Positions 1-64,000 of a stretch of 64,000 nt of DNA are shown piece by piece. The stretch covers positions 434,001 through 498,000 of the forward strand of contig SOPS01000001.1 in the NCBI GenBank assembly GCA_005239175.1. The letters run 5' to 3'. The notes beneath the pieces were generated by a model. That model was not told where the DNA came from. It searched no databases and saw only the letters and a list, made by a program, of their open reading frames with translations. The DNA comes from a halophilic archaeon SHRA6 (GTDB lineage: Archaea > Halobacteriota > Halobacteria > Halobacteriales > Haloferacaceae). Made by a program: the position numbers and the translations under genes. Position 1 is the first letter of the stretch. Every line of letters starts with the position of its first letter.

Positions 1-2
1 CG

Positions 3-149
3 ACGGCGATCGACGACGAGATCCGTCAACTCTACGAGCGCTATCAGGCAGCCGAGAGCGACGCCGAACGTCGCGAGATCGCCCTCGAGATGGGGGCGCT
101 CGACGGACGCCGCCACGCGGAAATATACGAAGCACTCGAAGACGAGTGA
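3..149 (+). CDS. C-terminal fragment of an unidentified protein (runs off window start)
   Basis: An open frame enters from the left edge and stops at TGA 147-149, giving about 48 residues rich in Glu, Asp, Arg and Ala with a helical appearance and ending in LEDE. I do not recognise the family. The strongly acidic composition fits a haloarchaeal cytoplasmic protein. The true start lies outside the window. Confidence 0.6.
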   Translation, partial: TAIDDEIRQLYERYQAAESDAERREIALEMGALDGRRHAEIYEALEDE

Positions 150-247
150 GCAGGATTGTGTCGGCCAGTGCGTGAGGGCTCGTTTCGACGGGTGGCGACA
201 CCGCTGGATCGACCTGTTTTTGCATACTGACTGATAGCCAGGGCGTG

Positions 248-361
248 ATGGATCGCGATCGCTGGCTGTTGTTGGTGCCCGAGCCGGTTCGGCGGCTGCC
301 TGCCGATCTGGCAGCGACGATCGGGCTGAAGCGATCGTTGGCAATACGTGACAATTCTTGA
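248..361 (+). CDS. possible 37-aa small protein
   Basis: A short ATG frame in the 300-base gap between the truncated first gene and the epimerase. It encodes a basic, Leu/Arg-rich peptide beginning MDRDRWLLLVPEPVRR and stops at TGA 359-361. No clear ribosome binding site or conserved motif is visible, and the GC-rich codon pattern could be chance. The rest of 150-451 shows only the AT-richer stretch just before the epimerase start, which probably holds its promoter. Confidence 0.2.
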   Translation: MDRDRWLLLVPEPVRRLPADLAATIGLKRSLAIRDNS

Positions 362-451
362 CGGGAGACACTTAATCGCTTCACAGGAGCACGCGCGGCT
401 GTATCAAATCGTATCAACACACTTAACAAATAGCACCGGTCGATCGTAGGT

Positions 452-1438
452 ATGGACGTTCTCGTCACCGGGGGAGCCGGATTTATTGGTGGCCATCTCG
501 CCGAGCGCTTTGTACGAGATGGACACGACGTAGTCGCCTTGGATAATTTTGAGCCGTTCTACGATGTTGGAATCAAAGAGCATACTGTCGAGGTGTGCCG
601 ATCGGTTGCGGCTGAGTCTGACGGCAGCTACACGCTCGTTAAGGGAGATGTGCGAGACGCGGCCCTCGTCGATCGGTTAGTCGGAGCGGCCTCGATCGTC
701 GTCCACCAGGCCGCACAGGCGGGGGTGCGTGCGAGTGTTGACGAACCGCGGAAGGTCACCGAAATCAATGTCGATGGGACGGTCAACGTGTTGGAGTCCG
801 CAGTTGAGAGTGACACCGATCGGGTGATCATCGCCTCGTCATCATCGGTGTACGGAAAGCCACAGTATCTGCCCTACGACGAGGACCATCCCACCGAACC
901 AGTAAGTCCCTACGGCGTGACGAAGTTGACCCAGGAGCATATGGCACGGGTGTACCACGAACTCCACGGACTCTCGACGGTGTGTCTGCGATACTTCACT
1001 GTGTACGGCCCGCGGATGCGGCCGAATATGGCGATCTCGAACTTCGTCTCACGGTGTCTCAACGACGAACCACCAGTCATCTACGGCGACGGGACCCAAA
1101 CGCGAGATTTCACCTACATTGAGGACGTCGTCGACGCGAACGTCGCGCTGGCTGAATCAGATGTCGCCGCTGGTGAGGTGATGAACATCGGGAGCACAGA
1201 CAATATCGAGATCAAGCGGCTCGCAAAGGTCGTCCGCGATCAGCTTGCACCAGAGTTGGAGTTGGTGTACGAAGCCGCCCGGGAGGCCGACGCACAACAC
1301 ACCCACGCAGGAGTCGAGAAGGCTGGGGAACTGATCGGGTACGAGCCCACTCGATCGATCGAGGAGGGCGTAAGCGAGTTTATCGAGTGGTATCAGGAGA
1401 ACCGCGAGTGGTACGAGCCGCTCGTGCGATCGTCATAG
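452..1438 (+). CDS. NAD-dependent sugar-nucleotide epimerase/dehydratase (extended SDR)
   Basis: A 328-residue extended short-chain dehydrogenase. The N-terminal Rossmann motif GGAGFIGG lies at residues 7-14, a serine-rich SSSSVYG segment precedes the active site, and the catalytic YxxxK is Y154-K158 (YGVTK). The family interconverts NDP-sugars, most often UDP-glucose/galactose or UDP-glucuronate/galacturonate at C4; the exact substrate cannot be read from the sequence. The ATG at 452 follows an AT-rich stretch (about 420-432) at the right distance for a leaderless haloarchaeal transcript. The neighbouring UppP-like gene and the sugar-transfer genes downstream suggest a role in surface glycan precursor synthesis. 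Confidence 0.88.
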   Translation: MDVLVTGGAGFIGGHLAERFVRDGHDVVALDNFEPFYDVGIKEHTVEVCRSVAAESDGSYTLVKGDVRDAALVDRLVGAASIVVHQAAQAGVRASVDEPRKVTEINVDGTVNVLESAVESDTDRVIIASSSSVYGKPQYLPYDEDHPTEPVSPYGVTKLTQEHMARVYHELHGLSTVCLRYFTVYGPRMRPNMAISNFVSRCLNDEPPVIYGDGTQTRDFTYIEDVVDANVALAESDVAAGEVMNIGSTDNIEIKRLAKVVRDQLAPELELVYEAAREADAQHTHAGVEKAGELIGYEPTRSIEEGVSEFIEWYQENREWYEPLVRSS

Positions 1439-1526
1439 CAGGGGCTGGAAAGCCAGGAGCATTGCTTAACGATTGGCGTGACAGACCGTGAGAGCTATCA
1501 CACGCTAGAACAGATCACCGGCCACT

Positions 1527-2369
1527 GTGCTCGCACGAGAAGGGTATTGGGAGCTCGTCGTTGCGATTGCCGCCGGTATCGTCCAGGGTGTGGTCGAATG
1601 GCTGCCAGTCTCCTCGCAGGGAAATCTCTCGTTATTTTTGACGCTCATTGGAACCGCACCGGACGATGCGTTGCAGTTGGCGCTGTTTTTACAATTCGGG
1701 ACAACCCTCTCTTCGGCGGTGTATTATCGATCGGACATCGCAGAGAGCCTCCAAACAGTCCCCAACTGGCGACCGCGGGCGGCGTTCGATGGAGACAACG
1801 CTCTCCCGTCGTTCATCGTCGTTGCCTGTCTGGCAACCGGATTCATTGGCCTGCCACTCTACATCGTCGCGGTTGATTTTGCGAGCGAACTCTCCGGCGG
1901 CGTCTTCATCGCCGCGATCGGCGTCCTGTTGGTGGCGACTGGGGTTGCCCAGATTGTCTCCGAATCGGTCTCGTTGGCCGATCGGCACGAGCCAACCCTG
2001 GTTGATGCAATAGTGATCGGCGGGCTACAGGGACTGGCGATTCTGCCGGGCGTCTCGCGATCGGGGATCACGACAAGCGGATTGATCTTTCGTTCGTATG
2101 AGGCACCGGCAGCGTTTCGGCTCTCGTTTCTGTTGTCGATTCCAACTGGGATCGGTGCGGGGGTGCTCATTCTCGTGACCGAAGGCGGTGTGCCGGGCGT
2201 GGGACTGGCGCCGGCTATTGTTGCACTTGGGACGAGCGCGATCGTCGGCTACGTGACGATTGGGGCGCTTATGCGGATCGTCGAACAGATCCCGTTTTGG
2301 CTCGTCTGTTTCGGCCTTGGCGGGCTTGCGATCGTCGGTGGCGGTGGCGTTGCGGTGTTGACAGCGTGA
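1527..2369 (+). CDS. uppP: UppP/BacA-family polyprenyl-diphosphate phosphatase
   Basis: A 280-residue polytopic membrane protein with both signature motifs of the BacA/UppP family: an E-W-L-P-V-S-S segment at residues 24-30 and PGVSRSG near residues 174-180. Bacterial members dephosphorylate undecaprenyl diphosphate to recycle the lipid carrier; in haloarchaea the carrier would be dolichyl phosphate. The usual His of the SSxGH motif is Asn here (N33), as read directly, so activity may differ from bacterial enzymes. The start is GTG 1527, because an in-frame TAG at 1506-1508 excludes earlier starts. It follows the epimerase after an 88-base gap, consistent with shared glycan-precursor metabolism. 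Confidence 0.85.
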   Translation: MLAREGYWELVVAIAAGIVQGVVEWLPVSSQGNLSLFLTLIGTAPDDALQLALFLQFGTTLSSAVYYRSDIAESLQTVPNWRPRAAFDGDNALPSFIVVACLATGFIGLPLYIVAVDFASELSGGVFIAAIGVLLVATGVAQIVSESVSLADRHEPTLVDAIVIGGLQGLAILPGVSRSGITTSGLIFRSYEAPAAFRLSFLLSIPTGIGAGVLILVTEGGVPGVGLAPAIVALGTSAIVGYVTIGALMRIVEQIPFWLVCFGLGGLAIVGGGGVAVLTA

Positions 2370-2551
2370 GGTTGGCGGTGGCGTAGAAATTGTAGGGATT
2401 TGAGAGGGATAATAATTGAGCGACGAGTTGGTAGGTGTCGACACAGCTCTGTTGGTGTATCAGCATTTCGATTCTCTCGGTTCGTCACTGGTCAGTGCCG
2501 TGTAGTCGGTGCGTTTATCACAGGCCATTACAATCTTCGAATCAGTATCGG

Positions 2552-5392
2552 ATGAGTGCCGAAGGAGACGAGACGCGCGATCGCCGACTGGCGGACCTCC
2601 TGTTTGCGATCGCGGGTGTGGTCGCACTCGGGCTGATCGCGGTGTCGCTGTCGGTATCCGGGGGCGTGTTCGACAGCCCGAGCACCGACGCTGGCCAAGC
2701 AACGATTGGCGGGGAATCCGACGAGCCGTGGCTCACGGACAACCGAACCGGACTTGTTGGTGGGGGGAGTCTTGGGGCCGCAGATCGGAACCCAATCGGA
2801 AGCGGCCTCGACGGCTCCGACAACCCCTTTGCGAGCCGGTCTGACGATCGGCTCTTCACGGTTGAAACAGAGACGCCGACATATTGGCGTGTCGACGGCT
2901 ACGATCGCTACGACAACGGCACGTGGGTCCGAACCGGCTCATACGAGACCTACGACGGCGAGATTTCGCCACGCGGAGCAGTGACGAGCATCGTCAACCG
3001 GAGCGTCCGGCTTGATCGCGACGCAGCAGTGCTGCCGAGCGGCTGGCAGGCCGCCAGCGTTGACATTAGCGCGGGATCGGAGGAAGCAGTTGCAGTCAGT
3101 TCCGAGACGGGCGTTCACACGACACGAGCGGATGCGGTCGGGACAGCGTACACAGTTGAGAACTACTGTTATGCACCCGACGCCGACCGACTCCGCAACG
3201 CCGGCGAATCGTATCCACCGTCGATCGCAGAGCGCTACACGCAAGGAACTGACTCGCTATCTAATCGGACGGTCGAAGTGAGCGACGAGCTAACCGCCGA
3301 TGCGAATTCGCCGTACGAGGCGGCAGTGGCGATCGAATCAGGGCTTGCGGAGGACCGCGGCTACAGCCTCGAGACGACCCACGATCCGGGAACTGATCCG
3401 GTTGATTCGTTCCTCTTTGAGACCGAAGCTGGCAACGGCGAGTACATGGCGTCGAGTATGGTGATGTTGCTGCGGGCCCAAGACATCCCCGCGCGGTACG
3501 TGACGGGCTATACACCGGGGGCGCAGGTGAGCAATACCACCGATGCGTACGCGGTGTATGAGGTCAATGCCCACGCGTGGGTCGAGGTGTACTTCCCTGG
3601 TCACGGCTGGATTCCGTTCGATCCGACACCAGCGAGCGATCGATTGACCGTCGAGAATACCGCGACAAACACGTCGACGGGTATGTCTGAGACACCAATT
3701 CGACATGCGTGTCCGGTCGATCCAGACGACGATACCGTGGATGAGGACGATCCAGACGAAGGGGCTGGAGACGAGGAGGAAGAGACTGGGAACGAGACTA
3801 GCGAGGATGACGACAATCAAAACGGAGACGAGGAAGCCGCCGATCCGGACAACGGATCGGACGAGGACGGCGTCGACGAACCCGAACCGATCGAGATCGA
3901 ACTTGCTGAGGAGGACCCACAGCCGGGAGAAACGGTCACTGTCCGTGTAACACGTGGGAATGATCCGATCGAGGGTGCAATCGTGCGATTCAACGACGAA
4001 GAAGTCGGGACGACAAACGCGAGCGGCACGGTGCGTGCCACTGTGCCGTACAGCGATCGGCTCGTAGTAACCGTTAGTGTCCCGTCGGAGAACAGCGTTA
4101 GCGGTGGCGCGATCGACGCGCAGACGCAGATTCACACCTGGGATGAGGCCGTCCAGTATCGACTCCATCCACAAGTTGCGGCGAACCAGACATACCAAAA
4201 CACGACACGGACGTATGCGCTTCCGGCGGCGATGGAAGTGCAAGCGGAACCACTCCCACTTATCATCGGTGGGGAACTGACGGTGCAGACAGCCCTCAAC
4301 GACCAACCGCTTGCGGATGCGGCTGTCTTCGTCAACGGTGAGCAAGTGGGTCAGACGGACATGGATGGGAGACTTCGTGTGACGCTTCCGGCGGAGTACG
4401 ACGAGCCACAGGCGACGATTTCGATCCGCCGAGGAGAACTCGAAGCACAGCAAACCCTGCCTGTCGAAGCGCTTACCGTTGAGGCGGCGACCCAACGCGT
4501 GCTCGCGCTGCCGGGACAGACCGTTGCAATGACCGTTTCGGCAGGTGGCGCCCCGATCGAGAACGCGACAATCACAGCTGACGGCGAGCGTATTGGGAGC
4601 ACAGACGCAAATGGAACGGCAGCCGTTCCGGTTTCAGTCCGCCCCGAAACGGCCGTGACTGCAACGTACGCCGGGACGGAGACAACAACACAAGTGGAGA
4701 ATCGGCTGGTATTCGTCGCTGGAATTGTCGCCGTACTGACCGGCATGGTCGTCGGTGGCACAGTGGCTCTCCGACGACGCACGACGGTCGGCGATCGAGT
4801 GCAGGCGGGGTCGACACAGCTGCTGGGACGGCTGCGTCAACGGGTCGTTGATGCACTGTTCTGGCTCAAGCAATTGCCGAGGACCATCGGACCCGACGGT
4901 TCCGGCGGTTCCGCTGGGTTCTGGAGTCGACTCGAAAGCCCACTTGCCGTCGCGAAGCGGCTGTGGGCGCGACGGCCCGATGCGATCGTCGCTTCGATCA
5001 TTGCCGCGATCGCTGGGATGATTGGTGGCGTTCGTGCATTGTTCGCCGGGCTGTGGCGTGGTGGCGGTAGCAGCGACACAGGTGAAGCGTCCGTTGGCGG
5101 TTCGTCAGCATCGGGCGATGACTCATCCCGATCTCGATCGGTACGGCGGATCTGGACGGCGTTCGTCCGGTTGGTAATGCGGCGGATCGACCCGACCCGA
5201 ACGCCCGAGGAGATTGCCTCAGCTGCGATCGAACGTGGCTTGCCTGCCGGACCGGTGAACCGCCTCACTGACTCGTTCCGTGTGGTCGAATACGGACAGG
5301 GAGATCCGGATCGAGAGGCCGAGACAGCGTCAGCCGCCATGACAGAGATCGAATCGCAATCGGATGCTAAAGTGGAGGCGAGAGACACATGA
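2552..5392 (+). CDS. transglutaminase-like membrane protein, catalytic Cys apparently missing
   Basis: A 946-residue protein: one N-terminal membrane helix (about residues 15-36), an extracytoplasmic transglutaminase-like fold (about 240-360), an acidic linker, carboxypeptidase-regulatory/Ig-like repeats, a second membrane helix near 720, and a DUF4129-like C-terminus. His (H341 in NAHAWVEV) and Asp (D357 in FDPTPA) of the triad are present, but the position usually held by Cys is Gly296 (GNGEYMAS), so proteolytic or transglutaminase activity is doubtful. ATG 2552 is preferred; the 39 codons upstream read as non-coding low-hydrophobicity sequence. The stop overlaps the next ATG (ATGA), marking an operon with the DUF58 protein. 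Such clusters with MoxR are widespread; their biochemical role is poorly defined. Confidence 0.85.
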   Translation: MSAEGDETRDRRLADLLFAIAGVVALGLIAVSLSVSGGVFDSPSTDAGQATIGGESDEPWLTDNRTGLVGGGSLGAADRNPIGSGLDGSDNPFASRSDDRLFTVETETPTYWRVDGYDRYDNGTWVRTGSYETYDGEISPRGAVTSIVNRSVRLDRDAAVLPSGWQAASVDISAGSEEAVAVSSETGVHTTRADAVGTAYTVENYCYAPDADRLRNAGESYPPSIAERYTQGTDSLSNRTVEVSDELTADANSPYEAAVAIESGLAEDRGYSLETTHDPGTDPVDSFLFETEAGNGEYMASSMVMLLRAQDIPARYVTGYTPGAQVSNTTDAYAVYEVNAHAWVEVYFPGHGWIPFDPTPASDRLTVENTATNTSTGMSETPIRHACPVDPDDDTVDEDDPDEGAGDEEEETGNETSEDDDNQNGDEEAADPDNGSDEDGVDEPEPIEIELAEEDPQPGETVTVRVTRGNDPIEGAIVRFNDEEVGTTNASGTVRATVPYSDRLVVTVSVPSENSVSGGAIDAQTQIHTWDEAVQYRLHPQVAANQTYQNTTRTYALPAAMEVQAEPLPLIIGGELTVQTALNDQPLADAAVFVNGEQVGQTDMDGRLRVTLPAEYDEPQATISIRRGELEAQQTLPVEALTVEAATQRVLALPGQTVAMTVSAGGAPIENATITADGERIGSTDANGTAAVPVSVRPETAVTATYAGTETTTQVENRLVFVAGIVAVLTGMVVGGTVALRRRTTVGDRVQAGSTQLLGRLRQRVVDALFWLKQLPRTIGPDGSGGSAGFWSRLESPLAVAKRLWARRPDAIVASIIAAIAGMIGGVRALFAGLWRGGGSSDTGEASVGGSSASGDDSSRSRSVRRIWTAFVRLVMRRIDPTRTPEEIASAAIERGLPAGPVNRLTDSFRVVEYGQGDPDREAETASAAMTEIESQSDAKVEARDT

Positions 5393-6123
5393 TCGCTGAG
5401 ATGGGCCTTCGATCGCGGATTATCGGAGCAGTGATACTCGTTCTCCTGGCTGTTGGCGGGCTCGTTGGACTGTTTTCGGGGCCGCTTCCCGGTGCGGTCG
5501 GTGCGCCGATCGCCGCGGCGCTGTCAGTGGTGCCAGGATCGATCGTTCGAGTGCTTGTCGTAGGGCTGTTGCTCGTCGGTGGGCTCTACTACCTTCGAGA
5601 TCGGCCGGGAGACACAGAGCCGCTCGTTCCAGATGGTCGATCGCTGGAACAGCCGCGAAACGCCCCGCAGATTGCCGGGGAACCGTTCGACGACGCGATC
5701 GAGACTGCCGTGCGTGAGATCCGCCTGAAAGGGACGCCAGTCGAAGAGACCGAGCCGTATCGAGTACTTCGATCGCTCGCCGAAGATGGTGTCGCGCTGC
5801 GTCGTGGCTGTAGTGAGACACAGGCAGCAGCGATCGTCGACGATGGGGAGTGGACGGCTGATCCGATCGCGGCGGCGTTTTTAGGGACCGTCGAGTATCC
5901 CGTTCGGTTTCACATGCTTCGGTGGGCCCAGCCGGCGGCGGCCTACGAGCAGGCGATCGAGCAGACAGCTGTCGAAGTGCAACAAATAACCGCCGGGATG
6001 GGTGTCGCGGAGACGGGTGGATCAAGCGGCGAGTGGGCTGGGAGCGATCGCGGTGAGACAGCGAGTGAGGAGTCGGCGGATTCTGCGCAACTGGCGGAGC
6101 CGTCCGTTGGAGGTGACCAATGA
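5389..6123 (+). CDS. small membrane protein of the DUF58/transglutaminase operon (DUF7269-like)
   Basis: A 244-residue protein with two hydrophobic helices near the N-terminus (about residues 8-28 and 44-68), then a soluble domain of roughly 150 residues and an acidic, Ser/Glu-rich tail. It overlaps the preceding transglutaminase-like gene and the following DUF58 gene by 4 bp each (ATGA), so all are translationally coupled. The pattern matches the short conserved haloarchaeal membrane proteins always found in this cluster; I assign the DUF7269 label from memory of the cluster and not from a search. No enzymatic motif is visible. Confidence 0.7.
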   Translation: MIAEMGLRSRIIGAVILVLLAVGGLVGLFSGPLPGAVGAPIAAALSVVPGSIVRVLVVGLLLVGGLYYLRDRPGDTEPLVPDGRSLEQPRNAPQIAGEPFDDAIETAVREIRLKGTPVEETEPYRVLRSLAEDGVALRRGCSETQAAAIVDDGEWTADPIAAAFLGTVEYPVRFHMLRWAQPAAAYEQAIEQTAVEVQQITAGMGVAETGGSSGEWAGSDRGETASEESADSAQLAEPSVGGDQ

Positions 6124-7418
6124 CGATCTCGCGCGCGCTTCGATTCCGAGTTGGGATCGGCGCAGCGTTTGTGCTCGCGGGTGTTGGCGTGTGGTCGGCA
6201 ACGCCAGTACTCGTGGTTGCGGCGATAGCACCACTCGTGTTCGTCGCCTACAGCGCGCTAACGAGCGTCACGCCAGTCGGCGAACACGTGTCGGTAGATC
6301 GGTCCGTAACGCCCGCACAGACGTACCCCGGAGATACCGTGTCGGTGACGCTAACAGTGGAGAACACGAGCGATCGGCCGCTTGTCGATCTTCGCGTTGT
6401 CGACGGCGTCCCAAGCGAGTTGGCTGTGATTGAGGGCTCACCGCGGGCAGCGGTGAGTCTGTCCGCTGGCGAGTCGACGACGATCGAGTACACGCTTCGA
6501 GCGCGCTACGGCGAGTTCGACTTTGCGGCAGTGCGGAGTCAAACACGCAGTCTCGCGGGGACGACCGTGGATACCGCTGAGTTGGAGGCAGATGGCAACG
6601 GACGCGTGGCCGCCAGTCTCGACACCGAGACGTACCCAGTCTCTGAGCAGACGACAGGGATGGCAGGGCTGTTGACGACTGATCGCGGCGGAGAGGGCCT
6701 GGAGTTCTTTGGCATCCGGACGTACCAGCCGGGCGACCCGATCAATCGGATCAACTGGCGACAGTATGCCCGCGAGCGTGAGTTGACGACGGTCGATTAT
6801 CGCCAACAGAACGCGGTCGAGGTCATGTTAGTTGTGGACGCGCGCGAGCCCGCCGGTGTCGCCGCCGAGGCGACGGCTCCGACCGCCACTGAGTTGTGTG
6901 TGTACGCCGCGAACGAACTAGCCTCCGCACTCATGGCCGATCGCAACCGGGTTGGCGTCGCCGTCCTTGGAATCGAGCCCGTGAGTGGGGACGGATCGCT
7001 GGCCTGGGTGCCACCGGGCAACGACAGCTACGTCCGGACGCAGCTGCGGGCGCTGCTCGACGCGGCGGCTGAGACTGTCGAGCCGGGTGCTGTTGGCACT
7101 GCTTCAGAGCCGATCGAGCCGATCGAACTCATCGAGCGAGTTCCGCCACGGACCCAACTGGTGGTGCTGTCGCCGCTGGCCGATCAGTATCCGATCGAGC
7201 TGGTCCGACAGCTTCGCAGCGCTGGGCGATACGTTCAGGTGTACACCCCGGACGTGTTCTCGTCGGGGTCGATCGGCGGCACCGTTGCCCAAACCAAGCG
7301 CGCTCACCGGTTGCTTGCGCTGCGTGGGTCGGGAATCGAGACCGTTGAGTGGGATCCAGACGAACCGCTCGAAGCTGCGCTCACACGCGGTGTACAGCAA
7401 TCGACGGTGCCGAGGTGA
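6120..7418 (+). CDS. DUF58 domain protein with vWA-like fold
   Basis: A 432-residue protein with two N-terminal membrane helices (about residues 10-45), a beta-rich CARDB-like extracellular or periplasm-facing segment, and the DUF58 hallmark around residues 200-225 (YQPGDPINRINWRQYARE). A following hydrophobic strand ending in VVDARE resembles the start of a degenerate von Willebrand A fold. DUF58 proteins are regularly encoded with MoxR AAA ATPases and are thought to be assembled or remodelled by them. Here MoxR lies 4 kb away on the other strand. The 4-bp overlap with the upstream gene and the 6-base gap to the downstream gene support one operon. Confidence 0.85.
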   Translation: MTISRALRFRVGIGAAFVLAGVGVWSATPVLVVAAIAPLVFVAYSALTSVTPVGEHVSVDRSVTPAQTYPGDTVSVTLTVENTSDRPLVDLRVVDGVPSELAVIEGSPRAAVSLSAGESTTIEYTLRARYGEFDFAAVRSQTRSLAGTTVDTAELEADGNGRVAASLDTETYPVSEQTTGMAGLLTTDRGGEGLEFFGIRTYQPGDPINRINWRQYARERELTTVDYRQQNAVEVMLVVDAREPAGVAAEATAPTATELCVYAANELASALMADRNRVGVAVLGIEPVSGDGSLAWVPPGNDSYVRTQLRALLDAAAETVEPGAVGTASEPIEPIELIERVPPRTQLVVLSPLADQYPIELVRQLRSAGRYVQVYTPDVFSSGSIGGTVAQTKRAHRLLALRGSGIETVEWDPDEPLEAALTRGVQQSTVPR

Positions 7419-7424
7419 GTAGAC

Positions 7425-8927
7425 ATGAGTACACTGAATGCTGGAGCCGAGCAAGCCGATCGATCGCCGTGGTACCGCCCGCCAGTCGTCGCTGGGGCGG
7501 TTCCGCCGCGGAGTGCCGCGATCGGCGCGGTCGTGGCGCTCGTTGCGCTTGGAGGACTTGCGGTGGGCAGTGGTGCGCTTGTTCTCGGTGGAGCGGGGGT
7601 AGTTGTGGGGGTGCTCCTTGCAGTCTCGATCGCCGGGGTCGGCCTCGATCGAGCGGGGTATACGATCGTCGGTGGGGTCGGTGTGCTTGTGACGACCGCA
7701 GCGGCGATCGGGCTGCCGCTCTATGGGTTCGTGAGTGATAGTGGTGTGGCCGGTGGGATTGCGCTTGCAGGTGTGTTCGTCGGATTCGGGCTCACGCGGT
7801 TTCGGGTCAACGCCGCAGGCGCTGGGGCAGTCTCGGTGGCGATCGGCTGGCTGCTCCGCGTTGGCTTCGTGCTCGGCGGGCTCGCGATCGCGATTGGGAT
7901 CGTGCGGATCGATCTCATCGCGGTGTTGACGCGGGCTGGGCCAGCAGCGTCGCTGCTTGTGCCTGGCGAGGAAAGCGGGGCGATCGTCGGCTTCGTCGTC
8001 GTCGCGTGGCTCGCACTCGGCGGCATCTGGGCGGTCCTCGTGAGTCTGCCGCCCGCAGAAATCCTGCCGCCGGGCGAACGCGATCGGTATCAACGCGTGA
8101 CGTCGCGGGTACTGTCGGGAGCGGTCGCGGTGCTTGGGTTCGGGTCGATCGCACTCGCGATGGCGGCTGCCGTGACGCGACAGGTCGTTGGGTCGGACGT
8201 GCTCTGGGGGATTGTCACCGCCCCCGGCGTGCGAACCCTGTTGGTTCGGCTTGCGGTGACTGCGGTGGTGATCGCGATTGTGATTCGCGCGGGGCGATCG
8301 ATCGGCGCGTCGTTACTGGTCGGGCAGTCCGCGTGGGTCCGGTCTGTGGTGGTCGTGGTGCTCCCGCTTGGCGTCGCTGGAGTGATTGGCGGTGCGCCAG
8401 CAGTGGCTGCGCTTGGCTCGGCCGGGGGTGTCCCGTCCGGCGTTGAAACGACGGTTGTCCCGCTCGTGGGGACCGCAACGATCGGCGTGGTCGGCGTGGC
8501 TGCGGCGGTGCTGGCTTTGGCGGGCGTGTTGGCGCTGTTGCCTGTGTTGTCAGGCGTTGGGCTTGTCCCGAGTGCGACTGCGGGCCCGCGGATCGCGTGT
8601 GGTGGATTGCTCGTCGGCGCGATCGCGGCCGCGATCGGGGGCGCGGGGACGGTTGCGATTGTTGGCGTCGTCGCAGCTGGCGTTGTCTGGGACGTGACTG
8701 AATACGGGGTTGGAGTGGCTGTTGATCTTGGCGATCACGCAGGTGGCTCGGACAGTGAACTCATCCACGCTGGAGCGAGCGTGGCTGTTGGGCTCGTTTC
8801 GGTCGTCAGCCTCGTGGTGTTTCAGTCGCTACTTAGGGGTGTTGAGGCGGCCCCAGACGGCGCGATCGTGACACTTATGCTCGCGATCGGGGTGGTTGTG
8901 TTGGTGTTTGTTGAGTTGCGTGGGTGA
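7425..8927 (+). CDS. polytopic membrane protein of the MoxR/DUF58 cluster (DUF7519-like)
   Basis: A 500-residue, very hydrophobic Gly/Ala/Val-rich protein with about 12-14 predicted membrane segments and few charged loops. It starts ATG 7425, six bases after the DUF58 stop, and closes the four-gene operon. No catalytic motif is apparent. Haloarchaeal homologues in this genomic position carry the label DUF7519; I assign it from position and character only. A membrane scaffold or channel role within the transglutaminase-like/DUF58 assembly is inference. Confidence 0.72.
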   Translation: MSTLNAGAEQADRSPWYRPPVVAGAVPPRSAAIGAVVALVALGGLAVGSGALVLGGAGVVVGVLLAVSIAGVGLDRAGYTIVGGVGVLVTTAAAIGLPLYGFVSDSGVAGGIALAGVFVGFGLTRFRVNAAGAGAVSVAIGWLLRVGFVLGGLAIAIGIVRIDLIAVLTRAGPAASLLVPGEESGAIVGFVVVAWLALGGIWAVLVSLPPAEILPPGERDRYQRVTSRVLSGAVAVLGFGSIALAMAAAVTRQVVGSDVLWGIVTAPGVRTLLVRLAVTAVVIAIVIRAGRSIGASLLVGQSAWVRSVVVVVLPLGVAGVIGGAPAVAALGSAGGVPSGVETTVVPLVGTATIGVVGVAAAVLALAGVLALLPVLSGVGLVPSATAGPRIACGGLLVGAIAAAIGGAGTVAIVGVVAAGVVWDVTEYGVGVAVDLGDHAGGSDSELIHAGASVAVGLVSVVSLVVFQSLLRGVEAAPDGAIVTLMLAIGVVVLVFVELRG

Positions 8928-9033
8928 GCCGGATCGATCGCGCGTTCACGCTATTTGAGTCCGTGTACAATCTCCGAAGAGCAGTATGAATATAGCTGTA
9001 ATACTTATTCGTTATTACCGCTTGAACGAGGCC

Positions 9034-9324
9034 ATGCCACGTGTCACCACCAAAGGTCAAGTAACCATCCCGAAGGACATTCGGGACGCCCTCGGAATTG
9101 AACCCGGTGATGAGATCGCATTCGAGAAGGTCGACTCTGGGTATAAGATTGCCAAGAAAGAATCAACCACGGCAGACGGAGACGACCCCTTCACAAAGTA
9201 TCGCGGCAGCACAGCAAGCGACGAGACAATGCCAGCGCGGATGCGTCGGCTCCGTGGGGAATATCCCCGCTCTACCGGCGATAAAACCGAAGACGAGTCG
9301 GAGATGAACTGCCCCGGGGCTTGA
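9034..9324 (+). CDS. AbrB/SpoVT-type transcription regulator or antitoxin
   Basis: A 96-residue protein opening with a textbook swapped-hairpin AbrB motif (MPRVTTKGQVTIPKDIRDAL at residues 1-20, then GIEPGDE). The C-terminal half is charged and Arg-rich (DETMPARMRRLRGEYPR), as in VapB-like antitoxins. ATG 9034 is chosen over GTG/ATG candidates at 8986 because the domain starts exactly there; the AT-rich segment 8990-9020 probably contains its promoter. No PIN-domain VapC toxin follows, so it is either an orphan antitoxin or the regulator of the wHTH/nucleotidyltransferase pair downstream. Confidence 0.82.
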   Translation: MPRVTTKGQVTIPKDIRDALGIEPGDEIAFEKVDSGYKIAKKESTTADGDDPFTKYRGSTASDETMPARMRRLRGEYPRSTGDKTEDESEMNCPGA

Positions 9325-9537
9325 GTGGTCAGCGGAAGGTTTGAACGTTCGATCGGCCGGTTGGTTACTTCAAAATTGCAAATCGATGATTCCGTTGCAA
9401 TTGATTCGCTCTCGTTCAGAGAAAGGTACAATGGTTGAGCAGATCACTCTGACCCCGAGGCACTCAGCCTGCTCCGCCTGTATAGTAAGATATAATATAT
9501 AATAAAATATACTATTTGTCTCAAATCAGCCAAGGTG

Positions 9538-9546
9538 TTTAAATAC
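9538..9546 (+). promoter_or_regulatory. TATA box for the wHTH/nucleotidyltransferase operon
   Basis: TTTAAATAC sits about 27 bases before ATG 9570, the normal archaeal TATA-to-start spacing for a leaderless transcript. The preceding 9480-9525 is extremely AT-rich (repeated TATA-like words), unlike the GC-rich flanks. Confidence 0.55.
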
Positions 9547-9569
9547 TTTACGGGCAATTATGAGACAAC

Positions 9570-10496
9570 ATGATAAGTAAACGAGGGCTTCGAGTTCTCT
9601 CGGCGCTTGACACGCCAAAGGGACGTCAGGAGCTGGCTGATGAACTAAATTACCGAGCGGATACCGTCTCGGACACGCTCAACGACTTGGCGCAGCGGGA
9701 TCTGGTCAACAAGGAACGGGTTGGCAACAGAACCATCGCCAAGCCGAGTAGTGCCCGCTGTGTTGAAGTGTTCCAATCGCTGACGAAATCGAATCCACAC
9801 GTCGACTTTCCTAATTTACTCACGCCTTCGATGCTGAATATCCTGTATTACCTAAGTAGCGACACCGAGTGGACGGCAACCGAACTAGCAGAGCAAACGG
9901 GCCACGCACGGGCAACGATTTACCGCGGCCTACGGACGCTCACGAACCGAGCGATGGCCCTCAAGCAACATAGTCAATACAGGCTCACGGATACGTTCAA
10001 TGATCTCCACGTTTTTGCGTACGAGCTCCGGCACCACACCCACCTCGTCCAGATCAAACAGGACGTAGGAAGCGGAACGATCGTATGGGAGTCACACGAG
10101 GAGTATCTCGTCCGCACCGATACTGCTGTCGAGCATCCTGACTACCATCAAACGGGACTCGATGCCTTTGCCGAGCACGGACTCCAGTTTTTTACCACAT
10201 CCGACCAGTACTACTTTTATTCAGATGATCGTGAAGCGCTCACCCCGGAAGACCTGTTCTGCCACCTGCTTCTTATCGAAAATGATTCTCGCCACCGGAA
10301 GTACGCTCTCTTGCTCGCTGTGAAGGCAGAACTCTCACTGGAGCGTTTACAGTTGGTTGCTGATGACTACGGGATTACGGACATCGTCGAACCGCTGGTG
10401 GAGTTTCTGAAGACGGAAGGCGAGAAGCCGTCTGCAGCAACGCCCCGGTGGGAAGCGTTCGAAACGCTGGGCGATGAGTACGGGGTCGAACTATGA
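9570..10496 (+). CDS. tandem winged-helix DNA-binding protein, putative antitoxin of an AbiE-like pair
   Basis: A 308-residue protein with two winged-helix segments. The first (about residues 5-65) has the MarR/ArsR-like rhythm RQELADELNYRADTVSDTL; the second (about 88-150) has ATELAEQTGHARATIYRGL. The remainder is an uncharacterised alpha/beta domain. It overlaps the next gene by 4 bp (ATGA). In AbiE systems an upstream wHTH antitoxin/repressor (AbiEi) is paired with a nucleotidyltransferase toxin (AbiEii); the arrangement here matches that layout, although the sequence is not a close AbiEi match by eye. It could alternatively be a simple regulator of the nucleotidyltransferase. Confidence 0.72.
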   Translation: MISKRGLRVLSALDTPKGRQELADELNYRADTVSDTLNDLAQRDLVNKERVGNRTIAKPSSARCVEVFQSLTKSNPHVDFPNLLTPSMLNILYYLSSDTEWTATELAEQTGHARATIYRGLRTLTNRAMALKQHSQYRLTDTFNDLHVFAYELRHHTHLVQIKQDVGSGTIVWESHEEYLVRTDTAVEHPDYHQTGLDAFAEHGLQFFTTSDQYYFYSDDREALTPEDLFCHLLLIENDSRHRKYALLLAVKAELSLERLQLVADDYGITDIVEPLVEFLKTEGEKPSAATPRWEAFETLGDEYGVEL

Positions 10497-11335
10497 CTCG
10501 AGAAGCTACTTTCGGCGGCGATGCGATTCGGGGACAGTTCAGCGAACTTGCGGGCTTGCTTGAAAACGAATTAACCGTCTATCTCATCGGGGGCGGTGCG
10601 CTCACACTGGATGATCTCAAAAACGCCACGAAAGACATCGACTTAATCGTCCGGAAACGGGGCGAACTCCAACGATTGTGGCAAGTACTAACGGCTGCTG
10701 GATACAATCCCGAACCGGATCTTTCTAAAGAATACGACGAACTCGGGGCTGCGTTCATTCTACAAAAAGATTTGCGGCGGTTCGACGTGTTCCACGAGCA
10801 GGTCGCTGGCGTCATCAGATTGACTCAGCCGATGGTTGACCGGAGCCGTCATCTATTTGACGAGGGTCATCTCACCATCAGAGCGATCTCGTTGAACGAT
10901 ATTTTCCTGTTCAAAGCCGTCGCCAATCGAGAGGACGATGTCGATGATATGATTCGGATCGCCCAGGGCGGTATTGACGAGGACCTAATCGTCGAGGAAA
11001 TCTACACCCAGCTCGAATTGCTCGGGAGAGACGAGTTCATCGGGGCGATGAAACACAAGCTGGACCGGTTGCGTGAACAGGGGTACGTCTTCGATATTCA
11101 CGAGGAGATCAGCGTGCTACACGATCGGGTTCAAGATGGACAAGCGGTTAGCAACGCCATTAATGCCCTGCTCGAACTCGAATATGACGACGATCTCTAC
11201 CGGGGGGTTCCCGAGTCGGCGATCCACCGACGGGTTGGTGATGAGACCGCGTCGTCAGGAATTGAATGGTTAGAACAGATCGGTGCGATTGAAACGGCGT
11301 CGGATGATACGTTCGTGCTCACTGATAGGGATTAG
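10493..11335 (+). CDS. nucleotidyltransferase-fold protein (DUF6036/AbiEii-like putative toxin)
   Basis: A 280-residue protein with the minimal nucleotidyltransferase signature: a glycine turn GGGALTL at residues 33-39 followed by a KDIDLIV strand carrying D48 and D50. A third acidic residue may lie in the RRFDVF strand near 100. The C-terminal third is helical. AbiEii toxins and DUF6036 proteins share this GG...DxD arrangement and transfer nucleotides to RNA or protein acceptors. It is translationally coupled to the wHTH gene. The pair sits between the DUF58 operon and MoxR, suggesting insertion of a defence/TA module into an older cluster. Confidence 0.72.
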   Translation: MTREATFGGDAIRGQFSELAGLLENELTVYLIGGGALTLDDLKNATKDIDLIVRKRGELQRLWQVLTAAGYNPEPDLSKEYDELGAAFILQKDLRRFDVFHEQVAGVIRLTQPMVDRSRHLFDEGHLTIRAISLNDIFLFKAVANREDDVDDMIRIAQGGIDEDLIVEEIYTQLELLGRDEFIGAMKHKLDRLREQGYVFDIHEEISVLHDRVQDGQAVSNAINALLELEYDDDLYRGVPESAIHRRVGDETASSGIEWLEQIGAIETASDDTFVLTDRD

Positions 11336-11375
11336 CAGCCGAGTCCCGTAGATCGGTATCTCACGCTCACTCGTC

Positions 11376-12362
11376 TCACGCGATCGCGTCCATCGCCGGA
11401 ACCTCGATCGACTCGAGCGTGTCTTCGATCACCGATGCTCGGGAGATGCCTTCAACCATCGCGGCGGAGGTGAGCACGAGTCGGTGCGCCAACACGGGCC
11501 GAGCGAGGAACTTCACGTCTGCTGGCACCACGTAGTCACGGCCCTGGATGACCGCGCGAGCGCGGGCGGCTTCCATGTGGCGTTGGATCCCACGCGGGGA
11601 GACGCCAACCGCAGTTGCGCGGTGCTCGCGGGTCGCCCGACCGATCGCGACAATGTAATCGCGAATCTTCGGATCGACGTGGATGTACTCGGGGAGTGCC
11701 TGGAGGTCCCCGAGCGTGTCGGCCTCCACAAGCTGGTCGACCGTCGGGGCGGCGGTCCGCCGATCGATCCGGCGATCGAGCAGCGTCCGTTCGGCGGGTT
11801 CGTCGGGATAGCCGATTGCCGTTTTGATCATAAAGCGATCGCGCTGGGATTCTGGGAGCGCAAACGTCCCTTCCTGCTCGACGGGGTTTTGGGTTGCAAT
11901 GACAATGAACGGCTCTGGGAGGTCGAACGTGTCACTCCCGAGGCTGACCTGTTTTTCTTCCATCGCTTCGAGGAGCGCCGCCTGCGTCTTGGGGGGCGCG
12001 CGGTTGATCTCGTCGGCTAACACGATGTTCGAAAAGATCGGTCCGCGGTTGACAGAGAACTCACTGCTCGCTTCATCGAAGACGATCGAGCCGGTGATGT
12101 CGCTCGGCAACAGGTCCGGCGTGAACTGAATCCGGTTGAACTGGAGGCCAAGCACCGCCGCCAGCGATCGGGCCGTGAGTGTCTTGCCGGTGCCGGGGAC
12201 GTCCTCAATGAGGACGTGCTCGCCGGCGAGAAAGCCGGTGAGGATCGTCTCGAAGAACTCATCAGTCGCGACGACGGTATCCGAGAGGGTTGTGAGAATC
12301 TCGCCAGTTGTTTCGGCGGCGTCCTCGATCGAGATGGGTGGGTCCGAAGAATCTGCTGACAT
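11376..12362 (-). CDS. MoxR-family AAA+ ATPase
   Basis: A 328-residue AAA+ ATPase. Walker A is VPGTGKT (about residues 56-62), Walker B is VLADEINRAPPKTQ, sensor 1 lies in VIATQNPVEQEGTF, and an Arg-finger region follows (LPESQRDRF). MoxR proteins act as chaperone-like ATPases for DUF58/vWA partners. The cognate DUF58 operon lies at 2.5-8.9 kb on the opposite strand, separated by the AbrB/wHTH/nucleotidyltransferase module. Transcription diverges from the DUF4330 gene, with the repeat array 12493-12650 in between. Confidence 0.92.
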   Translation of the reverse strand: MSADSSDPPISIEDAAETTGEILTTLSDTVVATDEFFETILTGFLAGEHVLIEDVPGTGKTLTARSLAAVLGLQFNRIQFTPDLLPSDITGSIVFDEASSEFSVNRGPIFSNIVLADEINRAPPKTQAALLEAMEEKQVSLGSDTFDLPEPFIVIATQNPVEQEGTFALPESQRDRFMIKTAIGYPDEPAERTLLDRRIDRRTAAPTVDQLVEADTLGDLQALPEYIHVDPKIRDYIVAIGRATREHRATAVGVSPRGIQRHMEAARARAVIQGRDYVVPADVKFLARPVLAHRLVLTSAAMVEGISRASVIEDTLESIEVPAMDAIA

Positions 12363-12492
12363 ATACGTACCGTTGGGCGGGTCAGTTATATCAATTGTTG
12401 TGTAATGGATCGAGTGGTGTCGCTGGTGGTGGGAGATGACCGAGTGGGAGGGTAGTGCTTGCGGACAGCTCGAGTGTGATCACTGTGTTGGA

Positions 12493-12650
12493 CAGCGATC
12501 GAACCGTTTGTCGGCAATCGATTCGTTGCCAGCGATCGAACCGTTTGTCGGCAATCGATTCGTTGCCAGCGATCGAACCGTTTGTCGGCAATCGATTCGT
12601 TGCCAGCGATCGAACCGTTCGCCAGCGATCGAACCGTTCGCCAGCGATCG
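12493..12650. repeat. 37-bp tandem repeat array (3 full units, 2 half units)
   Basis: Three identical 37-bp units start at 12493, 12530 and 12567. Two 19-bp derivatives start at 12604 and 12623, and a partial copy starts at 12642. Each unit begins CAGCGATCGAACCGTT and contains CGATCG and ATCGAT palindromes. The array fills the intergenic space between divergent moxR and the DUF4330 gene, so it could carry regulator sites; there is no spacer structure. Confidence 0.9.
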
Positions 12651-12723
12651 ATTGTGGTGTGGCTGGTGCGAAGCGTCAGGGAAATTGAAAGCTTTTAGAC
12701 TGCCGCCCATCACCTACGTGGTA

Positions 12724-13857
12724 ATGGCTGAGGATTCCCGGTTGTCGTCCGTTATCGACGAGGAAGGCAAGCTTTTCGGGGTGGTAAACGTGATCGACGC
12801 GCTCGTGGTACTGTTTGCGGTGGCGATCGTCGTTGCCGGGCTGGCGCTTGTGGTCCCTTCTGGTGGCGATGAGACCCGCTATGCAACGATCGAGCTTGGC
12901 CCGCAACCGGCGTACACCGCCGAACAGATTTCGACTGGCGACGAATGGGAAACCTCAGGGGGTTCGTTGCAGATTACTGACGTCTACATGTTCCCGACTG
13001 ACAGCGACGAGGGCGACGTGAGTGTCATCGTCCGGGCGGCCGTGAACGGGACGGCGATCGAAACCGAAGATGATGAAGCCTCGGAGACGATTCAGTTCGC
13101 CGGCGAGCCCTTGCGGTACGGGCAGGAACTAGAGATTCAAACGAACGAATACGTCGTTGGGGGAACCGTCACCCGAATCGATGAGTCGGGTGAGTCACTC
13201 TCGGTTGAGTCGGAGACGTTCGTGCTCGAGACCGAGATCGACAGCAGCACCGCGGCTGAGGTTTCTGTCGGCGACGAATATCGCGTGGGCGATCGGGCGT
13301 TGCTCACGGTTGAATCGCTGACAGTGTATGCAACGGGTGAGGAGGAGACTCGTCGACTCGTCCTCGGGGTGACCGCCGAGGCGCGGCAAGACGGCGAGAC
13401 CGCCCTGTTCGGCGATCGCCCGCTGCGGAGTGGCTCGACAGTGCCGATCCAAACGGGGTCGTACGCGCTGAGCGGCAGCGTGGTCGCGACCGGCACGCTC
13501 GAAGAACCGGGCACACCGGCCACCCGGGAGGTGACCGTCGAGGTTGAAGGCCTGTCGCCCTCTCGGGCGAGTGCGATCGACGTCGGGGCTGTCGAGGAGA
13601 TTCGATCGACCCAGACCGCGGAGGTCGTTTCGGTTGACGATCGACCCGCAGAAACCGTCATTGAATCTGGTGATGGCTTCGATATCGTCGAACATCCCCG
13701 GGATCGTGATCTTACACTGACTGTCGAGCTGGCAGTGCAGGAACGCGAGGATGGGACGATCGGGTTCCGCAGCGAACAGCTCCGGATCGGCGAGGATCTC
13801 ACCTTCGAGTTGACCGGGACAACGGTCACCGGGGAAGTGACGGCGATCGATGAATAG
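12724..13857 (+). CDS. DUF4330-family membrane-anchored protein
   Basis: A 377-residue protein with a short cytoplasmic N-terminus containing GKLFGVVNVIDAL, the DUF4330 hallmark, then one membrane helix (about residues 25-45) and a long beta-rich extracytoplasmic part containing repeated units of the type LRYGQELEIQTNEYVVGGTV. ATG 12724 is chosen because longer upstream frames run through the tandem repeat. Function unknown. It is regularly found near surface-polysaccharide genes in bacteria and haloarchaea and may help polymer export; here it is followed by a membrane protein gene after a 29-base gap. Confidence 0.8.
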   Translation: MAEDSRLSSVIDEEGKLFGVVNVIDALVVLFAVAIVVAGLALVVPSGGDETRYATIELGPQPAYTAEQISTGDEWETSGGSLQITDVYMFPTDSDEGDVSVIVRAAVNGTAIETEDDEASETIQFAGEPLRYGQELEIQTNEYVVGGTVTRIDESGESLSVESETFVLETEIDSSTAAEVSVGDEYRVGDRALLTVESLTVYATGEEETRRLVLGVTAEARQDGETALFGDRPLRSGSTVPIQTGSYALSGSVVATGTLEEPGTPATREVTVEVEGLSPSRASAIDVGAVEEIRSTQTAEVVSVDDRPAETVIESGDGFDIVEHPRDRDLTLTVELAVQEREDGTIGFRSEQLRIGEDLTFELTGTTVTGEVTAIDE

Positions 13858-13886
13858 CATGGTGGCGCGATAATACTGGAGTGCAA

Positions 13887-15053
13887 ATGGCACAGACACG
13901 AGAGCAACTCACTGAGGGGTCGACGATCGTCACCGGGATCCGAACCGTGCGTAAGCGCCTCGATCGAGCCCTCGCCGAGGCCCGGGTGGTTGAGTCTGTG
14001 CGATCGCTTCGCAGTGGGTCGAGTGTGGTCGGGGAGCGCGATCGGGAGCATGCTGGTGGGGAGACTTCGGGTGGTGGTGATGCGGCGGCGATCGGTGAGA
14101 GCGAAGCAGAAGAAACCGACGAGAGTGAAACAGGAGCGATCGGTGGCGATGAAGACGAGGCGATCGGTGGGACTGCAGCGGAGGCGATCGGTGGGACTGC
14201 AGAAGAGGCGATCGCGGACGATGACGGGGCAATCGACGATCGCGAAGAAACGGCCAGTGTCACGTCCAGTGGGGCAGATGCAGATCAGTCGGATCCCTTA
14301 GTCCAACCGCAAGCGGAGGGGCAATCGTCTGTGGTGCGATCGTCCATGGTCCGATCGCGATTCACAGAGCAGTCAGCAGCCTACGGGCTGTTTAGGGCTG
14401 GTGCGTCGTTCGTGCGATCGTCGTACCTGTACCAGTGGTTGACCGCTGAGCCGGAACCGGAGGTGATCGTGATCGACCTCCGAGAGACGTGGATTATCGG
14501 GCCACTTATTGACCAACTCGACGCGGCGATCTCGATCGTTGAACGCGAAGGCGAGACAACGACTGCGACGTCAGCCGCCCTCCGGGTTGGGTATCGCGTT
14601 CGAAACGCGTTCGTCGATCGTCCGCTCCGGGTGCTGAGTTTTGGGGTGATTGGGCTGGTTATCGTGGCGTTCGTGTCGATCGCACTGGGTGGGGGCGAGC
14701 TTGGGCCAGTGACATTCGTGTTGTTTGCGGCGTTGTTGCTTGCGGTTGCTGGGACACGGAGCACGCGATCGTGGGCGGCGGTGACACAGAGTCGCGGGTA
14801 CGAACTCCTCGTGGCGGCGTTCGAACCACCCGAGCCACCCGAACGGGTTAGTGGGCCTGACTCACCCGATCAGAGGGGTGATGAGGAGACAAGCGTCGAG
14901 CGATCGGAGCGTGGGTCGGTAAATGAAGAGTCGATCGATGCGGGCGACGACAGCACAGTCGGAGAGCAAGTAGAGGGCGGGGACGCTACAGACAGTGTCG
15001 ACGAGACTACGGCGGCTACAGACACCGTCGACGAGACTGCGGTAGACAGGTAG
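13887..15053 (+). CDS. acidic haloarchaeal membrane protein of unknown function
   Basis: A 388-residue protein. An N-terminal amphipathic region is followed by a low-complexity Glu/Ala/Gly/Ile stretch (about residues 50-115), a conserved-looking core with VIDLRETWIIGPLIDQLD, two membrane helices (about 248-290), and a very acidic Asp/Glu/Thr tail. ATG 13887 is used; GTG 13881 is possible. The preceding DUF4330 stop lies 29 bases upstream, so they may form an operon. I do not recognise the family with confidence. Confidence 0.68.
   Translation: MAQTREQLTEGSTIVTGIRTVRKRLDRALAEARVVESVRSLRSGSSVVGERDREHAGGETSGGGDAAAIGESEAEETDESETGAIGGDEDEAIGGTAAEAIGGTAEEAIADDDGAIDDREETASVTSSGADADQSDPLVQPQAEGQSSVVRSSMVRSRFTEQSAAYGLFRAGASFVRSSYLYQWLTAEPEPEVIVIDLRETWIIGPLIDQLDAAISIVEREGETTTATSAALRVGYRVRNAFVDRPLRVLSFGVIGLVIVAFVSIALGGGELGPVTFVLFAALLLAVAGTRSTRSWAAVTQSRGYELLVAAFEPPEPPERVSGPDSPDQRGDEETSVERSERGSVNEESIDAGDDSTVGEQVEGGDATDSVDETTAATDTVDETAVDR
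14157..14216 (+). repeat. 24-bp coding tandem repeat
   Basis: Two near-identical 24-bp units (14157-14180, 14181-14204) followed by a truncated third encode EAIGGTAA/EAIGGTAE/EAIA within the acidic linker of the surrounding membrane protein. Replication slippage is the likely origin; the copy number may vary between strains. Confidence 0.75.
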
Positions 15054-15316
15054 AACGATTTTAAAACACACATGCAATCCCGATCAACGGACTTTTTCAT
15101 TGAGACGAGGATCTGTGGACGTCTGTCCGACAGTCGGATTCAGCGCGGCCACACAGTTGACGACGGATCGCGGGGCAGCGCTGGTATCGTGGGTGGCTGC
15201 GGTCCGCTGGGTGGGCTGAGATGGTCTGTTGGCAGACAGTACCGTCTCGATCGCCCCGAGAGCGTGGGAGTCAACTGGGTATCCTCTGCTATAGGCGGTT
15301 TGAGAGGTGACAAGAG

Positions 15317-15772
15317 ATGACGCTGGACGATCGACCAACGCTATCACTCCCGGTGTTTCCGCTGTGGGCACATGCCCTGATGGTACTCGCAGTTGCAGGG
15401 ACCTTGACGTACTTTTCGATCCGATCGGTGCCAGGTAGTGGATCGGTCCAGACTGGGCCGTTCGGGCTCTTCCCAATTTCTGCGTGGCTGCACTTTTTTG
15501 CCTACGGTGGGCTCGCGCTGGCGCTCGCGTACGCGACTCAGCACCTCCCGTGGCCGACGTGGCAGGTGCTTGGGGTGGTGTTTGTGGTGACCGTGTGTTA
15601 TGGGATCGGGATCGAACTGCTCCAGTCGGTGACCCCCGGCCGGACGTTCAGCTACCGAGACATGGCCGTGAACGCGATCGGTGCGGGTGTGGCGCTTGGC
15701 TGTTGGCGAGCGATGCTCGCGTACGTTCGGTTTTATCAGGTCGATCCGCTCGCGCCGATCGAGACGAACTAG
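15317..15772 (+). CDS. VanZ-like membrane protein
   Basis: A 151-residue protein with four membrane helices. It has the VanZ-family pattern: a His/Phe-rich second helix (SAWLHFFAYGGLALALAY), an E-L-L-Q segment (IGIELLQSVTPGRTFSYRDM) and a following Asn (AVNAIGAGVALG). The ExxQ...R...D..N set is characteristic. The family's biochemical function is unsettled; it is often encoded near cell-envelope polysaccharide genes. The 263 bases before it contain only an acidic-tail end and no convincing gene. Confidence 0.85.
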   Translation: MTLDDRPTLSLPVFPLWAHALMVLAVAGTLTYFSIRSVPGSGSVQTGPFGLFPISAWLHFFAYGGLALALAYATQHLPWPTWQVLGVVFVVTVCYGIGIELLQSVTPGRTFSYRDMAVNAIGAGVALGCWRAMLAYVRFYQVDPLAPIETN

Positions 15773-15916
15773 TGAAGGCGGTCGAAGGCCGGTCGGGATC
15801 AATCAGTGATGGAGACTGAGCTCCAATCACGGTGGGCACAAACTCATCAGCCAGCTCACCGCCAGCGGTGTTCTCAGACATGGCAATGTGATAAGAAGAC
15901 ACAGTACTTTTATCAC

Positions 15917-17389
15917 ATGACTAACATTGTTAAGACAATGCTAACCGGGTGGAGGTACCGGATTGGGGGGGCAGTGGGGGCGATCGGTCTCACCGTCGGT
16001 GTGGTACTCCTTGGGAATCAGCCGTTCGCACAGACGTTCATGACGGAGTACGTGCCGTTGTTTAGTAATTTAGCTCCCGAGTATCTCACGGGGCGATCGC
16101 TAGGGCTTGCAGTTATGATGAGCTGTCTCTCGGTGCTGGCGTTTTCGGTGCCGCTTTTCAAACCCCGCCCGCGGCGGATCTTGGACACGATCTTTTTAGT
16201 CCAACAGCGGGTGTTCGTCGCGGGGTTGGCGATCGCAACGCTCGGGTATTTCCAGTGGTCACACCGACTGCCCAGACAGACACTCGTGTTTTCGTTTGGA
16301 TTGTTGTTCGTAGTGTTGCCACTGTGGTTCGTGTGGATCCGGCGGGCACCACAGAGCGAGACCGATCGGGCGATCATCGTCGGGGACGATCTGGATTTGA
16401 TCGACCAGATTGAACACGAGGCCGATCTGCCGTTCGTTGGCTACCTCTGTCCGACGAGTGTATTCTTTGATCGCGACGGTGAGCGGACGGTCGAAGCGGT
16501 GGTGTCGCCGCGGGAGGCGATCGCCGACGGCGGCCAGCTGGCACACCTCGATCGCCTCGGCGGGCTCTCGCGGTTAGACGACGTGTTGATCGAACACAAC
16601 ATCGACACCGTGGTGTTGGCGTTTCGGGAGGCCGATCGCGAGGAGTTCTTCGGCGCATTGGACGCCTGTCACGAACACGGCGTCCAGGCGAAGGTCCACC
16701 GCAAATACGCTGACAGCGTCTTGACGCCGCAAGGGGAGTTGGGGACGATCGTTGACGTGGAGATCGAACCGTGGGACGTACAAGATTACGTGATTAAACG
16801 GGTGTTTGATGTACTGTTCGCGTGGGCTGGATTGGTTGTGTTGAGTCCGGTGATTCTAGTTATTGCAGCGGCGATCAAGTTGGATAGTCCCGGCCCGTTG
16901 TTATACAAACAAGAGCGGACGGCTGGATTTGGCGATACGTTTCCGGTGTATAAATTCCGGACGATGGTGCCTGAGGGTGAATCAGTCGATCCGGTGGATG
17001 ACGACAAGAACGATCGGATCACCCGCGTCGGGCGAGTGTTACGACGGACCCATCTCGACGAGATTCCGCAGTTGTGGTCGATCTTCGTGGGCGACATGAG
17101 CGTTGTCGGCCCGCGGGCAGTGTGGGTCGACGAAGAGGCGCTGCTCGAACAAGAGGCGCAATCGTGGCGGAAACGGTGGTTTGTCAAGCCAGGGTTGACC
17201 GGGTTGGCACAGATTAACGACGCAAAGAGTACCCATCCTGAGTTGAAATTGCGGTACGATCTTGAATATATCCGGCGACAGTCGTTTTGGACCGATCTGG
17301 CGATCGTCGTCCGACAACTCTGGAAAGCCCTTGGCGATACGCTTGGGGTTGTACGTGGTGGCGATCGTGAGGCAGAGGATTACGAGTAG
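15917..17389 (+). CDS. polyprenyl glycosylphosphotransferase (initiating sugar transferase)
   Basis: A 490-residue protein: about four N-terminal membrane helices, a CoA-binding/Rossmann-like middle, a fifth helix (about residues 300-325), and a C-terminal bacterial sugar-transferase domain with KFRTMVPEG, RVGRVLRRTHLDEIPQLW and a KPGLTGLAQIN close. Members attach the first sugar phosphate to a lipid carrier, here probably dolichyl phosphate, initiating glycan assembly at the membrane. ATG 15917 is used, but ATG 15938 is a strong alternative because a TATA-like ACTTTTAT (about 15906-15913) lies about 27 bases before it. It opens the glycan-related part of the window. Confidence 0.88.
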   Translation: MTNIVKTMLTGWRYRIGGAVGAIGLTVGVVLLGNQPFAQTFMTEYVPLFSNLAPEYLTGRSLGLAVMMSCLSVLAFSVPLFKPRPRRILDTIFLVQQRVFVAGLAIATLGYFQWSHRLPRQTLVFSFGLLFVVLPLWFVWIRRAPQSETDRAIIVGDDLDLIDQIEHEADLPFVGYLCPTSVFFDRDGERTVEAVVSPREAIADGGQLAHLDRLGGLSRLDDVLIEHNIDTVVLAFREADREEFFGALDACHEHGVQAKVHRKYADSVLTPQGELGTIVDVEIEPWDVQDYVIKRVFDVLFAWAGLVVLSPVILVIAAAIKLDSPGPLLYKQERTAGFGDTFPVYKFRTMVPEGESVDPVDDDKNDRITRVGRVLRRTHLDEIPQLWSIFVGDMSVVGPRAVWVDEEALLEQEAQSWRKRWFVKPGLTGLAQINDAKSTHPELKLRYDLEYIRRQSFWTDLAIVVRQLWKALGDTLGVVRGGDREAEDYE

Positions 17390-17517
17390 TCGATCGATCT
17401 AGGTGAACATACATTAGATGTACTCCCTTATTACGGCGTAGTGGGTGTATCGGTTCCCGTTGTAATATCTCGATCGGTTGGTTATACTGGTGGGGTGGGA
17501 GTGTGTTTGGACCGCGA

Positions 17518-17682
17518 TCATGAATAGAAACGCATCATTGGACGGACAGCGTAAGCACTTGACACCCATCGTACAACAAGAGCCCCGGCCAGGCGTTGTA
17601 AGTCGTGTCGAATAGCGTTGGCGAGGATACAATAGCTCGATTGTCTCAGTTGAAGCTCCCCTGTGATGTAGAAAGCGTCTCA
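17518..17682 (-). pseudogene. 54-codon remnant without start
   Basis: A minus-strand open stretch with protein-like character (GELQLRQSSYCILANAIR, then VVRWVSSAYAVRP) ends at TGA 17518-17520. It begins straight after an in-frame stop with no initiator. It looks like the 3' end of a lost haloarchaeal gene next to the origin; I cannot name the family. The rest of 17390-17710 shows no gene. Confidence 0.35.
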
Positions 17683-17710
17683 TAGTAGTCTTTTTGAGTG
17701 AAATACAATA

Positions 17711-17970
17711 TTTCACTTGAAGCGGTGGTGTGTAGACGAGTCGAACTTCCATACGTCGATCGTACGCAACGCACCCACACACCACTATGTCAACTGTTTT
17801 TCCCATTCGAACGTACCTCCATTTCTCATTTAGTACCGATCGTACGCACACAGACACACCACTATTTCATGTGAAGCATGGTGAGAATGCAAGGCTGGTG
17901 AATAACAATTGACAATCGAATAGCAACCGTTCACTTGCAACAGTGGTGTGTCCATATGAGTTCACTTGAA
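17711..17970. other. predicted replication origin with ORB-like repeats
   Basis: Copies of a roughly 23-bp element, consensus TTCAcnTGAAnnngtGGTGTGT, lie upstream of orc1: plus at 17711-17733 and 17929-17951, minus at 17777-17796 (weaker) and 17854-17876. A half site TTCACTTGAA lies at 17961-17970. The dyad plus G/T tail resembles archaeal origin recognition boxes bound by Orc1/Cdc6. A second word, CGATCGTACGCA, occurs twice beside the inverted pair (17758-17769, 17838-17849). Location directly before an orc1 gene and in AT-richer DNA supports an origin. The function is inferred from sequence only. Confidence 0.72.
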
Positions 17971-17987
17971 TCAAATGAAAAGGTAGT

Positions 17988-17996
17988 TTTATAAAT
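17988..17996 (+). promoter_or_regulatory. TATA box of orc1
   Basis: TTTATAAAT lies about 27 bases before ATG 18019, favouring a leaderless orc1 transcript starting at that ATG and not at GTG 18013. It sits directly after the last ORB half-site, so Orc1 bound to the origin could affect its own transcription. Confidence 0.6.
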
Positions 17997-18018
17997 AATA
18001 CCTGCGATCAACGTGTAT

Positions 18019-19242
18019 ATGCACCGGTTCGAGCGGAAAGAGAACGTCTTCCGCAACAAGGACGCACTGGGAGAGTCTTACCGTCCAGAGACGATCGAGG
18101 AACGCGACGAAGAGATTGAGGCGTATATGCAAGCACTCCAGCCGGTCGTTGACGGCTGGGAACCGAACAACATCTTCCTCTACGGAAACACCGGCGTGGG
18201 CAAAACTGCCGTTACCAACTATCTCTTGGAACGGTTACAGGAAGATATTGAGGCATACGACGATGTCGATCTTTCTGTGGTTTCGCTGAACTGCAAGACG
18301 CTAAATTCATCGTATCAGGTTGCAGTTGAACTGGTCAATGACCTTCGGCCGGTCGGCCAAGAGATCAGCTCGACAGGATACCCTCAACAGACGGTGTTCA
18401 ACAAGCTCTACAAAGAACTCGAAGCGCTCGGTGGGACCGTCATCATCGTTTTAGATGAGATCGACTCGATCGGCGACCGTGACGAACTACTGTACGAACT
18501 TCCGAGGGCACGGGCAAACGGAAACCTCGAAGACACAGCGGTTGGGCTTATTGGGATCAGCAACGATTTCACGTTTCAAGATCAGCTGGACCCCCGTGTC
18601 CAGGACACACTGTGTGAGCGGGAACTTCAGTTTCCGCCGTACGATGCACCTGAACTCGAAAACATCCTCCGCTCTCGTGCTGAGGTCGCACTCGCAGAGG
18701 GCGCGATCGGTTCGGGAGTGTTGGAGTTTTGTGCCGCGCTGGCGGCTCGCGACAGCGGGAGCGCTCGACAGGCACTCGATCTGCTTCGATTAGCTGGTGA
18801 GATCACCGAGAATCACGACCACAAAGAGATCTCGCAGGATCACGTTGAACGCGCCCGTTTGCAACTGGAACAAGAGCGCGTTCAACAGGGGATGCGCGAG
18901 TTGACGACGCACGGACAGCTTGCATTGCTTGCGGTGGTCTCGAAGACCGCAAAGCGAGACACACCATGTCGAACGCGAGAGCTGTACGAGGAGTACGTTA
19001 CACTGTGTGATTCGTCAGGGACGAGTGCGCTGTCGCAGCGATCGGTTCACAACCATCTCTCCGATCTTCGGATGCTCGGCATCCTCTCCGCGCATGAGAA
19101 CCGAAGCGGCTCCCGAGGAAATTACTACAGTTACGAACTTGACGTTCCCTTCGAGAGCGCGATCGAGGCGATGGCAGACGTCGTTCGACTCGATACCGAG
19201 ATCGGTTCGATCCGAGAAATTGCGTCGCTGAATGATGTGTGA
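18019..19242 (+). CDS. orc1/cdc6: Orc1/Cdc6-type replication initiator
   Basis: A 407-residue AAA+ initiator. Walker A is GNTGVGKT (residues 56-63), Walker B is IIVLDEIDSIGD, sensor 1 is GLIGISNDF, and sensor 2 falls in DSGSARQALDLL. A C-terminal winged helix (SQRSVHNHLSDLRMLGIL) would contact the origin. The family binds origin recognition boxes and loads the MCM helicase. Gene order (ORB cluster, TATA, orc1, another ORB at 19340) is typical of a haloarchaeal origin with its own dedicated initiator. ATG 18019 is preferred on TATA spacing. A decayed paralogue lies at 24.3 kb. Confidence 0.93.
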   Translation: MHRFERKENVFRNKDALGESYRPETIEERDEEIEAYMQALQPVVDGWEPNNIFLYGNTGVGKTAVTNYLLERLQEDIEAYDDVDLSVVSLNCKTLNSSYQVAVELVNDLRPVGQEISSTGYPQQTVFNKLYKELEALGGTVIIVLDEIDSIGDRDELLYELPRARANGNLEDTAVGLIGISNDFTFQDQLDPRVQDTLCERELQFPPYDAPELENILRSRAEVALAEGAIGSGVLEFCAALAARDSGSARQALDLLRLAGEITENHDHKEISQDHVERARLQLEQERVQQGMRELTTHGQLALLAVVSKTAKRDTPCRTRELYEEYVTLCDSSGTSALSQRSVHNHLSDLRMLGILSAHENRSGSRGNYYSYELDVPFESAIEAMADVVRLDTEIGSIREIASLNDV

Positions 19243-19339
19243 CTAGGACGAATACGGTGTAGTTGGCGGCATTAATACCGTCTCCACTTAATGTATCAGC
19301 GACCGATGTTAATGTCAGAAGAGTTGCTCAGAGTAATTC

Positions 19340-19363
19340 ACACACCACTATTTCGTGTGAAAC
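19340..19363 (-). repeat. ORB-like element downstream of orc1
   Basis: ACACACCACTATTTCGTGTGAAAC is the reverse orientation of the origin repeat and nearly identical to the copy at 17854-17876. Its position just after the orc1 stop means the gene is flanked by binding sites on both sides. Confidence 0.7.
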
Positions 19364-19456
19364 TCGGAGCCACACGATCGAGCATCGCTAATAAAGTATT
19401 TTTCATACGAGCACACACGTAAAGGAAGCTAAAGCAGTTTTTGACTGTTCGCTAGA

Positions 19457-20635
19457 TTACTGAAGGTAGCCGAGTTGTCGGAGCCGATCATGATCCGGTT
19501 CGACATTTTCATCCTCTTTCTTTTCAAATTTGCCAGGTGCTGTCGAATGAACTGTATTTACTGAGAAAGATGGAGATCCATATTTCAGTCGTTTTTTTGC
19601 TACAGAACGATACAATCTGAATAATTTGAACGGAGATACCGAACGGGATAAGTGGGAATGGTCATATTTGTACCAATGAGCTCCAAAAGTGAATAGAGTG
19701 TGTTCAGATAACGATCCAATTCGCTGAACATAGCCACCTCCATCGTCCCATAGAGAAGTTGCGGCATAGTCTATTAGATCATACTTGGTCTGATTCCATA
19801 AGTCAGCGCGCACTTTGCGCCTTTCTAGCGGAACTTCCTCCCAAAGGTCTACCCCTTCCATTTCCCTCGGCACATTTCCTTTGAGAAGCGACATAATTGT
19901 CGGAGCAATATCTATACCTGATAACAGACGCTCATATTGCCTCTCCCGGGGAATCCCTGGCCCTATAAATAACATTGGCACCTCAACCAGTTCGGGCGTA
20001 ATAACATTCCCGTGCCCCCAAATCCCCCCTCGCTCGCCAAGAAGTTCTCCATGATCTGAAGTGAATATAACAAGCGTTTCATCAAGGATGCCTGCGTCGT
20101 CTAAATCATCGATTAATTCTTCGAACCGCGAAACAGTGTGTGTAATTGCCTTTGCATACCGTTCTCGGTGTTCTTGTGCAGAAAATGATCTAAAATAGTC
20201 TTCCATCGATTGCCAGTCCGGAGGCACCGTATCACCATACGGCGAATGCCCCCCCATATGATGCATAACATACAGGAATGGTTTTGATTGGTCTAATTCA
20301 GATAACGCAACTGGACCGTCCCCCGCTTCGACCGCTTTAACAGGCCAACTAAATATATCCGATGTTCCATATCCGGCATTATTTATATGCGTAAAAACTG
20401 AATTTCCTTTCAGACCAGAATCAAACCCCCAGATACGATGCGATTTAGGATATAGCCCAGAAAAAATTGACGGAATGCTTGAGGCTGTGAAGGTGCTGGG
20501 AGCGATCGCTTTACCTAACAACCCCTTCTCAGCTAAAAAAGACGGGATATGGTCATATCGAAAACTGTCAGAAATGTATACAACTATGTTTTTGACATCT
20601 CTTTTTGTCATTTCTGATAGTGGTTTGGTATGCAT
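19457..20635 (-). CDS. sulfatase/alkaline-phosphatase superfamily hydrolase
   Basis: A 392-residue sulfatase-fold protein. The N-terminal metal-binding strand is VVYISDSFRYDHIP, the nucleophile region is ASSIPSIFSGLYP (Ser where classical sulfatases may have Cys), and the second metal site is FTSDHGELLGERG with a later GIWGHGN. Family members hydrolyse sulfate or phosphate esters or transfer phospho-groups on glycans. The gene follows the end of a beta-helix pseudogene by 27 bases. The same gene pair, in opposite orientation, recurs at 50-52.6 kb where this gene is truncated. It therefore likely acts with the beta-helix protein on surface glycan. Confidence 0.82.
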   Translation of the reverse strand: MHTKPLSEMTKRDVKNIVVYISDSFRYDHIPSFLAEKGLLGKAIAPSTFTASSIPSIFSGLYPKSHRIWGFDSGLKGNSVFTHINNAGYGTSDIFSWPVKAVEAGDGPVALSELDQSKPFLYVMHHMGGHSPYGDTVPPDWQSMEDYFRSFSAQEHRERYAKAITHTVSRFEELIDDLDDAGILDETLVIFTSDHGELLGERGGIWGHGNVITPELVEVPMLFIGPGIPRERQYERLLSGIDIAPTIMSLLKGNVPREMEGVDLWEEVPLERRKVRADLWNQTKYDLIDYAATSLWDDGGGYVQRIGSLSEHTLFTFGAHWYKYDHSHLSRSVSPFKLFRLYRSVAKKRLKYGSPSFSVNTVHSTAPGKFEKKEDENVEPDHDRLRQLGYLQ

Positions 20636-20662
20636 ATACAGATCTTATTGTCAAAGTATTAT

Positions 20663-20867
20663 TTAGAATGATCGCATTCGCTGCTTGATAACAATAATAT
20701 CATATGTGCCTGACGAAACCGACATCTCTAAACTTCCCGATGACACAAAATAGGTTCTTGCTGAGGGGTTATCATGCTCGACTTTAATATCTTGATTTGA
20801 TGATCCAAACGCGATGCCTTGAACGTGGTCGACAAATCTATCAATGTTGTCCGATTGGTTTTGCCCC
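20663..20867 (-). pseudogene. 3' part of beta-helix (pectin-lyase-like) gene, cut by insertion sequences
   Basis: The minus-strand frame ending at TAA 20663-20665 encodes FVDHVQGIAFGSSNQDIK...SGSLEMSVSSGTYDIIVI. It matches the C-terminus of the second copy at 52058-52181. Joined to 23703-23978 across the insertion it restores a continuous reading MGQNQSDNIDRFVDHV, proving that the IS split one gene. Confidence 0.8.
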
Positions 20868-20877
20868 CATCCGTTCT

Positions 20878-22274
20878 CAGTACCTCACAAAGCATCCTCG
20901 GCTAGCTGTTTCTGAAGCCTGAGTTCTGTGGCGGAGCGGTTCCACTGGTGGTCTCGACGAGAGGATCTTGGACGAACCAACGGAGAGCTGTCGCTGTCGG
21001 CGGCGGCTGCCGCCGACGCGACAGCGTCGCCACTCTCGCTGGAGGCTGTCTGGGCGGTGATTACCGGGTGAACCGGTTGTCCGGTGGCCGGTTCGCGGGG
21101 ACGGCCCGACGCACCGCGAGGGCCGTCCACGCTGCCCGTCGAATCATGTTGATGAACTCCTTGAACGACCACTGCCAGAGGCGACGCCCGCCTCGGCGGG
21201 GCGTCGCCACGTACTCCCAGTGCAGATACCGCCAGACGTTCTGTAACAGCAAGCTCACCACGACGTACAGCAACCGTACGACCGGATTTTGTGTCGAGGT
21301 CGCCGCAATACTTTGTTCGGAGAGTCGATAGCTCGCCTCGATACCGAAGCGTTTCGCGTAGTGGTATCGAGCGTCTCGTGGTGAGTCGATGAACGGCGCG
21401 TCAGCGGCGTAGCCGTGACGCGCTACGCCATGTTCGTCGTACCGTCCGTTCTGGTATGTAAAGTCGATGTAGACGGGAAACTCGACGGTCCAGCTGTGAC
21501 CGTCGAGTTTCGCCGTCAGGCTGTGCTGAATCACCCGACTCCAGCCTTCTGAGAGTTCTTGCTTGATCGTCTGTCCCCAGCGGACGATCGGCATGACGTA
21601 GGCGTGGTTGTGCGCCTGAAGCAGCGTCAAACACTTGCTATCGTAGAATTCGCGGTCAAGATAGACGGCCTTGACCTCGAGGTTAAGACCGTCAAGGATA
21701 CCGAGAAACTCTGCGAGGACACTGCTGGCGGTGTCGCCGTCGGTCAGACGGCGCACCGCCAGCGTGTAGCGTTTGTTCTTCACACGCGCGTAGAGTGTCG
21801 CGTAGGCGTGGAACGCGGTGGTTCCACGCTTCGCTTGGGAGTGATAGAGACCGTCGGTGTCGTTTTCGTCTCCATAGTAGGGCCGCAGGTGGAGGTCAGA
21901 AACGACCTCCACCTGCTCGGGAAGGACGTCAAGAACGTCCTTCTGGAGAAGCGTGTTTCCAACTTGTTCGAGCGTCTCTAGGTCGAACTTGGTGCGGAGA
22001 TGGTAGAGAACCGAGTTTTTGTGCGGTGCATCTTCGCTTCTCTCACAGAGCGTTGAGACCGAGGTCCCGTCGGCGCAAGCGCCGACGAGGACCTCGTAGA
22101 TGTCTTTAGCATCGAGTTTAGCGTTTTCAGCGAGTGCGAGAGTAACTTCCTCGTCAAGAGTGTTGACGAGGAAGTTAAGCAGGTGGTCCTCGTGGATTTC
22201 ATCGTCTGCTTGCTGGGTTTTGAACACACCTTCTGCAAGCAGACGTCTCAACTAACCGGCTTTGTGATGTACTG
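20878..22274 (-). mobile_element. ISH3-family element nested in the ISH8-type left end
   Basis: The ends are CAGTACCTCACAAAGC at 20878 and its near complement GCTTTGTGATGTACTG ending at 22274, flanked by the perfect 5-bp duplication GTTCT (20873-20877 and 22275-22279). The duplicated bases belong to the inverted repeat of the host element, so this insertion came later and hit an IS terminus. Length 1397 bp. Confidence 0.88.
21061..22251 (-). CDS. ISH3-family transposase
   Basis: A 396-residue DDE-type transposase, full length and uninterrupted. It has an N-terminal helical part (HEDHLLNFLVNTLDEEV), a catalytic core with LADRE-like AVYLDREFYDSKCL, and a C-terminal YAKRFGIEASYRLSEQS segment carrying the last acidic residue. 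It matches in detail the decayed relative at 44.5-45.9 kb. It occupies nearly all of the nested element 20878-22274, whose perfect target duplication suggests recent activity. Confidence 0.88.
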   Translation of the reverse strand: MRRLLAEGVFKTQQADDEIHEDHLLNFLVNTLDEEVTLALAENAKLDAKDIYEVLVGACADGTSVSTLCERSEDAPHKNSVLYHLRTKFDLETLEQVGNTLLQKDVLDVLPEQVEVVSDLHLRPYYGDENDTDGLYHSQAKRGTTAFHAYATLYARVKNKRYTLAVRRLTDGDTASSVLAEFLGILDGLNLEVKAVYLDREFYDSKCLTLLQAHNHAYVMPIVRWGQTIKQELSEGWSRVIQHSLTAKLDGHSWTVEFPVYIDFTYQNGRYDEHGVARHGYAADAPFIDSPRDARYHYAKRFGIEASYRLSEQSIAATSTQNPVVRLLYVVVSLLLQNVWRYLHWEYVATPRRGGRRLWQWSFKEFINMIRRAAWTALAVRRAVPANRPPDNRFTR

Positions 22275-22346
22275 GTTCTAGTTTAGCAGAGTCTCATCTG
22301 ATCAGACATCGTTGTAACTACCTATCAGAGAAACCCGGTGGAGAGT

Positions 22347-23690
22347 ATGAGTTACACACCACCGGATTCAGTAGTTGTGAATCGGATACAAAGAGCGTTT
22401 CCCTCTGATGAGTTGCGCGAACGCGTTCGCGCAACAAATCTCGTTGAGCGTCAGCGAAAGTTAAACATTGTTGCGCTATTCTACACTCTCGCGTTTGGTT
22501 TTTCTGCCGGGTCAGACCGCACTCTACAGGCATTTCTTGAACGGTACGTCGAGATGGCTGACTGTGACAAACTCTCCTACGCATCGTTTCACGACTGGTT
22601 CGAACCAGGTTTTGTTGCACTCCTTCGAGAGATTCTCGATGATGCTATCGAGAATCTCGATACCGGACGAAGAGACCTCAACGGTCGTCTCGAACGCTTT
22701 CGAGACGTCCTTATCGCTGACTCAACCATCGTTTCATTGTATCAAGACGCCGCTGATGTCTACGCAGCAACTGGTGACGATCAAGCTGAGTTGAAACTCC
22801 ATCTCACCGAATCCCTCTCTACGGGCCTCCCAACACGATACCAAACAACCAGCGGGAAAACTCATGACCGGAGTCAGCTACCCACCGGCGAGTGGGTAGC
22901 TGACGCCCTCATCCTTCTCGATTTAGGGTTCTACGATTTCTGGTTGTTCGACCGCATCGATCAGAATGGCGGCTGGTTCGTCTCTCGTGTCAAAGACAAC
23001 GCGAACTTCGAAATCGTTGAAGAACTTCGGACGTGGCGGGGTAACAGCATTCCGCTAGAGGGTAAGTCGCTGCAGGCCGTCCTCGACGACCTGCACCGAC
23101 AAGAGATCGACGTACGTATCACCCTCTCATTCGACCGCAAACGAGGGTCGAGCGCAAGCACGACCCGGACATTCCGATTAGTCGGCCTCCGGAACGCCGA
23201 ATCCGAAGAGTACCACCTCTATCTAACGAATCTTCAGAGAGATGACTACCGCGCGCCCGATATCGCACAGCTCTATCGGGCGCGCTGGGAAGTAGAACTG
23301 TTGTTCAAGGAGCTAAAATTGCGGTTCGGCTTGGACGAGATCAATACGACCGACGCTTACATCATTGAAGCACTGATCATCATGGCAGCGATCTCATTGA
23401 TGATGAGCCGAGTTATCGTAGACGAGCTACGGGAACTCGAAGCACAACAGCGAAAGACGACTGCCGCCGCTGACGCCGACGAGTCGGCGTCGCGGCTCCC
23501 CCGTCGTCGATGTTCGCTAGCCGTTGAACGGCATGCTCATCTCATTCAGCTGTATCTAATGCTTGAGTTAGGCTACGAACTGCCGGATTTGGATGAGTTG
23601 TTGCTGTGGGCGTCGCAAAATCCAAATCCCCACAGAGATCGGTTATGTAGACAGGTTGAATCGGGAGAGTTTGCCTTTGATCGCCACTAA
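22347..23690 (+). CDS. IS4-family ISH8-type transposase
   Basis: A 447-residue transposase. The first catalytic Asp is in DVLIADSTIVSLY, the second in ALILLDLGFYDFWLF, and the IS4 YREK box is YRARWEVELLFKELK. The N-terminus is FHDWFEPGF-like, as in the ISH8 group. ATG 22347 is used; GTG 22338 is possible. The gene is intact, but the element's left terminal repeat has been split by the ISH3 insertion, which should impair its mobility. Confidence 0.9.
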   Translation: MSYTPPDSVVVNRIQRAFPSDELRERVRATNLVERQRKLNIVALFYTLAFGFSAGSDRTLQAFLERYVEMADCDKLSYASFHDWFEPGFVALLREILDDAIENLDTGRRDLNGRLERFRDVLIADSTIVSLYQDAADVYAATGDDQAELKLHLTESLSTGLPTRYQTTSGKTHDRSQLPTGEWVADALILLDLGFYDFWLFDRIDQNGGWFVSRVKDNANFEIVEELRTWRGNSIPLEGKSLQAVLDDLHRQEIDVRITLSFDRKRGSSASTTRTFRLVGLRNAESEEYHLYLTNLQRDDYRAPDIAQLYRARWEVELLFKELKLRFGLDEINTTDAYIIEALIIMAAISLMMSRVIVDELRELEAQQRKTTAAADADESASRLPRRRCSLAVERHAHLIQLYLMLELGYELPDLDELLLWASQNPNPHRDRLCRQVESGEFAFDRH

Positions 23691-23702
23691 ACTAGAACGG
23701 AT

Positions 23703-23978
23703 GGTTTTGGCCCATAACAATTAATTTAGCTGCCACAGACATGCTGCCGATTGATTTTTTGGCTTGTGACGACTTTGTAGACCGTTCCTTTTTTGATTAT
23801 GTCGTTTACCGTTTCTGACCAATCGGTAATGTTCCACCGATGGAGTAATTCGTCAGTTTTGGACCCCTTGAGCGTTCGATTTCCGGATGTTAAAACCTCA
23901 AGGTTATCGTCGCCAGTAACGGCCGCCGCATCCGTTAAATTCGTTCGCACAACGTCGTGCTTGATCAACAGTCTCTGT
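23703..23978 (-). pseudogene. middle part of beta-helix (pectin-lyase-like) gene, 5' truncated
   Basis: The minus-strand frame reads VVRTNLTDAAAVTGDDNLEVL and LTSGNRTLKGSKTDELLHRW, closely matching residues of the copy at 50.8-50.95 kb. An A-tract frameshift (near 23755) shifts the last 20 codons; restoring one base gives SMSVAAKLIVMGQ. The 5' half is missing: upstream of about 23978 the sequence changes to origin-type repeats, including TGCGTACGATCG. Confidence 0.78.
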
Positions 23979-24026
23979 TGCGTACGATCGAGAACAGCGC
24001 TTTTCCCTGGCGTCTACTTTTATTAC

Positions 24027-24302
24027 TTCACTTGAAACGGCAGTGTGTCACTGGTATGAAAGTCGGCTACGACAGCATGACGGTCATTACTTTGTTTGAT
24101 TATTTATATACTGATTTCTCTGGATTACTACGGTGAAGCCCCAACGGCTTCGAGCAAGTTGCGGATGGAATACACCACCGTTTCATGTGAACAGCGTTGT
24201 GTTCAATTGACGGTATATGCTGTGGCCGTACATACGCAATGATCGATTGTCGATCGATGGTACCCTTCTCTTTCGCTAGCTTCACGTGAAATTGTGGTGT
24301 GT
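24027..24302. other. second ORB-like repeat cluster
   Basis: Three origin-type repeats: plus 24027-24049 (TTCACTTGAAACGGCAGTGT...), minus 24172-24192, and plus 24281-24302 (TTCACGTGAAATTGTGGTGT...). A TGCGTACGATCG word at 23979-23990 is the complement of the word seen twice in the first origin. The cluster sits directly before the orc1 remnant in the same order and orientation as the first origin/orc1 unit, suggesting a duplicated or related origin module, now probably defective or used in trans. Confidence 0.65.
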
Positions 24303-24928
24303 CTCTTCTGCCTGACCGGCATCAAAAACGATTTTGGATTCCGTGACGACCTCTCGCCGGGAATAAATGACACCCTTTGTGAGGAAGAGATCCACTTTCC
24401 ACCGTACAACGCGCCGGAGTTGCAAGCGATTCTTGAAGAGCGGGTTGCGGGTGCACTGTACGACGACGCGGTAGAGACCGCCGTGGTGGCCTTGTGCGTC
24501 GCGATCGCAGCCCAGGACACGGGGATACCCGACGGGCGTTGGATTTGCTGTACAAATCCGGTGAGATCGCGCGAACAAACGACGACGATCGGGTGAGTGA
24601 AGCCTACGTCCATTAGGCCCGTGACAAGCTCGAACAGAGTCAGATCAAACACGAAATGCGCAAACTGACGAAACACGGGCATCTCGAGCTCGTGGCGAGG
24701 TTACAACTCACCTTCAAACCGGAGACTCCGGTGCAGATCCGAAACCTGTATCCGCTGTGTCAACGTATCGCGGAGGCATCGGATGTCGACCCACTTGTCC
24801 GTCGGCGGATGCACGACCACCTCACAGATCTGGCGATGCTCGGAATCCTCGATCGACGAATAAAAAACGAAGGGCGCGCCGGCGGGCACTACTACGAATA
24901 CGAGTTCGACGTCGACTGGCGATCGTGA
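24303..24928 (+). pseudogene. orc1/cdc6 pseudogene (C-terminal half only)
   Basis: Starting right after an ORB element, the reading [20 protein letters not shown] aligns with sensor 1 onward of the intact Orc1 at 18 kb; Walker A and B are absent. A frameshift near 24525-24535 moves [13 protein letters not shown] to another frame, and TAG 24615-24617 interrupts YVH*ARDKLE. The winged-helix end ([18 protein letters not shown]) survives and stops at 24928. It cannot make an ATPase. Confidence 0.88.
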
Positions 24929-25344
24929 GTGAGGTGGTTCGGGGTTTCGAAGCGATCGCGCTCCCGAGCAAGGTTGCGACACAGATTGCGTGACGTGGTT
25001 GGTCTGCTTTTTGTAGAACAGTTCTTCCTGTCCTCGTCTTGTTTGGACACTCGACGCGGTGAGGTGTCGGTGTTTGATGAGGTACCTCTTTTGCGCAAAA
25101 CACTTGACACGGTGGGGTGGGAGACTGTCAGGTTATTTGATCGAGACGATCCAATTGGCCTGCTGAGAGACGGAAGGTATCCTGTACATCTCTTGTGACC
25201 TTCGGGAAGCAGCGCTTAATATACGGGAGTATACGTGAAAAATATTCACAATAGCTTGTCAAGGACAGACAAATTACAGTGACGAACAGACGCGTTTATT
25301 AGCATGCTGTTATTCAATAGAAATAACCTAACGGTTATATTTCA
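24929..25344. other. intergenic region, no supported gene
   Basis: This holds a 90-codon plus frame (24929-25198) with mixed composition and no recognisable motif. An AT-rich stretch (about 25200-25344) before the ABC transporter probably contains its promoter; TTATTCAATAG lies near 25310. No tRNA or repeat is seen. Confidence 0.4.
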
Positions 25345-27150
25345 ATGAGTGCTGATGATACTGAGTCGGTCTCCAGACGCGAAAAGATCGACGCCCTCAT
25401 AGATGTCGCCCAGTACAATCCTCGGTTCACGGTTGGAATTGTGCTGCTCGGGATTGTCGCAGCGATTCTTGAGGGCGTTGGATTAAGTTTTATTTTACCG
25501 ATCATCGAACTGGTCGAGACGAGTGATCCCGCGAGTGAAGCAGACGGACTAATGGGCGTGTTTGTCTCCGCGTATGAGCTCGTGGGAGTACCGCTCACAC
25601 TCGGGACGGCCGTGTTAGGCGTGTCGCTGGTAATGGTCGTCCGCTATACGTCGAGTTTTGGTGTTGGGTGGCTGCGTGAGGTTTTGCGGACGCACTATAT
25701 CAGAAACTTGCAAGACCGTGCGTTTCGAAATGCCCTTGACGCGAGAGTGGCCTACTACGATGAAAAAGGATCTGACGATATTTTGAATGCGATCGTGACT
25801 CAGACGTATTACGCTGGGCGAGTGATCCAACGTGCGATTCAGCTACTCGAACAGACATTCATTGCAGGCGTGTACTTCCTCATCGCATTGATTATATCAC
25901 CGTCTCTAACGCTCTTTACGGCCGTCGTACTAGGTGGTTTTACTGTCTTTTTCCGTCGCGTGCTTGAATCCGGCTACGACATTGGCGATCGAGTTGCCGA
26001 GGCAAACGAACAGCGTCAACAGGCCGCCCAAGCTGGTACCCAAGGAATCCGAGATATTCGTATTTTCGGAGTCGCAGATGAATTGTATGAGGACTTCCAA
26101 CAAGCGATCGACAAATACACACGGGCACGGATCCTCCAGCGGCGTAACAGCACTGCAATAGGTAATTTCTATAACCTCGTTGTCGCTGTTTCCGTCTTTG
26201 TGTTGATTTATTTGGCGCTGGCATTTGCTGACTTGTCACTTGGTGCACTGGGTGTATTCTTATTCGCAATGTTTCGACTGGGACCGCGCGTGAGTAATCT
26301 AAATAGTATGTTTTATCAGATCGAAAACGATCTGCCCCACCTCGTCCGTACACTCAAATTCATCGCCGAACTTGAGAGCCAAGAAGAGCCAAATGAATCG
26401 AAACAGAGAGTGCCTGGAGAAATCACACAGATTGAGTTTGATACAGTGGAGTTCGCTTACAGCGGTGAGGAGCAAGTCCTTCGCGGGATCGACTTCGAGG
26501 TTGAGAAAGGCGAGTTCGTCGCATTCGTTGGACAGTCAGGAGCCGGAAAGTCGACGATCGTCTCACTGTTAGCTCGGATGTACGAAGTCGACGAAGGCGA
26601 GATTCGAGCAAACGGAATTCCAATTCAAGAGATGAATATTGGAGAATGGCGCGATCGGCTCTCTGTCGTGCGACAGAGTCCCTTCATTTTCAACGACACG
26701 CTACGCTACAATCTGACGATCGGAAACCGAGACGTATCGGACCGCGAGTTGGATCGAGTGTGTGAGATCGCGAAGGTGGACGAGTTCATGACTGACCTTC
26801 CGGAAGGCTACGAGACGATGTTGGGTGACGAAGGAGTACGCCTGTCCGGGGGACAAAAACAACGCGTGGCGCTGGCTCGAGCGCTTATTGAGGACGCTGA
26901 CTTGTTGATCCTCGACGAGGCGACGAGCGATCTGGACTCGAATCTCGAAAAGCAGGTTCAACAGGCAATTGAGGAGATGGATCGAGACTACGCAATTATT
27001 ACGATTGCACACCGGCTGTCAACAGTAAAGAACGCCGATCGGATATATACAGTAGAGGACGGCCAAGTCACGGAGACGGGACAACATAGTGAGCTAGTAA
27101 AAGAGGGTGGCAAATACGCCGAGTTATACGGAATTCAAGCAAGTCAGTAA
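25345..27150 (+). CDS. ABC exporter, fused permease and ATPase (lipid-linked glycan flippase-like)
   Basis: A 601-residue half-transporter: six membrane helices in residues 25-320, then an ATPase domain. Walker A is GQSGAGKST (about 395-403), the signature is RLSGGQKQRVALARAL, Walker B is LLILDEATSDLD, and the H-loop is IITIAHRL. Domain order and length match MsbA/PglK-type exporters that work as homodimers. Its place at the head of a glycan gene cluster makes lipid-linked oligosaccharide flipping the best guess; drug or peptide export cannot be excluded from sequence alone. Codon composition is intermediate between the GC-rich left and AT-rich right. Confidence 0.88.
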   Translation: MSADDTESVSRREKIDALIDVAQYNPRFTVGIVLLGIVAAILEGVGLSFILPIIELVETSDPASEADGLMGVFVSAYELVGVPLTLGTAVLGVSLVMVVRYTSSFGVGWLREVLRTHYIRNLQDRAFRNALDARVAYYDEKGSDDILNAIVTQTYYAGRVIQRAIQLLEQTFIAGVYFLIALIISPSLTLFTAVVLGGFTVFFRRVLESGYDIGDRVAEANEQRQQAAQAGTQGIRDIRIFGVADELYEDFQQAIDKYTRARILQRRNSTAIGNFYNLVVAVSVFVLIYLALAFADLSLGALGVFLFAMFRLGPRVSNLNSMFYQIENDLPHLVRTLKFIAELESQEEPNESKQRVPGEITQIEFDTVEFAYSGEEQVLRGIDFEVEKGEFVAFVGQSGAGKSTIVSLLARMYEVDEGEIRANGIPIQEMNIGEWRDRLSVVRQSPFIFNDTLRYNLTIGNRDVSDRELDRVCEIAKVDEFMTDLPEGYETMLGDEGVRLSGGQKQRVALARALIEDADLLILDEATSDLDSNLEKQVQQAIEEMDRDYAIITIAHRLSTVKNADRIYTVEDGQVTETGQHSELVKEGGKYAELYGIQASQ

Positions 27151-27664
27151 ATTTAGACATGTGGCACTGATAGATGGAGATTAAATTAAACGGGGTTCTT
27201 CGAGAGAAGTCGGAAAGTGCTGTTTGAAAAACCCCAAATACACATAACAGATTCTTTGTATATGGGGTTTCTCTGCACTGTCTATCGTAGCGTTTATAAC
27301 GCTTTGTGGCAGCTGTCTCGATATCTGGTTCGAGCAGACTTGATTCAACAGTTTCTGAACAGGAGTGAGTATATAATTGTAAACGCTACTATAATCGAGC
27401 CGAATCGGCTGATTTCAACTGTCTGAGAGTCTATGGTGGTTTCGGAGAGAATGAAATTCTTTATTTATCGAGAACAACACAGAGAGCGTCTCAGAAACTT
27501 GGTCGAGAATCACATTCGTTCTGATTCCAGTTTTTCTAATCTGAGACACTGATTCGCCAGACTCTGCTCATCTATATAGTGCCATCATATAGGAGTCTTC
27601 TCTTTCTAAGTCTGCGGAATACAAATCTTAAGTATTTAGTAGTCTTGTTGACTTTCAAATTTGT
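27151..27664. other. AT-rich intergenic region with weak ORF
   Basis: Over 500 bases between the ABC exporter and the next gene. A 69-codon frame at 27217-27426 (ending ATIIEPNRLISTV) has no recognised motif and could be a relic of a mobile element. TCTTAAGTATTTAG near 27626-27639 is a plausible TATA region for the gene starting at 27665. Otherwise I see nothing. Confidence 0.4.
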
Positions 27665-28387
27665 ATGGAAAGGGGAATTTTGTATATCGCTAGTGGGTCA
27701 AGATATATTGAGGACGCAATTGAGTCTTCAATAAGTATAAAAGCACATACAAATCTTCCCGTCACACTGGTTGCTGACAGATCTGTTGAAGATCCTCACT
27801 TTGATAGAGTAATTGAGTCAGATGACTTCCTGTATCATTATGGTGATAGTGTGTTACAAATCCCAAGATTACCCTACAAAAATACGATATTGCTTGATAC
27901 TGATACAATCGTATCAGACAACTTTGACGAGTTGTTTTCATTGACGAGCAACTTTGATGTCGCTGCGGCTACCATCGCCGAGTCCAAATTCGGTATCGGC
28001 GACAAAGTACCGGGTTCCCTCCCGGAATTTAATACAGGTGTAGTTCTGTTTAACAAGAATGAGAGAACCTCACGCTTTATTAGCAAGTGGAAGAGCCTTT
28101 ATAAAGAGTACCTTGACAAGAACGTCCGTATGAATCAACCAGCATTCCGTGAGGCTGTCTTTCAGAGTCCTGCTCGGTTTATTACTATACCAACAGAATA
28201 CAACTGTCGTGCGAACTTCGGCGGATATCTAACTGAGAAGGTCAAAATACTACACGGCTCATTTGACGATCCAGAACAGATTCTACGTGACCTAAATGAA
28301 TATATCGCACCGCGGGTGTATTTCAATCAAGATAGTGGACTGACTGTCGAGAAAGTGAATACTACAAACAACCGGTTTGGTAGGTGA
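27665..28387 (+). CDS. glycosyltransferase-like protein with DxD motif (GT-A fold)
   Basis: A 240-residue soluble protein. A central hydrophobic strand ending in TILLDTDTIV (residues about 76-86) gives a DxD metal/nucleotide motif. The later FNTGVVLFNK and NQPAFREAVF segments are typical of GT8-like or nucleotide-diphospho-sugar transferases, where they position acceptor and donor. No membrane helix is present. The gene is AT-rich and lacks CGATCG, unlike the 5' part of the window. Donor and acceptor sugars cannot be inferred. Confidence 0.7.
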   Translation: MERGILYIASGSRYIEDAIESSISIKAHTNLPVTLVADRSVEDPHFDRVIESDDFLYHYGDSVLQIPRLPYKNTILLDTDTIVSDNFDELFSLTSNFDVAAATIAESKFGIGDKVPGSLPEFNTGVVLFNKNERTSRFISKWKSLYKEYLDKNVRMNQPAFREAVFQSPARFITIPTEYNCRANFGGYLTEKVKILHGSFDDPEQILRDLNEYIAPRVYFNQDSGLTVEKVNTTNNRFGR

Positions 28388-28714
28388 TTTTATTCAGATC
28401 AAATGCCAAACCCATGCAAGTGATCGGCTCTCGTCAGCCGCAAAACCGAACACGAATTACCACACGAGGGCAGGTATCTGTGCCTTGCTATGGATTCGAC
28501 CACGCCGAGTTCCTCGGGGGTTCTTTTCGAGGAACTTGAAGGGAAACAGTGTACTGAGCCGACGAATAGTCCAAGGTGAGGAGGTTTGTACACACTCAAA
28601 ACCTCCTCATTCCTTCGGAAAAGTAGCTCAATAGGCCGCAGCTGTCACACGGCTCTTCTCTTAGCTAAAGACAGATAGAATACATTCTTCACTCACCGTC
28701 TACTTCAGGCTATT
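28388..28714. other. intergenic region with two perfect inverted repeats
   Basis: No gene is supported in this gap. Two hairpins are visible: AGTTCCTCG/CGAGGAACT (28508-28516, 28528-28536) and TGAGGAGGTTT/AAACCTCCTCA (28577-28587, 28599-28609). They are too far from the preceding stop to be its simple terminator and may be relics of a mobile element or RNA structures. Confidence 0.5.
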
Positions 28715-29407
28715 ATGGCTGAGATCTTGGCAGTCATTCCTGCAATGGTAGACGATGAATTATCAAACAGGAATTTAAGAGAAATAAAGGGGAGGTCGCT
28801 AGTTGAGATAGCGATTCGACAGGCTACGAACTCTGAACTAATAACCAATATCGTCCTTAACAGCAACAGTGAGCGCATTCTTGCAGAGGCAGAAGGGTAC
28901 GACGTCATCACGTACGATCGGCCCGATCGGTTCGCTCAGAGAGACCGGTTCATGGAGATGGACCGACTGTTGATGTGGCAAATTGAACAATTAAAAGCCG
29001 ATAACCACGATATCGACGTTGTCGTTCTGTTGTACCCGACTTCTCCGTTGCGAACTATTGAAATAATTGACAAAACCATCGAAAAAGTCGTCGACGAAGA
29101 TTACGATTCAGCACTAACGCTGTACGAAGACACTCGATATCTATGGAAAAAAGATGGGGTAAAAGTTACTCCGGTGAACTATGATCCTCAGAAACGAGCG
29201 CCGAGCCAACTTGAAGACTGGAATCAGTGGGTCGAAAACAAAGCCGTCTATGCTGTTGAAGAAACCACCCTGCTTCAGATGGGGTCGCGCTTGGGCAACA
29301 ACATTGGCTCAGTTGAAATGCCACAGTATCGGTCATTCGATATTCGGACACAAGTCGACTTCGAATTAGTCCGATTTATCGCCGAGGTCGACGGGGTAAG
29401 TTGGTAA
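28715..29407 (+). CDS. CMP-sugar synthetase-like cytidylyltransferase with degenerate nucleotide loop
   Basis: A 230-residue member of the acylneuraminate/KDO cytidylyltransferase family, strongly similar over its whole length to the protein at 32344-33036 (shared VVLLYPTxPLR, DSALTLYEDxRYLW, WNQWVENKAVY). The canonical N-terminal loop ARGGSxGxxxKN is replaced by IPAMVDDELSNRNL, losing the Arg, Gly-Ser and Lys that hold CTP. It may be catalytically inactive, have altered specificity, or pair with its paralogue. Family members form CMP-activated sialic or ulosonic acids. It precedes an epimerase by 33 bases, suggesting co-transcription. Confidence 0.75.
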   Translation: MAEILAVIPAMVDDELSNRNLREIKGRSLVEIAIRQATNSELITNIVLNSNSERILAEAEGYDVITYDRPDRFAQRDRFMEMDRLLMWQIEQLKADNHDIDVVVLLYPTSPLRTIEIIDKTIEKVVDEDYDSALTLYEDTRYLWKKDGVKVTPVNYDPQKRAPSQLEDWNQWVENKAVYAVEETTLLQMGSRLGNNIGSVEMPQYRSFDIRTQVDFELVRFIAEVDGVSW

Positions 29408-29440
29408 TCACACCCGAGGAGCACAGAAATTAACACTTAT

Positions 29441-30289
29441 ATGACAGTCTTAATTACCGGCGCACACGGCACGGTCGGAACCGCCCTTACACAACATTGT
29501 CACTTCGAGTACGACCTCCTTGACAAACAGGAAGCCACGGAGAAACTCGCTGACGGCACCGCACACCCTCACTTCGAATCAGATCAAATAACTGTAGATA
29601 TATCAAATAAAGAAGAATTGACGCATGCATTCAATGGTTATGATGCTGTTGTCCATCTCGCTGGCAGTTCCGAGGTGAGTTCCACATTTGAACAAGTGTA
29701 CCGGAACAACATCAGAGGCATTTATAACTGCTTAGAAGCAGCTAAGCATAGCGATGTCGACAGTTTTATTTTCGCATCATCAAATCACGTCGTCGGTCAG
29801 TATGAAAAGGAACACGCTCCAAACCTATACGAACAGGATTATGACCTCACTGTTGACCACACTTCACCTGTTCGACCTGATTCACATTACGGTTCCTCGA
29901 AGGTCGCGGGGGAAGCTTGGGGAAGACAATATGCGGATAACTATGGGATACAATTTTATGCTCTTCGCATCGGCTCGGTTAGACCTCCCCGATGGGATCA
30001 TCCGTATGGCGATGCAGAACGGGGTGTTGAACAAGGAAGATGGGACCGTGAGAGCGAAGACTACTATGAACAGGTCAACAGATTAAAATGTACCTGGCAA
30101 TCGCGCCGTGACTTTGCACACATGGTCGAGCGGTGTCTCGCCGATGAAGATGTGACGTTTGACATCTTTTATGGGGTGAGTGACAATGAACGGTCTTGGC
30201 TTGATATTGACCACGCTCGCAAGCGTATCGGATATGATCCTCAGGATAGTTCCGAGGAATACGGTTCGCCGAAGCCGTTCAGGACGTAA
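29441..30289 (+). CDS. NAD(P)-dependent sugar epimerase/dehydrogenase (extended SDR)
   Basis: A 282-residue SDR with a Rossmann loop TGAHGTVG (residues 6-13), a VVHLAGSSEV strand, a Ser-rich ASSNHVVG segment, and the catalytic pair in HYGSSKVAGE (YxxxK). It resembles the NAD-dependent uronate dehydrogenase/epimerase branch more than GalE, which I judge only from overall length and motifs. It sits between the two CMP-sugar-synthetase-like genes, so a role in making the sugar acid precursor is plausible. The stop faces the convergent aldolase gene with an 11-base gap. Confidence 0.82.
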   Translation: MTVLITGAHGTVGTALTQHCHFEYDLLDKQEATEKLADGTAHPHFESDQITVDISNKEELTHAFNGYDAVVHLAGSSEVSSTFEQVYRNNIRGIYNCLEAAKHSDVDSFIFASSNHVVGQYEKEHAPNLYEQDYDLTVDHTSPVRPDSHYGSSKVAGEAWGRQYADNYGIQFYALRIGSVRPPRWDHPYGDAERGVEQGRWDRESEDYYEQVNRLKCTWQSRRDFAHMVERCLADEDVTFDIFYGVSDNERSWLDIDHARKRIGYDPQDSSEEYGSPKPFRT

Positions 30290-30300
30290 CCGTATCTAAT

Positions 30301-31101
30301 TCACTCAGATTTGATGTCCTCCGTCTCGTTCAGTTCGCCGACACGGTTTTTTAATGTCGATCGGAGAATTTCAACATCGCCTCCAATGTCGATTAGCGTG
30401 TACCCGTTGTTCATGGCCTTCCGTGCACTCTCAACATTCGAGACGCCACGCCCCAGCGGAACGTCATTTTCTGCACATACTCGCTCTATCTTCTCAATTG
30501 CGTCCTGTACCTCCGGCTTCTCGTACTCTTGGGGATGTCCCAACGAGACGGATAGGTCACCGGCCCCTATTTTGACAAACCCGAGCTCAGGGATAGACAC
30601 AATCTCTTGGACATTCTCAACCGCGGACCTTGTCTCTAACATAATGCCGACGAGAATTGATTCGTCCTCACGCTCTGTGTAACCATCCGGACGGACACCC
30701 CAATCGTTCGCTGGCCCAGTCCCAAACCCCCGTTTTCCTGGTTCCCCATCGTATCTGTATCGTGATGCACAGACAACGCGCTCTACTTCTTTTGCTGTCT
30801 CAATTCTAGGAACAATAATTGTACGAATACCTGCATCTATAACTTTTCGGACCATCGACGGTTCAGCAGCAGGAAGACGGACAACGAGACCAATTCCAGC
30901 ACTCTCCGCCATCATTTGCACATTCTCAAGACTAGTGCTATCATACGGTGAAAACCCTGCGTGCTCCAGATCAAGGTATCCGTACTCTACATCCACTTGT
31001 CCCAGAACTTGGAGCAATGTTGTGGAAAAACTTCGGAGTCGGACGCCAAATACTGGCTCGTTGCGCTCCAATCTACCTCGTACGATGTTCTCAGTTCTCA
31101 T
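30301..31101 (-). CDS. HpcH/HpaI-family aldolase
   Basis: A 266-residue TIM-barrel aldolase. Visible features are FGVRLRSFS near the N-terminus, YGYLDLEHAGFSPYD, the metal-ligand region VPRIETAKEV, FGTGPANDWG, MLETRSAVEN and KIGAGDLSVSLGHP. This family reversibly joins or splits pyruvate and an aldehyde to give 2-keto-3-deoxy acids. ATG 31101 is used; the upstream TTG at 31119 is less likely. Its place between two cytidylyltransferases suggests a biosynthetic use, forming a ulosonic acid for CMP activation, instead of aromatic or sugar catabolism. That use is inference. Confidence 0.85.
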   Translation of the reverse strand: MRTENIVRGRLERNEPVFGVRLRSFSTTLLQVLGQVDVEYGYLDLEHAGFSPYDSTSLENVQMMAESAGIGLVVRLPAAEPSMVRKVIDAGIRTIIVPRIETAKEVERVVCASRYRYDGEPGKRGFGTGPANDWGVRPDGYTEREDESILVGIMLETRSAVENVQEIVSIPELGFVKIGAGDLSVSLGHPQEYEKPEVQDAIEKIERVCAENDVPLGRGVSNVESARKAMNNGYTLIDIGGDVEILRSTLKNRVGELNETEDIKSE

Positions 31102-31172
31102 ATTGATGTAATCCAGCAACTATCTCATTAACCCTGTGTCAATGTGGTTAATTTCTCTCAACGACGCACCGC

Positions 31173-32237
31173 TTACTTACTAATTGGATCCACGTCATAT
31201 TTTTTTGCTAGTGCATCGAATTCTTCAAGTTCGTGTTTTGGAACCGGGATACCTCTTTGTTCACGCTCACCTTTGGCTTCCTTTTCGGGATCACCAGGAA
31301 CGTAATTCGGCGTTTCCTCGTTCTGTCTCGGTTCGTTTCGAACCTCCTCCGCAAGTTGCTGTAGGCGCCGTTCGAACTCCTCGACTTCGACAAACGCATC
31401 GATGCGGAAAGCCGCGTAGTAATGACCGAGATTCCGTCGATTGGATATATCCTCTCCGTACATTTCGGATACCTCCCTTCCAACAGACATTCCCGAAAGC
31501 AGCCCATTGAAGATGTCCACTACCATCGAGAGTCCAAATCCTTTGTACCCTCCCAGCGGCAACAACTGAACGGCCTCCTCCGGATTGCGCGTTGGTATGC
31601 CACGTTCGTTAGCGGCCACGTCACGCGGTAGTTTCGCCCCGGCGTCCTGTTGTTTCCGAACCTCGTTAAATGTGATTGCTGAAGTGGCGGCATCGTAACA
31701 GAACGGCTCTTCATCGGACATCGGGGCCGCGACACAAATCGGGTTGCTTCCGAAGAACGGGCGAACTCCATTCGGCGGGCGAGTATTCGCCGACGTTTGT
31801 GTAGTAGCTACGCCGATCATCCCTTCTTTTGCTGCTTCAAGTCCGAAGTAGGCCATCATACCGTTGTGGGTAGAGTTACTGACGCTCACATGGCCTACTC
31901 CAGTGGCTTCCGCCAATTCGATTGCATAGTCCATCGCACGGATACCCGCTGCAATTCCATACGTATGATCTGCGTCGAACTGGCCGACCGCCGGTGCTTT
32001 TTGATCGAAACTGAACTCCGGTTCGGGGTTAATCCGGCCAGACTCAAGTTCTTTGATGTAGTGTGGCAATAGTCGAATCCCGTGTGAGTCGACGCCTCGC
32101 ATCGAAGCCATTACCAACCCTTCTGCAGTGTCTTCTGCAACTTCTTCCTTGACACCAGCATTAATCAGCACGTCTTGTACGAATTGTTCGACCGCCTCGC
32201 ACGACACCCGTAATCCGTCGGTGGAACTGTTGCTCAT
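31173..32237 (-). CDS. malate/L-lactate/sulfolactate dehydrogenase family oxidoreductase (Ldh_2)
   Basis: A 354-residue member of the Ldh_2 family. Characteristic parts are ASMRGVDSHGIRLLPHYI, the HVSVSNSTHNGMMAYF region with the catalytic His, RPFFGSNPICVAAP, and the LGGYKGFGLSMVVDIF loop. These NAD(P) enzymes oxidise or reduce 2-hydroxy and 2-keto acids. It is read divergently from the second cytidylyltransferase and in the same direction as the aldolase 71 bases downstream, forming a likely two-gene operon. Reduction or supply of a 2-keto acid for the aldolase is a plausible but unproven link. Confidence 0.88.
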   Translation of the reverse strand: MSNSSTDGLRVSCEAVEQFVQDVLINAGVKEEVAEDTAEGLVMASMRGVDSHGIRLLPHYIKELESGRINPEPEFSFDQKAPAVGQFDADHTYGIAAGIRAMDYAIELAEATGVGHVSVSNSTHNGMMAYFGLEAAKEGMIGVATTQTSANTRPPNGVRPFFGSNPICVAAPMSDEEPFCYDAATSAITFNEVRKQQDAGAKLPRDVAANERGIPTRNPEEAVQLLPLGGYKGFGLSMVVDIFNGLLSGMSVGREVSEMYGEDISNRRNLGHYYAAFRIDAFVEVEEFERRLQQLAEEVRNEPRQNEETPNYVPGDPEKEAKGEREQRGIPVPKHELEEFDALAKKYDVDPISK

Positions 32238-32343
32238 AATGATCTAATGTAGCGATGTACAACGATATTAGCCTGGTGGTTTGCTGTGCACATCACAATC
32301 GAGAGTAATAAGAATGATTATGCTTGATGTTTTGAGTGTATCT

Positions 32344-33036
32344 GTGAACGTTTACGCTATCATCCCTGCACGAGGGGGCTCAGAAGGAATCCCAGGAAAG
32401 AACTTAAAAAAAATCGACGGTGAACCGCTTGTCGGGATTGCCGCAAGCCAGGCGGTTCAGGCTGAAGAGATCGACCACGCGGTCGTCAATAGTGATGATC
32501 CAGATATTCGGGAGGCTGCCAAAGAACACGACGTCCAAGTAATGGATCGTCCGAAAAAGTACGCCCAAGGCGATATGATGATGGGGGTAGACAAATTCCT
32601 CAACTGGCAGGTTTCCGAACTGGAGGAGCAAGGCCACGAAATTGACATTGTGGTGTTATTGTACCCGACTGGGCCCTTGCGGCCAGTAGACAAGATAGAT
32701 GAGACAGTGAGAAAGGTCTCTGAGCAAGAGTTCGATTCGGCACTCACTTTGTATGAGGACGATCGATATCTCTGGGAAACAGAGGAAGAAAAAACCAAGC
32801 CGATAAATTATCATCCTGCGAGTCGGGGGCCACGCCAACTTGAAGAGTGGAATCAGTGGGTAGAGAATAAAGCCGTCTACGTGATGACGCGTGATTTACT
32901 AATAGAAACGGGATGTCGGCTTGGAGGTGATATCGGCTATGTTGAAATGTCCGAACTGCGGTCAGTAGACATCGATACTCCTACCGATCTGAAATTGGCA
33001 AAACAAATAGTGGAAATAGAGGGCAAGTCTTGGTAA
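32344..33036 (+). CDS. CMP-sugar synthetase (acylneuraminate cytidylyltransferase family)
   Basis: A 230-residue protein with the canonical CTP-binding start AIIPARGGSEGIPGKN (residues 5-20). VVLLYPTGPLRPVD and the DSALTLYEDDRYLW region also occur in its paralogue at 28715. GTG 32344 is chosen because it places the motif as in the family and yields exactly the paralogue's length; ATGs at 32314 and 32320 are alternatives. The enzyme should transfer CMP to the anomeric hydroxyl of a 2-keto sugar acid. No NeuB-like condensing synthase is present; the aldolase upstream may replace it. Confidence 0.85.
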   Translation: MNVYAIIPARGGSEGIPGKNLKKIDGEPLVGIAASQAVQAEEIDHAVVNSDDPDIREAAKEHDVQVMDRPKKYAQGDMMMGVDKFLNWQVSELEEQGHEIDIVVLLYPTGPLRPVDKIDETVRKVSEQEFDSALTLYEDDRYLWETEEEKTKPINYHPASRGPRQLEEWNQWVENKAVYVMTRDLLIETGCRLGGDIGYVEMSELRSVDIDTPTDLKLAKQIVEIEGKSW

Positions 33037-33381
33037 AGTTATCAAATAAAATATTGTGATTATTTGAGTGTGAATAGGTCAAATGAATCGCTATACTGAG
33101 GCGACCTTTAGTGAGGACTCACATCGATCGAGGCGTCGCTCTGGAACAGATGACTGTGACGTTGAGAATTCCAGCAGTAACGAAGCGAGCGGACGCTCTC
33201 ACATTTCTATCGAATCACTGGAACCCGATTTCGTATGGAGATTCATTAGGACTAGTTCCGCGGAAAACTCTACAGAAAGCCTGGCGACGAAGCACTCAAG
33301 GAAGCCAAAGAATGTGGTATTCTGAGATTAAGAAAGAACTTACGAAGAGTTTTAATTGTATTTTTATGAGTTGTCTTCTTT
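33037..33381 (+). pseudogene. degenerate ORF region, no firm gene
   Basis: Two overlapping frames (33083-33325 and 33111-33446) each look partly protein-like (TKRADALTFLSNHWNPISY; then LATKHSRKPKNVVF), as if one short gene had suffered a frameshift. I cannot identify the family. This could be the tail of a lost glycan gene between the cytidylyltransferase and the convergent DUF115-like gene. Confidence 0.3.
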
Positions 33382-34287
33382 CTATACGCCAACAATATCC
33401 TCTAAATTCACTCTCGGGTGGATTTCAAGTTCCCCTCCAATTGTAGCATTAAATATCTCCACATTCTTATCTAAACAGATGGTTCGCGCTGAAATATGGG
33501 CTTTTTTTTGTTCGATGTTAATATGACGTTGGTCTTTTGGTTGTTTCCAATAATCCTCGATGAAATGATCTTTATCGTCGGGGAAAAAATTTCTAATCTT
33601 AGAATTGGCAGGTGATCGTAGCAACTGATATGCAACGCCATTCAAAAAAGACTTTACCAAGAATTTATCCTCCCAACTATCTTTTAAAAATTCAATTTCT
33701 GCTCCAAGCCGACTATTTGGGTCGCCATAGTCTAAGGGATCGATTCCTGTGTCAAATATCATATGTGGGTCATGTTTCCCATACCCAAGATCACATCCAA
33801 TCAAGTAAATTTTACTAAAGCCCATATATGCAAGTAATTGAAAAATAATATATGTTGAATGATAAGCATATAGTTGTTTTCTTGGATTATCTGACCAGAA
33901 CTGATAATAATCTTCGAGCGATAACTCTTGGAACTTTTCAAAAGAGGTTTTATGAAATTTGTTTTTTTTGCCTAACAATGATTTAATACTAATATAACAA
34001 ATATTTGATGCAGTTCCAAACTTACGTTCGAATTTTTTATCTAAGAAGCACTTGGCACCCATGCGAATATTTTCTTTTACTTCGGACTCCAAGCCAGTAC
34101 GCTCTTGCCTGTATAAATAAAAGTCAGGTCGCCAATCGGTTGTTTGATAAATTGGATTGATATTGTTCAGGGCAAATGTATACTCGTCTTCAAGCCAGTT
34201 GAGGGGCGTGTTAGCTAAGCTTGGACCATTTCCTATTAAAAAAACCTGTTCACTCTTGTATCTGTCTTGGAGTGATCCAACGTCCAT
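33382..34287 (-). CDS. MptE/DUF115-like protein with sialyltransferase-like NGPSL motif
   Basis: A 301-residue AT-rich protein. The N-terminal FLIGNGPSLANTPL (residues about 16-29) and the later GFSKIYLIGCDLGYGK are the two signatures shared by DUF115/MptE-like proteins and, more distantly, GT42 sialyltransferases and motility-associated glycosylation factors that use CMP-activated nonulosonates. The C-terminal end (ISARTICLDKNVEIFNATIGGELEI) is unusual. Position beside two CMP-sugar-synthetase-like genes favours a glycosyl-transfer role over pterin metabolism, but this is inference. Composition suggests horizontal acquisition. Confidence 0.62.
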   Translation of the reverse strand: MDVGSLQDRYKSEQVFLIGNGPSLANTPLNWLEDEYTFALNNINPIYQTTDWRPDFYLYRQERTGLESEVKENIRMGAKCFLDKKFERKFGTASNICYISIKSLLGKKNKFHKTSFEKFQELSLEDYYQFWSDNPRKQLYAYHSTYIIFQLLAYMGFSKIYLIGCDLGYGKHDPHMIFDTGIDPLDYGDPNSRLGAEIEFLKDSWEDKFLVKSFLNGVAYQLLRSPANSKIRNFFPDDKDHFIEDYWKQPKDQRHINIEQKKAHISARTICLDKNVEIFNATIGGELEIHPRVNLEDIVGV

Positions 34288-34452
34288 ATCAAGTCACGTT
34301 TTTGTACCAGTCATATTTAAGTTATAGTTTCAGAGTGCACCGTCTAAATGACCTCCTCAATTGGTGTTCGTCTATTGAGAGTTTGATGTGATCATTGAAA
34401 GGGCACTCCTATGAAAATCCTGTACCAGAAATTCACGATTCTCAGCTAATAA

Positions 34453-34666
34453 TTGTTCGGGTGGGTCCTTGACGCACCCGAACAAATCCCAAAATCACCA
34501 GATGGTAGTTGAATGATACTGCTGAACAGCCGACAGGCGGCGGGGACGTGATTGCGGTAGCGGTCGCTGTACGGGTGCAAGCAAGCCGTCGCTGCCTGAG
34601 CGATCAGCCGGATCGCTCAGGCACTCACCTCCGGTGGATCATACAACTCGTTCCGTGAAAGCATAT
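34453..34666 (-). ncRNA. IS110 3'-end non-coding region, candidate guide (bridge/seek) RNA, fragment A
   Basis: This is the 3' end of a broken IS110 element. The end of the transposase (reading ELYDPPEVSA) stops at 34617-34619, followed by a structured stretch. An 11-bp stem GCCTGAGCGAT/ATCGCTCAGGC with a 7-nt loop (34594-34604, 34612-34622) corresponds in position and loop size to a stem of different sequence in the IS110 element at 54.5 kb. An outer hairpin (34453-34463/34475-34485) lies at the far end. The region shares the word GCGGTCGCTGT with the other copy. A guide-RNA role is inferred from IS110/IS1111 biology. Confidence 0.5.
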
Positions 34667-35737
34667 ATACTTAACGCCGAAAGTTTTGAGATACAGAAGC
34701 ACATCGTTTGAGTATGTCCAAGGACGGGAACAAGATTCCCGATCTTTCAGTTGAGCGCGTCCGCGAGCAGCTCGCGGACGAGCGTGATCCGAAAGCAATC
34801 AAACGGCTCACTGCTGCACGCGAATATCTCGCTGGGCTATCTCCAGATAAGATCGAGGAAAAATACGGATGGCCTCGTCAGACAGTGTACAACTGGTTGG
34901 ATCGCTTCGAAGAGCGCGACTTTGAAGACGCGCTCTACGACGACAAACGTCCAGGAAGACCGCCTGAGCTCTCTGACGAACAGTTCCAACAATTCGCTGA
35001 AACACTCAACCAATCACCCGAAGAAGCTGGATACGATGAGCCTGCTTGGTCGAGTATACTAGCTCAACAACACCTCATAACTGAGTTTGATGTTGCACAT
35101 TCCCGGCATCACGTTCAGCGACTAATGAAAGAGGCCGAGGTTTCCTGGAAGAAACCTCGGCCAGAACCAGCCTCGGCTGACGAGGAAGATCTTGAGCGGT
35201 ACGACGACGAGCTCAAAAAAAGTCGGGAGACGGGATGAAGACAGGCTTGTCATAACGATTGATCAGTTCAGGAAATCGGTTGGAGCTGATCTCAGATATG
35301 CGTGGTTTCCGATTGACGAGAGGCCGACAGTGAACGTGTCGGCCTCTCGTGATGGAATCAATTTCTTGGGCGGTCTCACCGAGAACGGCGAGACCATGTT
35401 TTTGGAATGCGCTGGTTCGTTCAACAAGGAAACGACGGTTCGATTTCTCCAATCACTTCAGGCAAGATTCGGAGAGAAGCTGCTCGTGGTTCTCGACAAG
35501 GGTTCCTATTTCACAGCGAAGAAAGTCAAAGAATTTGCCGAGAAATCGAAGCTAAAGCTTCTATATCTCCCGACTGGGATGGCTAAGCTAAACCCAACGG
35601 AAGAGTGTTGGCGGCAACTCAGATCAGTTATTGGTAATCAGTACTTTGGAGAAATTGACGAACTTCGAAGTGAGATCCGCTCAGCGATGAACGAGATTAA
35701 TCCGCCCGGAGTGTATCAGTATCTCTGTCGGTGAGTA
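34667..35737 (+). mobile_element. IS630-family element inserted in an IS110 element
   Basis: Flanking DNA rejoins perfectly as one IS110 transposase reading frame (SIYYMLSRNELYDPP) if 34667-35737 is removed with one TA, the usual IS630 target. The element is about 1.07 kb and carries a frameshifted transposase. Exact termini are uncertain by a few bases because TATATA repeats blur the left edge. Confidence 0.72.
34714..35734 (+). pseudogene. IS630-family transposase, split by +1 shift at an A7 tract
   Basis: The first part (34714-35238) has a helix-turn-helix (IEEKYGWPRQTVYNWLDRF) and the linker KRPGRPPELS. The second frame (to 35734) has the DDE core: ITIDQFRK, VVLDKGSYF and LPTGMAKLNPTEECWRQL. 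The frames join at CTCAAAAAAAGTC (A7 at 35215-35221) by skipping one base. This is either a one-base insertion or a programmed slip producing a 340-residue fusion. The second Asp is followed by Lys-Gly instead of the usual Asn-Ala/Gly. Confidence 0.75.
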
Positions 35738-36225
35738 TAGTAGATTGAGACTAATATCTTCCGTGCGGTAGCAACGATTGCGACCTGATGATTCTTCCGT
35801 CGTTTGAGTCGTGTGTAGAAATTTCCGAAGTAGTCATCACACCGGACAGCTGTATGGGCAGCCTGGACGAGGGCCCAGCGCAACTGCGCTGAGCCCTCTT
35901 TGCTAATACTCCCATGGATCTCCTTCTCACCGGATTGGTGAACGACTGGATCAAGACCGGCATAGCTGACTAAGGATTTATCTGAATCAAATCGCTCAAT
36001 CTCACCAACTTCTGCAACGATAACCGCTGCAGTGAATTGTCCGACACCAGGAATCGTCAGCAGCCGCTGGGCTGCTGGCGATTCCAAGACGTGTCGCTCA
36101 ATTTCATCTTCAAGAGCAGCAATCTGCGTATCGTATTCATCAATGACTGAGAGATGAGCTTCGATGATTGTTCGATCTGCGGTACTAAGCGAGAGTTCCT
36201 CTAATGAGTATGAATACTTTTGCAA
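35738..36225 (-). pseudogene. IS110-family transposase, C-terminal fragment
   Basis: The minus frame encodes the Transposase_20 domain: RLLTIPGVGQFTAAVIVAEVG, SYAGLDPVVHQSG, GSAQLRWALVQAAHTAV, then KILVSIYY, where an IS630 insertion interrupts it. The N-terminal DEDD domain is missing; the segment to the right is an unrelated IS630 relic. Its 3' end continues beyond the insertion at 34617-34666. Confidence 0.82.
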
Positions 36226-36246
36226 GTAGAGCTCACTTTTGAGGTA

Positions 36247-37338
36247 ATGGGCTCACGTCGAACCGAGATCAGGCGTCACCTGCCGGAAGAAGAGATCGAC
36301 GAGATGCTGAGGGGAGCTGAAGACGATCACCATCTTCGCCGAGTCGGCTTCGTCAAGAATCTCTATTAGGGCGATACGATTCCTGAGGCTGCTGATCGGG
36401 AAGGTCGATCAGCAGCAACAGGGACACGCTGGGCAGAGGGCTGGAATCAAGGAGGCTTCGAAGAACTGATGCCGAGTTTCGGGGGCGGTCGGCCCCCGAA
36501 ACTCGACGAGGATGAGCAAGACGAGTTGGTTGAGATGCTTCGTGACGGACAACCATGGAAATCACAGGAGATTCAGCATCTTCTCCAAGAGGAATTCGGC
36601 GTTTCATACAGCCCGAATTATTTGGGTATCTTTCTCCGGGAACTTGGTCTTTCGTACGCGAAACCACGGCCAAAGCGTCCACATCGGCCAGAGAACCCTG
36701 ATGAAATCCTCGAAGAGCGCGTCGACGACGCGCTCGACGAGGACGACCAGCCACACAACAAACGTGACGGAGAAGACGAAGAAGGGTGGATTGTTGAGGA
36801 CGATATCTGTACTGATGGCGGTACCGTCCTCGGATTTTTTGATGCATCGAAGCCACAGCCGTACGATAATTCACGGCGTGTCTGGTACGTAGATGATCCA
36901 CACATTGAGCGGGAGTTAGTCAAGACACACGATTCGGCGGTCGGATTCTACGCTCTCAACGGTGAGAGTCTGGTGACGTTCACCGAAGACGAAAAGAAAG
37001 AGCGAATTTGTGGGGTCTTAGAGAAGATACGCGAGCAGAATCCCGGCAAGCGGATTCTGCTCGTCTTGGACAAGCACGGTGCACATAGATGTGAATACAC
37101 GCGGAAGCGCGCGCATGAACTCGGGATCGACCTGATTTTCATTCCGTCAGGCTCACCGCACCTGAATCCAATCGAACAAGTCTAGGACTACCTCAAATGG
37201 ACGATGGCACCGATCGTCGTCGAGAATGAAGGAGAATTCAAAGAGCTCGTTCAGGAAACCTTCGAGAAAATAACGAAACGCATCAGCTTCGCACAGAAGT
37301 GGTGTGAAAAGTTCCTTGACTTTCAAAAGTTATCGTAA
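36247..37338 (+). pseudogene. IS630-family transposase pseudogene with two in-frame stops
   Basis: This aligns throughout with the intact transposase at 52757-53860 (ELMPSFGGGRPPKLDEDEQ, RILLVLDKHGAHRCEYTRKR, FIPSGSPHLNPIEQV). TAG at 36367-36369 interrupts the N-terminal part (VKNLY*GDT), and TAG at 37183-37185 interrupts just after the last catalytic Glu (IEQV*DYLKW). The final stop is TAA 37336-37338. A nonfunctional relic about 363 codons long. Confidence 0.85.
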
Positions 37339-37344
37339 TCATTA

Positions 37345-37689
37345 AGCGGTGATCGCTTTTTCTCCCGATTCACCGAGTATGTCACCGGCGAACATGCAAA
37401 ACATTTCATTTTAGCATTATGCAAAGAATTCGAAGATGATTTGATTGTCGTCTTAGATGGAGCACCATATTTCCAGGCGTCGGCCGTCACGGACCTGGCG
37501 GCCCGTGACGACCTCACCTTCGTGACGTTACCATCGTATTCGCCGGAGTTGAATCCTGTCGAAGAGTGCTGGAGACAGCTTCCAGCGTCTCTAATCAATC
37601 GGTTTTTTGACTCACTCGACGAGTTGACGATAGCGATTGATACAGCTCTTGACCAAGTCTCAATTCCAAAAGTGAGCAACTATTTCTAA
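37345..37689 (+). pseudogene. IS630-family transposase, C-terminal relic
   Basis: The open stretch SGDRFFSRFTEYVTGEHAKH through LIVVLDGAPYFQ, VTLPSYSPELNPVEECWRQL and VSNYF carries the second and third catalytic residues of an IS630 transposase different from its neighbours. The N-terminal half is absent. It abuts the stop of the preceding relic, so this 3-kb zone stacks four damaged elements. Confidence 0.78.
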
Positions 37690-37915
37690 TCACTACTATA
37701 GTTCGGCATTTTAATTCTCTGAAACACGTTCAACGGTGATCCGTTTTCCATATTAGCGGTAAAGACCAATGTACGACCGTATTAAGAGGCGTGTGAAAAG
37801 ATTAATAACTCATCGAATACGATCATGTATAATTAGGGTTGGAATAGTTTTGACCATCTATCAATCAATTATTATTGTGTGAGAACCTGAACAGTCAAAT
37901 CTAACATTCGATAAT

Positions 37916-38854
37916 ATGGATATTAGCATTATCATAACCTCATATAATGAAGAAAAGTATATTTCAGAAGCGATTGAAAGTGCTCTTGCACAAACACACA
38001 AACCCTATGAAATCATTATAATTGATGCCGGTTCATCTGATAGTTCTAGGAACATAATAAACACATATGAAAGAAAAAATCAAGATATAATATCGTTTTA
38101 TTTAGATTCCGACTATAATATACCAGAGATGAGAAACTTTGGGCTCAGAAAGGCACAAGGAGATTATATTACATTTTTGGATGGTGATGATCGGTTCCGA
38201 CCACAAAAGCTAGCGTATGAGTCAGACATTATTCAGTCAACTAAAGACTCTAAAGTTAGCTATTCTAATGTAGCGTATATTAATGACAATGGTTCCATTA
38301 CTAAAAAATGGAGTGAAAATAGAGATCCACCCAGCGGAGATGTTCTATTTGAAATTTTAACCCGGGATTGGCCAAAAGGATCACTTTACCGCGATGAATT
38401 GATATCCAAAGACTTTGCCGAAAAGATTGGATTATATAACGAGAAAATGTTAATATATGAAGATTGGGATTTTAAGATTCGAACTGCAGCAAATACTAAT
38501 ATAAGTTATTGCCCTCAAGTTCTTACTGAATATAGACAGCATAGCGGAGGAATTTCGTCTCTATCCAACCATAATTTGTATCGAGATATGACAAAAAAAA
38601 TACTTATTAATAATCAAAGTATTATTGAAAATCTTGATACTAAGAGGCAGAAGTTAGTAAAGAACTTTATTAAATCTAAGTGTTGTAAACATCATGCCTT
38701 CCACCTAGCTGAATCTGGTAAGCAAAGCCAAGCATTGAAAACTTATTATACATACTTAAGTCGAAACCCAAGGAATGTTAAGACACATATTCGCTTTTTC
38801 CTACCTAAGACGATATATAGTCGGCTACAAAGAGTACGTAGTTCCCTTGGGTGA
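37916..38854 (+). CDS. family 2 glycosyltransferase
   Basis: A 312-residue GT-A enzyme: N-terminal SIIITSYNEEKYISEAIESA, the VIIIDAGSSD-like strand (EIIIIDAGSSDSS), the donor-binding DGDD motif in ITFLDGDDRF, and the acceptor-site W-P/E-D-W segment IYEDWDFKIR. A C-terminal helical tail follows. GT2 enzymes transfer an activated sugar to growing lipid-linked glycans on the cytoplasmic face. The gene is visibly AT-rich with codon use unlike the first 17 kb, a sign of transfer. It is preceded by 225 bases without a gene. Confidence 0.88.
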   Translation: MDISIIITSYNEEKYISEAIESALAQTHKPYEIIIIDAGSSDSSRNIINTYERKNQDIISFYLDSDYNIPEMRNFGLRKAQGDYITFLDGDDRFRPQKLAYESDIIQSTKDSKVSYSNVAYINDNGSITKKWSENRDPPSGDVLFEILTRDWPKGSLYRDELISKDFAEKIGLYNEKMLIYEDWDFKIRTAANTNISYCPQVLTEYRQHSGGISSLSNHNLYRDMTKKILINNQSIIENLDTKRQKLVKNFIKSKCCKHHAFHLAESGKQSQALKTYYTYLSRNPRNVKTHIRFFLPKTIYSRLQRVRSSLG

Positions 38855-38872
38855 ACTATTTACATAACTTTA

Positions 38873-39880
38873 CTACTTGTAACCTAATGCTTTCAACTGC
38901 TCATTTAGCATACTGCTATCAGTATCTTTGCTACTTTGTGCACTATTACCCAAATTTATTTCACGCCGAGAGTTCGGAGATTCCACAACGAACCACGGTA
39001 TCTTGCAAAGTTCCTTAGTCTTAGGATTTTGATAGTGTTCATATAATTTCCCTAAGAGTGCATACGGCTTCTCACCAAACATTTCTCCATGATCTGAACT
39101 TATCACAATCTTACCATCTATATGTTCGAGCAGAGAGGACACCTCCTCAAGAACAATTTTGAGCGTTTCTCGGTACGCACAATGTGCCTTCCTTTCAGAG
39201 ATGTCCCCCGAAGCAACAAGTTCCATAATTCGTTTCCCTTGAAGAGAATTATTCCCAGGAGCTGCACCACCTATTTCGAATTTTTTTCTAATTTTATTTG
39301 CAGTAGGACCTAAAGGGGGGTCATGAGGTTGCATATAGTGAACGATTATACGCTTGTTTGGGTATTGCCTGTGCGCCTTAATCGCGGAGGAGGTTACTTG
39401 TTTTGGGGGAACACACTGTAACTCAGAATCCCAATTGGATATTGGTTCAGTAATTATATTGTGGAAGGTGTTTTTATCAATTAGTCCAACATGAGGATTT
39501 GCAGTGACGTATACCGTGTCCAGGTGATTTTTTCCAACAAAATTCTTTCTTATGAACTCGTCACTATCAACCCCTTTGGATATTTTTGAGGACAGATCAC
39601 CTGGGATATGGTTAACGTCATTAAAGTCGTCATATCGGCAGGCATCAAGTAAAATGAGTGTATCCCAATCTTCATCGAATACATCTATTCCTTTGCCATG
39701 ATTTATTTCAAACCAGATATTGTAAATATATTTTAAATACCACAACAGTATGCATGTTGACTTGTTTGAAACAGTTGGTTGTGGTATAATCTTGTTTTTA
39801 AGATAACGTATTGATTTTTTAACAAAGGTATGAAGCCCTTCTTTTTGTATAGTTTTTTTGGATTCTTTTATCAATGACAT
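38873..39880 (-). CDS. sulfatase-like hydrolase (alkaline phosphatase superfamily)
   Basis: A 335-residue AT-rich protein. The first metal strand is DTLILLDACRYDDF (residues about 72-85) and the second metal site is KIVISSDHGEMFGE; between them lies RIIVHYMQPHDPPLG. It ends with SSMLNEQLKALGYK, as do many haloarchaeal sulfatase-like glycan proteins. The nucleophile is not obvious, so the chemistry could be sulfate, phosphate or phospho-group transfer. It faces the GT2 gene convergently with an 18-base gap. Confidence 0.72.
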   Translation of the reverse strand: MSLIKESKKTIQKEGLHTFVKKSIRYLKNKIIPQPTVSNKSTCILLWYLKYIYNIWFEINHGKGIDVFDEDWDTLILLDACRYDDFNDVNHIPGDLSSKISKGVDSDEFIRKNFVGKNHLDTVYVTANPHVGLIDKNTFHNIITEPISNWDSELQCVPPKQVTSSAIKAHRQYPNKRIIVHYMQPHDPPLGPTANKIRKKFEIGGAAPGNNSLQGKRIMELVASGDISERKAHCAYRETLKIVLEEVSSLLEHIDGKIVISSDHGEMFGEKPYALLGKLYEHYQNPKTKELCKIPWFVVESPNSRREINLGNSAQSSKDTDSSMLNEQLKALGYK

Positions 39881-39905
39881 ATTTATTTTGTATTGGTAAT
39901 TATTT

Positions 39906-40061
39906 CTATCGAATTATTGCTTTTACGGATGTGTCCGAAATAACAACGAGATCAATGTAGAGGATCGGCGCAGACTGGATGATGGGTCTCCAAGTGTCCT
40001 CATCAATATACACATTGTACTTTAAGAAATGAAACCGGTCAGCCAAATTTCTATTATTCAT
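39906..40061 (-). CDS. 51-aa protein or C-terminal remnant
   Basis: The minus frame begins [20 protein letters not shown] and ends [18 protein letters not shown]; it looks like real protein sequence and is AT-rich. It overlaps the stop of the GDP-fucose-synthase-like gene by 8 bases. It may be an independent small gene in that operon or the tail of a lost gene. No family recognised. Confidence 0.4.
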
Positions 40062-41022
40062 AATGGCGACTCCGATACTGTTCATACCATTTGATGGTGG
40101 TTTTAAGCCCATCTTTGAAACCCGTTGAGGCTTCCCAGCCGAAATATTCTCGCGCACGTTTTGTATCGAGTTTTCGGCGGGGTTGGCCGTCAGGTTTTGA
40201 TGTGTTCCAGTGTATCCCCCCTTCGAAGCAAGTCAAGTCAACGATTAACTCAACTAGATTCTGTATACTGATTTCATGTCCGCTCCCCAGATTGACTGGA
40301 TCACTCCGATTATACCGTTCGGTTGCATCAAGAATTCCTTCAGCGGCATCCTTGACATAGAGAAATTCTCGAGTCGGCTTTCCAGTCCCCCAAGCTGTAA
40401 TCGTATCCTCGCCTTTTTCTCTTGCCTCAATGCACTTTCGGATGATTGCAGGAATAACGTGTGACGTTTCTAAATCGAAATCGTCTCGTGGCCCATAAAG
40501 GTTGACCGGCATTAGATAGATGCTGTTAAAATCATACTGCTTGCGATACGCACGCGACTGAGTCAATAAGGTCTTTTTCGCAATACCGTAGGGAGCGTTC
40601 GTCTCTTCAGGATACCCGTCGAAGAGGTTCTCTTCTTTGAACGGGACCGGGGTATGTTTGGGGTAGGCGCAAATCGTCCCAAGAATTGTAAACTTCTCTA
40701 CGTCAAAGTGACGAGCCTGTTCAAGAAGTTCGATTCCCATGATAGCGTTATCGAAGAAGTATCGGCCGGGGTTCTCCCGATTTGCCCCAATTCCGCCGAC
40801 CGTGGCAGCAAGATGGATAACGACGTTGGCGTGCGAGTCCTCGAACGCACGTTTGATGTCGTCTTTTTCGCGGAGATCATACTCGTCGCTTCGAGGAACA
40901 AAGATATCGACCTCATCTGACCGAGATTCGAGATCTTCAACGAGGTGACTACCAAGGAATCCGGCCCCACCTGTCACCATGACGGTCTTGTCATCCCAGT
41001 AGTCGTGTGTGTCGCTGCTCAT
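40054..41022 (-). CDS. fcl: GDP-L-fucose synthase-like epimerase/reductase
   Basis: A 322-residue SDR. It has [10 protein letters not shown] near the N-terminus, the GDP-fucose-synthase-like [27 protein letters not shown] with the catalytic Cys region, and [11 protein letters not shown] with YxxxK. The family epimerises C3/C5 and reduces C4 of GDP-4-keto-6-deoxymannose to GDP-L-fucose. ATG 41022 is used: it overlaps the stop of the upstream dehydratase gene (ATGA), coupling the two. The pair forms a self-contained GDP-6-deoxyhexose route, though the final sugar is not proven. Confidence 0.85.
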
Positions 41023-42080
41023 CGCCAGTCCACTCGTCCGTACCACTTCTCTGGATTGTTTGCATACCAGTCGATCGTCTGTCGGATTCCTTCTCGCCAG
41101 GAAATCTTCGGTTCCCAGCCAGTCTCTTCATTGAGCTTCTCGTACCCCACAAGCAACTCTTCGACGTCACTGTCACCGGGTCGGAAACGATCCTCATCCT
41201 GAACGATCTCGGGTGCCTCCCAGTAGCCGTGTTCGGTACCGACGTCGAGGATCATCTCAGTCCATTCGCGCATTGAGAGGTTCTCTCCGTACCCGTATAC
41301 GTACTGTTCGCCTGGATTCCCCTCGAGTGCGACGTGGAGGTGACCACGGACACCATCGGAGACATAACAGAGATCTCGCTTCGGAGTCAGGTTTCCGAGC
41401 TCGACAATATCTCGTTCGAGCGCTTGTGTGATGATCGTCCCGGTAATATATCGTGGGTTTTGTCGCGGCCCGTAATTGTTGAACATCCGCGTCGTGACGG
41501 TCGGGAGCCCGTACGCGTCGTGGTAGTTCATCGTGAGAAAGTCCGCAGCCAGTTTCGATGTTGCGTAGACGCTTGTCGGGTTTACTGGCGATCGTTCGCT
41601 GAGGAGAACGCGATCGTCGCCGTCGAATTCATGTTTTTCGACCATTTCCTCATTGATATTCCCGTATTCCTCGCTGGTTCCAGCAGTATCGAATTTCGTA
41701 ATATCGAGGTCGAGATCGACGACCGATTGCAACAGGTTCAGAGTACCAGTAATATTTGTTTCGACGGTTTCGTAGGGTCGTTCCCACGATTCTCCCACGT
41801 GGGCCTGCGCACCAAGATGAAATATTAGAGAATCACTGTGTGGTTCAAGGGCCTTGAGCGCAGTTTGTACAGAATGTTTGTCACGAAGATTCCCTCGGTG
41901 AATCGTAATATCTTCTGCGTGCTGTCGAATGTTTTTAATTTCTCCACTAGAGGTTGCTCGGACGAAGGCGTGAACATTTGCCCCCTCTTCGAGCAATCTA
42001 TCAACGAGATGAGAACCAACAAATCCGTCAGCCCCGGTCACGAAGACAGGCCGTTCAGTCAAATTGGTGCCGATAGCCAT
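41019..42080 (-). CDS. gmd: GDP-mannose 4,6-dehydratase-like enzyme
   Basis: A 353-residue extended SDR. It has [13 protein letters not shown] near residue 15, [20 protein letters not shown], the catalytic Thr/Glu region AGTSEEYGN, and the YxxxK in [17 protein letters not shown] is typical of the 4,6-dehydratases. The following synthase supports GDP-mannose as substrate, although dTDP/UDP-sugar dehydratases share the motifs. ATG 42080 is preferred over GTG 42086 because a TATA box lies about 22 bases upstream. Moderately GC-rich, unlike the flanking AT-rich genes. Confidence 0.82.
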
Positions 42081-42095
42081 ATGCACATGAAGGCT

Positions 42096-42108
42096 ATTAT
42101 ATAGTTAT
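42096..42108 (-). promoter_or_regulatory. TATA box of the gmd-fcl operon
   Basis: On the minus strand the sequence ATAACTATATAAT precedes ATG 42080 by about 22 bases, fitting a leaderless haloarchaeal transcript for the dehydratase/synthase operon. Confidence 0.55.
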
Positions 42109-42273
42109 GTCTTTCTATTGAAATTCATCCAAGGTATACCATCAATTGGCTCTAAAGAATCACTAGCCCAGGTCGGTTTTAACCGATTGAAATTGGAAGC
42201 CAAAGCAGGAGATTCACGATAATAAATATCAAATTTCTTTTAATTTAAGTATATATGGATCACGTTGATTAAA

Positions 42274-42945
42274 ATGTTGTTGATGACCGATTACACACTT
42301 ATGTCGCTCCACTGCCTGCAGATTTACCTTGAGGAATCCTACCGTAACGCACTTAATATTCCAAGCGAAATGACATATATTCCTACCAAGATCGGCCTCG
42401 AATTGAGCGATCTTCCTCATCACTACACGCTGATTAGGTTGGATAGGTTCAAAATGAGCTCCGACTTTCGTCGGAACTGTGCTGGCTTTCAGGTCACGCT
42501 GCCGTTAATACCACGTTTTACACCGTGAAAACGCTAGCGAGCACTACTTCCGTCAAACGAACTATCGTATTTAAATACTCCAAAAACTGCTCTCGTCGAT
42601 ACAGAATCTCAAGCAGTCCTTGGCGTTCACTATATGACTGAGAAACCCACGACACACAGCCCGTGTGGCAGGTCGCCTGCCCAACGCAGGTGAGTTGTGT
42701 AGCCTCGCCGACGACAAAGTTTATAACTGGATAGATTTACGCAAATAACTTCGTAAAGAAGAGATGAGATCGCTGATTAAGTATTTCTTCTTCCGGCCCA
42801 TCAACCACGCGCACAACGCGCGAATCGATGGGCCTCGCTACCGGCAGGGAAAGATGTCTGAAACCGTCTTTTCGTCGATCAAGCATACAAACGGTAACTC
42901 CATGCGAGTGAGAACCTGGTGCAGAAAATTTGTAAATTCATCATA
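42274..42945 (+). pseudogene. decayed IS5-family transposase
   Basis: Scattered frames match the IS5-type transposases near 51 and 54-56 kb: SLHCLQIYLEESYRNALNI and LPHHYTL at the start, TALVDTESQAVLGVH in the middle, and RPINHAHNARIDGPRYRQGK plus SETVFSSIKHT near the end. Several frameshifts and stops separate them. The surrounding gap (42087-43051) holds no other gene. Confidence 0.72.
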
Positions 42946-43051
42946 AAATGCATCTATCAAAACATCAAGAGAACGTAAAACAGTGAAATCAAGAGCCGAT
43001 TGGCGGTTCATCAGGACTGCCCTAACGAACTTAAATTACAATAATTATAAG

Positions 43052-44221
43052 TCAAAAATGGGTGACTATATTCTCTGCATAGGAGTCCCAACTAAAGTTG
43101 TCTTTTATATATTCATACGCATCCTGTCCAAATTTCTCTAAATTATTATTAGTTAAAAAGAGAGGGTCATTAAGCGCGGATACTACATTTTCGGTTGAGA
43201 GGTCGTCAACGGTTCTTCCAAACCCCTGCTTCTCAATGAAATTTAATTCTGGATCATTGTAAGCTATCACAGGACGACCGCAAGCGAGATATTCGTAAAC
43301 CTTCATAGGATGACCAGTGGTTTGTGGATCAATAATACCATACAGTAAATCACATGAGCACAAATACTGAGACACCATATCATGTCGAATGAAGCCGGTG
43401 AAAATGACCTTATCTGAAATACCCAATTCAGAAGCTAGTTCTTCCATTGGCTCACGCTCTGGTCCGTCTCCAACGAGAATCACACTTAAATTAAGCCTAT
43501 CTGACATTATTTTTATAGATTTTAGTAATAAATCTAATCTATGGTATTTTTGAAATGATCCGGCGAACCCAATAATTATTTCGGATGAAGATAAGTCAGA
43601 TGAGATCTCATTCCTGGCTTTATTTTTATTCATTGGGTGGAAATTTTCATAGTCGACTCCATGATAGTGTAGAGATACAGAGTCCGAACTGATACCTGGA
43701 AAAGCTTGTAGCCATTGTTGAGCCTGTGTAAAAGCAGCTATGATATGAGTACTGCTATATATATTCAAGGCTAGTACAAAATCTGAAATTGTTGAGGCTC
43801 CTGGGAATGGATTTATTTTTTTAATGTTTTCTGATTCGATATCTTCAGCCAATTCTAATAAAGGAATGCCATATATATTAGAAAAAATTGGCTGTGCTAT
43901 ATTTGTCGGCTTAAGGGGTGATACTATCCCATCGATATTATCATCTTTTTCTAAATATACCAATCTTTTGAACATAGGATATTGTACCTTGCTGTGCCAA
44001 TAGATCGATCTCTTTTTTTTAGATGATAGTTTTTTAATACATATATCATCCCTATCTAATAGCTTCGTATTTTCATATTTGGGCGAGGGACAAATGATTG
44101 TGAGTTGGACATCACTACGATTAGCTAACGCATTTGCCACTGAACTTGAATACACACCTTGCCCACCTGGCTGTGAGATATCAACTTGTGTGGCATACAC
44201 AATATGTTTTCTTTCACTCAT
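43052..44221 (-). CDS. family 4 glycosyltransferase
   Basis: A 389-residue GT-B enzyme with N-terminal GGQGVYSSSVANAL acceptor loop, IIGFAGSFQKYHRLD, VILVGDGPEREPM, and the donor-binding EX7E-like GHPMKVYEYLACGRPVIAY. Retaining GT4 enzymes use nucleotide sugars to extend glycans. The gene is very AT-rich. It lies alone between IS relics (IS5 type before, ISH3 type after), so its original neighbours may have been lost. The 44222-44482 gap is AT-rich without a gene. Confidence 0.88.
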   Translation of the reverse strand: MSERKHIVYATQVDISQPGGQGVYSSSVANALANRSDVQLTIICPSPKYENTKLLDRDDICIKKLSSKKKRSIYWHSKVQYPMFKRLVYLEKDDNIDGIVSPLKPTNIAQPIFSNIYGIPLLELAEDIESENIKKINPFPGASTISDFVLALNIYSSTHIIAAFTQAQQWLQAFPGISSDSVSLHYHGVDYENFHPMNKNKARNEISSDLSSSEIIIGFAGSFQKYHRLDLLLKSIKIMSDRLNLSVILVGDGPEREPMEELASELGISDKVIFTGFIRHDMVSQYLCSCDLLYGIIDPQTTGHPMKVYEYLACGRPVIAYNDPELNFIEKQGFGRTVDDLSTENVVSALNDPLFLTNNNLEKFGQDAYEYIKDNFSWDSYAENIVTHF

Positions 44222-44482
44222 TTTTTGGTTTAATTATTAACTACTTTAGATATAATTCATTATATTTTTACGACGTCTAATATTCATAATTATTTAACTA
44301 CCCTGGAAAGTAATTATCTTTATAATATAAAGGCTGTGAAACACAGATCGGCAGTGTTCAAATAAGGATTGAAAAATGAGCCGAAGCGTTTTCTGAGTGA
44401 TTCACGACTGAAAACGCTCGTCTCAACAATTGTTTAGATGAGATAAAATTAGAGTTTATCGAATGGGGAGCGAAACAAGATC

Positions 44483-45871
44483 CAGTACCTCACAAAGCAT
44501 CGCCAGTTAGCCTGACCTAAGCCACCTGTTCTGCCGTGATGAGTCGTCGGTAGTGGTTGAACAACGCTGATCGATGGCGGAGCTGTCGCTGTCGGCGGCG
44601 GTCAGCCGCCGACGCGACAGTGTTGCCACTTGCAAAAACACTTGCTTGGTCAGTGACTACCGGTCGACTTGGTCGTCAGGTGGCCGGTTCGCGGGGACGG
44701 CCCGACGCACCGCGAGGGCCGTCCACGCGGCCCGCCGAACCATATTGACGAACTCCTTGTACGGCCACCACCAGAGGCGACGCCCGCCTCGGCAGGGCGT
44801 CACCACGTATTCGTAGTGCAGATACCGCCACGCATTCTGCAAGAGGAAACTCACCACGACGTACAGCAGTCTCACCGTTGTGGCTCGTGTTGTTGCCGTC
44901 GCTATCGCTTGCTCGGGCAAGCGATAGCTCGACTCGATACCGAAGCGTTTCGAGTAGTGGTATCGAGCGTCGCGTGGAGTCTCAATGAACGGTGCGTCAG
45001 CGGCGTAGCCGTGACGCGCCACGCCGTGGTCGTCGTACTTCCCGTTCAGGTACGTACAGTCGATATAGACGGGAAACTCGACGGTCCAGCTGTGACCGTC
45101 GAGTTTCCCTGTCAGGTCGTGTTGAATGACGCGACTCCATCCTTCCGAGAGTTCCTGCTGAATCGCCTCACCTCACTGGATGATCGGGACAACGTAGGCG
45201 TAGTTGTGCGCCTGTAACAGCGTGAGACACTTGCTGTCGTAGAATCTGCGATCGAAGTAAACGGCCTTGACGTCAGTGTCAAGGCCGTCGAGGATACCGA
45301 GGAACTCAGCGAGGGCGCTGCTGGCGGTGTCGCCGTATTCGACACGGGCGCACCGCCAGCGTGTAGCGTTTGTTCCGCACGCGTGCGTAGAGCTTGGTGT
45401 AGGCGTGGAACGCAGTGGTTCCACGTTTGGCTTCCGAGTGATAGAGGTGGTCGGTGTCGTCTTCGTCACCGTAGTAGGGCCGCAGGTGGAGGTCTGCGCA
45501 GACCTCCACCTGCTCGGGGAGGAGTTCGATAATGTCTCGGCGAAGAAGCGTGTTAGCGACTCGTTCGAGCCGTTCCGGCTCGAACTCCGTCCGGAGGTGG
45601 TAGAGAATCGTGTTCGCCGATGGCGAGTCTTCGCTGGAGTTACACAGTGTCGAGATCGAGGTCCCGTCGGCGGTTGCGCCGATGAGGACCTCGTAGATGT
45701 CCTCTGCATCGATTTCAGCGTTGTTGGCGAGGTTCAGAGAAACTTCCTCGTCAAGTCGGTTGACGAGGAAGTTAAGAATCTGGTCTTCGTGGATTTCATT
45801 GTCTGCTTGCTGCTTGGAGTGCACGTCCTCAGCAAGCAGACCTTCTGACTAACCGGCTTTGTAAAGTACTG
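44483..45871 (-). mobile_element. degenerate ISH3-family element
   Basis: The ends CAGTACCTCACAAAGCATCG (44483) and GGCTTTGTAAAGTACTG (to 45871) match those of the intact ISH3 element at 20.9 kb. Flanking 5-mers (AGATC, AGCTT) are not identical, so no clear target duplication remains. About 1389 bp. Confidence 0.8.
44657..45824 (-). pseudogene. ISH3-family transposase pseudogene
   Basis: The parts match the intact transposase at 21061-22251. The N-terminal frame 45306-45824 (HEDQILNFLVNRLDEEVS, LHLRPYYGDEDDTDHLYHSE) shifts near 45350 into a frame with GILDGLDTDVKAVYFDRRFY, then a stop (about 45172-45176) separates it from the C-terminal KRFGIESSYRLPEQ part. The second catalytic DRE is DRR here, another sign of decay. 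Confidence 0.82.
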
Positions 45872-46007
45872 AGCTTATCTGAATAATACTCTTGGCAACA
45901 GGCGCTCAAGATTCAGTCCTATAGGGGTGAACTAACAGTTCCTGATCCGTATTGAAAAAATTCCAAATGCAACTATAGTGGTTCGACAAAGCCTGCGTTT
46001 TGTATTG

Positions 46008-47213
46008 TTAGCGCTCCTCCATGTTTGCTGCTCCTGCTGCAAGTAAGAGGAAATAAATGAACGATATTTGAGGTATCCTTGGAAAGTTCCCACCAATACT
46101 TTGAATGAGCAATGTTGCAAACCAAACAAAACCAATAGTGCCAATTAGACTGTACTTATCGATTTCACTCCATTTTTTAAGAACAATTATGTAAAGTATT
46201 ATGAATAATAAAAAACCAATCACACCCATCTCGGCAAGTAGTGTGGTATAATGGATATCAAGATATCCAATTCTGGATGGTGATGAATACCAGCCGTGAC
46301 CAAATACCGGATATTGATTAAATAACTCTATCGCCTTATCAATCAGTCGTATTCGGGTTCGGATTGGATCCGCGAATCCTGAGTCTGTTAGAGATAATTT
46401 ACCGCTCTCAAAGGTTATCCAGCCTGTTAAGCGATCAAAGTAGAATTTTGGCACAGAAAATAAAATTAAAACAGTAGAGAATAATGTGCCGGCGAAAATG
46501 TATGTGATGAGCATACGACGCGCGTTGTTTTTTCCATAGACTATTGTTAATATCGATATTGATGTTACTAAACCAAGTATTCCTGTTCGTGATCCAGTTA
46601 GTATTAGTGCTGTGCCAGCCAGTGCTATGGCTGTTAAGCACGTAATAGAACTATAATTGGTTTCTTCAATGAGTGTCACTACACCCATTATTATGACCAA
46701 ATTTAGGAATGTAGAGAGAACATTCGGATTTCCAAAGAAAAATGAGAGACGAAAAGGTTCGAATATATAATAGTACGGCAGCGACAAAGCGGATAAAAAA
46801 ATGCCTGACAAAAATATAGACCTAAATACCAATTTCCCAGATTTAGGAGTTAAGTAATTTTGTGCCATGAGAAAGAGACCGATTCCTTCAAACCATTTTA
46901 ATATCCATAGACTACTCGCTAGAATAGATATATTCGTACGTATAGATACTATGACTGAGGTAAGGATGATCCATCCGCTAATTATAAGAAGGACAGCGGT
47001 TATTTTAGGCATTGTTATTTTAAATTTTCTTATTTTCTCCGAATTAAAAGTAAATGCATAATAGAGGAATAGAAAGAAAAGCACAACATCCACAGAGTTT
47101 ATTGATGCATAATTCGACCCAAGTCCGCCGATAGGTAATTGAAGAGGGAAAATTATAGAAATGCTCAGGAGAAAAAATAGCACCGCAGAAATGTCTTTTT
47201 CACCCATTTTCAT
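46008..47213 (-). CDS. O-antigen ligase/polymerase-like membrane protein (Wzy-type)
   Basis: A 401-residue AT-rich protein with about 10-12 membrane helices. A large external loop near residues 265-320 contains VFGHGWYSSPSRIGYLDIHY, followed by TLLAEMGVIGFLLF, the usual end of the Wzy_C/O-antigen-ligase domain; LTGSRTGILGL is another family hallmark. Such proteins polymerise or attach lipid-linked glycan units on the outer face of the membrane. Its ATG shares one base with the upstream glycosyltransferase stop (TAATG), so the two are coupled. Confidence 0.82.
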   Translation of the reverse strand: MKMGEKDISAVLFFLLSISIIFPLQLPIGGLGSNYASINSVDVVLFFLFLYYAFTFNSEKIRKFKITMPKITAVLLIISGWIILTSVIVSIRTNISILASSLWILKWFEGIGLFLMAQNYLTPKSGKLVFRSIFLSGIFLSALSLPYYYIFEPFRLSFFFGNPNVLSTFLNLVIIMGVVTLIEETNYSSITCLTAIALAGTALILTGSRTGILGLVTSISILTIVYGKNNARRMLITYIFAGTLFSTVLILFSVPKFYFDRLTGWITFESGKLSLTDSGFADPIRTRIRLIDKAIELFNQYPVFGHGWYSSPSRIGYLDIHYTTLLAEMGVIGFLLFIILYIIVLKKWSEIDKYSLIGTIGFVWFATLLIQSIGGNFPRIPQISFIYFLLLAAGAANMEER

Positions 47214-48385
47214 TAATTTATCAACCCCAGTATTTTATTTCCAACAGTTGTGTATGAACATTCTTCTTTCACCCACTTCTGGGACTGGCATCGTTTTTGT
47301 TGGAAGTCTTCTTCACCTATAATCACCGATGTGAGTACTTTAGAAAGTTCTTCACCCGACTTTTCAGAAATTACTAATTTATCTGAAAACCGATTCCTTA
47401 GATCGCTCATGTCTGTTGAGACGACTATTGATCCAGCAGACATAAAATCAAGTAGTTTTGAGGGGAATGTATACTTACTTATATTATGACTTGGATCTTG
47501 GAAATTCACCAAGATGTCGGCGCTAACTACACGTCTCCGGTATTCATCCCATGGAAGTGTACCGAAGTAGACAAAGCGATTATCAGCAAGTTTTTCAACC
47601 CGGGTTTTTATACGGTTCAGTTCTGAGTCCGCACCATATCCGGATATCCAGAAGATGGTATTTTTTTGTTTGATATCTACATTTGATGCAACATCAAGGA
47701 ACATATCAATTCCACGTACCCTATCGAATTTGCCGGCAAACATCACTATGGTGGCTTCTTGATTATAAGTCGGCTCCGGAAGTTCGTCTGGCATCCCTAT
47801 CGACGGGAAGCCCCGGACGATAGTGGTATTATTCGTAGGTATCAAGTTAGATAACGGTTGATTAACACATACTGCACCATCGACAAACGGTCCAATAAGG
47901 CGCCGCAAAATGATAGCAGAAGATTTAATTATAAAATTGTCTGAGTAAAATAAACCATCTTCGTACTCAAGAATCAATGATCCTTGACATAGAATGGAGC
48001 CAAGAAACGCAGGAAGAGCAGTTTCTAGTTGGAAGTCATAAAATATTATTGCATCATAATCATTTTTATACGTTAGTTTTATCGTAGTAATTATTGATGA
48101 AATAAATAGAAACAGGTAATTTAACGCATATATGTCAACAGTAGCGGGAATACGAAGAATTGATTCTAAATCTTCATCAAAAATATCTTTCTTCGCATGA
48201 TAGTTAAAATTATTATTGTTTACAAGAATAGGTGAAACAATAGTTGTGTTTGCACCAGCAGAGTGCAGTGACTTTATTATTCCACGCTTCTTATTTACTC
48301 CCGCCATAGAATAGTACTCTAGCTCATATTCATGTTCTATGAGAGTATTTACTATTGACCCAATGTAGAGAATATTTTGACTCAT
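47213..48385 (-). CDS. GT-B glycosyltransferase (family 4-like)
   Basis: A 390-residue enzyme with C-terminal GT4-type features: TIVMFAGKFDRVRGIDMFL, IFWISGYGADSELN, FVYFGTLPWDEY and the donor-site region FPSKLLDFMSAGSIVVSTD. The N-terminal acceptor half is AT-rich and less typical. It is translationally coupled to the polymerase-like gene by a 1-base overlap, so both probably act on the same repeat unit. The AT-rich upstream stretch may hold the promoter, but no clear TATA box stands out. Confidence 0.82.
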   Translation of the reverse strand: MSQNILYIGSIVNTLIEHEYELEYYSMAGVNKKRGIIKSLHSAGANTTIVSPILVNNNNFNYHAKKDIFDEDLESILRIPATVDIYALNYLFLFISSIITTIKLTYKNDYDAIIFYDFQLETALPAFLGSILCQGSLILEYEDGLFYSDNFIIKSSAIILRRLIGPFVDGAVCVNQPLSNLIPTNNTTIVRGFPSIGMPDELPEPTYNQEATIVMFAGKFDRVRGIDMFLDVASNVDIKQKNTIFWISGYGADSELNRIKTRVEKLADNRFVYFGTLPWDEYRRRVVSADILVNFQDPSHNISKYTFPSKLLDFMSAGSIVVSTDMSDLRNRFSDKLVISEKSGEELSKVLTSVIIGEEDFQQKRCQSQKWVKEECSYTTVGNKILGLIN

Positions 48386-48848
48386 TTTTTACAACTTCTG
48401 CAGCCGTATAGGCTGCGTAAACCACTTAGATAGCTTCGACCCCATATAATCATATAGTTAGTTTTGCACCCGTATAGACGCTTTCGATGCATGCATATAG
48501 AATTCCCCACTCTCAGTTGGAACTGGTATACAAACCGTATCATAGAGTACCAGAGGCTGCAATTTGTCTGCGAATCGGCAGTAGTGTTCTGCACAGACGT
48601 CTATATCGCCTTGTTTCAGGATTATTGTGACGTGCACGTTTAAGCATGAATCCATCAACATATTGTTAAGTTGTATCGTTTTAATATCTGAACCCAGTAA
48701 CTCATATCGTAGCAGTGTTTTATCGCCGTTAAGTATCCGTGGTAGGTTACATCAGCGTCCGAGTGTGACAAAAGATAGTACAACTACGCCGGGTAGTACT
48801 GTATCACTCACTACATCTTCGTCAGGATCCTGTCGAGCCACCATTCAT
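48386..48848. other. intergenic region before IS, weak ORF relics
   Basis: It contains overlapping short minus frames (48382-48661) such as KLQPLVLYDTVCIPVPTESG followed by EFYMHASKASIRV, which read like a gene tail, but no start-to-stop gene is convincing. The right edge is the insertion site of the element at 48859. Confidence 0.4.
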
Positions 48849-48858
48849 AGCACCTAAT

Positions 48859-49927
48859 GGCGGTGGTGCAGAACTGTTCTCATAGCGTGATGGTTGGGCT
48901 AGCGACATCGTTTCCTCGATGGTGATTAGCGAGTGCGACGGCCAATCGCAGGCAAAGAGCGATGAAGACGTGTGCTTTGACGCGTCCTCGGCCTCGGAAC
49001 CGGCGGGGTCCCGAGGCCGAGATCCTTGCAGACGCCAATCGCTGTTTCAACCCGTGAGCGTTCTGCATACGTTTCGTCGAACTGGTGTTGCCAGAGACGA
49101 ACCGTGTCGCTGTGCTCTTTGATGCGCTCTTCAACGCGGTATTCTATGTCTGGCGGATCGTCTGTATTCCGTGGATTGTACGGCGATATCGGCACGACTG
49201 ACTGCTCCAGCAGCCAGTCGTGCCACCCCAGCATATCGAACTCTGAATCACCGAGGAACCAGCGTGGAGTGTCAACAGCGAGCGCGTCAAGCGTGACGCG
49301 CATCGCCGTCTCCTCATCGACCTTCTTCGCTGGAGTGAACGCTGCTGCGACCGGAATGTTGTGTGCCGCAGTGACGATACAGCAACCGTAGCCGTAGTAG
49401 TAGTCGTCCTCTGCGTGATCGTAGTTCCAGTCGGCGTCCTCGTCACGCTGATCAACCGGGATATCTGTCCCATCGATCCGGAAGAGCTTGCCGAGCGGCA
49501 CCTGCTCGGCAAGCTCGTGGACTAACTCGATGAAGACGTCTTCGGCGACGGGTTCGAAATCAGTGATGAACCGCGAAAGTGTCCGCCGGGACGGCGGACT
49601 CTCGAAGCCACACTGTCGCCAGACATCCTCGTTGTGGAGCTCCCGCGCTATCGGACGAGGGCCGTAGATGTCGCGGTAGAAGCAGTGAAGGACGCCTTTC
49701 AGGAGTTCTGGTGGTTCGTGAACCCGTGTTCGCCCCCTCGGATCGGGGGCGAACACGGGATAGTCAGTGAGGAACGACAAATCGAGGTGTTCGAACAGTG
49801 CCGTTGTCTCTGTCTCCAGTGCTTTGAAAACCTGTTCGACCGTATCGTTACTTGGTAGGACGGACTTGCTGCTGGACACATCAATTTCGTCCTACCGCTC
49901 CCTTGTGAAGGCTTCTGCACCACCGCC
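48859..49927 (-). mobile_element. IS element with 15-bp inverted repeats and 10-bp target duplication
   Basis: The terminal repeat GGCGGTGGTGCAGAA (48859-48873) is matched by its exact complement at 49913-49927. AGCACCTAAT is duplicated at 48849-48858 and 49928-49937. The element is 1069 bp and encodes one transposase on the minus strand. It landed 6 bases before the TATA box of the beta-helix gene. Confidence 0.9.
48880..49879 (-). pseudogene. DDE transposase with 3' frameshift
   Basis: A roughly 330-residue IS4/IS5-superfamily transposase: GKLFRIDGTDIPVDQRDED (first Asp), FLGDSEFDMLGWHDWL (second Asp), and ERSRVETAIGVCKDLG (Glu). The frame shifts near 49015, after GLGTP; in the correct frame it continues RFRGRGRVKAHVFIALCL and ends at 48880. 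The initiation codon appears to be GTG 49879. The exact IS family is uncertain. With perfect termini but a broken gene it may still move in trans. Confidence 0.75.
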
Positions 49928-49933
49928 AGCACC

Positions 49934-49942
49934 TAATATAAG
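49934..49942 (+). promoter_or_regulatory. TATA box of the beta-helix gene copy 2
   Basis: TAATATAAG lies about 24 bases before ATG 49958, a leaderless arrangement. The element at 48859-49927 ends just upstream, so upstream activator elements were separated from this promoter. Confidence 0.5.
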
Positions 49943-51132
49943 CTTTTGAGCAGTAGATATGAAAAAAGAGATAAGAGTTGTTTTTTGATTCGTACTCGTG
50001 GTATGGATTCCTCAATACCTTTCGCGAAGCAGAATCGGTCAGTACAGAGACTCTAAATAACGCTACCGAACTCGCTGGTGGGGGCGGACACGACACGTTT
50101 GCCGAGGCCGTTGCGGCCCTCCCCGCGAGCGGTGGCCGGGTGATCCTCGCCGAGACAACCACCGAGACCGCAGACTTAACAATTAACAAGCGACTCCACG
50201 TCGTCGGACAGGGTGCCCCCGCAGTGAATCGGGACGCCCCGGCCTATATCGATATGGGCGGTAACACGCTTCAAATCGCGGAAGACGGACAAACGTGGGA
50301 ACAAACACAAGTCCAAAACGGCCACGTCATTATCGGAGAAGACGGGCAGGTGGGCGGTCAAAATGATATTACGCTCGCCTCATACGGGTCCCGGAGTCAT
50401 GGCGTCGAACTCCGCGGCAGTCAGATCGAATCAACACTCGACCTCCGCGGATACAACGCAACGGGCGACGGGATTATCTTTAATCCAGATACAGATACAT
50501 CCGCGGACTATCTCACGGACTCGGAGGCACGACTCACCGGACATTCTAACGGCGGGCATGGAATCAACTTTACCGGGCGTGGGAGCGGGACGGCAATGAT
50601 AAACGGGGTTGTGATTGATGGGTTCCTCGCCGAGAACAACACCGACACCGGATGGGTCGCCGATTCATCCGTTGAGTTCGAATCGGTTGACATCCGTGGG
50701 TATGGCGTCGAAGACGGCGACGGCTACGATGTGAGCCCGGCCAATAGCAATAATGTAACCGTGTTTGTTGACCGACTTCGTGGGGGTGGTAGCATGAATA
50801 TCAACGGCATTGTGCGAACGAACTTCCCCGACGCGGCCGAGATTACCGGCGATGATAGCCTCGAAGTGTTAACGTCGGGGAATCGGACGCTTAAGCGGTC
50901 GGAAACGGACGAACTACTCCACCGCTGGAACATCACCGATGGGAGTGAGACGGTAAACGACATCCGGGAGAGGGCTCCGTCTATGAAGTTGGGTCGACCG
51001 CAAAATCTATCGGGAATATCTCCGTGACTGCCGATTTGGTTGTCATGGGACAACTCGAGGGCGGCATTACGCGGTTCGTTGATCACGTTCAGGCCATCGC
51101 GTTTGGGACCGCAAACCAAGATATTAAGATTG

Positions 51133-52057
51133 GGCTCTGTAGTTTCGGTACACAGCGGTTGATTTCACGGATATCTCACGCTCCGGCGAGGGTTGTAGAC
51201 GGTCGCTTTCAGCAGCATTTCACGGAATTCAAGCCACCAACTCCGCGCACGCACGGCAGCGCCGAGCGTGCGCTTGATTGACGAGAAGACGGTTTCTGAC
51301 ATGGACCGCTGGTGATACCGATCACCATCCATGCGGGCGTTATGAGCGTGATCGAGCGGATTCATGATTCTGTGCTTGATCAGCGGTCTGATACCGTTTT
51401 CCCGGAGTTCGTCGCGGAAGGCTTTCGCGTCATAGCCTCGGTCAGCGGCAAGGCTTCGCAGGTCGCCGGCGTTGCGCCGGGCGACCTGCGGGCCGATCTT
51501 TGCGTCGTGTTTCTTCGAGGTCGTCGAGTGGATGTCGGTGATGTACAGCGTTTCGACATCAACCAAGGCAGTGACTTTCAGCGCTCGAACGCGGTAGTTA
51601 GTGCGGTTGGCGTAGTGGCGGCTCGGCTGATCGCGGTCAAAGCCAGTCGAATCGATAGCTGCGTGGCCAGTGCGTTTCTCGGCTGACGCGCCGAGAAACG
51701 CACGCCACGTCTTGGTGGGAATCCGCTCAAACCACGTGCGAAACACGGTGTAGTGAGGCAGCCGCGTGAGGCCAATCTCTTCGAGGACGCCGGGCATTTC
51801 TGAGAGCAAATCCACCGCGACGCGGTAGGATTTGCCCAGCTCGATGCGGAGCGCATGCAGCGTGAGCATCGCCCACTCGGCGAACCCGCCCCCCCTTCGG
51901 GGTCGGCGGGTTCGTCCGGGTTAGCGACAATTGATTTAGTCTTAGCCACCGTAACACGCGTGAGGAGACGGAATTCCGATACCACAACATTCCGTCTCTT
52001 CGCTTTCTACGGCAATAACGCAGTCGCGGCGTCTCCATCTAGCGAAACTACAGAGCC
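51133..52057 (-). mobile_element. IS5-family element in the beta-helix gene
   Basis: Inverted ends GGCTCTGTAGTTTCG (51133-51147) and CGAAACTACAGAGCC (52043-52057) are flanked by the 8-bp duplication TAAGATTG (51125-51132, 52058-52065). Length 925 bp. The duplication and restored host reading frame fix the borders exactly. Confidence 0.92.
51165..51985 (-). pseudogene. IS5-family transposase with C7 frameshift
   Basis: The main frame (51165-51869) holds GHAAIDSTGFDRDQPSRHY (first Asp), SLAADRGYDAKAFRDELR (second Asp) and SMSETVFSSIKRTLG (Glu). The N-terminus (VAKTKSIVANPDEPADPEGG) is in another frame, joined at the seven-C tract 51889-51895. One base fewer would give GGGFAEWAMLTLHALRIELG. Relatives, all broken, are at 42.3 and 53.9-56.1 kb. 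Confidence 0.82.
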
Positions 52058-52330
52058 TAAGATTGAACGAGACGCGCCAGCAGACCGAGATTACACAGTA
52101 AACAGCGGGAGTTTGGAGATGTCGATGGCATCGGATACATACGACGTGATTGTGATGAAACGCCGGATGCCGTCATTTTGATAGCCAAACAACGCTACCG
52201 AAACAGTGATGGCGTGGAAAATGCGGTTTTGCGGTATGGAAGGGGAGAAGAGCATCTATTTCCCTGCTTATCCACATGGCCTGTAACTAAAGTATAAAAA
52301 TATATAATACTTTGAAAATTAGCTCTGTGT

Positions 52331-52582
52331 ATGCGTCCCAAACCACTGTCAGAAATGACAAAAAATGATGTTAACAACATAGTTATATACACTTCTGACA
52401 GTTTTCGACATGACTATATTCCACCTTCTTTGACCGAGAAGGGATTTTTAGGTAAAGCGATCGCCCCCAGCACCTTCACAGCCTCAAGCATCCCGTCGAT
52501 ATTTTCTGGGCTGTATCCCGAATCGCATCGTGTCTGGGGGTTTGATTCTGGATTGAAAGGTAATTCAGTTTTTACCCATACG
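52331..52582 (+). pseudogene. sulfatase gene copy 2, truncated after 84 codons
   Basis: The N-terminus KPLSEMTKNDVNNIVIYTSD and GKAIAPSTFTASSIPSIFSG matches the sulfatase at 19457-20635 almost residue for residue, up to GNSVFTHT. There it is cut at about 52580 by the end of another mobile element. It keeps the first metal site and nucleophile region but lacks the second metal site, so it is inactive. Confidence 0.88.
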
Positions 52583-52608
52583 CTCTTGTGAAGTACATTG
52601 TTGGTGAG

Positions 52609-52740
52609 TCAGAGAACTTCTCGAATAATCTGTTTCAGTGCTTCTCGCCCCGGTTTGCGGAGGATTCGTCGCCGAAGTTGGAGCGGTCTGAGATACGCGG
52701 TCAGTTTGTCCTTTGAGACCCCTCGATGCGGCGAGAGCCA
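52609..52740 (-). pseudogene. transposase C-terminal relic (IS1595/ISXO2-like)
   Basis: A minus frame with WLSPHRGVSKDKLTAYLRPL and RKPGREALKQIIREVL resembles the C-termini of haloarchaeal IS1595-type transposases. Only about 43 codons remain between the sulfatase break and the IS630 gene. The family call rests on recollection of these endings, so moderate certainty. Confidence 0.45.
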
Positions 52741-52756
52741 CCGTCGCGCATAGTAC

Positions 52757-53860
52757 CTAGCGTAACTTCTGAAGATATCCACCAAGATACTCGTCAATCC
52801 ACGAGGCTGCGAAACTCAGCCGAGCCGTGAGTTGCTCAAAGAGCCGAGAGAGGAGAGCGCGGTATTCTGCCGCGCTCTCCACGATCAACGGTGATGCTTC
52901 CCATTTGAGACTCTTCCAGATCTGCTCGATTGGATTGAGATCCGGTGAACCAACGGGGAGAAACACGAGGTCGATACCGAGTTGATGAGCTCGCTTACGT
53001 GTGTACTCGCACGCGTGTGAAGAGAAGTTATCCAAGACGAGCAGAATCCGCTGGCCCGGATTCTGCTCGCAGATCACTTCGAAACACTCGCAGATTCGCT
53101 CTTTCTCCTGATTACTCGGAAACTGAACCACACTCTCACCGGAGAGGGCGTAGAACCCGACCGCTGGTTCGTCTAACTTCACCATCGGTCGGGTGATGTG
53201 TGGGTCATCCACGGTGTAGAGCCGCTGTGAGTTGTCCCACGGTTGGGGATGCGACGTGTCGAGAAATCCAAGGACAGTTCCGCCATCCGTCCGGATTTCC
53301 TCCTCAACGACCCACCCTTCCTCGTCGTCTCCCTCGCGTTGATTGTGCGGCTCATCAGACTCCTCGTCGAACGCGTCGGCGACGCGTTCGTCGAGAATCT
53401 CTTCGGCGTTCTCCGGACGTGATGGACGCTTTGTCCGCGGAATTGCATAAGAAAGACCGAGCTCTTCGAGAAACGTACTGAGGTAGACTGGATGAAATTC
53501 TACGTCGAATTCTTCGTTGATGAGATGCTGAATTTCCTGTTTCTTCCACGGTTGCCCGTCACGAAGCAGTTCCAAGAGGCGTTCTCGTTGGTCCTCGCCG
53601 AGCTTCGGGGGTCTGCCGCCCCCGAAGTTCGGCATCAGAAGACCGAGACCGCCCTTGTTCCATCGACGAGCCCAGCGTGTTCCTGTCGCGGAGGACCTGC
53701 CGACGTCGTCGGCAGCGTCCTCCAGCGTTGCTCCTTTGTAGATCCGTTTGATGAAGATCAGCCGCTCAGTGAGTTTCTCATCAGTAGACTCCGCAAGGAG
53801 TCGGTCGAGATCGTCCTCACTGAGGTGACGGACGATTTCTTTGCGGCGGTCTCCGGACAT
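52757..53860 (-). CDS. IS630-family transposase, intact
   Basis: A 367-residue transposase with an N-terminal HTH (GATLEDAADDVGRSSATGTR), the linker FGGGRPPKLGEDQRERLLEL, and the DDE core: LGFLDTSHPQPWDN (first Asp), RILLVLDNFSSHACEYTRKR (second), LPVGSPDLNPIEQIWKSLKW (Glu). No interruption is seen. It is the functional counterpart of the pseudogene at 36247-37338 and sits inside an IS5-type relic. Confidence 0.9.
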   Translation of the reverse strand: MSGDRRKEIVRHLSEDDLDRLLAESTDEKLTERLIFIKRIYKGATLEDAADDVGRSSATGTRWARRWNKGGLGLLMPNFGGGRPPKLGEDQRERLLELLRDGQPWKKQEIQHLINEEFDVEFHPVYLSTFLEELGLSYAIPRTKRPSRPENAEEILDERVADAFDEESDEPHNQREGDDEEGWVVEEEIRTDGGTVLGFLDTSHPQPWDNSQRLYTVDDPHITRPMVKLDEPAVGFYALSGESVVQFPSNQEKERICECFEVICEQNPGQRILLVLDNFSSHACEYTRKRAHQLGIDLVFLPVGSPDLNPIEQIWKSLKWEASPLIVESAAEYRALLSRLFEQLTARLSFAASWIDEYLGGYLQKLR

Positions 53861-53869
53861 ACTCTCATA

Positions 53870-54330
53870 CTAGCTGCCACCTTCATAACTTTCCCTGACC
53901 ACTACGCCGAGCGTGCACTTGATAGTCGAAAAAACGGTTTCACACATCGCTCGTTGGCGGTAGCGAGGCCCATCGATCCGCGCGTTGTGCGCGTGATCGA
54001 TGGGCCGGAACTCTCGATGTTTAATCAGTGGTCTCACGCCCTCTTCACGGAGTTTTTCGCGTAAGTCCATCCAATCGTAGCCTTTGTCTGCGGCGAGGCT
54101 GGCTAGGTCGCCCGCATTGCAGAGGGCGACCTGCCAGCCGAGCTACGTGTCGTGGCGTTTCTCGGTCGTACAATGAACGTCCAAAATCGCTTGACTTTCT
54201 GTGTCTACGAGAGCAGTCGTTTTGAGCGTCTGCACGCGGTAATTCGTCCGACGACAGTAGTGTTTGCTAGCGTTTTCGCGGTCGAAAAATGTCGCATCAA
54301 TGGCGGCGTGACCGCCCGGGTCGTGCACCT
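53870..54330 (-). pseudogene. IS5-family transposase, C-terminal part
   Basis: Frames 54143-54328 (GHAAIDATFFDRENASKHY, TALVDTESQAILDVH) and 53870-54070 (EEGVRPLIKHREFRPIDHAH, MCETVFSTIKCTLG) belong to one transposase with a stop near 54145. The N-terminal part lies at 55806-56120 beyond an IS110 insertion. The end is cut by the IS630 element. Confidence 0.78.
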
Positions 54331-54345
54331 ATGGAAACGCTGCTA

Positions 54346-54525
54346 ACCAAACAAACCACCGCTGGTGACAAAATAATTACGCCGTTCGCCTATCTGCTGT
54401 CCTTACAGCCGGTAGGCGGTCGGAACGTGTCTGCGGTGCGGTCGCTGTCTGACGATAGCAGTTGCTCCCGCTGGCCTCGGCTGTCCACTGAGGGCCGCCC
54501 GCTCGGCGGCCCTCAGATTCCGTGC
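54346..54525 (-). ncRNA. candidate IS110 guide (bridge/seek) RNA region, copy B
   Basis: 180 non-coding bases separate the transposase stop from the element end. A 10-bp stem TGAGGGCCGC/GCGGCCCTCA with a 7-nt loop (54489-54498, 54506-54515) occupies the same place as a stem of different sequence in the fragment at 34594-34622. The word GCGGTCGCTGT is shared. Conservation of structure with changed bases suggests a functional RNA; IS1111-type elements are known to encode guide RNAs at this end. Not tested here. Confidence 0.5.
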
Positions 54526-55523
54526 CTACGCGGTCACGCCTGGTGGATCGTACACTTCTCCCCGATCAAGCATGTGGTAGATCGATACCAGCATTTTCCG
54601 AGCTGTCGCCACGATCGCTTTTTGTGAATTTTTTCGACGTGCTAACCGATCATAAAATCTGGTCAGATATTCATCATTAGAGGCATGTACTGCAGTATGA
54701 GCAGCTTGTACGAGCAGCCACCGAACACGACCAGAACCACGTTTCGAGATACTTCCCTCGATCCGCGAGTCGCTGACTCGCGGATCGTCGGGTTCAACCC
54801 AACGTAACTGACGACCGCTTTATCACCGTCGAATCGGCTGATCTCGCCTAACTCCGCGTAGATCGTTAACGCCGTGAAGTAACTCACGCCGGGGATCGTC
54901 ATGAGCAGCTGGGTCTCCTTTAGAGACCCAGCGCGCTCTTCGATCGTCTCTTCGAGCTTCTGAATCTCCTCGGTGAGTGTCTCGATCACGTCAAGATACG
55001 ACGCAAGCAACGCGTCCCACGGCGTCGGGAGCGAGAGTTCCTGCAGGAACTCTCGTCCCTCAACAGACAGCGGTTTCACGTCTCCAGTGATGCCGTGATC
55101 GGAGAGGAGCCCGTGAATTTTGTTCGCATATTTCGTACGGTTCTCAACCAACGTCTGTCGCCCGCGCACGAGTGCGCGGGCTTCCCTGACTTCATCGGTT
55201 GGAACGTAGCTTTCAGGAACCGAGTTCAACCGCACCATTCGCGCGAGTTCTTTGGCGTCGACGCGATCAGTTTTCTTGTCTGAATCAGCGATCTGGTTCA
55301 GATTTTTCGGATGAGCGACAGTCACATCCAGATGCTTCGACAGCGTATCGTGGATGTGATAGTAATTGCTGGTCGCCTTAATTGCAGCGTCTGCACCAGC
55401 ATACCGCTGGGCAAGGTCATCGAGGTTCGCGTTCTCGACGCGAACCTCTTCGACGATCTCCCCAGTCTCATCCATTACTGCCACCTGTGCGTACCGTTTG
55501 TGGACGTCAATTCCGAGGTACAT
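54526..55523 (-). pseudogene. IS110-family transposase with frameshift
   Basis: ATG 55523 begins MYLGIDVHKRYAQVAVMDE (DEDD domain); KTDRVDAKELARMVRLNSVP and LMTIPGVSYFTALTIYAELG (Transposase_20) follow. After GLNPTIRES the frame shifts near 54750; in the new frame it reads GSISKRGSGRVRWLLVQAAH and RKMLVSIYHMLDRGEVYDPP to TAG 54526-54528. About 333 residues if restored, normal for the family. Confidence 0.82.
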
Positions 55524-55760
55524 AGTTTGTTCACCCGGGACACCAGTGCGTGAAGCAGAGATGCACCTATTCGGGCTTTCCCGGATGCCGCGCCGCCGTG
55601 CGGCATCCGGGCTGTCACGCCCATGACTCGGCTTCTTTCGCACACGGACCAGTCAGCTGCACGTGCTCTGTAGCACAGCACGACCATCGGTCTCTTGCGC
55701 CCCATGCTTTGTTTCACGTTCTCATGGCGTAGCAGCGTTTCCATCGAGTCAGCTGCGTCC

Positions 55761-55805
55761 CAAAATCGTAGAACGATTTTGTGGGCTCCCAAAAGCTTGC
55801 TTTTG
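55761..55805. repeat. pair of adjacent small hairpins
   Basis: CAAAATCGT-AGA-ACGATTTTG (55761-55781) and CAAAAG-CTTG-CTTTTG (55790-55805) lie between the 15-bp inverted repeat and the border with the IS5 relic. They may be the recombination end structure of the IS110 element. Confidence 0.55.
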
Positions 55806-56120
55806 CGAACGCCGAGAGGCGCAGCAGCACTCGCCAGAGTTCTGTCTTGATCCTATCAAATTCACTAACGTCGAGTGATGCGGGAGATCGGCCTCGAACC
55901 GTCCGATCTCCCCGAGTATTTGTGGCATCTCGCTCAATAGATCCAACGTCTCTCGGTAGGACTTCTCCAAGTAAACCCGAAGACAATGGAGCGATACGAC
56001 CGCATAGTCGGCGAAGCCGCCACCCCCTTCGAGGGCGGCGACTTTGCCTCGGCCACCGACAGCATTTTTAGCTAACTGGACCGCTTTCTTCGTGAAGCGG
56101 GAGATCTTCGACATGGACAT
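55806..56120 (-). pseudogene. IS5-family transposase, N-terminal part
   Basis: SRFTKKAVQLAKNAVGGRGK and VVSLHCLRVYLEKSYRETLD match the N-terminus of the IS5-type transposase at 51.9 kb. A frameshift after ADLPHHSTLVN moves EFDRIKTELWRVLLRLSA to the next frame, which ends at the IS110 insertion. It continues at 54330-53870. The following 56121-56399 holds no gene. Confidence 0.78.
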
Positions 56121-56399
56121 CGGCGGTTTCCCGCTTCACTCCACTAGTTCTGACGTTCGAACCTGAAGCAGTCTAGTGATTCACCAGAGCCGTTCTCATC
56201 GACTCGCTCGGGGTACGGAATATGGGGAGAAGGATTGAGGATAGAACTACCGACGGCCTGGAACCGCCAGCATTCCTTCCCCAATCAATCCAGTCCGTGA
56301 ACATCTCGCGAGATTCCTACTGACTGAATAGTCGGTGGGATTCTTGTACCTGAATCTCCTACCGCTCGGAATCCCTCCGCGGTCACTCGGAGGAGGATG

Positions 56400-57182
56400 T
56401 CAATCGAAAATCCAGACGAGATGCCTCTGGTCCGTCTCTCTGTCTAGCTCACTCTGGTACCAGTTGAGGTCTTCAATCGTATCAACCTCAAGCCAATTCC
56501 CCTCAATCGGCACAACTTGTACGAACCATCCAGTCTCGATAAGATGCTGGATGAAGTGTGTCATTTCGACTGATGTGGTACCGCCGTCGGAGAGTTCACC
56601 ATAGACTGCTTCGAACTCATCCAAATAGTCGTGCCGGACTTTGAGGAGGCCGATATACTGCCCTTCGATTTCGTCGTACCCCGCGGGCCTCGAGCCGATT
56701 TCGGTGATGTGACCCTGATCGTCGACCTGGAGCGTTTCGGCATCGTCGAGTGGACTATCGAACCGTTCGGCCCAGAGTTCCCGCCAGTTTCGGTCGACGA
56801 CGACACACATCGGTGCATCACATGCCAGAATCTCCTCGACGACAGATTGCTCGTAGAGAATGTCGCCATACGAGATGAGGAGTTCACGGTCTTCGGGGAA
56901 CTGATCGGCGGCACAGAAGAGGCTGTAGACCATCTCCGTCTCGTCGTACACATCGTTGTGAACGGTCTCGTATCCCAGGTCGCGAATCTGATCAGCACGA
57001 TAGCCCGTCACGACCAGCTGGTCATCAACACCGGCTCGTTCGAGAGTTTCGACGTTGCGTTCCAGGAGTGACTGGCCGCCAAGTTCGACCAGCGGCTTGG
57101 GTCGATCGTCCGTAATTGGCCGGAGTCTCGTTCCCTGTCCTGCTGCGAGGTGAATCGCTCTCGGTGAGTCCTGCTCGGTCAT
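56400..57182 (-). CDS. nucleotidyltransferase, probable CTP:phosphoglutamine cytidylyltransferase (Cj1416 type)
   Basis: A 260-residue NTP-transferase with the nucleotide loop AAGQGTRLRPITDDRPKP (residues 13-30), a YGDILYE metal-site strand, and EVDTIEDL near the C-terminus. Length and motifs match the phosphocholine/sugar-1-phosphate cytidylyltransferase branch. In C. jejuni the capsule enzyme Cj1416 of this branch makes CDP-L-glutamine from CTP and L-glutamine phosphate. It is last in an operon whose first two genes match the other steps of that pathway, coupled by a 4-bp overlap. Without that context LicC-type phosphocholine activation would be the default call. Confidence 0.78.
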   Translation of the reverse strand: MTEQDSPRAIHLAAGQGTRLRPITDDRPKPLVELGGQSLLERNVETLERAGVDDQLVVTGYRADQIRDLGYETVHNDVYDETEMVYSLFCAADQFPEDRELLISYGDILYEQSVVEEILACDAPMCVVVDRNWRELWAERFDSPLDDAETLQVDDQGHITEIGSRPAGYDEIEGQYIGLLKVRHDYLDEFEAVYGELSDGGTTSVEMTHFIQHLIETGWFVQVVPIEGNWLEVDTIEDLNWYQSELDRETDQRHLVWIFD

Positions 57183-57838
57183 TGTTTCTCACCACTGAAG
57201 ACGTGATTGAGTATCTGTCGGTCGAGCGCTTCCGATGGCGACTCGCGCTCGGGATGCCACATGATGGCCCACACTGGCAGGGATTCGTGGACGACACACT
57301 CGACCGTGTCGTCCGGGGCGGTTCCAAGTACACAGAGTGGTTCTCCCACGTCCGTGCTTTCAATCGCGTAATCGTGATAGCTATTGACCGTCGTCCGGTC
57401 GGGGAGTGTGAATTCGGTGTCCGCGGTGTGGTCGGAGTCATAGAAGTCGATGTCGTGAGTACAGGCGACGTGGCCGGTCGTCGGGGAGATTGTTCCACCG
57501 AAATACTCGTTGATGAGTTCGAGTCCGCGACAGACGCCCAGGACTGGAATATCGTTGTCGATGGCATATTCGAGTGTGGTGACTTCGAAGTCGTCGCGCT
57601 CGGGTGCCGGCGTCGACGGGTCGTCCACGCTTGTCAGGTCGTTACCGCTCGTCAGGACGATTGCATTGAGGTCCAGCGAGTCAAGATAATGGTCGGCCTC
57701 GTTCACGCGGTTTGGCAGTGGAACAGGTGTGTATCCGAGAGATTCGAGCAGCACGGTCCACTGCTGGTCGAGGCAGTCCCGTCGCTCGCCGTACTCCTTG
57801 ATGACCTCGACACGCTGGGTGAGTCCGACACGAGTCAT
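57179..57838 (-). CDS. class I glutamine amidotransferase-fold hydrolase, probable gamma-glutamyl-CDP-amidate hydrolase (Cj1417 type)
   Basis: A 219-residue peptidase C26/GATase-fold enzyme. The nucleophile is C103 in VLGVCRGLELINEYFGG, and His195/Glu197 are in MWHPERE, a full Cys-His-Glu triad. The usual annotation is gamma-glutamyl-gamma-aminobutyrate hydrolase. In C. jejuni, Cj1417 of this family cleaves the glutamyl group from CDP-L-glutamine to release cytidine diphosphoramidate. Overlaps of 4 bp with both neighbours (ATGA) tie it to the kinase-like and cytidylyltransferase genes, making that specific role likely. Confidence 0.8.
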   Translation of the reverse strand: MTRVGLTQRVEVIKEYGERRDCLDQQWTVLLESLGYTPVPLPNRVNEADHYLDSLDLNAIVLTSGNDLTSVDDPSTPAPERDDFEVTTLEYAIDNDIPVLGVCRGLELINEYFGGTISPTTGHVACTHDIDFYDSDHTADTEFTLPDRTTVNSYHDYAIESTDVGEPLCVLGTAPDDTVECVVHESLPVWAIMWHPERESPSEALDRQILNHVFSGEKQ

Positions 57839-60800
57839 TGGATCACGCGCGTATCCAGCGCCGCGCAGTTCAGCTCGAGGACGTCTGCCCGCCGCAGCGT
57901 GTCGTAGTGGTTCTCGCCAACACCGATAGCTGCAGGCAAGGAAAACTCCGCCGCGCGGACTGCCATGTGAGAGTTCGAGCCGCCGTACTTGGTGACGAGG
58001 CCGGCGATGTCGTGGCCAAAGAGCCAGTCGTATCCGGGATCAGCTTGCTCGATCAGGACGATTTTCCCGTCGATATCCTCGGGTTCGACGTCCTCGGCAC
58101 CGAGTTCGACCACGTCCGCAGTGACTGTTTTCCCAGTGACGAAGTTCGGTTCGCGTGCCGGTCGCTCGAACACCAGAAAGTCCGTCTCGTCGTACAGCAA
58201 CGGCGGGAGTTCGACCGATGTAGTCATTGAGTGTTTCTCACGCCCCTTCTGTACGCGGTCGGCGAGCCAGGATTCGAGATTCGATGGCGAGTGGTCGAGC
58301 GTGAGTTCGAAGAACGTCTCCAGGGAGACGTAGGAAAGTTTCTCGCGTGAAAAGCCGTGCTGGTCGCCGAACTCGGCGATGCGTTCGAGCGCGTCGCTCA
58401 AGTTGCGTGAAAACACGAATTTCGAGTGTTCGCGCCCCTCAATTGCGTCGACGAGAAAATCGATGAACCAGTCGGCGTCTGCTGGCAACCCGAGCCCCTC
58501 TAGTTCCTGTTCGATCTCGCGTTTAGTCTCCTCGTCCCAGACGCCGACCGGATCCGGATGGGCTTCCGGTTCAGTGCCCGTCTCGACGATGGGTTGGAGG
58601 TACTCCTCGGGATTCTGGCTGTAGGCCGGCGAGGTAATCTCGTAGGTGCCGGGCCGAAGATGCCCGTATTTCTCGACGAATGCATCCCACTCCAACTCGT
58701 CGGTGCTGACGCGGTAGCCATCGCGCTCGAACTGCCGGGCGACCGTGTTGAGCGAGTTCTGGAATGCACTGCGTTGCTCTGCGGTCAGGACGCCGATGCG
58801 TTCGAGTGAGCGCAGCAGCGACGTGGCCACGAACGCAGTTCTGGCAAGATGAGCGAACGGAAGGCTTCCCAGTCGTCGACAGTCGTTGAGGAGGTAGTAC
58901 GCTTCCTCGAGTGGCAGAAGGTCGGCATTGACGATCTGTTCGTACCGGGATTCGAGCAGGTCGATTTTCTCCGTGTCTTCCTCGGCTTCGATGCGGCGGA
59001 ATCCCTCCTCAGTGATTTCACGCAGCCCCTCCCGGAATGGCTGGAGTTCGTCATTCGTAAAGCCAGCTTCGAGTAGCGGCTCGATCTGGGTCTCGTAATC
59101 AAACGTGAGACACGTGAGCACGATATCGAACTCGACCTTGTCGTGGTACTCGGGATGGGCTTCCAGGCGCTGGAGGTAGTACTCGACGAGGTCGGTGGCC
59201 AACTCGTCGGGCACCGAGGCAGGGATGAAAGAGTTGAAGTCGGCCCGGACGTCGACGTACGGCTGACCAGCGAAGCTCTTCATCAGCGGGTGCGGGCGAA
59301 CGTCGCGATACCCGTACTCGGCGCGTTGCTGTGCCCAGGTCTGGTTCATGATGAGATACCGGTACAGCGAGGCGGCGAGCTGTCGGGGCTGGCGGCCGAT
59401 GATCTCGGCGGGGTTCCAGTCGGGCATCACGCCGTAGATGGTGCGGTCACCGAAGACCATCGGCGGGGAATTCTGGGAGGAGAGAAACTCCGCTCTGCTC
59501 TGTTCGAGTGTCTCGAACAGTTTTTCATCGTCGACGGTGTTTTCGGCCGGATCGATGGTCATCGGGCGTGCCTGCAACACGTAAACTTCGTCGAAGCTGT
59601 CGATGGTGAACTCGACGTCAAGGCTGTCGTGGCCGATGAGTTCCTCGAGTTCGCGTACAGCTGTGAGGAGTGGTTCCAGCGAGAGGTCGCTTGGATACTG
59701 GGGGCGGTCGTTGTTGTTATCCGAACGGAGGTTTTCAATCACAGTCTTGGCTTCGTGTGCGACATCTTTCCGGACGATGGTGGTCTGGAGGTGTTCGCCG
59801 GTGCCATCGGTGACTGACTCGGTGCTTTCGGTCGTGGCGTCGTAGTTGATGACGTAATATGGGCTGGCGGTATCCAGCGAACGTGTCATGACGACGCCGC
59901 TCTGGTTGACGTCGTCGATCATCGGCTGGACAAGGACCTGATTCTCCGGGTTGTCGTCGTGATACGAGTCGATGACCTGTTCAATCGCGTTGGAGAGGCT
60001 CGTGGTATCGTCCGAGGGGACATCGAGGACGCTCTCGAAGCGCCCGGCGTTAGATTCGTCCCAGCTATCCTCGGAGAGTGCGCTCGAACGAACGATAACC
60101 GGGTCGCCCTCGAAGGTGGCACTGATAGTTTCGCAGATGGCGTCGTAATCGTCCTCCCAGTCCTCGACAGTGAACGTGTGCTGGTCAAGGATGGTGCTCT
60201 CGGTGACCATCGACTGCAGCCGGCGGAGGGTGTTGGCCTTCGTGTCGAGAACAAATCGGGAGAGATCTTCGACGGTCTCGAGTTCGGCCCATTCTTTGCC
60301 GATATCGACGGCGTTGATGTCGATCCCGGTAGCGTTCAGGGCCCGGAGCAAGTCCGGTAGATTGGCTTCTTCAGTGAGGGTTCGGGATTCCCAGAGTGAG
60401 CGTGCGCGGGCTGTTGCCTCGGGTGTCAAGCGGAGCAACCCGGTGAACTCGGCGTGTGCCTCTTCGCTGGCGAGTTCGGTATCGGCGTCGGACAGTATGC
60501 CGTTCTCGAGGCAGACTTTCTCGGCCCTGTCAAGGCTCTCTTCGGACCGGTCTTGATAGCGGGTCTGCCAGCTCCGGTCGATGGCGATGGACATGCTCCC
60601 CTCGAGTGCGTCGACTGCCGTCTGTTCGAAGACTGTGTCGGCATAGCAGACGTAGACGGGCCTGTCGGTCGGGAGTGGGGCGGTAAAGAGTGACGCAACT
60701 GTTCCGGTCGTCTCCCACTCTTCGTTCTGTGAGAAGTGGATGTCCGTGTATGTGTCGACGATCTCTTCTATACGATAGCCGCCGACGAAGTGAAACTCCG

Positions 60801-60939
60801 GGTCCGGGAGTACCTGGGAGAATGCTTCGAGCAACCAGTCGAGTACGCGTTTGCCGCCTGAGGTCTGTTTCAACGCTGCCGGCTCGGTTCCGGCGAACGG
60901 ACGGCCAGCACCGAGTATCACTACGAAAGGGCGCTTCAT
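57835..60939 (-). CDS. nucleotidyltransferase-like domain fused to PEP-synthase-like kinase, probable L-glutamine kinase (Cj1418 type)
   Basis: A 1034-residue protein in three parts. Residues 1-240 resemble a sugar nucleotidyltransferase (ILGAGRPFAGTEPAALKQ; VYVCYADTVFE; ELETVEDL). Residues about 245-465 form a PEP-synthase-type ATP-grasp (PVIVRSSALSEDS, VYVLQARPM). A long helical middle precedes a swivelling phosphohistidine domain with H991 in KYGGSNSHMAVRA. Cj1418 of C. jejuni has the ATP-grasp/His architecture and phosphorylates L-glutamine. The N-terminal extra domain has a degraded GxGxRL loop and may be a second nucleotidyl site or a scaffold. First gene of the three-gene operon. Confidence 0.8.
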   Translation of the reverse strand: MKRPFVVILGAGRPFAGTEPAALKQTSGGKRVLDWLLEAFSQVLPDPEFHFVGGYRIEEIVDTYTDIHFSQNEEWETTGTVASLFTAPLPTDRPVYVCYADTVFEQTAVDALEGSMSIAIDRSWQTRYQDRSEESLDRAEKVCLENGILSDADTELASEEAHAEFTGLLRLTPEATARARSLWESRTLTEEANLPDLLRALNATGIDINAVDIGKEWAELETVEDLSRFVLDTKANTLRRLQSMVTESTILDQHTFTVEDWEDDYDAICETISATFEGDPVIVRSSALSEDSWDESNAGRFESVLDVPSDDTTSLSNAIEQVIDSYHDDNPENQVLVQPMIDDVNQSGVVMTRSLDTASPYYVINYDATTESTESVTDGTGEHLQTTIVRKDVAHEAKTVIENLRSDNNNDRPQYPSDLSLEPLLTAVRELEELIGHDSLDVEFTIDSFDEVYVLQARPMTIDPAENTVDDEKLFETLEQSRAEFLSSQNSPPMVFGDRTIYGVMPDWNPAEIIGRQPRQLAASLYRYLIMNQTWAQQRAEYGYRDVRPHPLMKSFAGQPYVDVRADFNSFIPASVPDELATDLVEYYLQRLEAHPEYHDKVEFDIVLTCLTFDYETQIEPLLEAGFTNDELQPFREGLREITEEGFRRIEAEEDTEKIDLLESRYEQIVNADLLPLEEAYYLLNDCRRLGSLPFAHLARTAFVATSLLRSLERIGVLTAEQRSAFQNSLNTVARQFERDGYRVSTDELEWDAFVEKYGHLRPGTYEITSPAYSQNPEEYLQPIVETGTEPEAHPDPVGVWDEETKREIEQELEGLGLPADADWFIDFLVDAIEGREHSKFVFSRNLSDALERIAEFGDQHGFSREKLSYVSLETFFELTLDHSPSNLESWLADRVQKGREKHSMTTSVELPPLLYDETDFLVFERPAREPNFVTGKTVTADVVELGAEDVEPEDIDGKIVLIEQADPGYDWLFGHDIAGLVTKYGGSNSHMAVRAAEFSLPAAIGVGENHYDTLRRADVLELNCAALDTRVIQ

Positions 60940-61453
60940 GTTTTATGATGTCTGTTTGGGTCTAAGAATATGACGATACGACTGGTTTTGTGGGGGTTGG
61001 TAGGGAGATGGTGGATGATTTTTGTGTCTTTTGGCGTTTGCCACTGTTATCGAAGCTTGTGGGGGAATTCAGTCACGAGCTAGGCGTCCAGTTGCACAGA
61101 GAAGAGCAGGGAATCGACCGGAAAACTGCCGAAGATGCCGCATCAACCATGGTACTAATGCTCCTTGGCTAACCCTGGAGAAGATCACTGGGCCGAGTTC
61201 GGCGATTTTCTTCAGTGGCGACACTGAATCGGGCACCGAGGACCGGGCGCCGGCAATACCAACCCCAAGCCGGTCGACGAGGCATGCGACACGCCCGCCC
61301 GAGACGCTGGAGACTACCTCCGTCCCAAGCGTTAAGCAACACTGGCGGCTGTGACGCCGCGATCGTTCTCGACCGTAGTTTGATCATTAGTCATTCAAGA
61401 GATCTTAGACGAATTGGAGCGAGGTGGGTTTGGCGTCGTTGTCAGCGCAGACT
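60940..61453. other. intergenic region, possible gene relics
   Basis: Roughly 500 bases upstream of the phosphoramidate operon. A plus frame near 61050-61172 reads FSHELGVQLHREEQGIDRKT before ending MLLG, protein-like but unrecognised. The operon promoter is expected near 60945-60975 on the minus strand, where the sequence is AT-richer (ATATTCTTAGACC on that strand). Nothing else is supported. Confidence 0.35.
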
Positions 61454-61610
61454 GATACGTTTGTTTGCGGGGCTCCGGTACTAATTGTTGGTAATTTGAT
61501 GTCTTTATATACTATGGGTCTATGCGAATTTTTTGGGTACCCCGTGGATCTACCCAGACGCGAAAGACGGTGGAGGGTACCACCTCCACCCGATGTCGAG
61601 AGACCAAGCC
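61454..61610 (+). pseudogene. duplicated promoter and 5' end of the terminal glycosyltransferase gene
   Basis: From GATACGTTTGTTTG onward this copies 63621-63745, including the upstream non-coding stretch and the first about 30 codons of the glycosyltransferase. ATG 61522 starts MRIF, but one base is missing relative to the intact gene, so the frame is lost (WVPRGSTQTRK in place of VTPWIYPDAKG). The copy ends after the GACCAAGCC equivalent. Confidence 0.78.
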
Positions 61611-61665
61611 GCAATCGGGCAATTGATAGTGTGAATTTGATTTCTTCATTTGGGGTGGTGGGTGG

Positions 61666-62571
61666 TTACGAAGCCTGATCAGTGCCGTGCTGTTCGACTG
61701 GTATCACTCGGAACTCACCGAATCCGTACTTCGAGTGTGTCTCGACACGATGGATGCCGTTCTTTGCTGTTTCGACTGGGTTATTGCCACAGTACTTGAC
61801 GACCTGTCCGTGATCGACAGTGGTGAGTCGATGCATGACGCGCTGCTCGACGATCCGCTCTTCGCGCTCACCGAGTTCATCTCGGGTCTCTGTCCACCAC
61901 CACGGCACGCGTTGGTCGTCAGCCTCCGGATACGTCGATTCGAGGACGAACGGTGTTGTGAGCTTGATACTGAATGCATCTGCATTCGTGAGCGTGGAGT
62001 AATCGAGAGTGTCGAGATCGACGAGTTGGGTGTCGACAAGCGTTGTAATCCCGTAGCCATAATTTCGCTTCCCGCCGAACTGTACCCCGTCGAGGACTTC
62101 TTCTTCGAGTGGCAGGAGTGAGTCATCTGTCGCGCTCAGGTACGCACTCACGAACCAGTTTGTCGTCCGCAAATCGAATTTATGTGTTTCGGGAAGACCG
62201 AGCTTCGTCTGACTGGCTAAGGCCGGATGGCCACTCTGCACGCGCAGATCGTGTGTGTTCAGCGCATCGCGGGGGCGGGAGTCTATCAGCCACGGCTGGT
62301 GTGGATCACGGAAGATGAACAGATCCTCGTAGGCAGCGACCGGCCGACAGCCATTGCCGAATGCAGGATGAGCGCCACTTTGTGAGTGTTCCTCCGGATA
62401 TGTGTCGTACTGGCCAGGCACGAACATGCCGTGACTGGCCCTGAGTTTGCGGTGGGCTGCTGGGGGGAGCTTGTGTCCGAGTGCATGGCAGATGGCGTTC
62501 CCGGACACGTAGTAGGGATGCCCAATGTACTCCATCTCCAGTTTCCAGTGGATCTGCTGAATGGTGGTCAT
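61666..62571 (-). CDS. RAMP-like protein of unknown system (possible Cas-related)
   Basis: A 301-residue protein starting MTTIQQIHWKLEMEY. Two glycine-rich basic stretches, VQFGGKRNYGYGITTL (about residues 180-195) and SKYGFGEFRVIP near the C-terminus, resemble the G-rich loops of RAMP-superfamily ferredoxin-like Cas5/Cas6/Cas7 proteins. An early YYVSGNAICHALG could be the matching N-terminal segment. ATG 62571 overlaps the upstream stop (ATGA). No cas1, cas3, cas10 or repeat array is in the window. The RAMP idea rests on motif character only. Confidence 0.45.
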   Translation of the reverse strand: MTTIQQIHWKLEMEYIGHPYYVSGNAICHALGHKLPPAAHRKLRASHGMFVPGQYDTYPEEHSQSGAHPAFGNGCRPVAAYEDLFIFRDPHQPWLIDSRPRDALNTHDLRVQSGHPALASQTKLGLPETHKFDLRTTNWFVSAYLSATDDSLLPLEEEVLDGVQFGGKRNYGYGITTLVDTQLVDLDTLDYSTLTNADAFSIKLTTPFVLESTYPEADDQRVPWWWTETRDELGEREERIVEQRVMHRLTTVDHGQVVKYCGNNPVETAKNGIHRVETHSKYGFGEFRVIPVEQHGTDQAS

Positions 62572-63038
62572 TGTCGCCTCCGGGTGAACACTTCGAGATA
62601 CTGCAAGGCCGTTGACCACGAGCCGATCCGGCGCAGGTTCGCATCCAGAAACCGATCGTCTCGGCAGCTGTCGGTGTTCAATGGATTGCCGGCAAGTCGT
62701 GACCAGACCGTAGCCCACGATCGGGAGGGCCGGGAGCCAAGGGCCGCTGATGGACTGCCCTGTGGATTGGCAGTGATGCGAAGAGCGAACTGCTCACCTG
62801 TGTAGATCGTCTGGTAGGGAATGATGACATCCTCCGCGTCAACGACGAGTTCGAGGTCGTCGAACTTGCTCCCGGAGCGGTAGTTGTCGAACAGTGCCGC
62901 CACGAGCAGTGTGTGGTACTTTAGGCTCGTGTACGGGTAGTAGACTGACTCGTTGAATCGACTGGCGACTGTTGAGGTTAAGACCCCGTAGGCTTGAGAA
63001 GCAGTATTGGGAGAATGAACTAACCATTGGTGAGATTG
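62568..63038 (-). pseudogene. 5'-truncated partner of the RAMP-like gene
   Basis: The frame is open from a TAG at 63039-63041 down to TGA 62568-62570. Protein-like sequence begins around ASRFNESVYYPYTSLKYHTL and includes IPYQTIYTGEQFALRITANP, then DRFLDANLRRIGSW. No ATG precedes it: the sequence to the right belongs to the HNH gene on the other strand, so its N-terminus has been lost or GTG 62903 is used. TGEQFALRI is reminiscent of RAMP strands. It is coupled to the downstream gene by ATGA. Confidence 0.5.
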
Positions 63039-63520
63039 CTAAGAAGGCAACAGTCGCAACGAAAAAAGTTGTAGACGCTATGGATGCGTTTGGGATAGAG
63101 CGGCGAAGCCCAGTAGAGAATTTACCAGACCGACATCCATCATCTCGAACTAATCATTGTGGTCATCGGAGATATAAGCACACTCATAAAGGAGAGAGTT
63201 TCAAAATCATGCTCCACAGGCTCCACGCAACGCTACTTGTAGACGACATAGATGAGCTGAAAGGGATGGAAGTACATCATGTAAATGGTTGTCCATTCGA
63301 CAACAGATTAGAAAATTACCAGCTTATCACACCCGACGAGCATCGAAAACTTTCGCCTCAGGGGATCAAAGCAGATAACAAAGCACTCTGTCGGGAATCT
63401 GGAGAAGTTCTCTATTCGATAAACAACCCGGTATTACGATACTGTCCCAAATGTGGTTCTCAATACGATGCTGAAGAGATCGTCAGTTGTGAATATATAA
63501 ATTGGCAAATACAACACTGA
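62972..63520 (+). CDS. HTH-HNH endonuclease-like protein, possibly 5' truncated
   Basis: The frame from TTG 62972 gives 182 residues. EKQYWENELTIGEIAKKATV resembles the N-terminal HTH of haloarchaeal HNH proteins; GMEVHHVNGCPFDNRLENYQ is the HNH core (HH...N...N). A C-terminal zinc-ribbon-like CPKCGSQYDAEEIVSC follows. No ATG is available at the start, and the frame begins inside the remnant of the opposite-strand gene, suggesting a fusion at about 62990. Similar proteins act as homing or phage nucleases. Confidence 0.68.
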   Translation: MRLRPRRLEKQYWENELTIGEIAKKATVATKKVVDAMDAFGIERRSPVENLPDRHPSSRTNHCGHRRYKHTHKGESFKIMLHRLHATLLVDDIDELKGMEVHHVNGCPFDNRLENYQLITPDEHRKLSPQGIKADNKALCRESGEVLYSINNPVLRYCPKCGSQYDAEEIVSCEYINWQIQH

Positions 63521-63657
63521 GGCCATTCATGATGTCAATAACTCTATTTTATTAAGAAGTCGATTATCTCTCTGGTGTGGGGGGCAAGTCGGTTGTCAGC
63601 GATTGTCGCCAACGGAGACCGATACGTTTGTTTGTGGTGCTCCGGTACGGAGAGACA

Positions 63658-64000
63658 ATGCGAATTCTCCGGGTCACCCCATGGATCTACCCAGACGCGA
63701 AAGGCGGTGGCGGATACCATGTCCACGCGATGTCGAGAGACCAGGCCAAACGGGGCCACGACGTGACCGTACTCACGACGCGCGAGGATGCGTCGCTGCC
63801 ACAGATCGAAGAGACAGACGGCTACACGATCCTGCGCGTCTCTCCGGGCGTGACGCTGCTCGGCAACGACATCTCGCCTGCAGTGGCGCGGTACCTGTGG
63901 GGCGTCGAGAGCGATGACTTCGACGTGATGCACGCACACTCACACTACTACTTTGTGACCAACCTCGCTGCTTTGAAGCGGCGGCTTGGCGATCTCCCGC
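63658..64000 (+). CDS. family 4 glycosyltransferase, N-terminal part (runs off window end)
   Basis: From ATG 63658 the frame is open to the edge: MRILRVTPWIYPDAKGGGGY, a GT4 acceptor loop (GGGGYHVHAMSRDQAKRGHD), then VLTTRE and a DVMHAHSHYYFVTNL segment. This is the start of a retaining GT-B glycosyltransferase. Its promoter and first 30 codons are duplicated in damaged form at 61454-61610. GC-rich codons resemble the phosphoramidate operon, and the enzyme may act on the same glycan. Confidence 0.82.
   Translation, partial: MRILRVTPWIYPDAKGGGGYHVHAMSRDQAKRGHDVTVLTTREDASLPQIEETDGYTILRVSPGVTLLGNDISPAVARYLWGVESDDFDVMHAHSHYYFVTNLAALKRRLGDLP

Follow-up and report, generated by a model that had tools for sequence, protein, structure and literature searches.

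The stretch of DNA analysed here (the window) comprises 64,000 nucleotides from the halophilic archaeon SHRA6 (contig SOPS01000001.1, positions 434,001 to 498,000). A preliminary description of its sequence had noted two CMP-sugar-synthetase-like paralogues around an SDR, an HpcH/HpaI aldolase and an Ldh_2 dehydrogenase, followed by a protein with an NGPSL motif. All six genes are present, as judged by Pfam matches, and are listed here with two neighbouring genes:

25345..27150, + strand: ABC exporter, MsbA/PglK-like (PF00005/PF00664)
27665..28387, + strand: GT8-like glycosyltransferase (PF01501, at cutoff)
28715..29407, + strand: CTP-A, PseF/NeuA-like CMP-sugar synthetase paralogue (PF02348, 28.8 bits vs cutoff 22.6)
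29441..30289, + strand: SDR dehydrogenase of the uronate dehydrogenase/Azf type (PF01370)
30301..31119, - strand: HpcH/HpaI class II pyruvate aldolase (PF03328, 93.5 bits vs 25)
31173..32237, - strand: Ldh_2-family 2-hydroxyacid dehydrogenase (PF02615, 347 bits vs 38.8)
32281..33036, + strand: CTP-B, PseF/NeuA-like CMP-ulosonate synthetase (PF02348, 69.1 bits vs 22.6)
33382..34287, - strand: NGPSL protein, MptE-like (PF01973, 38.2 bits vs 34.6)

The probable start codons are ATG 32314 for CTP-B and ATG 31101 for the aldolase. The cassette enzymes (n=5) all score far below the NCBIfam cutoffs for specific functions.

Conservation of the gene neighbourhood, which had been proposed as a check, was found in a second haloarchaeal genus. 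Haloferax larsenii carries the cassette genes at 37-70% identity to those of the window, including a homologue of the neighbouring GT8 gene (55% identical) that lies within its cassette; the GT8 gene is a member of the conserved set that had been overlooked. The CTP-B, Ldh_2, HpcH and SDR genes have the same order and orientation in the two organisms, and the outer genes are shuffled. Because a second genus keeps both the gene set and the four-gene synteny, the arrangement is not due to chance. The searches yielded no more than two complete cassettes, one of which has a broken or mis-assembled NGPSL gene. A Sulfurospirillum genome retains the Ldh_2 and synthetase pair alone, as overlapping genes; this Ldh_2 was present in 1 of 298 Campylobacterota genomes, directly beside a cassette-type synthetase. 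Neither the synthetase nor Ldh_2 has a close relative in the viral, plasmid and phage collections searched. The gene set is real, conserved and rare.

These comparisons bear on the possibility that the aldolase, Ldh_2 and SDR represent a captured sugar-acid catabolic set, placed between the synthetases by chance in a mobile-element-rich island. Transposase-like ORFs are indeed frequent around the cassette, and other haloarchaeal relatives of Ldh_2 and HpcH occur in different, partly catabolic settings. The association of aldolase and dehydrogenase with catabolic genes elsewhere, named at the outset as an observation that would count against a biosynthetic role, is thus seen among relatives of ~35-43% identity, some of them plainly catabolic, but not in the cassette-specific Ldh_2 clade, which was found only beside cassette-type synthetases. 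The four-gene synteny across two genera, the overlap of the Ldh_2 and synthetase genes in a bacterium, and the lack in the cassette of the dehydratase, kinase and transporter of a catabolic route all argue against chance capture, which we consider highly improbable.

CTP-A and CTP-B are probably not two equivalent enzymes, a point missed in the preliminary description. The active site of CTP-B is intact, with the P-loop ARGGSxGIPxKN, the DID metal site and equivalents of R12, K21, D209 and D211. CTP-A matches the family, but neither its CTP-binding loop nor its DID metal site is intact: it carries the substitutions R12M, G14D, S15D, K21R and D211R, and its H. larsenii orthologue (62.8% identical) carries R12K, G14N, S15N, K21R and D209S. 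Of 34 other synthetases, 33-34 retain the residues missing in CTP-A. The segment expected to extend into the neighbouring subunit is retained in CTP-A. Synonymous sites being saturated for dN/dS, constraint was judged by codon-position identities, which are 0.38 at third positions vs 0.73 and 0.77 at positions 1 and 2; this pattern indicates that CTP-A evolves under purifying selection despite its degenerate active site. Work on NeuA has shown Asp209 and Asp211 to be essential and the two subunits of the dimer to share active sites (PMC2901514). Purifying selection on a protein that has lost CTP- and metal-binding residues leads to the prediction that CTP-A is probably a non-catalytic partner of CTP-B.

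The cassette synthetases form a distinct clade (support 100/100) that includes the Sulfurospirillum protein encoded by the gene overlapping Ldh_2, and a profile of the clade matches the CMP-Neu5Ac synthetases 1qwj/9t4z/1eyr. Neither paralogue reaches the curated cutoff for KdsB or that for PseF (TIGR03584, 205.7 bits; CTP-B 76.1, CTP-A 49.9), and members of the clade have a Tyr at the position of the NeuA catalytic Gln104. Both features would fit activation by CTP-A/CTP-B of an acidic non-ulosonic compound, e.g. a hydroxyacid, for transfer by the NGPSL protein. However, the same Tyr is found in a Sulfurospirillum synthetase encoded in a canonical pseudaminic acid operon, and homologues of the NGPSL protein serve Kdo and NeuB loci, and we give a non-ulosonic substrate very little credence. 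CTP-B resembles Sulfurospirillum PseF in its P-loop, its DID metal site and the Tyr, whereas the cassette synthetases differ from PseF/NeuA in forming a separate clade with a degenerate paralogue, CTP-A.

The NGPSL protein had been put forward as the transferase of the system, and its profile, fold and genomic setting all lend support to this. The NGPSL alignment (A12) matches CstII (profile E 5.6e-8), and there is a match to the PHROG alpha-2,3-sialyltransferase (3.4e-5). The modelled fold (pLDDT 78 with homologues from viral contigs added; 32 from two sequences) is similar to that of Maf (5mu5, Z 14.0), CstI/CstII (Z 12.1) and MptE (Z 12.4). The likeness to CstI/CstII and to the Maf flagellin glycosyltransferase comprises profile, fold and a common GNGPSL motif, but identity to these proteins is only 13-16% and the protein also resembles the pterin kinase MptE. 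His264 is invariant among the homologues; the profile alignment to CstII ends before this residue, which is a candidate counterpart of the CstII base His188. Of 293 Halobacteriales genomes, 5 have a homologue; with one more case found subsequently, there are six loci, each of which holds CMP-ulosonate genes in the form of a Kdo module, KdsB alone, a NeuB module or the cassette. This setting speaks for a glycan role over that of an MptE-type pterin kinase. Modelling and profile matches together predict a GT42/Maf-type CMP-ulosonate glycosyltransferase, a relative of the sialyltransferases, and the same homology and co-location support the earlier suggestion that a CMP-activated ulosonic acid is the product. 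As NeuB and Kdo loci likewise use transferases of this family, its presence does not identify the sugar made by the cassette.

The ABC exporter probably flips the lipid-linked glycan of the island, though it is a general glycan-island gene. It is 72% identical to the exporter next to Kdo genes in one locus (L098) and 71% in another (L145). Its value as a specific marker of CMP-ulosonate synthesis is weakened by its presence in 113 of 293 genomes, although it often lies near synthetases: in 22 of 40 genomes, the distance to a CMP-sugar synthetase is <=20 kb.

In the textbook routes to CMP-activated ulosonic acids (sialic, legionaminic and pseudaminic acid, Kdo), the sugar is formed by a PEP-dependent synthase of either the NeuB or the KdsA family. 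KdsA, KdsC, KdsD and KdsB are all missing from the window. The original statement that NeuB is absent is correct for the cassette and for the entire genome of H. larsenii (99%-complete assembly) but not for the window's genome, which has one NeuB on another contig. The KdsA/DAHP-synthase family (PF00793) had no match in either genome, in a search that detected the KdsA-type match in a positive control (G076). Among the other haloarchaeal synthetase loci examined (n=32), 28 have NeuB nearby (the exceptions being L056, L057, L106 and L122), and none has a cassette-type Ldh_2 or HpcH. Conceivably, the starting point is a nonulosonic acid supplied by NeuB, which the cassette would use or tailor, with the cassette oxidoreductases and aldolase modifying the sugar before or after activation; a Halorussus NeuB locus with SDR and Gfo/Idh genes after the synthetase offers a parallel, and the NeuB on the other contig would be the source. 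However, that NeuB is part of a separate NeuC-NeuA-NeuB cluster that already has its own synthetase, and H. larsenii maintains the full cassette with no NeuB- or KdsA-family gene in its genome. Dependence on NeuB is therefore improbable and the proposed independence of the cassette is upheld. We regard synthesis of a CMP-activated ulosonic acid by a NeuB/KdsA-free route as well supported.

Judged by its sequence, the HpcH aldolase is a plausible candidate for the carbon-joining enzyme. Its nearest solved structures are 4mf4, RhmA, GarL and HpaI, and His47, Arg75, Asp89, Glu156 and Asp182 align with His50, Arg75, Asp89, Glu153 and Asp179 of GarL. The metal-ligand, His-Asp and Arg positions are retained, and the Gln preceding the Glu is replaced by Met. 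The enzyme thus shares Pfam family and catalytic positions with the HpaI/GarL/RhmA class II aldolases but falls below the cutoffs for their specific functions; to our knowledge, the known members serve in catabolism. The SDR is nearest to the uronate dehydrogenases 6mfh/3ay3/3rft among solved structures, a likeness at the level of motifs only (SSNH, YxxxK and RxxxTW are aligned), and scores 201.5 bits against the NCBIfam Azf cutoff of 400. Ldh_2 is 67% identical to its counterpart in H. larsenii and 51% to that of Sulfurospirillum, and the SHG and NSxH (catalytic-His) segments of 1z2i are conserved.

The Sulfurospirillum version, with Ldh_2 and synthetase, has no cassette-type aldolase, and the aldolase is accordingly not universal to the Ldh_2/synthetase system. 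For this reason, an oxidative route is a serious rival. The SDR would oxidize C1 of an aldose or uronate to the acid, and Ldh_2 would turn the hydroxyl at C2 into a keto group, yielding a non-deoxy ulosonic (or ulosaric) acid for activation by CTP-B. In this scheme the aldolase would be accessory, e.g. supplying or recycling a precursor. The Sulfurospirillum operon additionally holds a Gfo/Idh oxidoreductase, a member of a family able to oxidize sugars at C1, which could stand in the place of the SDR. The universally conserved pair is Ldh_2 and synthetase, found side by side in the single Campylobacterota genome with this Ldh_2, and the kinship of the archaeal SDR to uronate dehydrogenases points the same way. 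On the other hand, this route leaves HpcH with no clear role, although its gene immediately follows that of Ldh_2 in the two archaeal cassettes, and the members of the CMP-sugar synthetase superfamily known to us act on 3-deoxy ulosonic acids. On balance, we think the oxidative route rather unlikely.

The reading that we prefer, to which we assign about an even chance, is that the cassette is a module for biosynthesis and transfer of a CMP-activated ulosonic acid without a PEP-dependent synthase, in which HpcH joins the carbons. HpcH would condense a sugar-derived aldehyde with pyruvate or hydroxypyruvate, yielding a 2-keto acid, and Ldh_2 and the uronate-dehydrogenase-like SDR would either prepare a precursor or adjust the acid's oxidation state. 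CTP-B, with its intact active site, would then couple the acid to CMP from CTP, paired with CTP-A as a non-catalytic subunit. As family and modelled fold suggest, the GT42/Maf-like NGPSL protein may transfer the sugar acid to a glycan, which the adjacent ABC exporter probably flips. The full proposal, in which HpcH takes the place of the PEP-dependent synthase and a heterodimer of an active synthetase and a conserved pseudo-enzyme subunit carries out the activation, is more tentative, and we would sooner doubt it than rely on it.

In the legionaminic acid pathway of Halorubrum sp. PV6 (LegB/C/H/G/I/F), the sugar is formed by LegI, a PEP-dependent NeuB homologue (PMC6137143). The cassette is similarly part of a haloarchaeal surface-glycan island, has a CMP-ulosonate synthetase of the same superfamily and is expected to serve transfer to a glycan, but neither the cassette nor the H. 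larsenii genome has a NeuB homologue. Kdo modules adjoin a homologue of the NGPSL transferase in two genomes (G076 and G039), in the first with a 72% identical exporter alongside; in the cassette, the synthetases, SDR, HpcH and Ldh_2 stand in for the KdsD, KdsA, KdsC and KdsB of the CMP-Kdo pathway. A literature search for this combination of genes gave no match, which is weak evidence of absence as it covered open full-text papers only. If correct, the aldolase route would, according to the searches made, be the first NeuB/KdsA-free synthesis of ulosonic acids in a prokaryotic glycan, with a family of transferases that can be swapped between this route and Kdo or NeuB modules. Any natural route that dispenses with both synthases would broaden surface-sugar chemistry, permit shorter or non-deoxy ulosonic acids and provide a new signature for annotation. 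Glycobiologists could directly test two further points, the archaeal Kdo operons that adjoin NGPSL-type transferases and the conserved pseudo-synthetase.

The candidate CMP-ulosonate cassette of the haloarchaeon SHRA6 is shared with Haloferax larsenii. All six genes originally proposed were found in place with their family assignments confirmed, and a GT8-like gene directly upstream belongs to the same conserved set. Four of the seven are:

27665-28387, GT8-like gene
28715-29407, plus strand, first CMP-sugar synthetase paralogue (CTP-A)
32281-33036, plus strand, second paralogue (CTP-B)
33382-34287, minus strand, MptE-like protein with the NGPSL motif

Among 293 Halobacteriales genomes, 40 carry CTP-B relatives of any kind, and the close synthetase pair occurs solely in SHRA6 and H. 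larsenii. The neighbourhood conservation sought across haloarchaea was found in the latter, where all seven genes lie inside 7 kb, with identities to SHRA6 of 63% (CTP-A), 55% (GT8), 37% (NGPSL), 70% (CTP-B), 67% (Ldh_2 dehydrogenase), 57% (HpcH/HpaI aldolase) and 62% (SDR). A core block is identical in arrangement: CTP-B is divergent from Ldh_2, which is followed by the aldolase, convergent with the SDR; CTP-A, GT8 and NGPSL are rearranged about it. A third cassette was not found in 170 Haloferacaceae genomes, and the complete cassettes number two. An unresolved base together with a duplicated stretch breaks up the H. larsenii NGPSL gene; this is probably a fault of the assembly.

The preliminary description held that no NeuB-type synthase is present, and for the cassette this stands: PF03102 is absent from the H. 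larsenii genome, and the single NeuB of SHRA6 sits on another contig within its own NeuC-NeuA-NeuB cluster. The KdsA/DAHP synthase family (PF00793) is likewise absent from both genomes, with the haloarchaeal genome G076 as positive control. NeuB lies within ~10 kb at 25 of 29 other haloarchaeal synthetases, none of which has a cassette-type Ldh_2 or aldolase at its locus; NeuB likewise accompanies the three synthetases that come next in closeness. Haloarchaeal CMP-sugar synthetase loci with no NeuB inside ~10 kb were noted at L056, L057, L106 and L122. We regard it as likely that the predicted cassette product is a CMP-activated ulosonic acid, and very likely that in H. larsenii an ulosonic acid is made without NeuB or KdsA.

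How its carbon skeleton arises is more evenly balanced. Aligned with GarL/HpaI/RhmA, the aldolase matches them at the His, Asp, Arg, Glu and Asp that serve in catalysis, and the chance that it forms the skeleton is about even. The main rival is an oxidative route, in which C1 oxidation would be followed by C2 oxidation by Ldh_2. It is favoured by a bacterial version of the set that has no aldolase and leaves Ldh_2 and synthetase as the constant pair. A scan of ~85,000 prokaryote genomes added this one Sulfurospirillum genome, where the Ldh_2 gene (51% identity to that of SHRA6) overlaps the synthetase gene, which in turn overlaps a Gfo/Idh gene. Its Ldh_2 is the sole match among 298 Campylobacterota genomes, and a search of 393 genomes from the SHRA6 phylum, a sample outside which H. 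larsenii falls, yielded no further members of this Ldh_2 clade at E<=1e-100. A separate canonical pseudaminic acid operon 16-20 kb away has its own synthetase, so the Ldh_2-linked one does not belong to that pathway. In the cassette, Ldh_2 retains its catalytic segments. The SDR, whose nearest solved structures are uronate dehydrogenases, retains the YxxxK pair and the SSNH motif as well as the Arg to which the substrate carboxylate binds in those enzymes. Aldolase, Ldh_2 and SDR all scored below function-specific cutoffs.

CTP-A, CTP-B and the Sulfurospirillum protein form one clade (support 100/100), within which the A/B duplication is archaeal (98/93). In CTP-B the CTP loop is intact, as is the pair of metal-binding aspartates. 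In both cassettes CTP-A has lost R12, G14 and S15 and carries K21R (NeuA numbering), and lacks D211 (SHRA6) or D209 (H. larsenii); of 34 other sequences, 33 keep these loop positions unchanged and all 34 keep D211. Meningococcal NeuA loses almost all activity with either D209A or D211A, and each of its active sites borrows a residue from the partner subunit (PMC2901514). CTP-A and CTP-B are 63-70% identical in segment 133-186 and just 34-47% in the loop segment, and CTP-A codon positions indicate purifying selection. CTP-A is probably non-catalytic, and the simplest reading of these sequences would make it a non-catalytic partner subunit.

NGPSL homologues occur in five of 293 Halobacteriales genomes, with CMP-ulosonate genes alongside in all five; a sixth locus was found later.

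NGPSL homologue loci and adjoining genes
Two cassettes (SHRA6, H. larsenii): CMP-ulosonate genes
L097, L098: KdsD, KdsA and a KdsC-KdsB fusion (KdsA of L097 assigned by similarity)
L099: KdsB-like gene
L145 (sixth): NeuB and a NeuA-like gene

The model of the SHRA6 protein (pLDDT 78, pTM 0.75) matches the folds of Maf (Z 14.0), MptE (Z 12.4) and CstI and CstII (Z 12.1), with CstII the top Foldseek match. An alignment of the homologues likewise hits CstII, with E 5.6e-8. The suggested kinship of the GNGPSL motif with MptE/GT42-like enzymes is thus a true homology signal, and the protein is, with good confidence, predicted to transfer the CMP-activated ulosonic acid. Upstream of the cassette lies an exporter with 72% identity to that of L098 and 71% to that of L145. 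To judge by sequence, this looks like a module swap with exporter and transferase kept constant, a picture to which exporter identity lends moderate weight only, since this exporter is common across haloarchaeal glycan islands.

Kdo is generally regarded as bacterial or plant. Kdo operons adjoin the NGPSL transferase in two haloarchaea, at L098 10890-13870 (G076) and L097 5916-9088 (G039); KdsA of L098 scores 404 bits (cutoff 242) and KdsD of these operons 262 (cutoff 204), and the KdsC-KdsB fusion is there too. Next to the Kdo genes of L097 lies a tandem pair of NGPSL paralogues (11869-13723), of which the second has lost its YHS-motif His. L099 9125-12784 (G009) combines an NGPSL transferase, a KdsB-like synthetase, a glucose-dehydrogenase-like SDR and a D-2-hydroxyacid dehydrogenase with no KdsA, and is possibly another synthase-free CMP-ulosonate set.

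The G+C content is 43-51% over 26-34 kb of the window vs 57-65% in its first 16 kb, and several ORFs resembling transposases surround the cassette, as a glycan island would show. Judged by eye from translations, such ORFs are numerous and scattered in the island, some apparently fragmentary:

21061-23690, transposase-like
34708-37185, transposase-like
44669-45848, transposase-like
48926-49879, transposase-like
51165-53860, transposase-like
54663-55643, transposase-like

Further along, a minus-strand set at 56400-60939 resembles the Campylobacter capsule phosphoramidate pathway, but in an archaeon:

minus strand, nucleotidyltransferase
minus strand, gamma-glutamyl-CDP-amidate-hydrolase-like protein (126 bits, below the cutoff of 250)
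minus strand, nucleotidyltransferase fused to a PRK05849 PEP-synthase-like kinase (937 bits, above the cutoff of 501)
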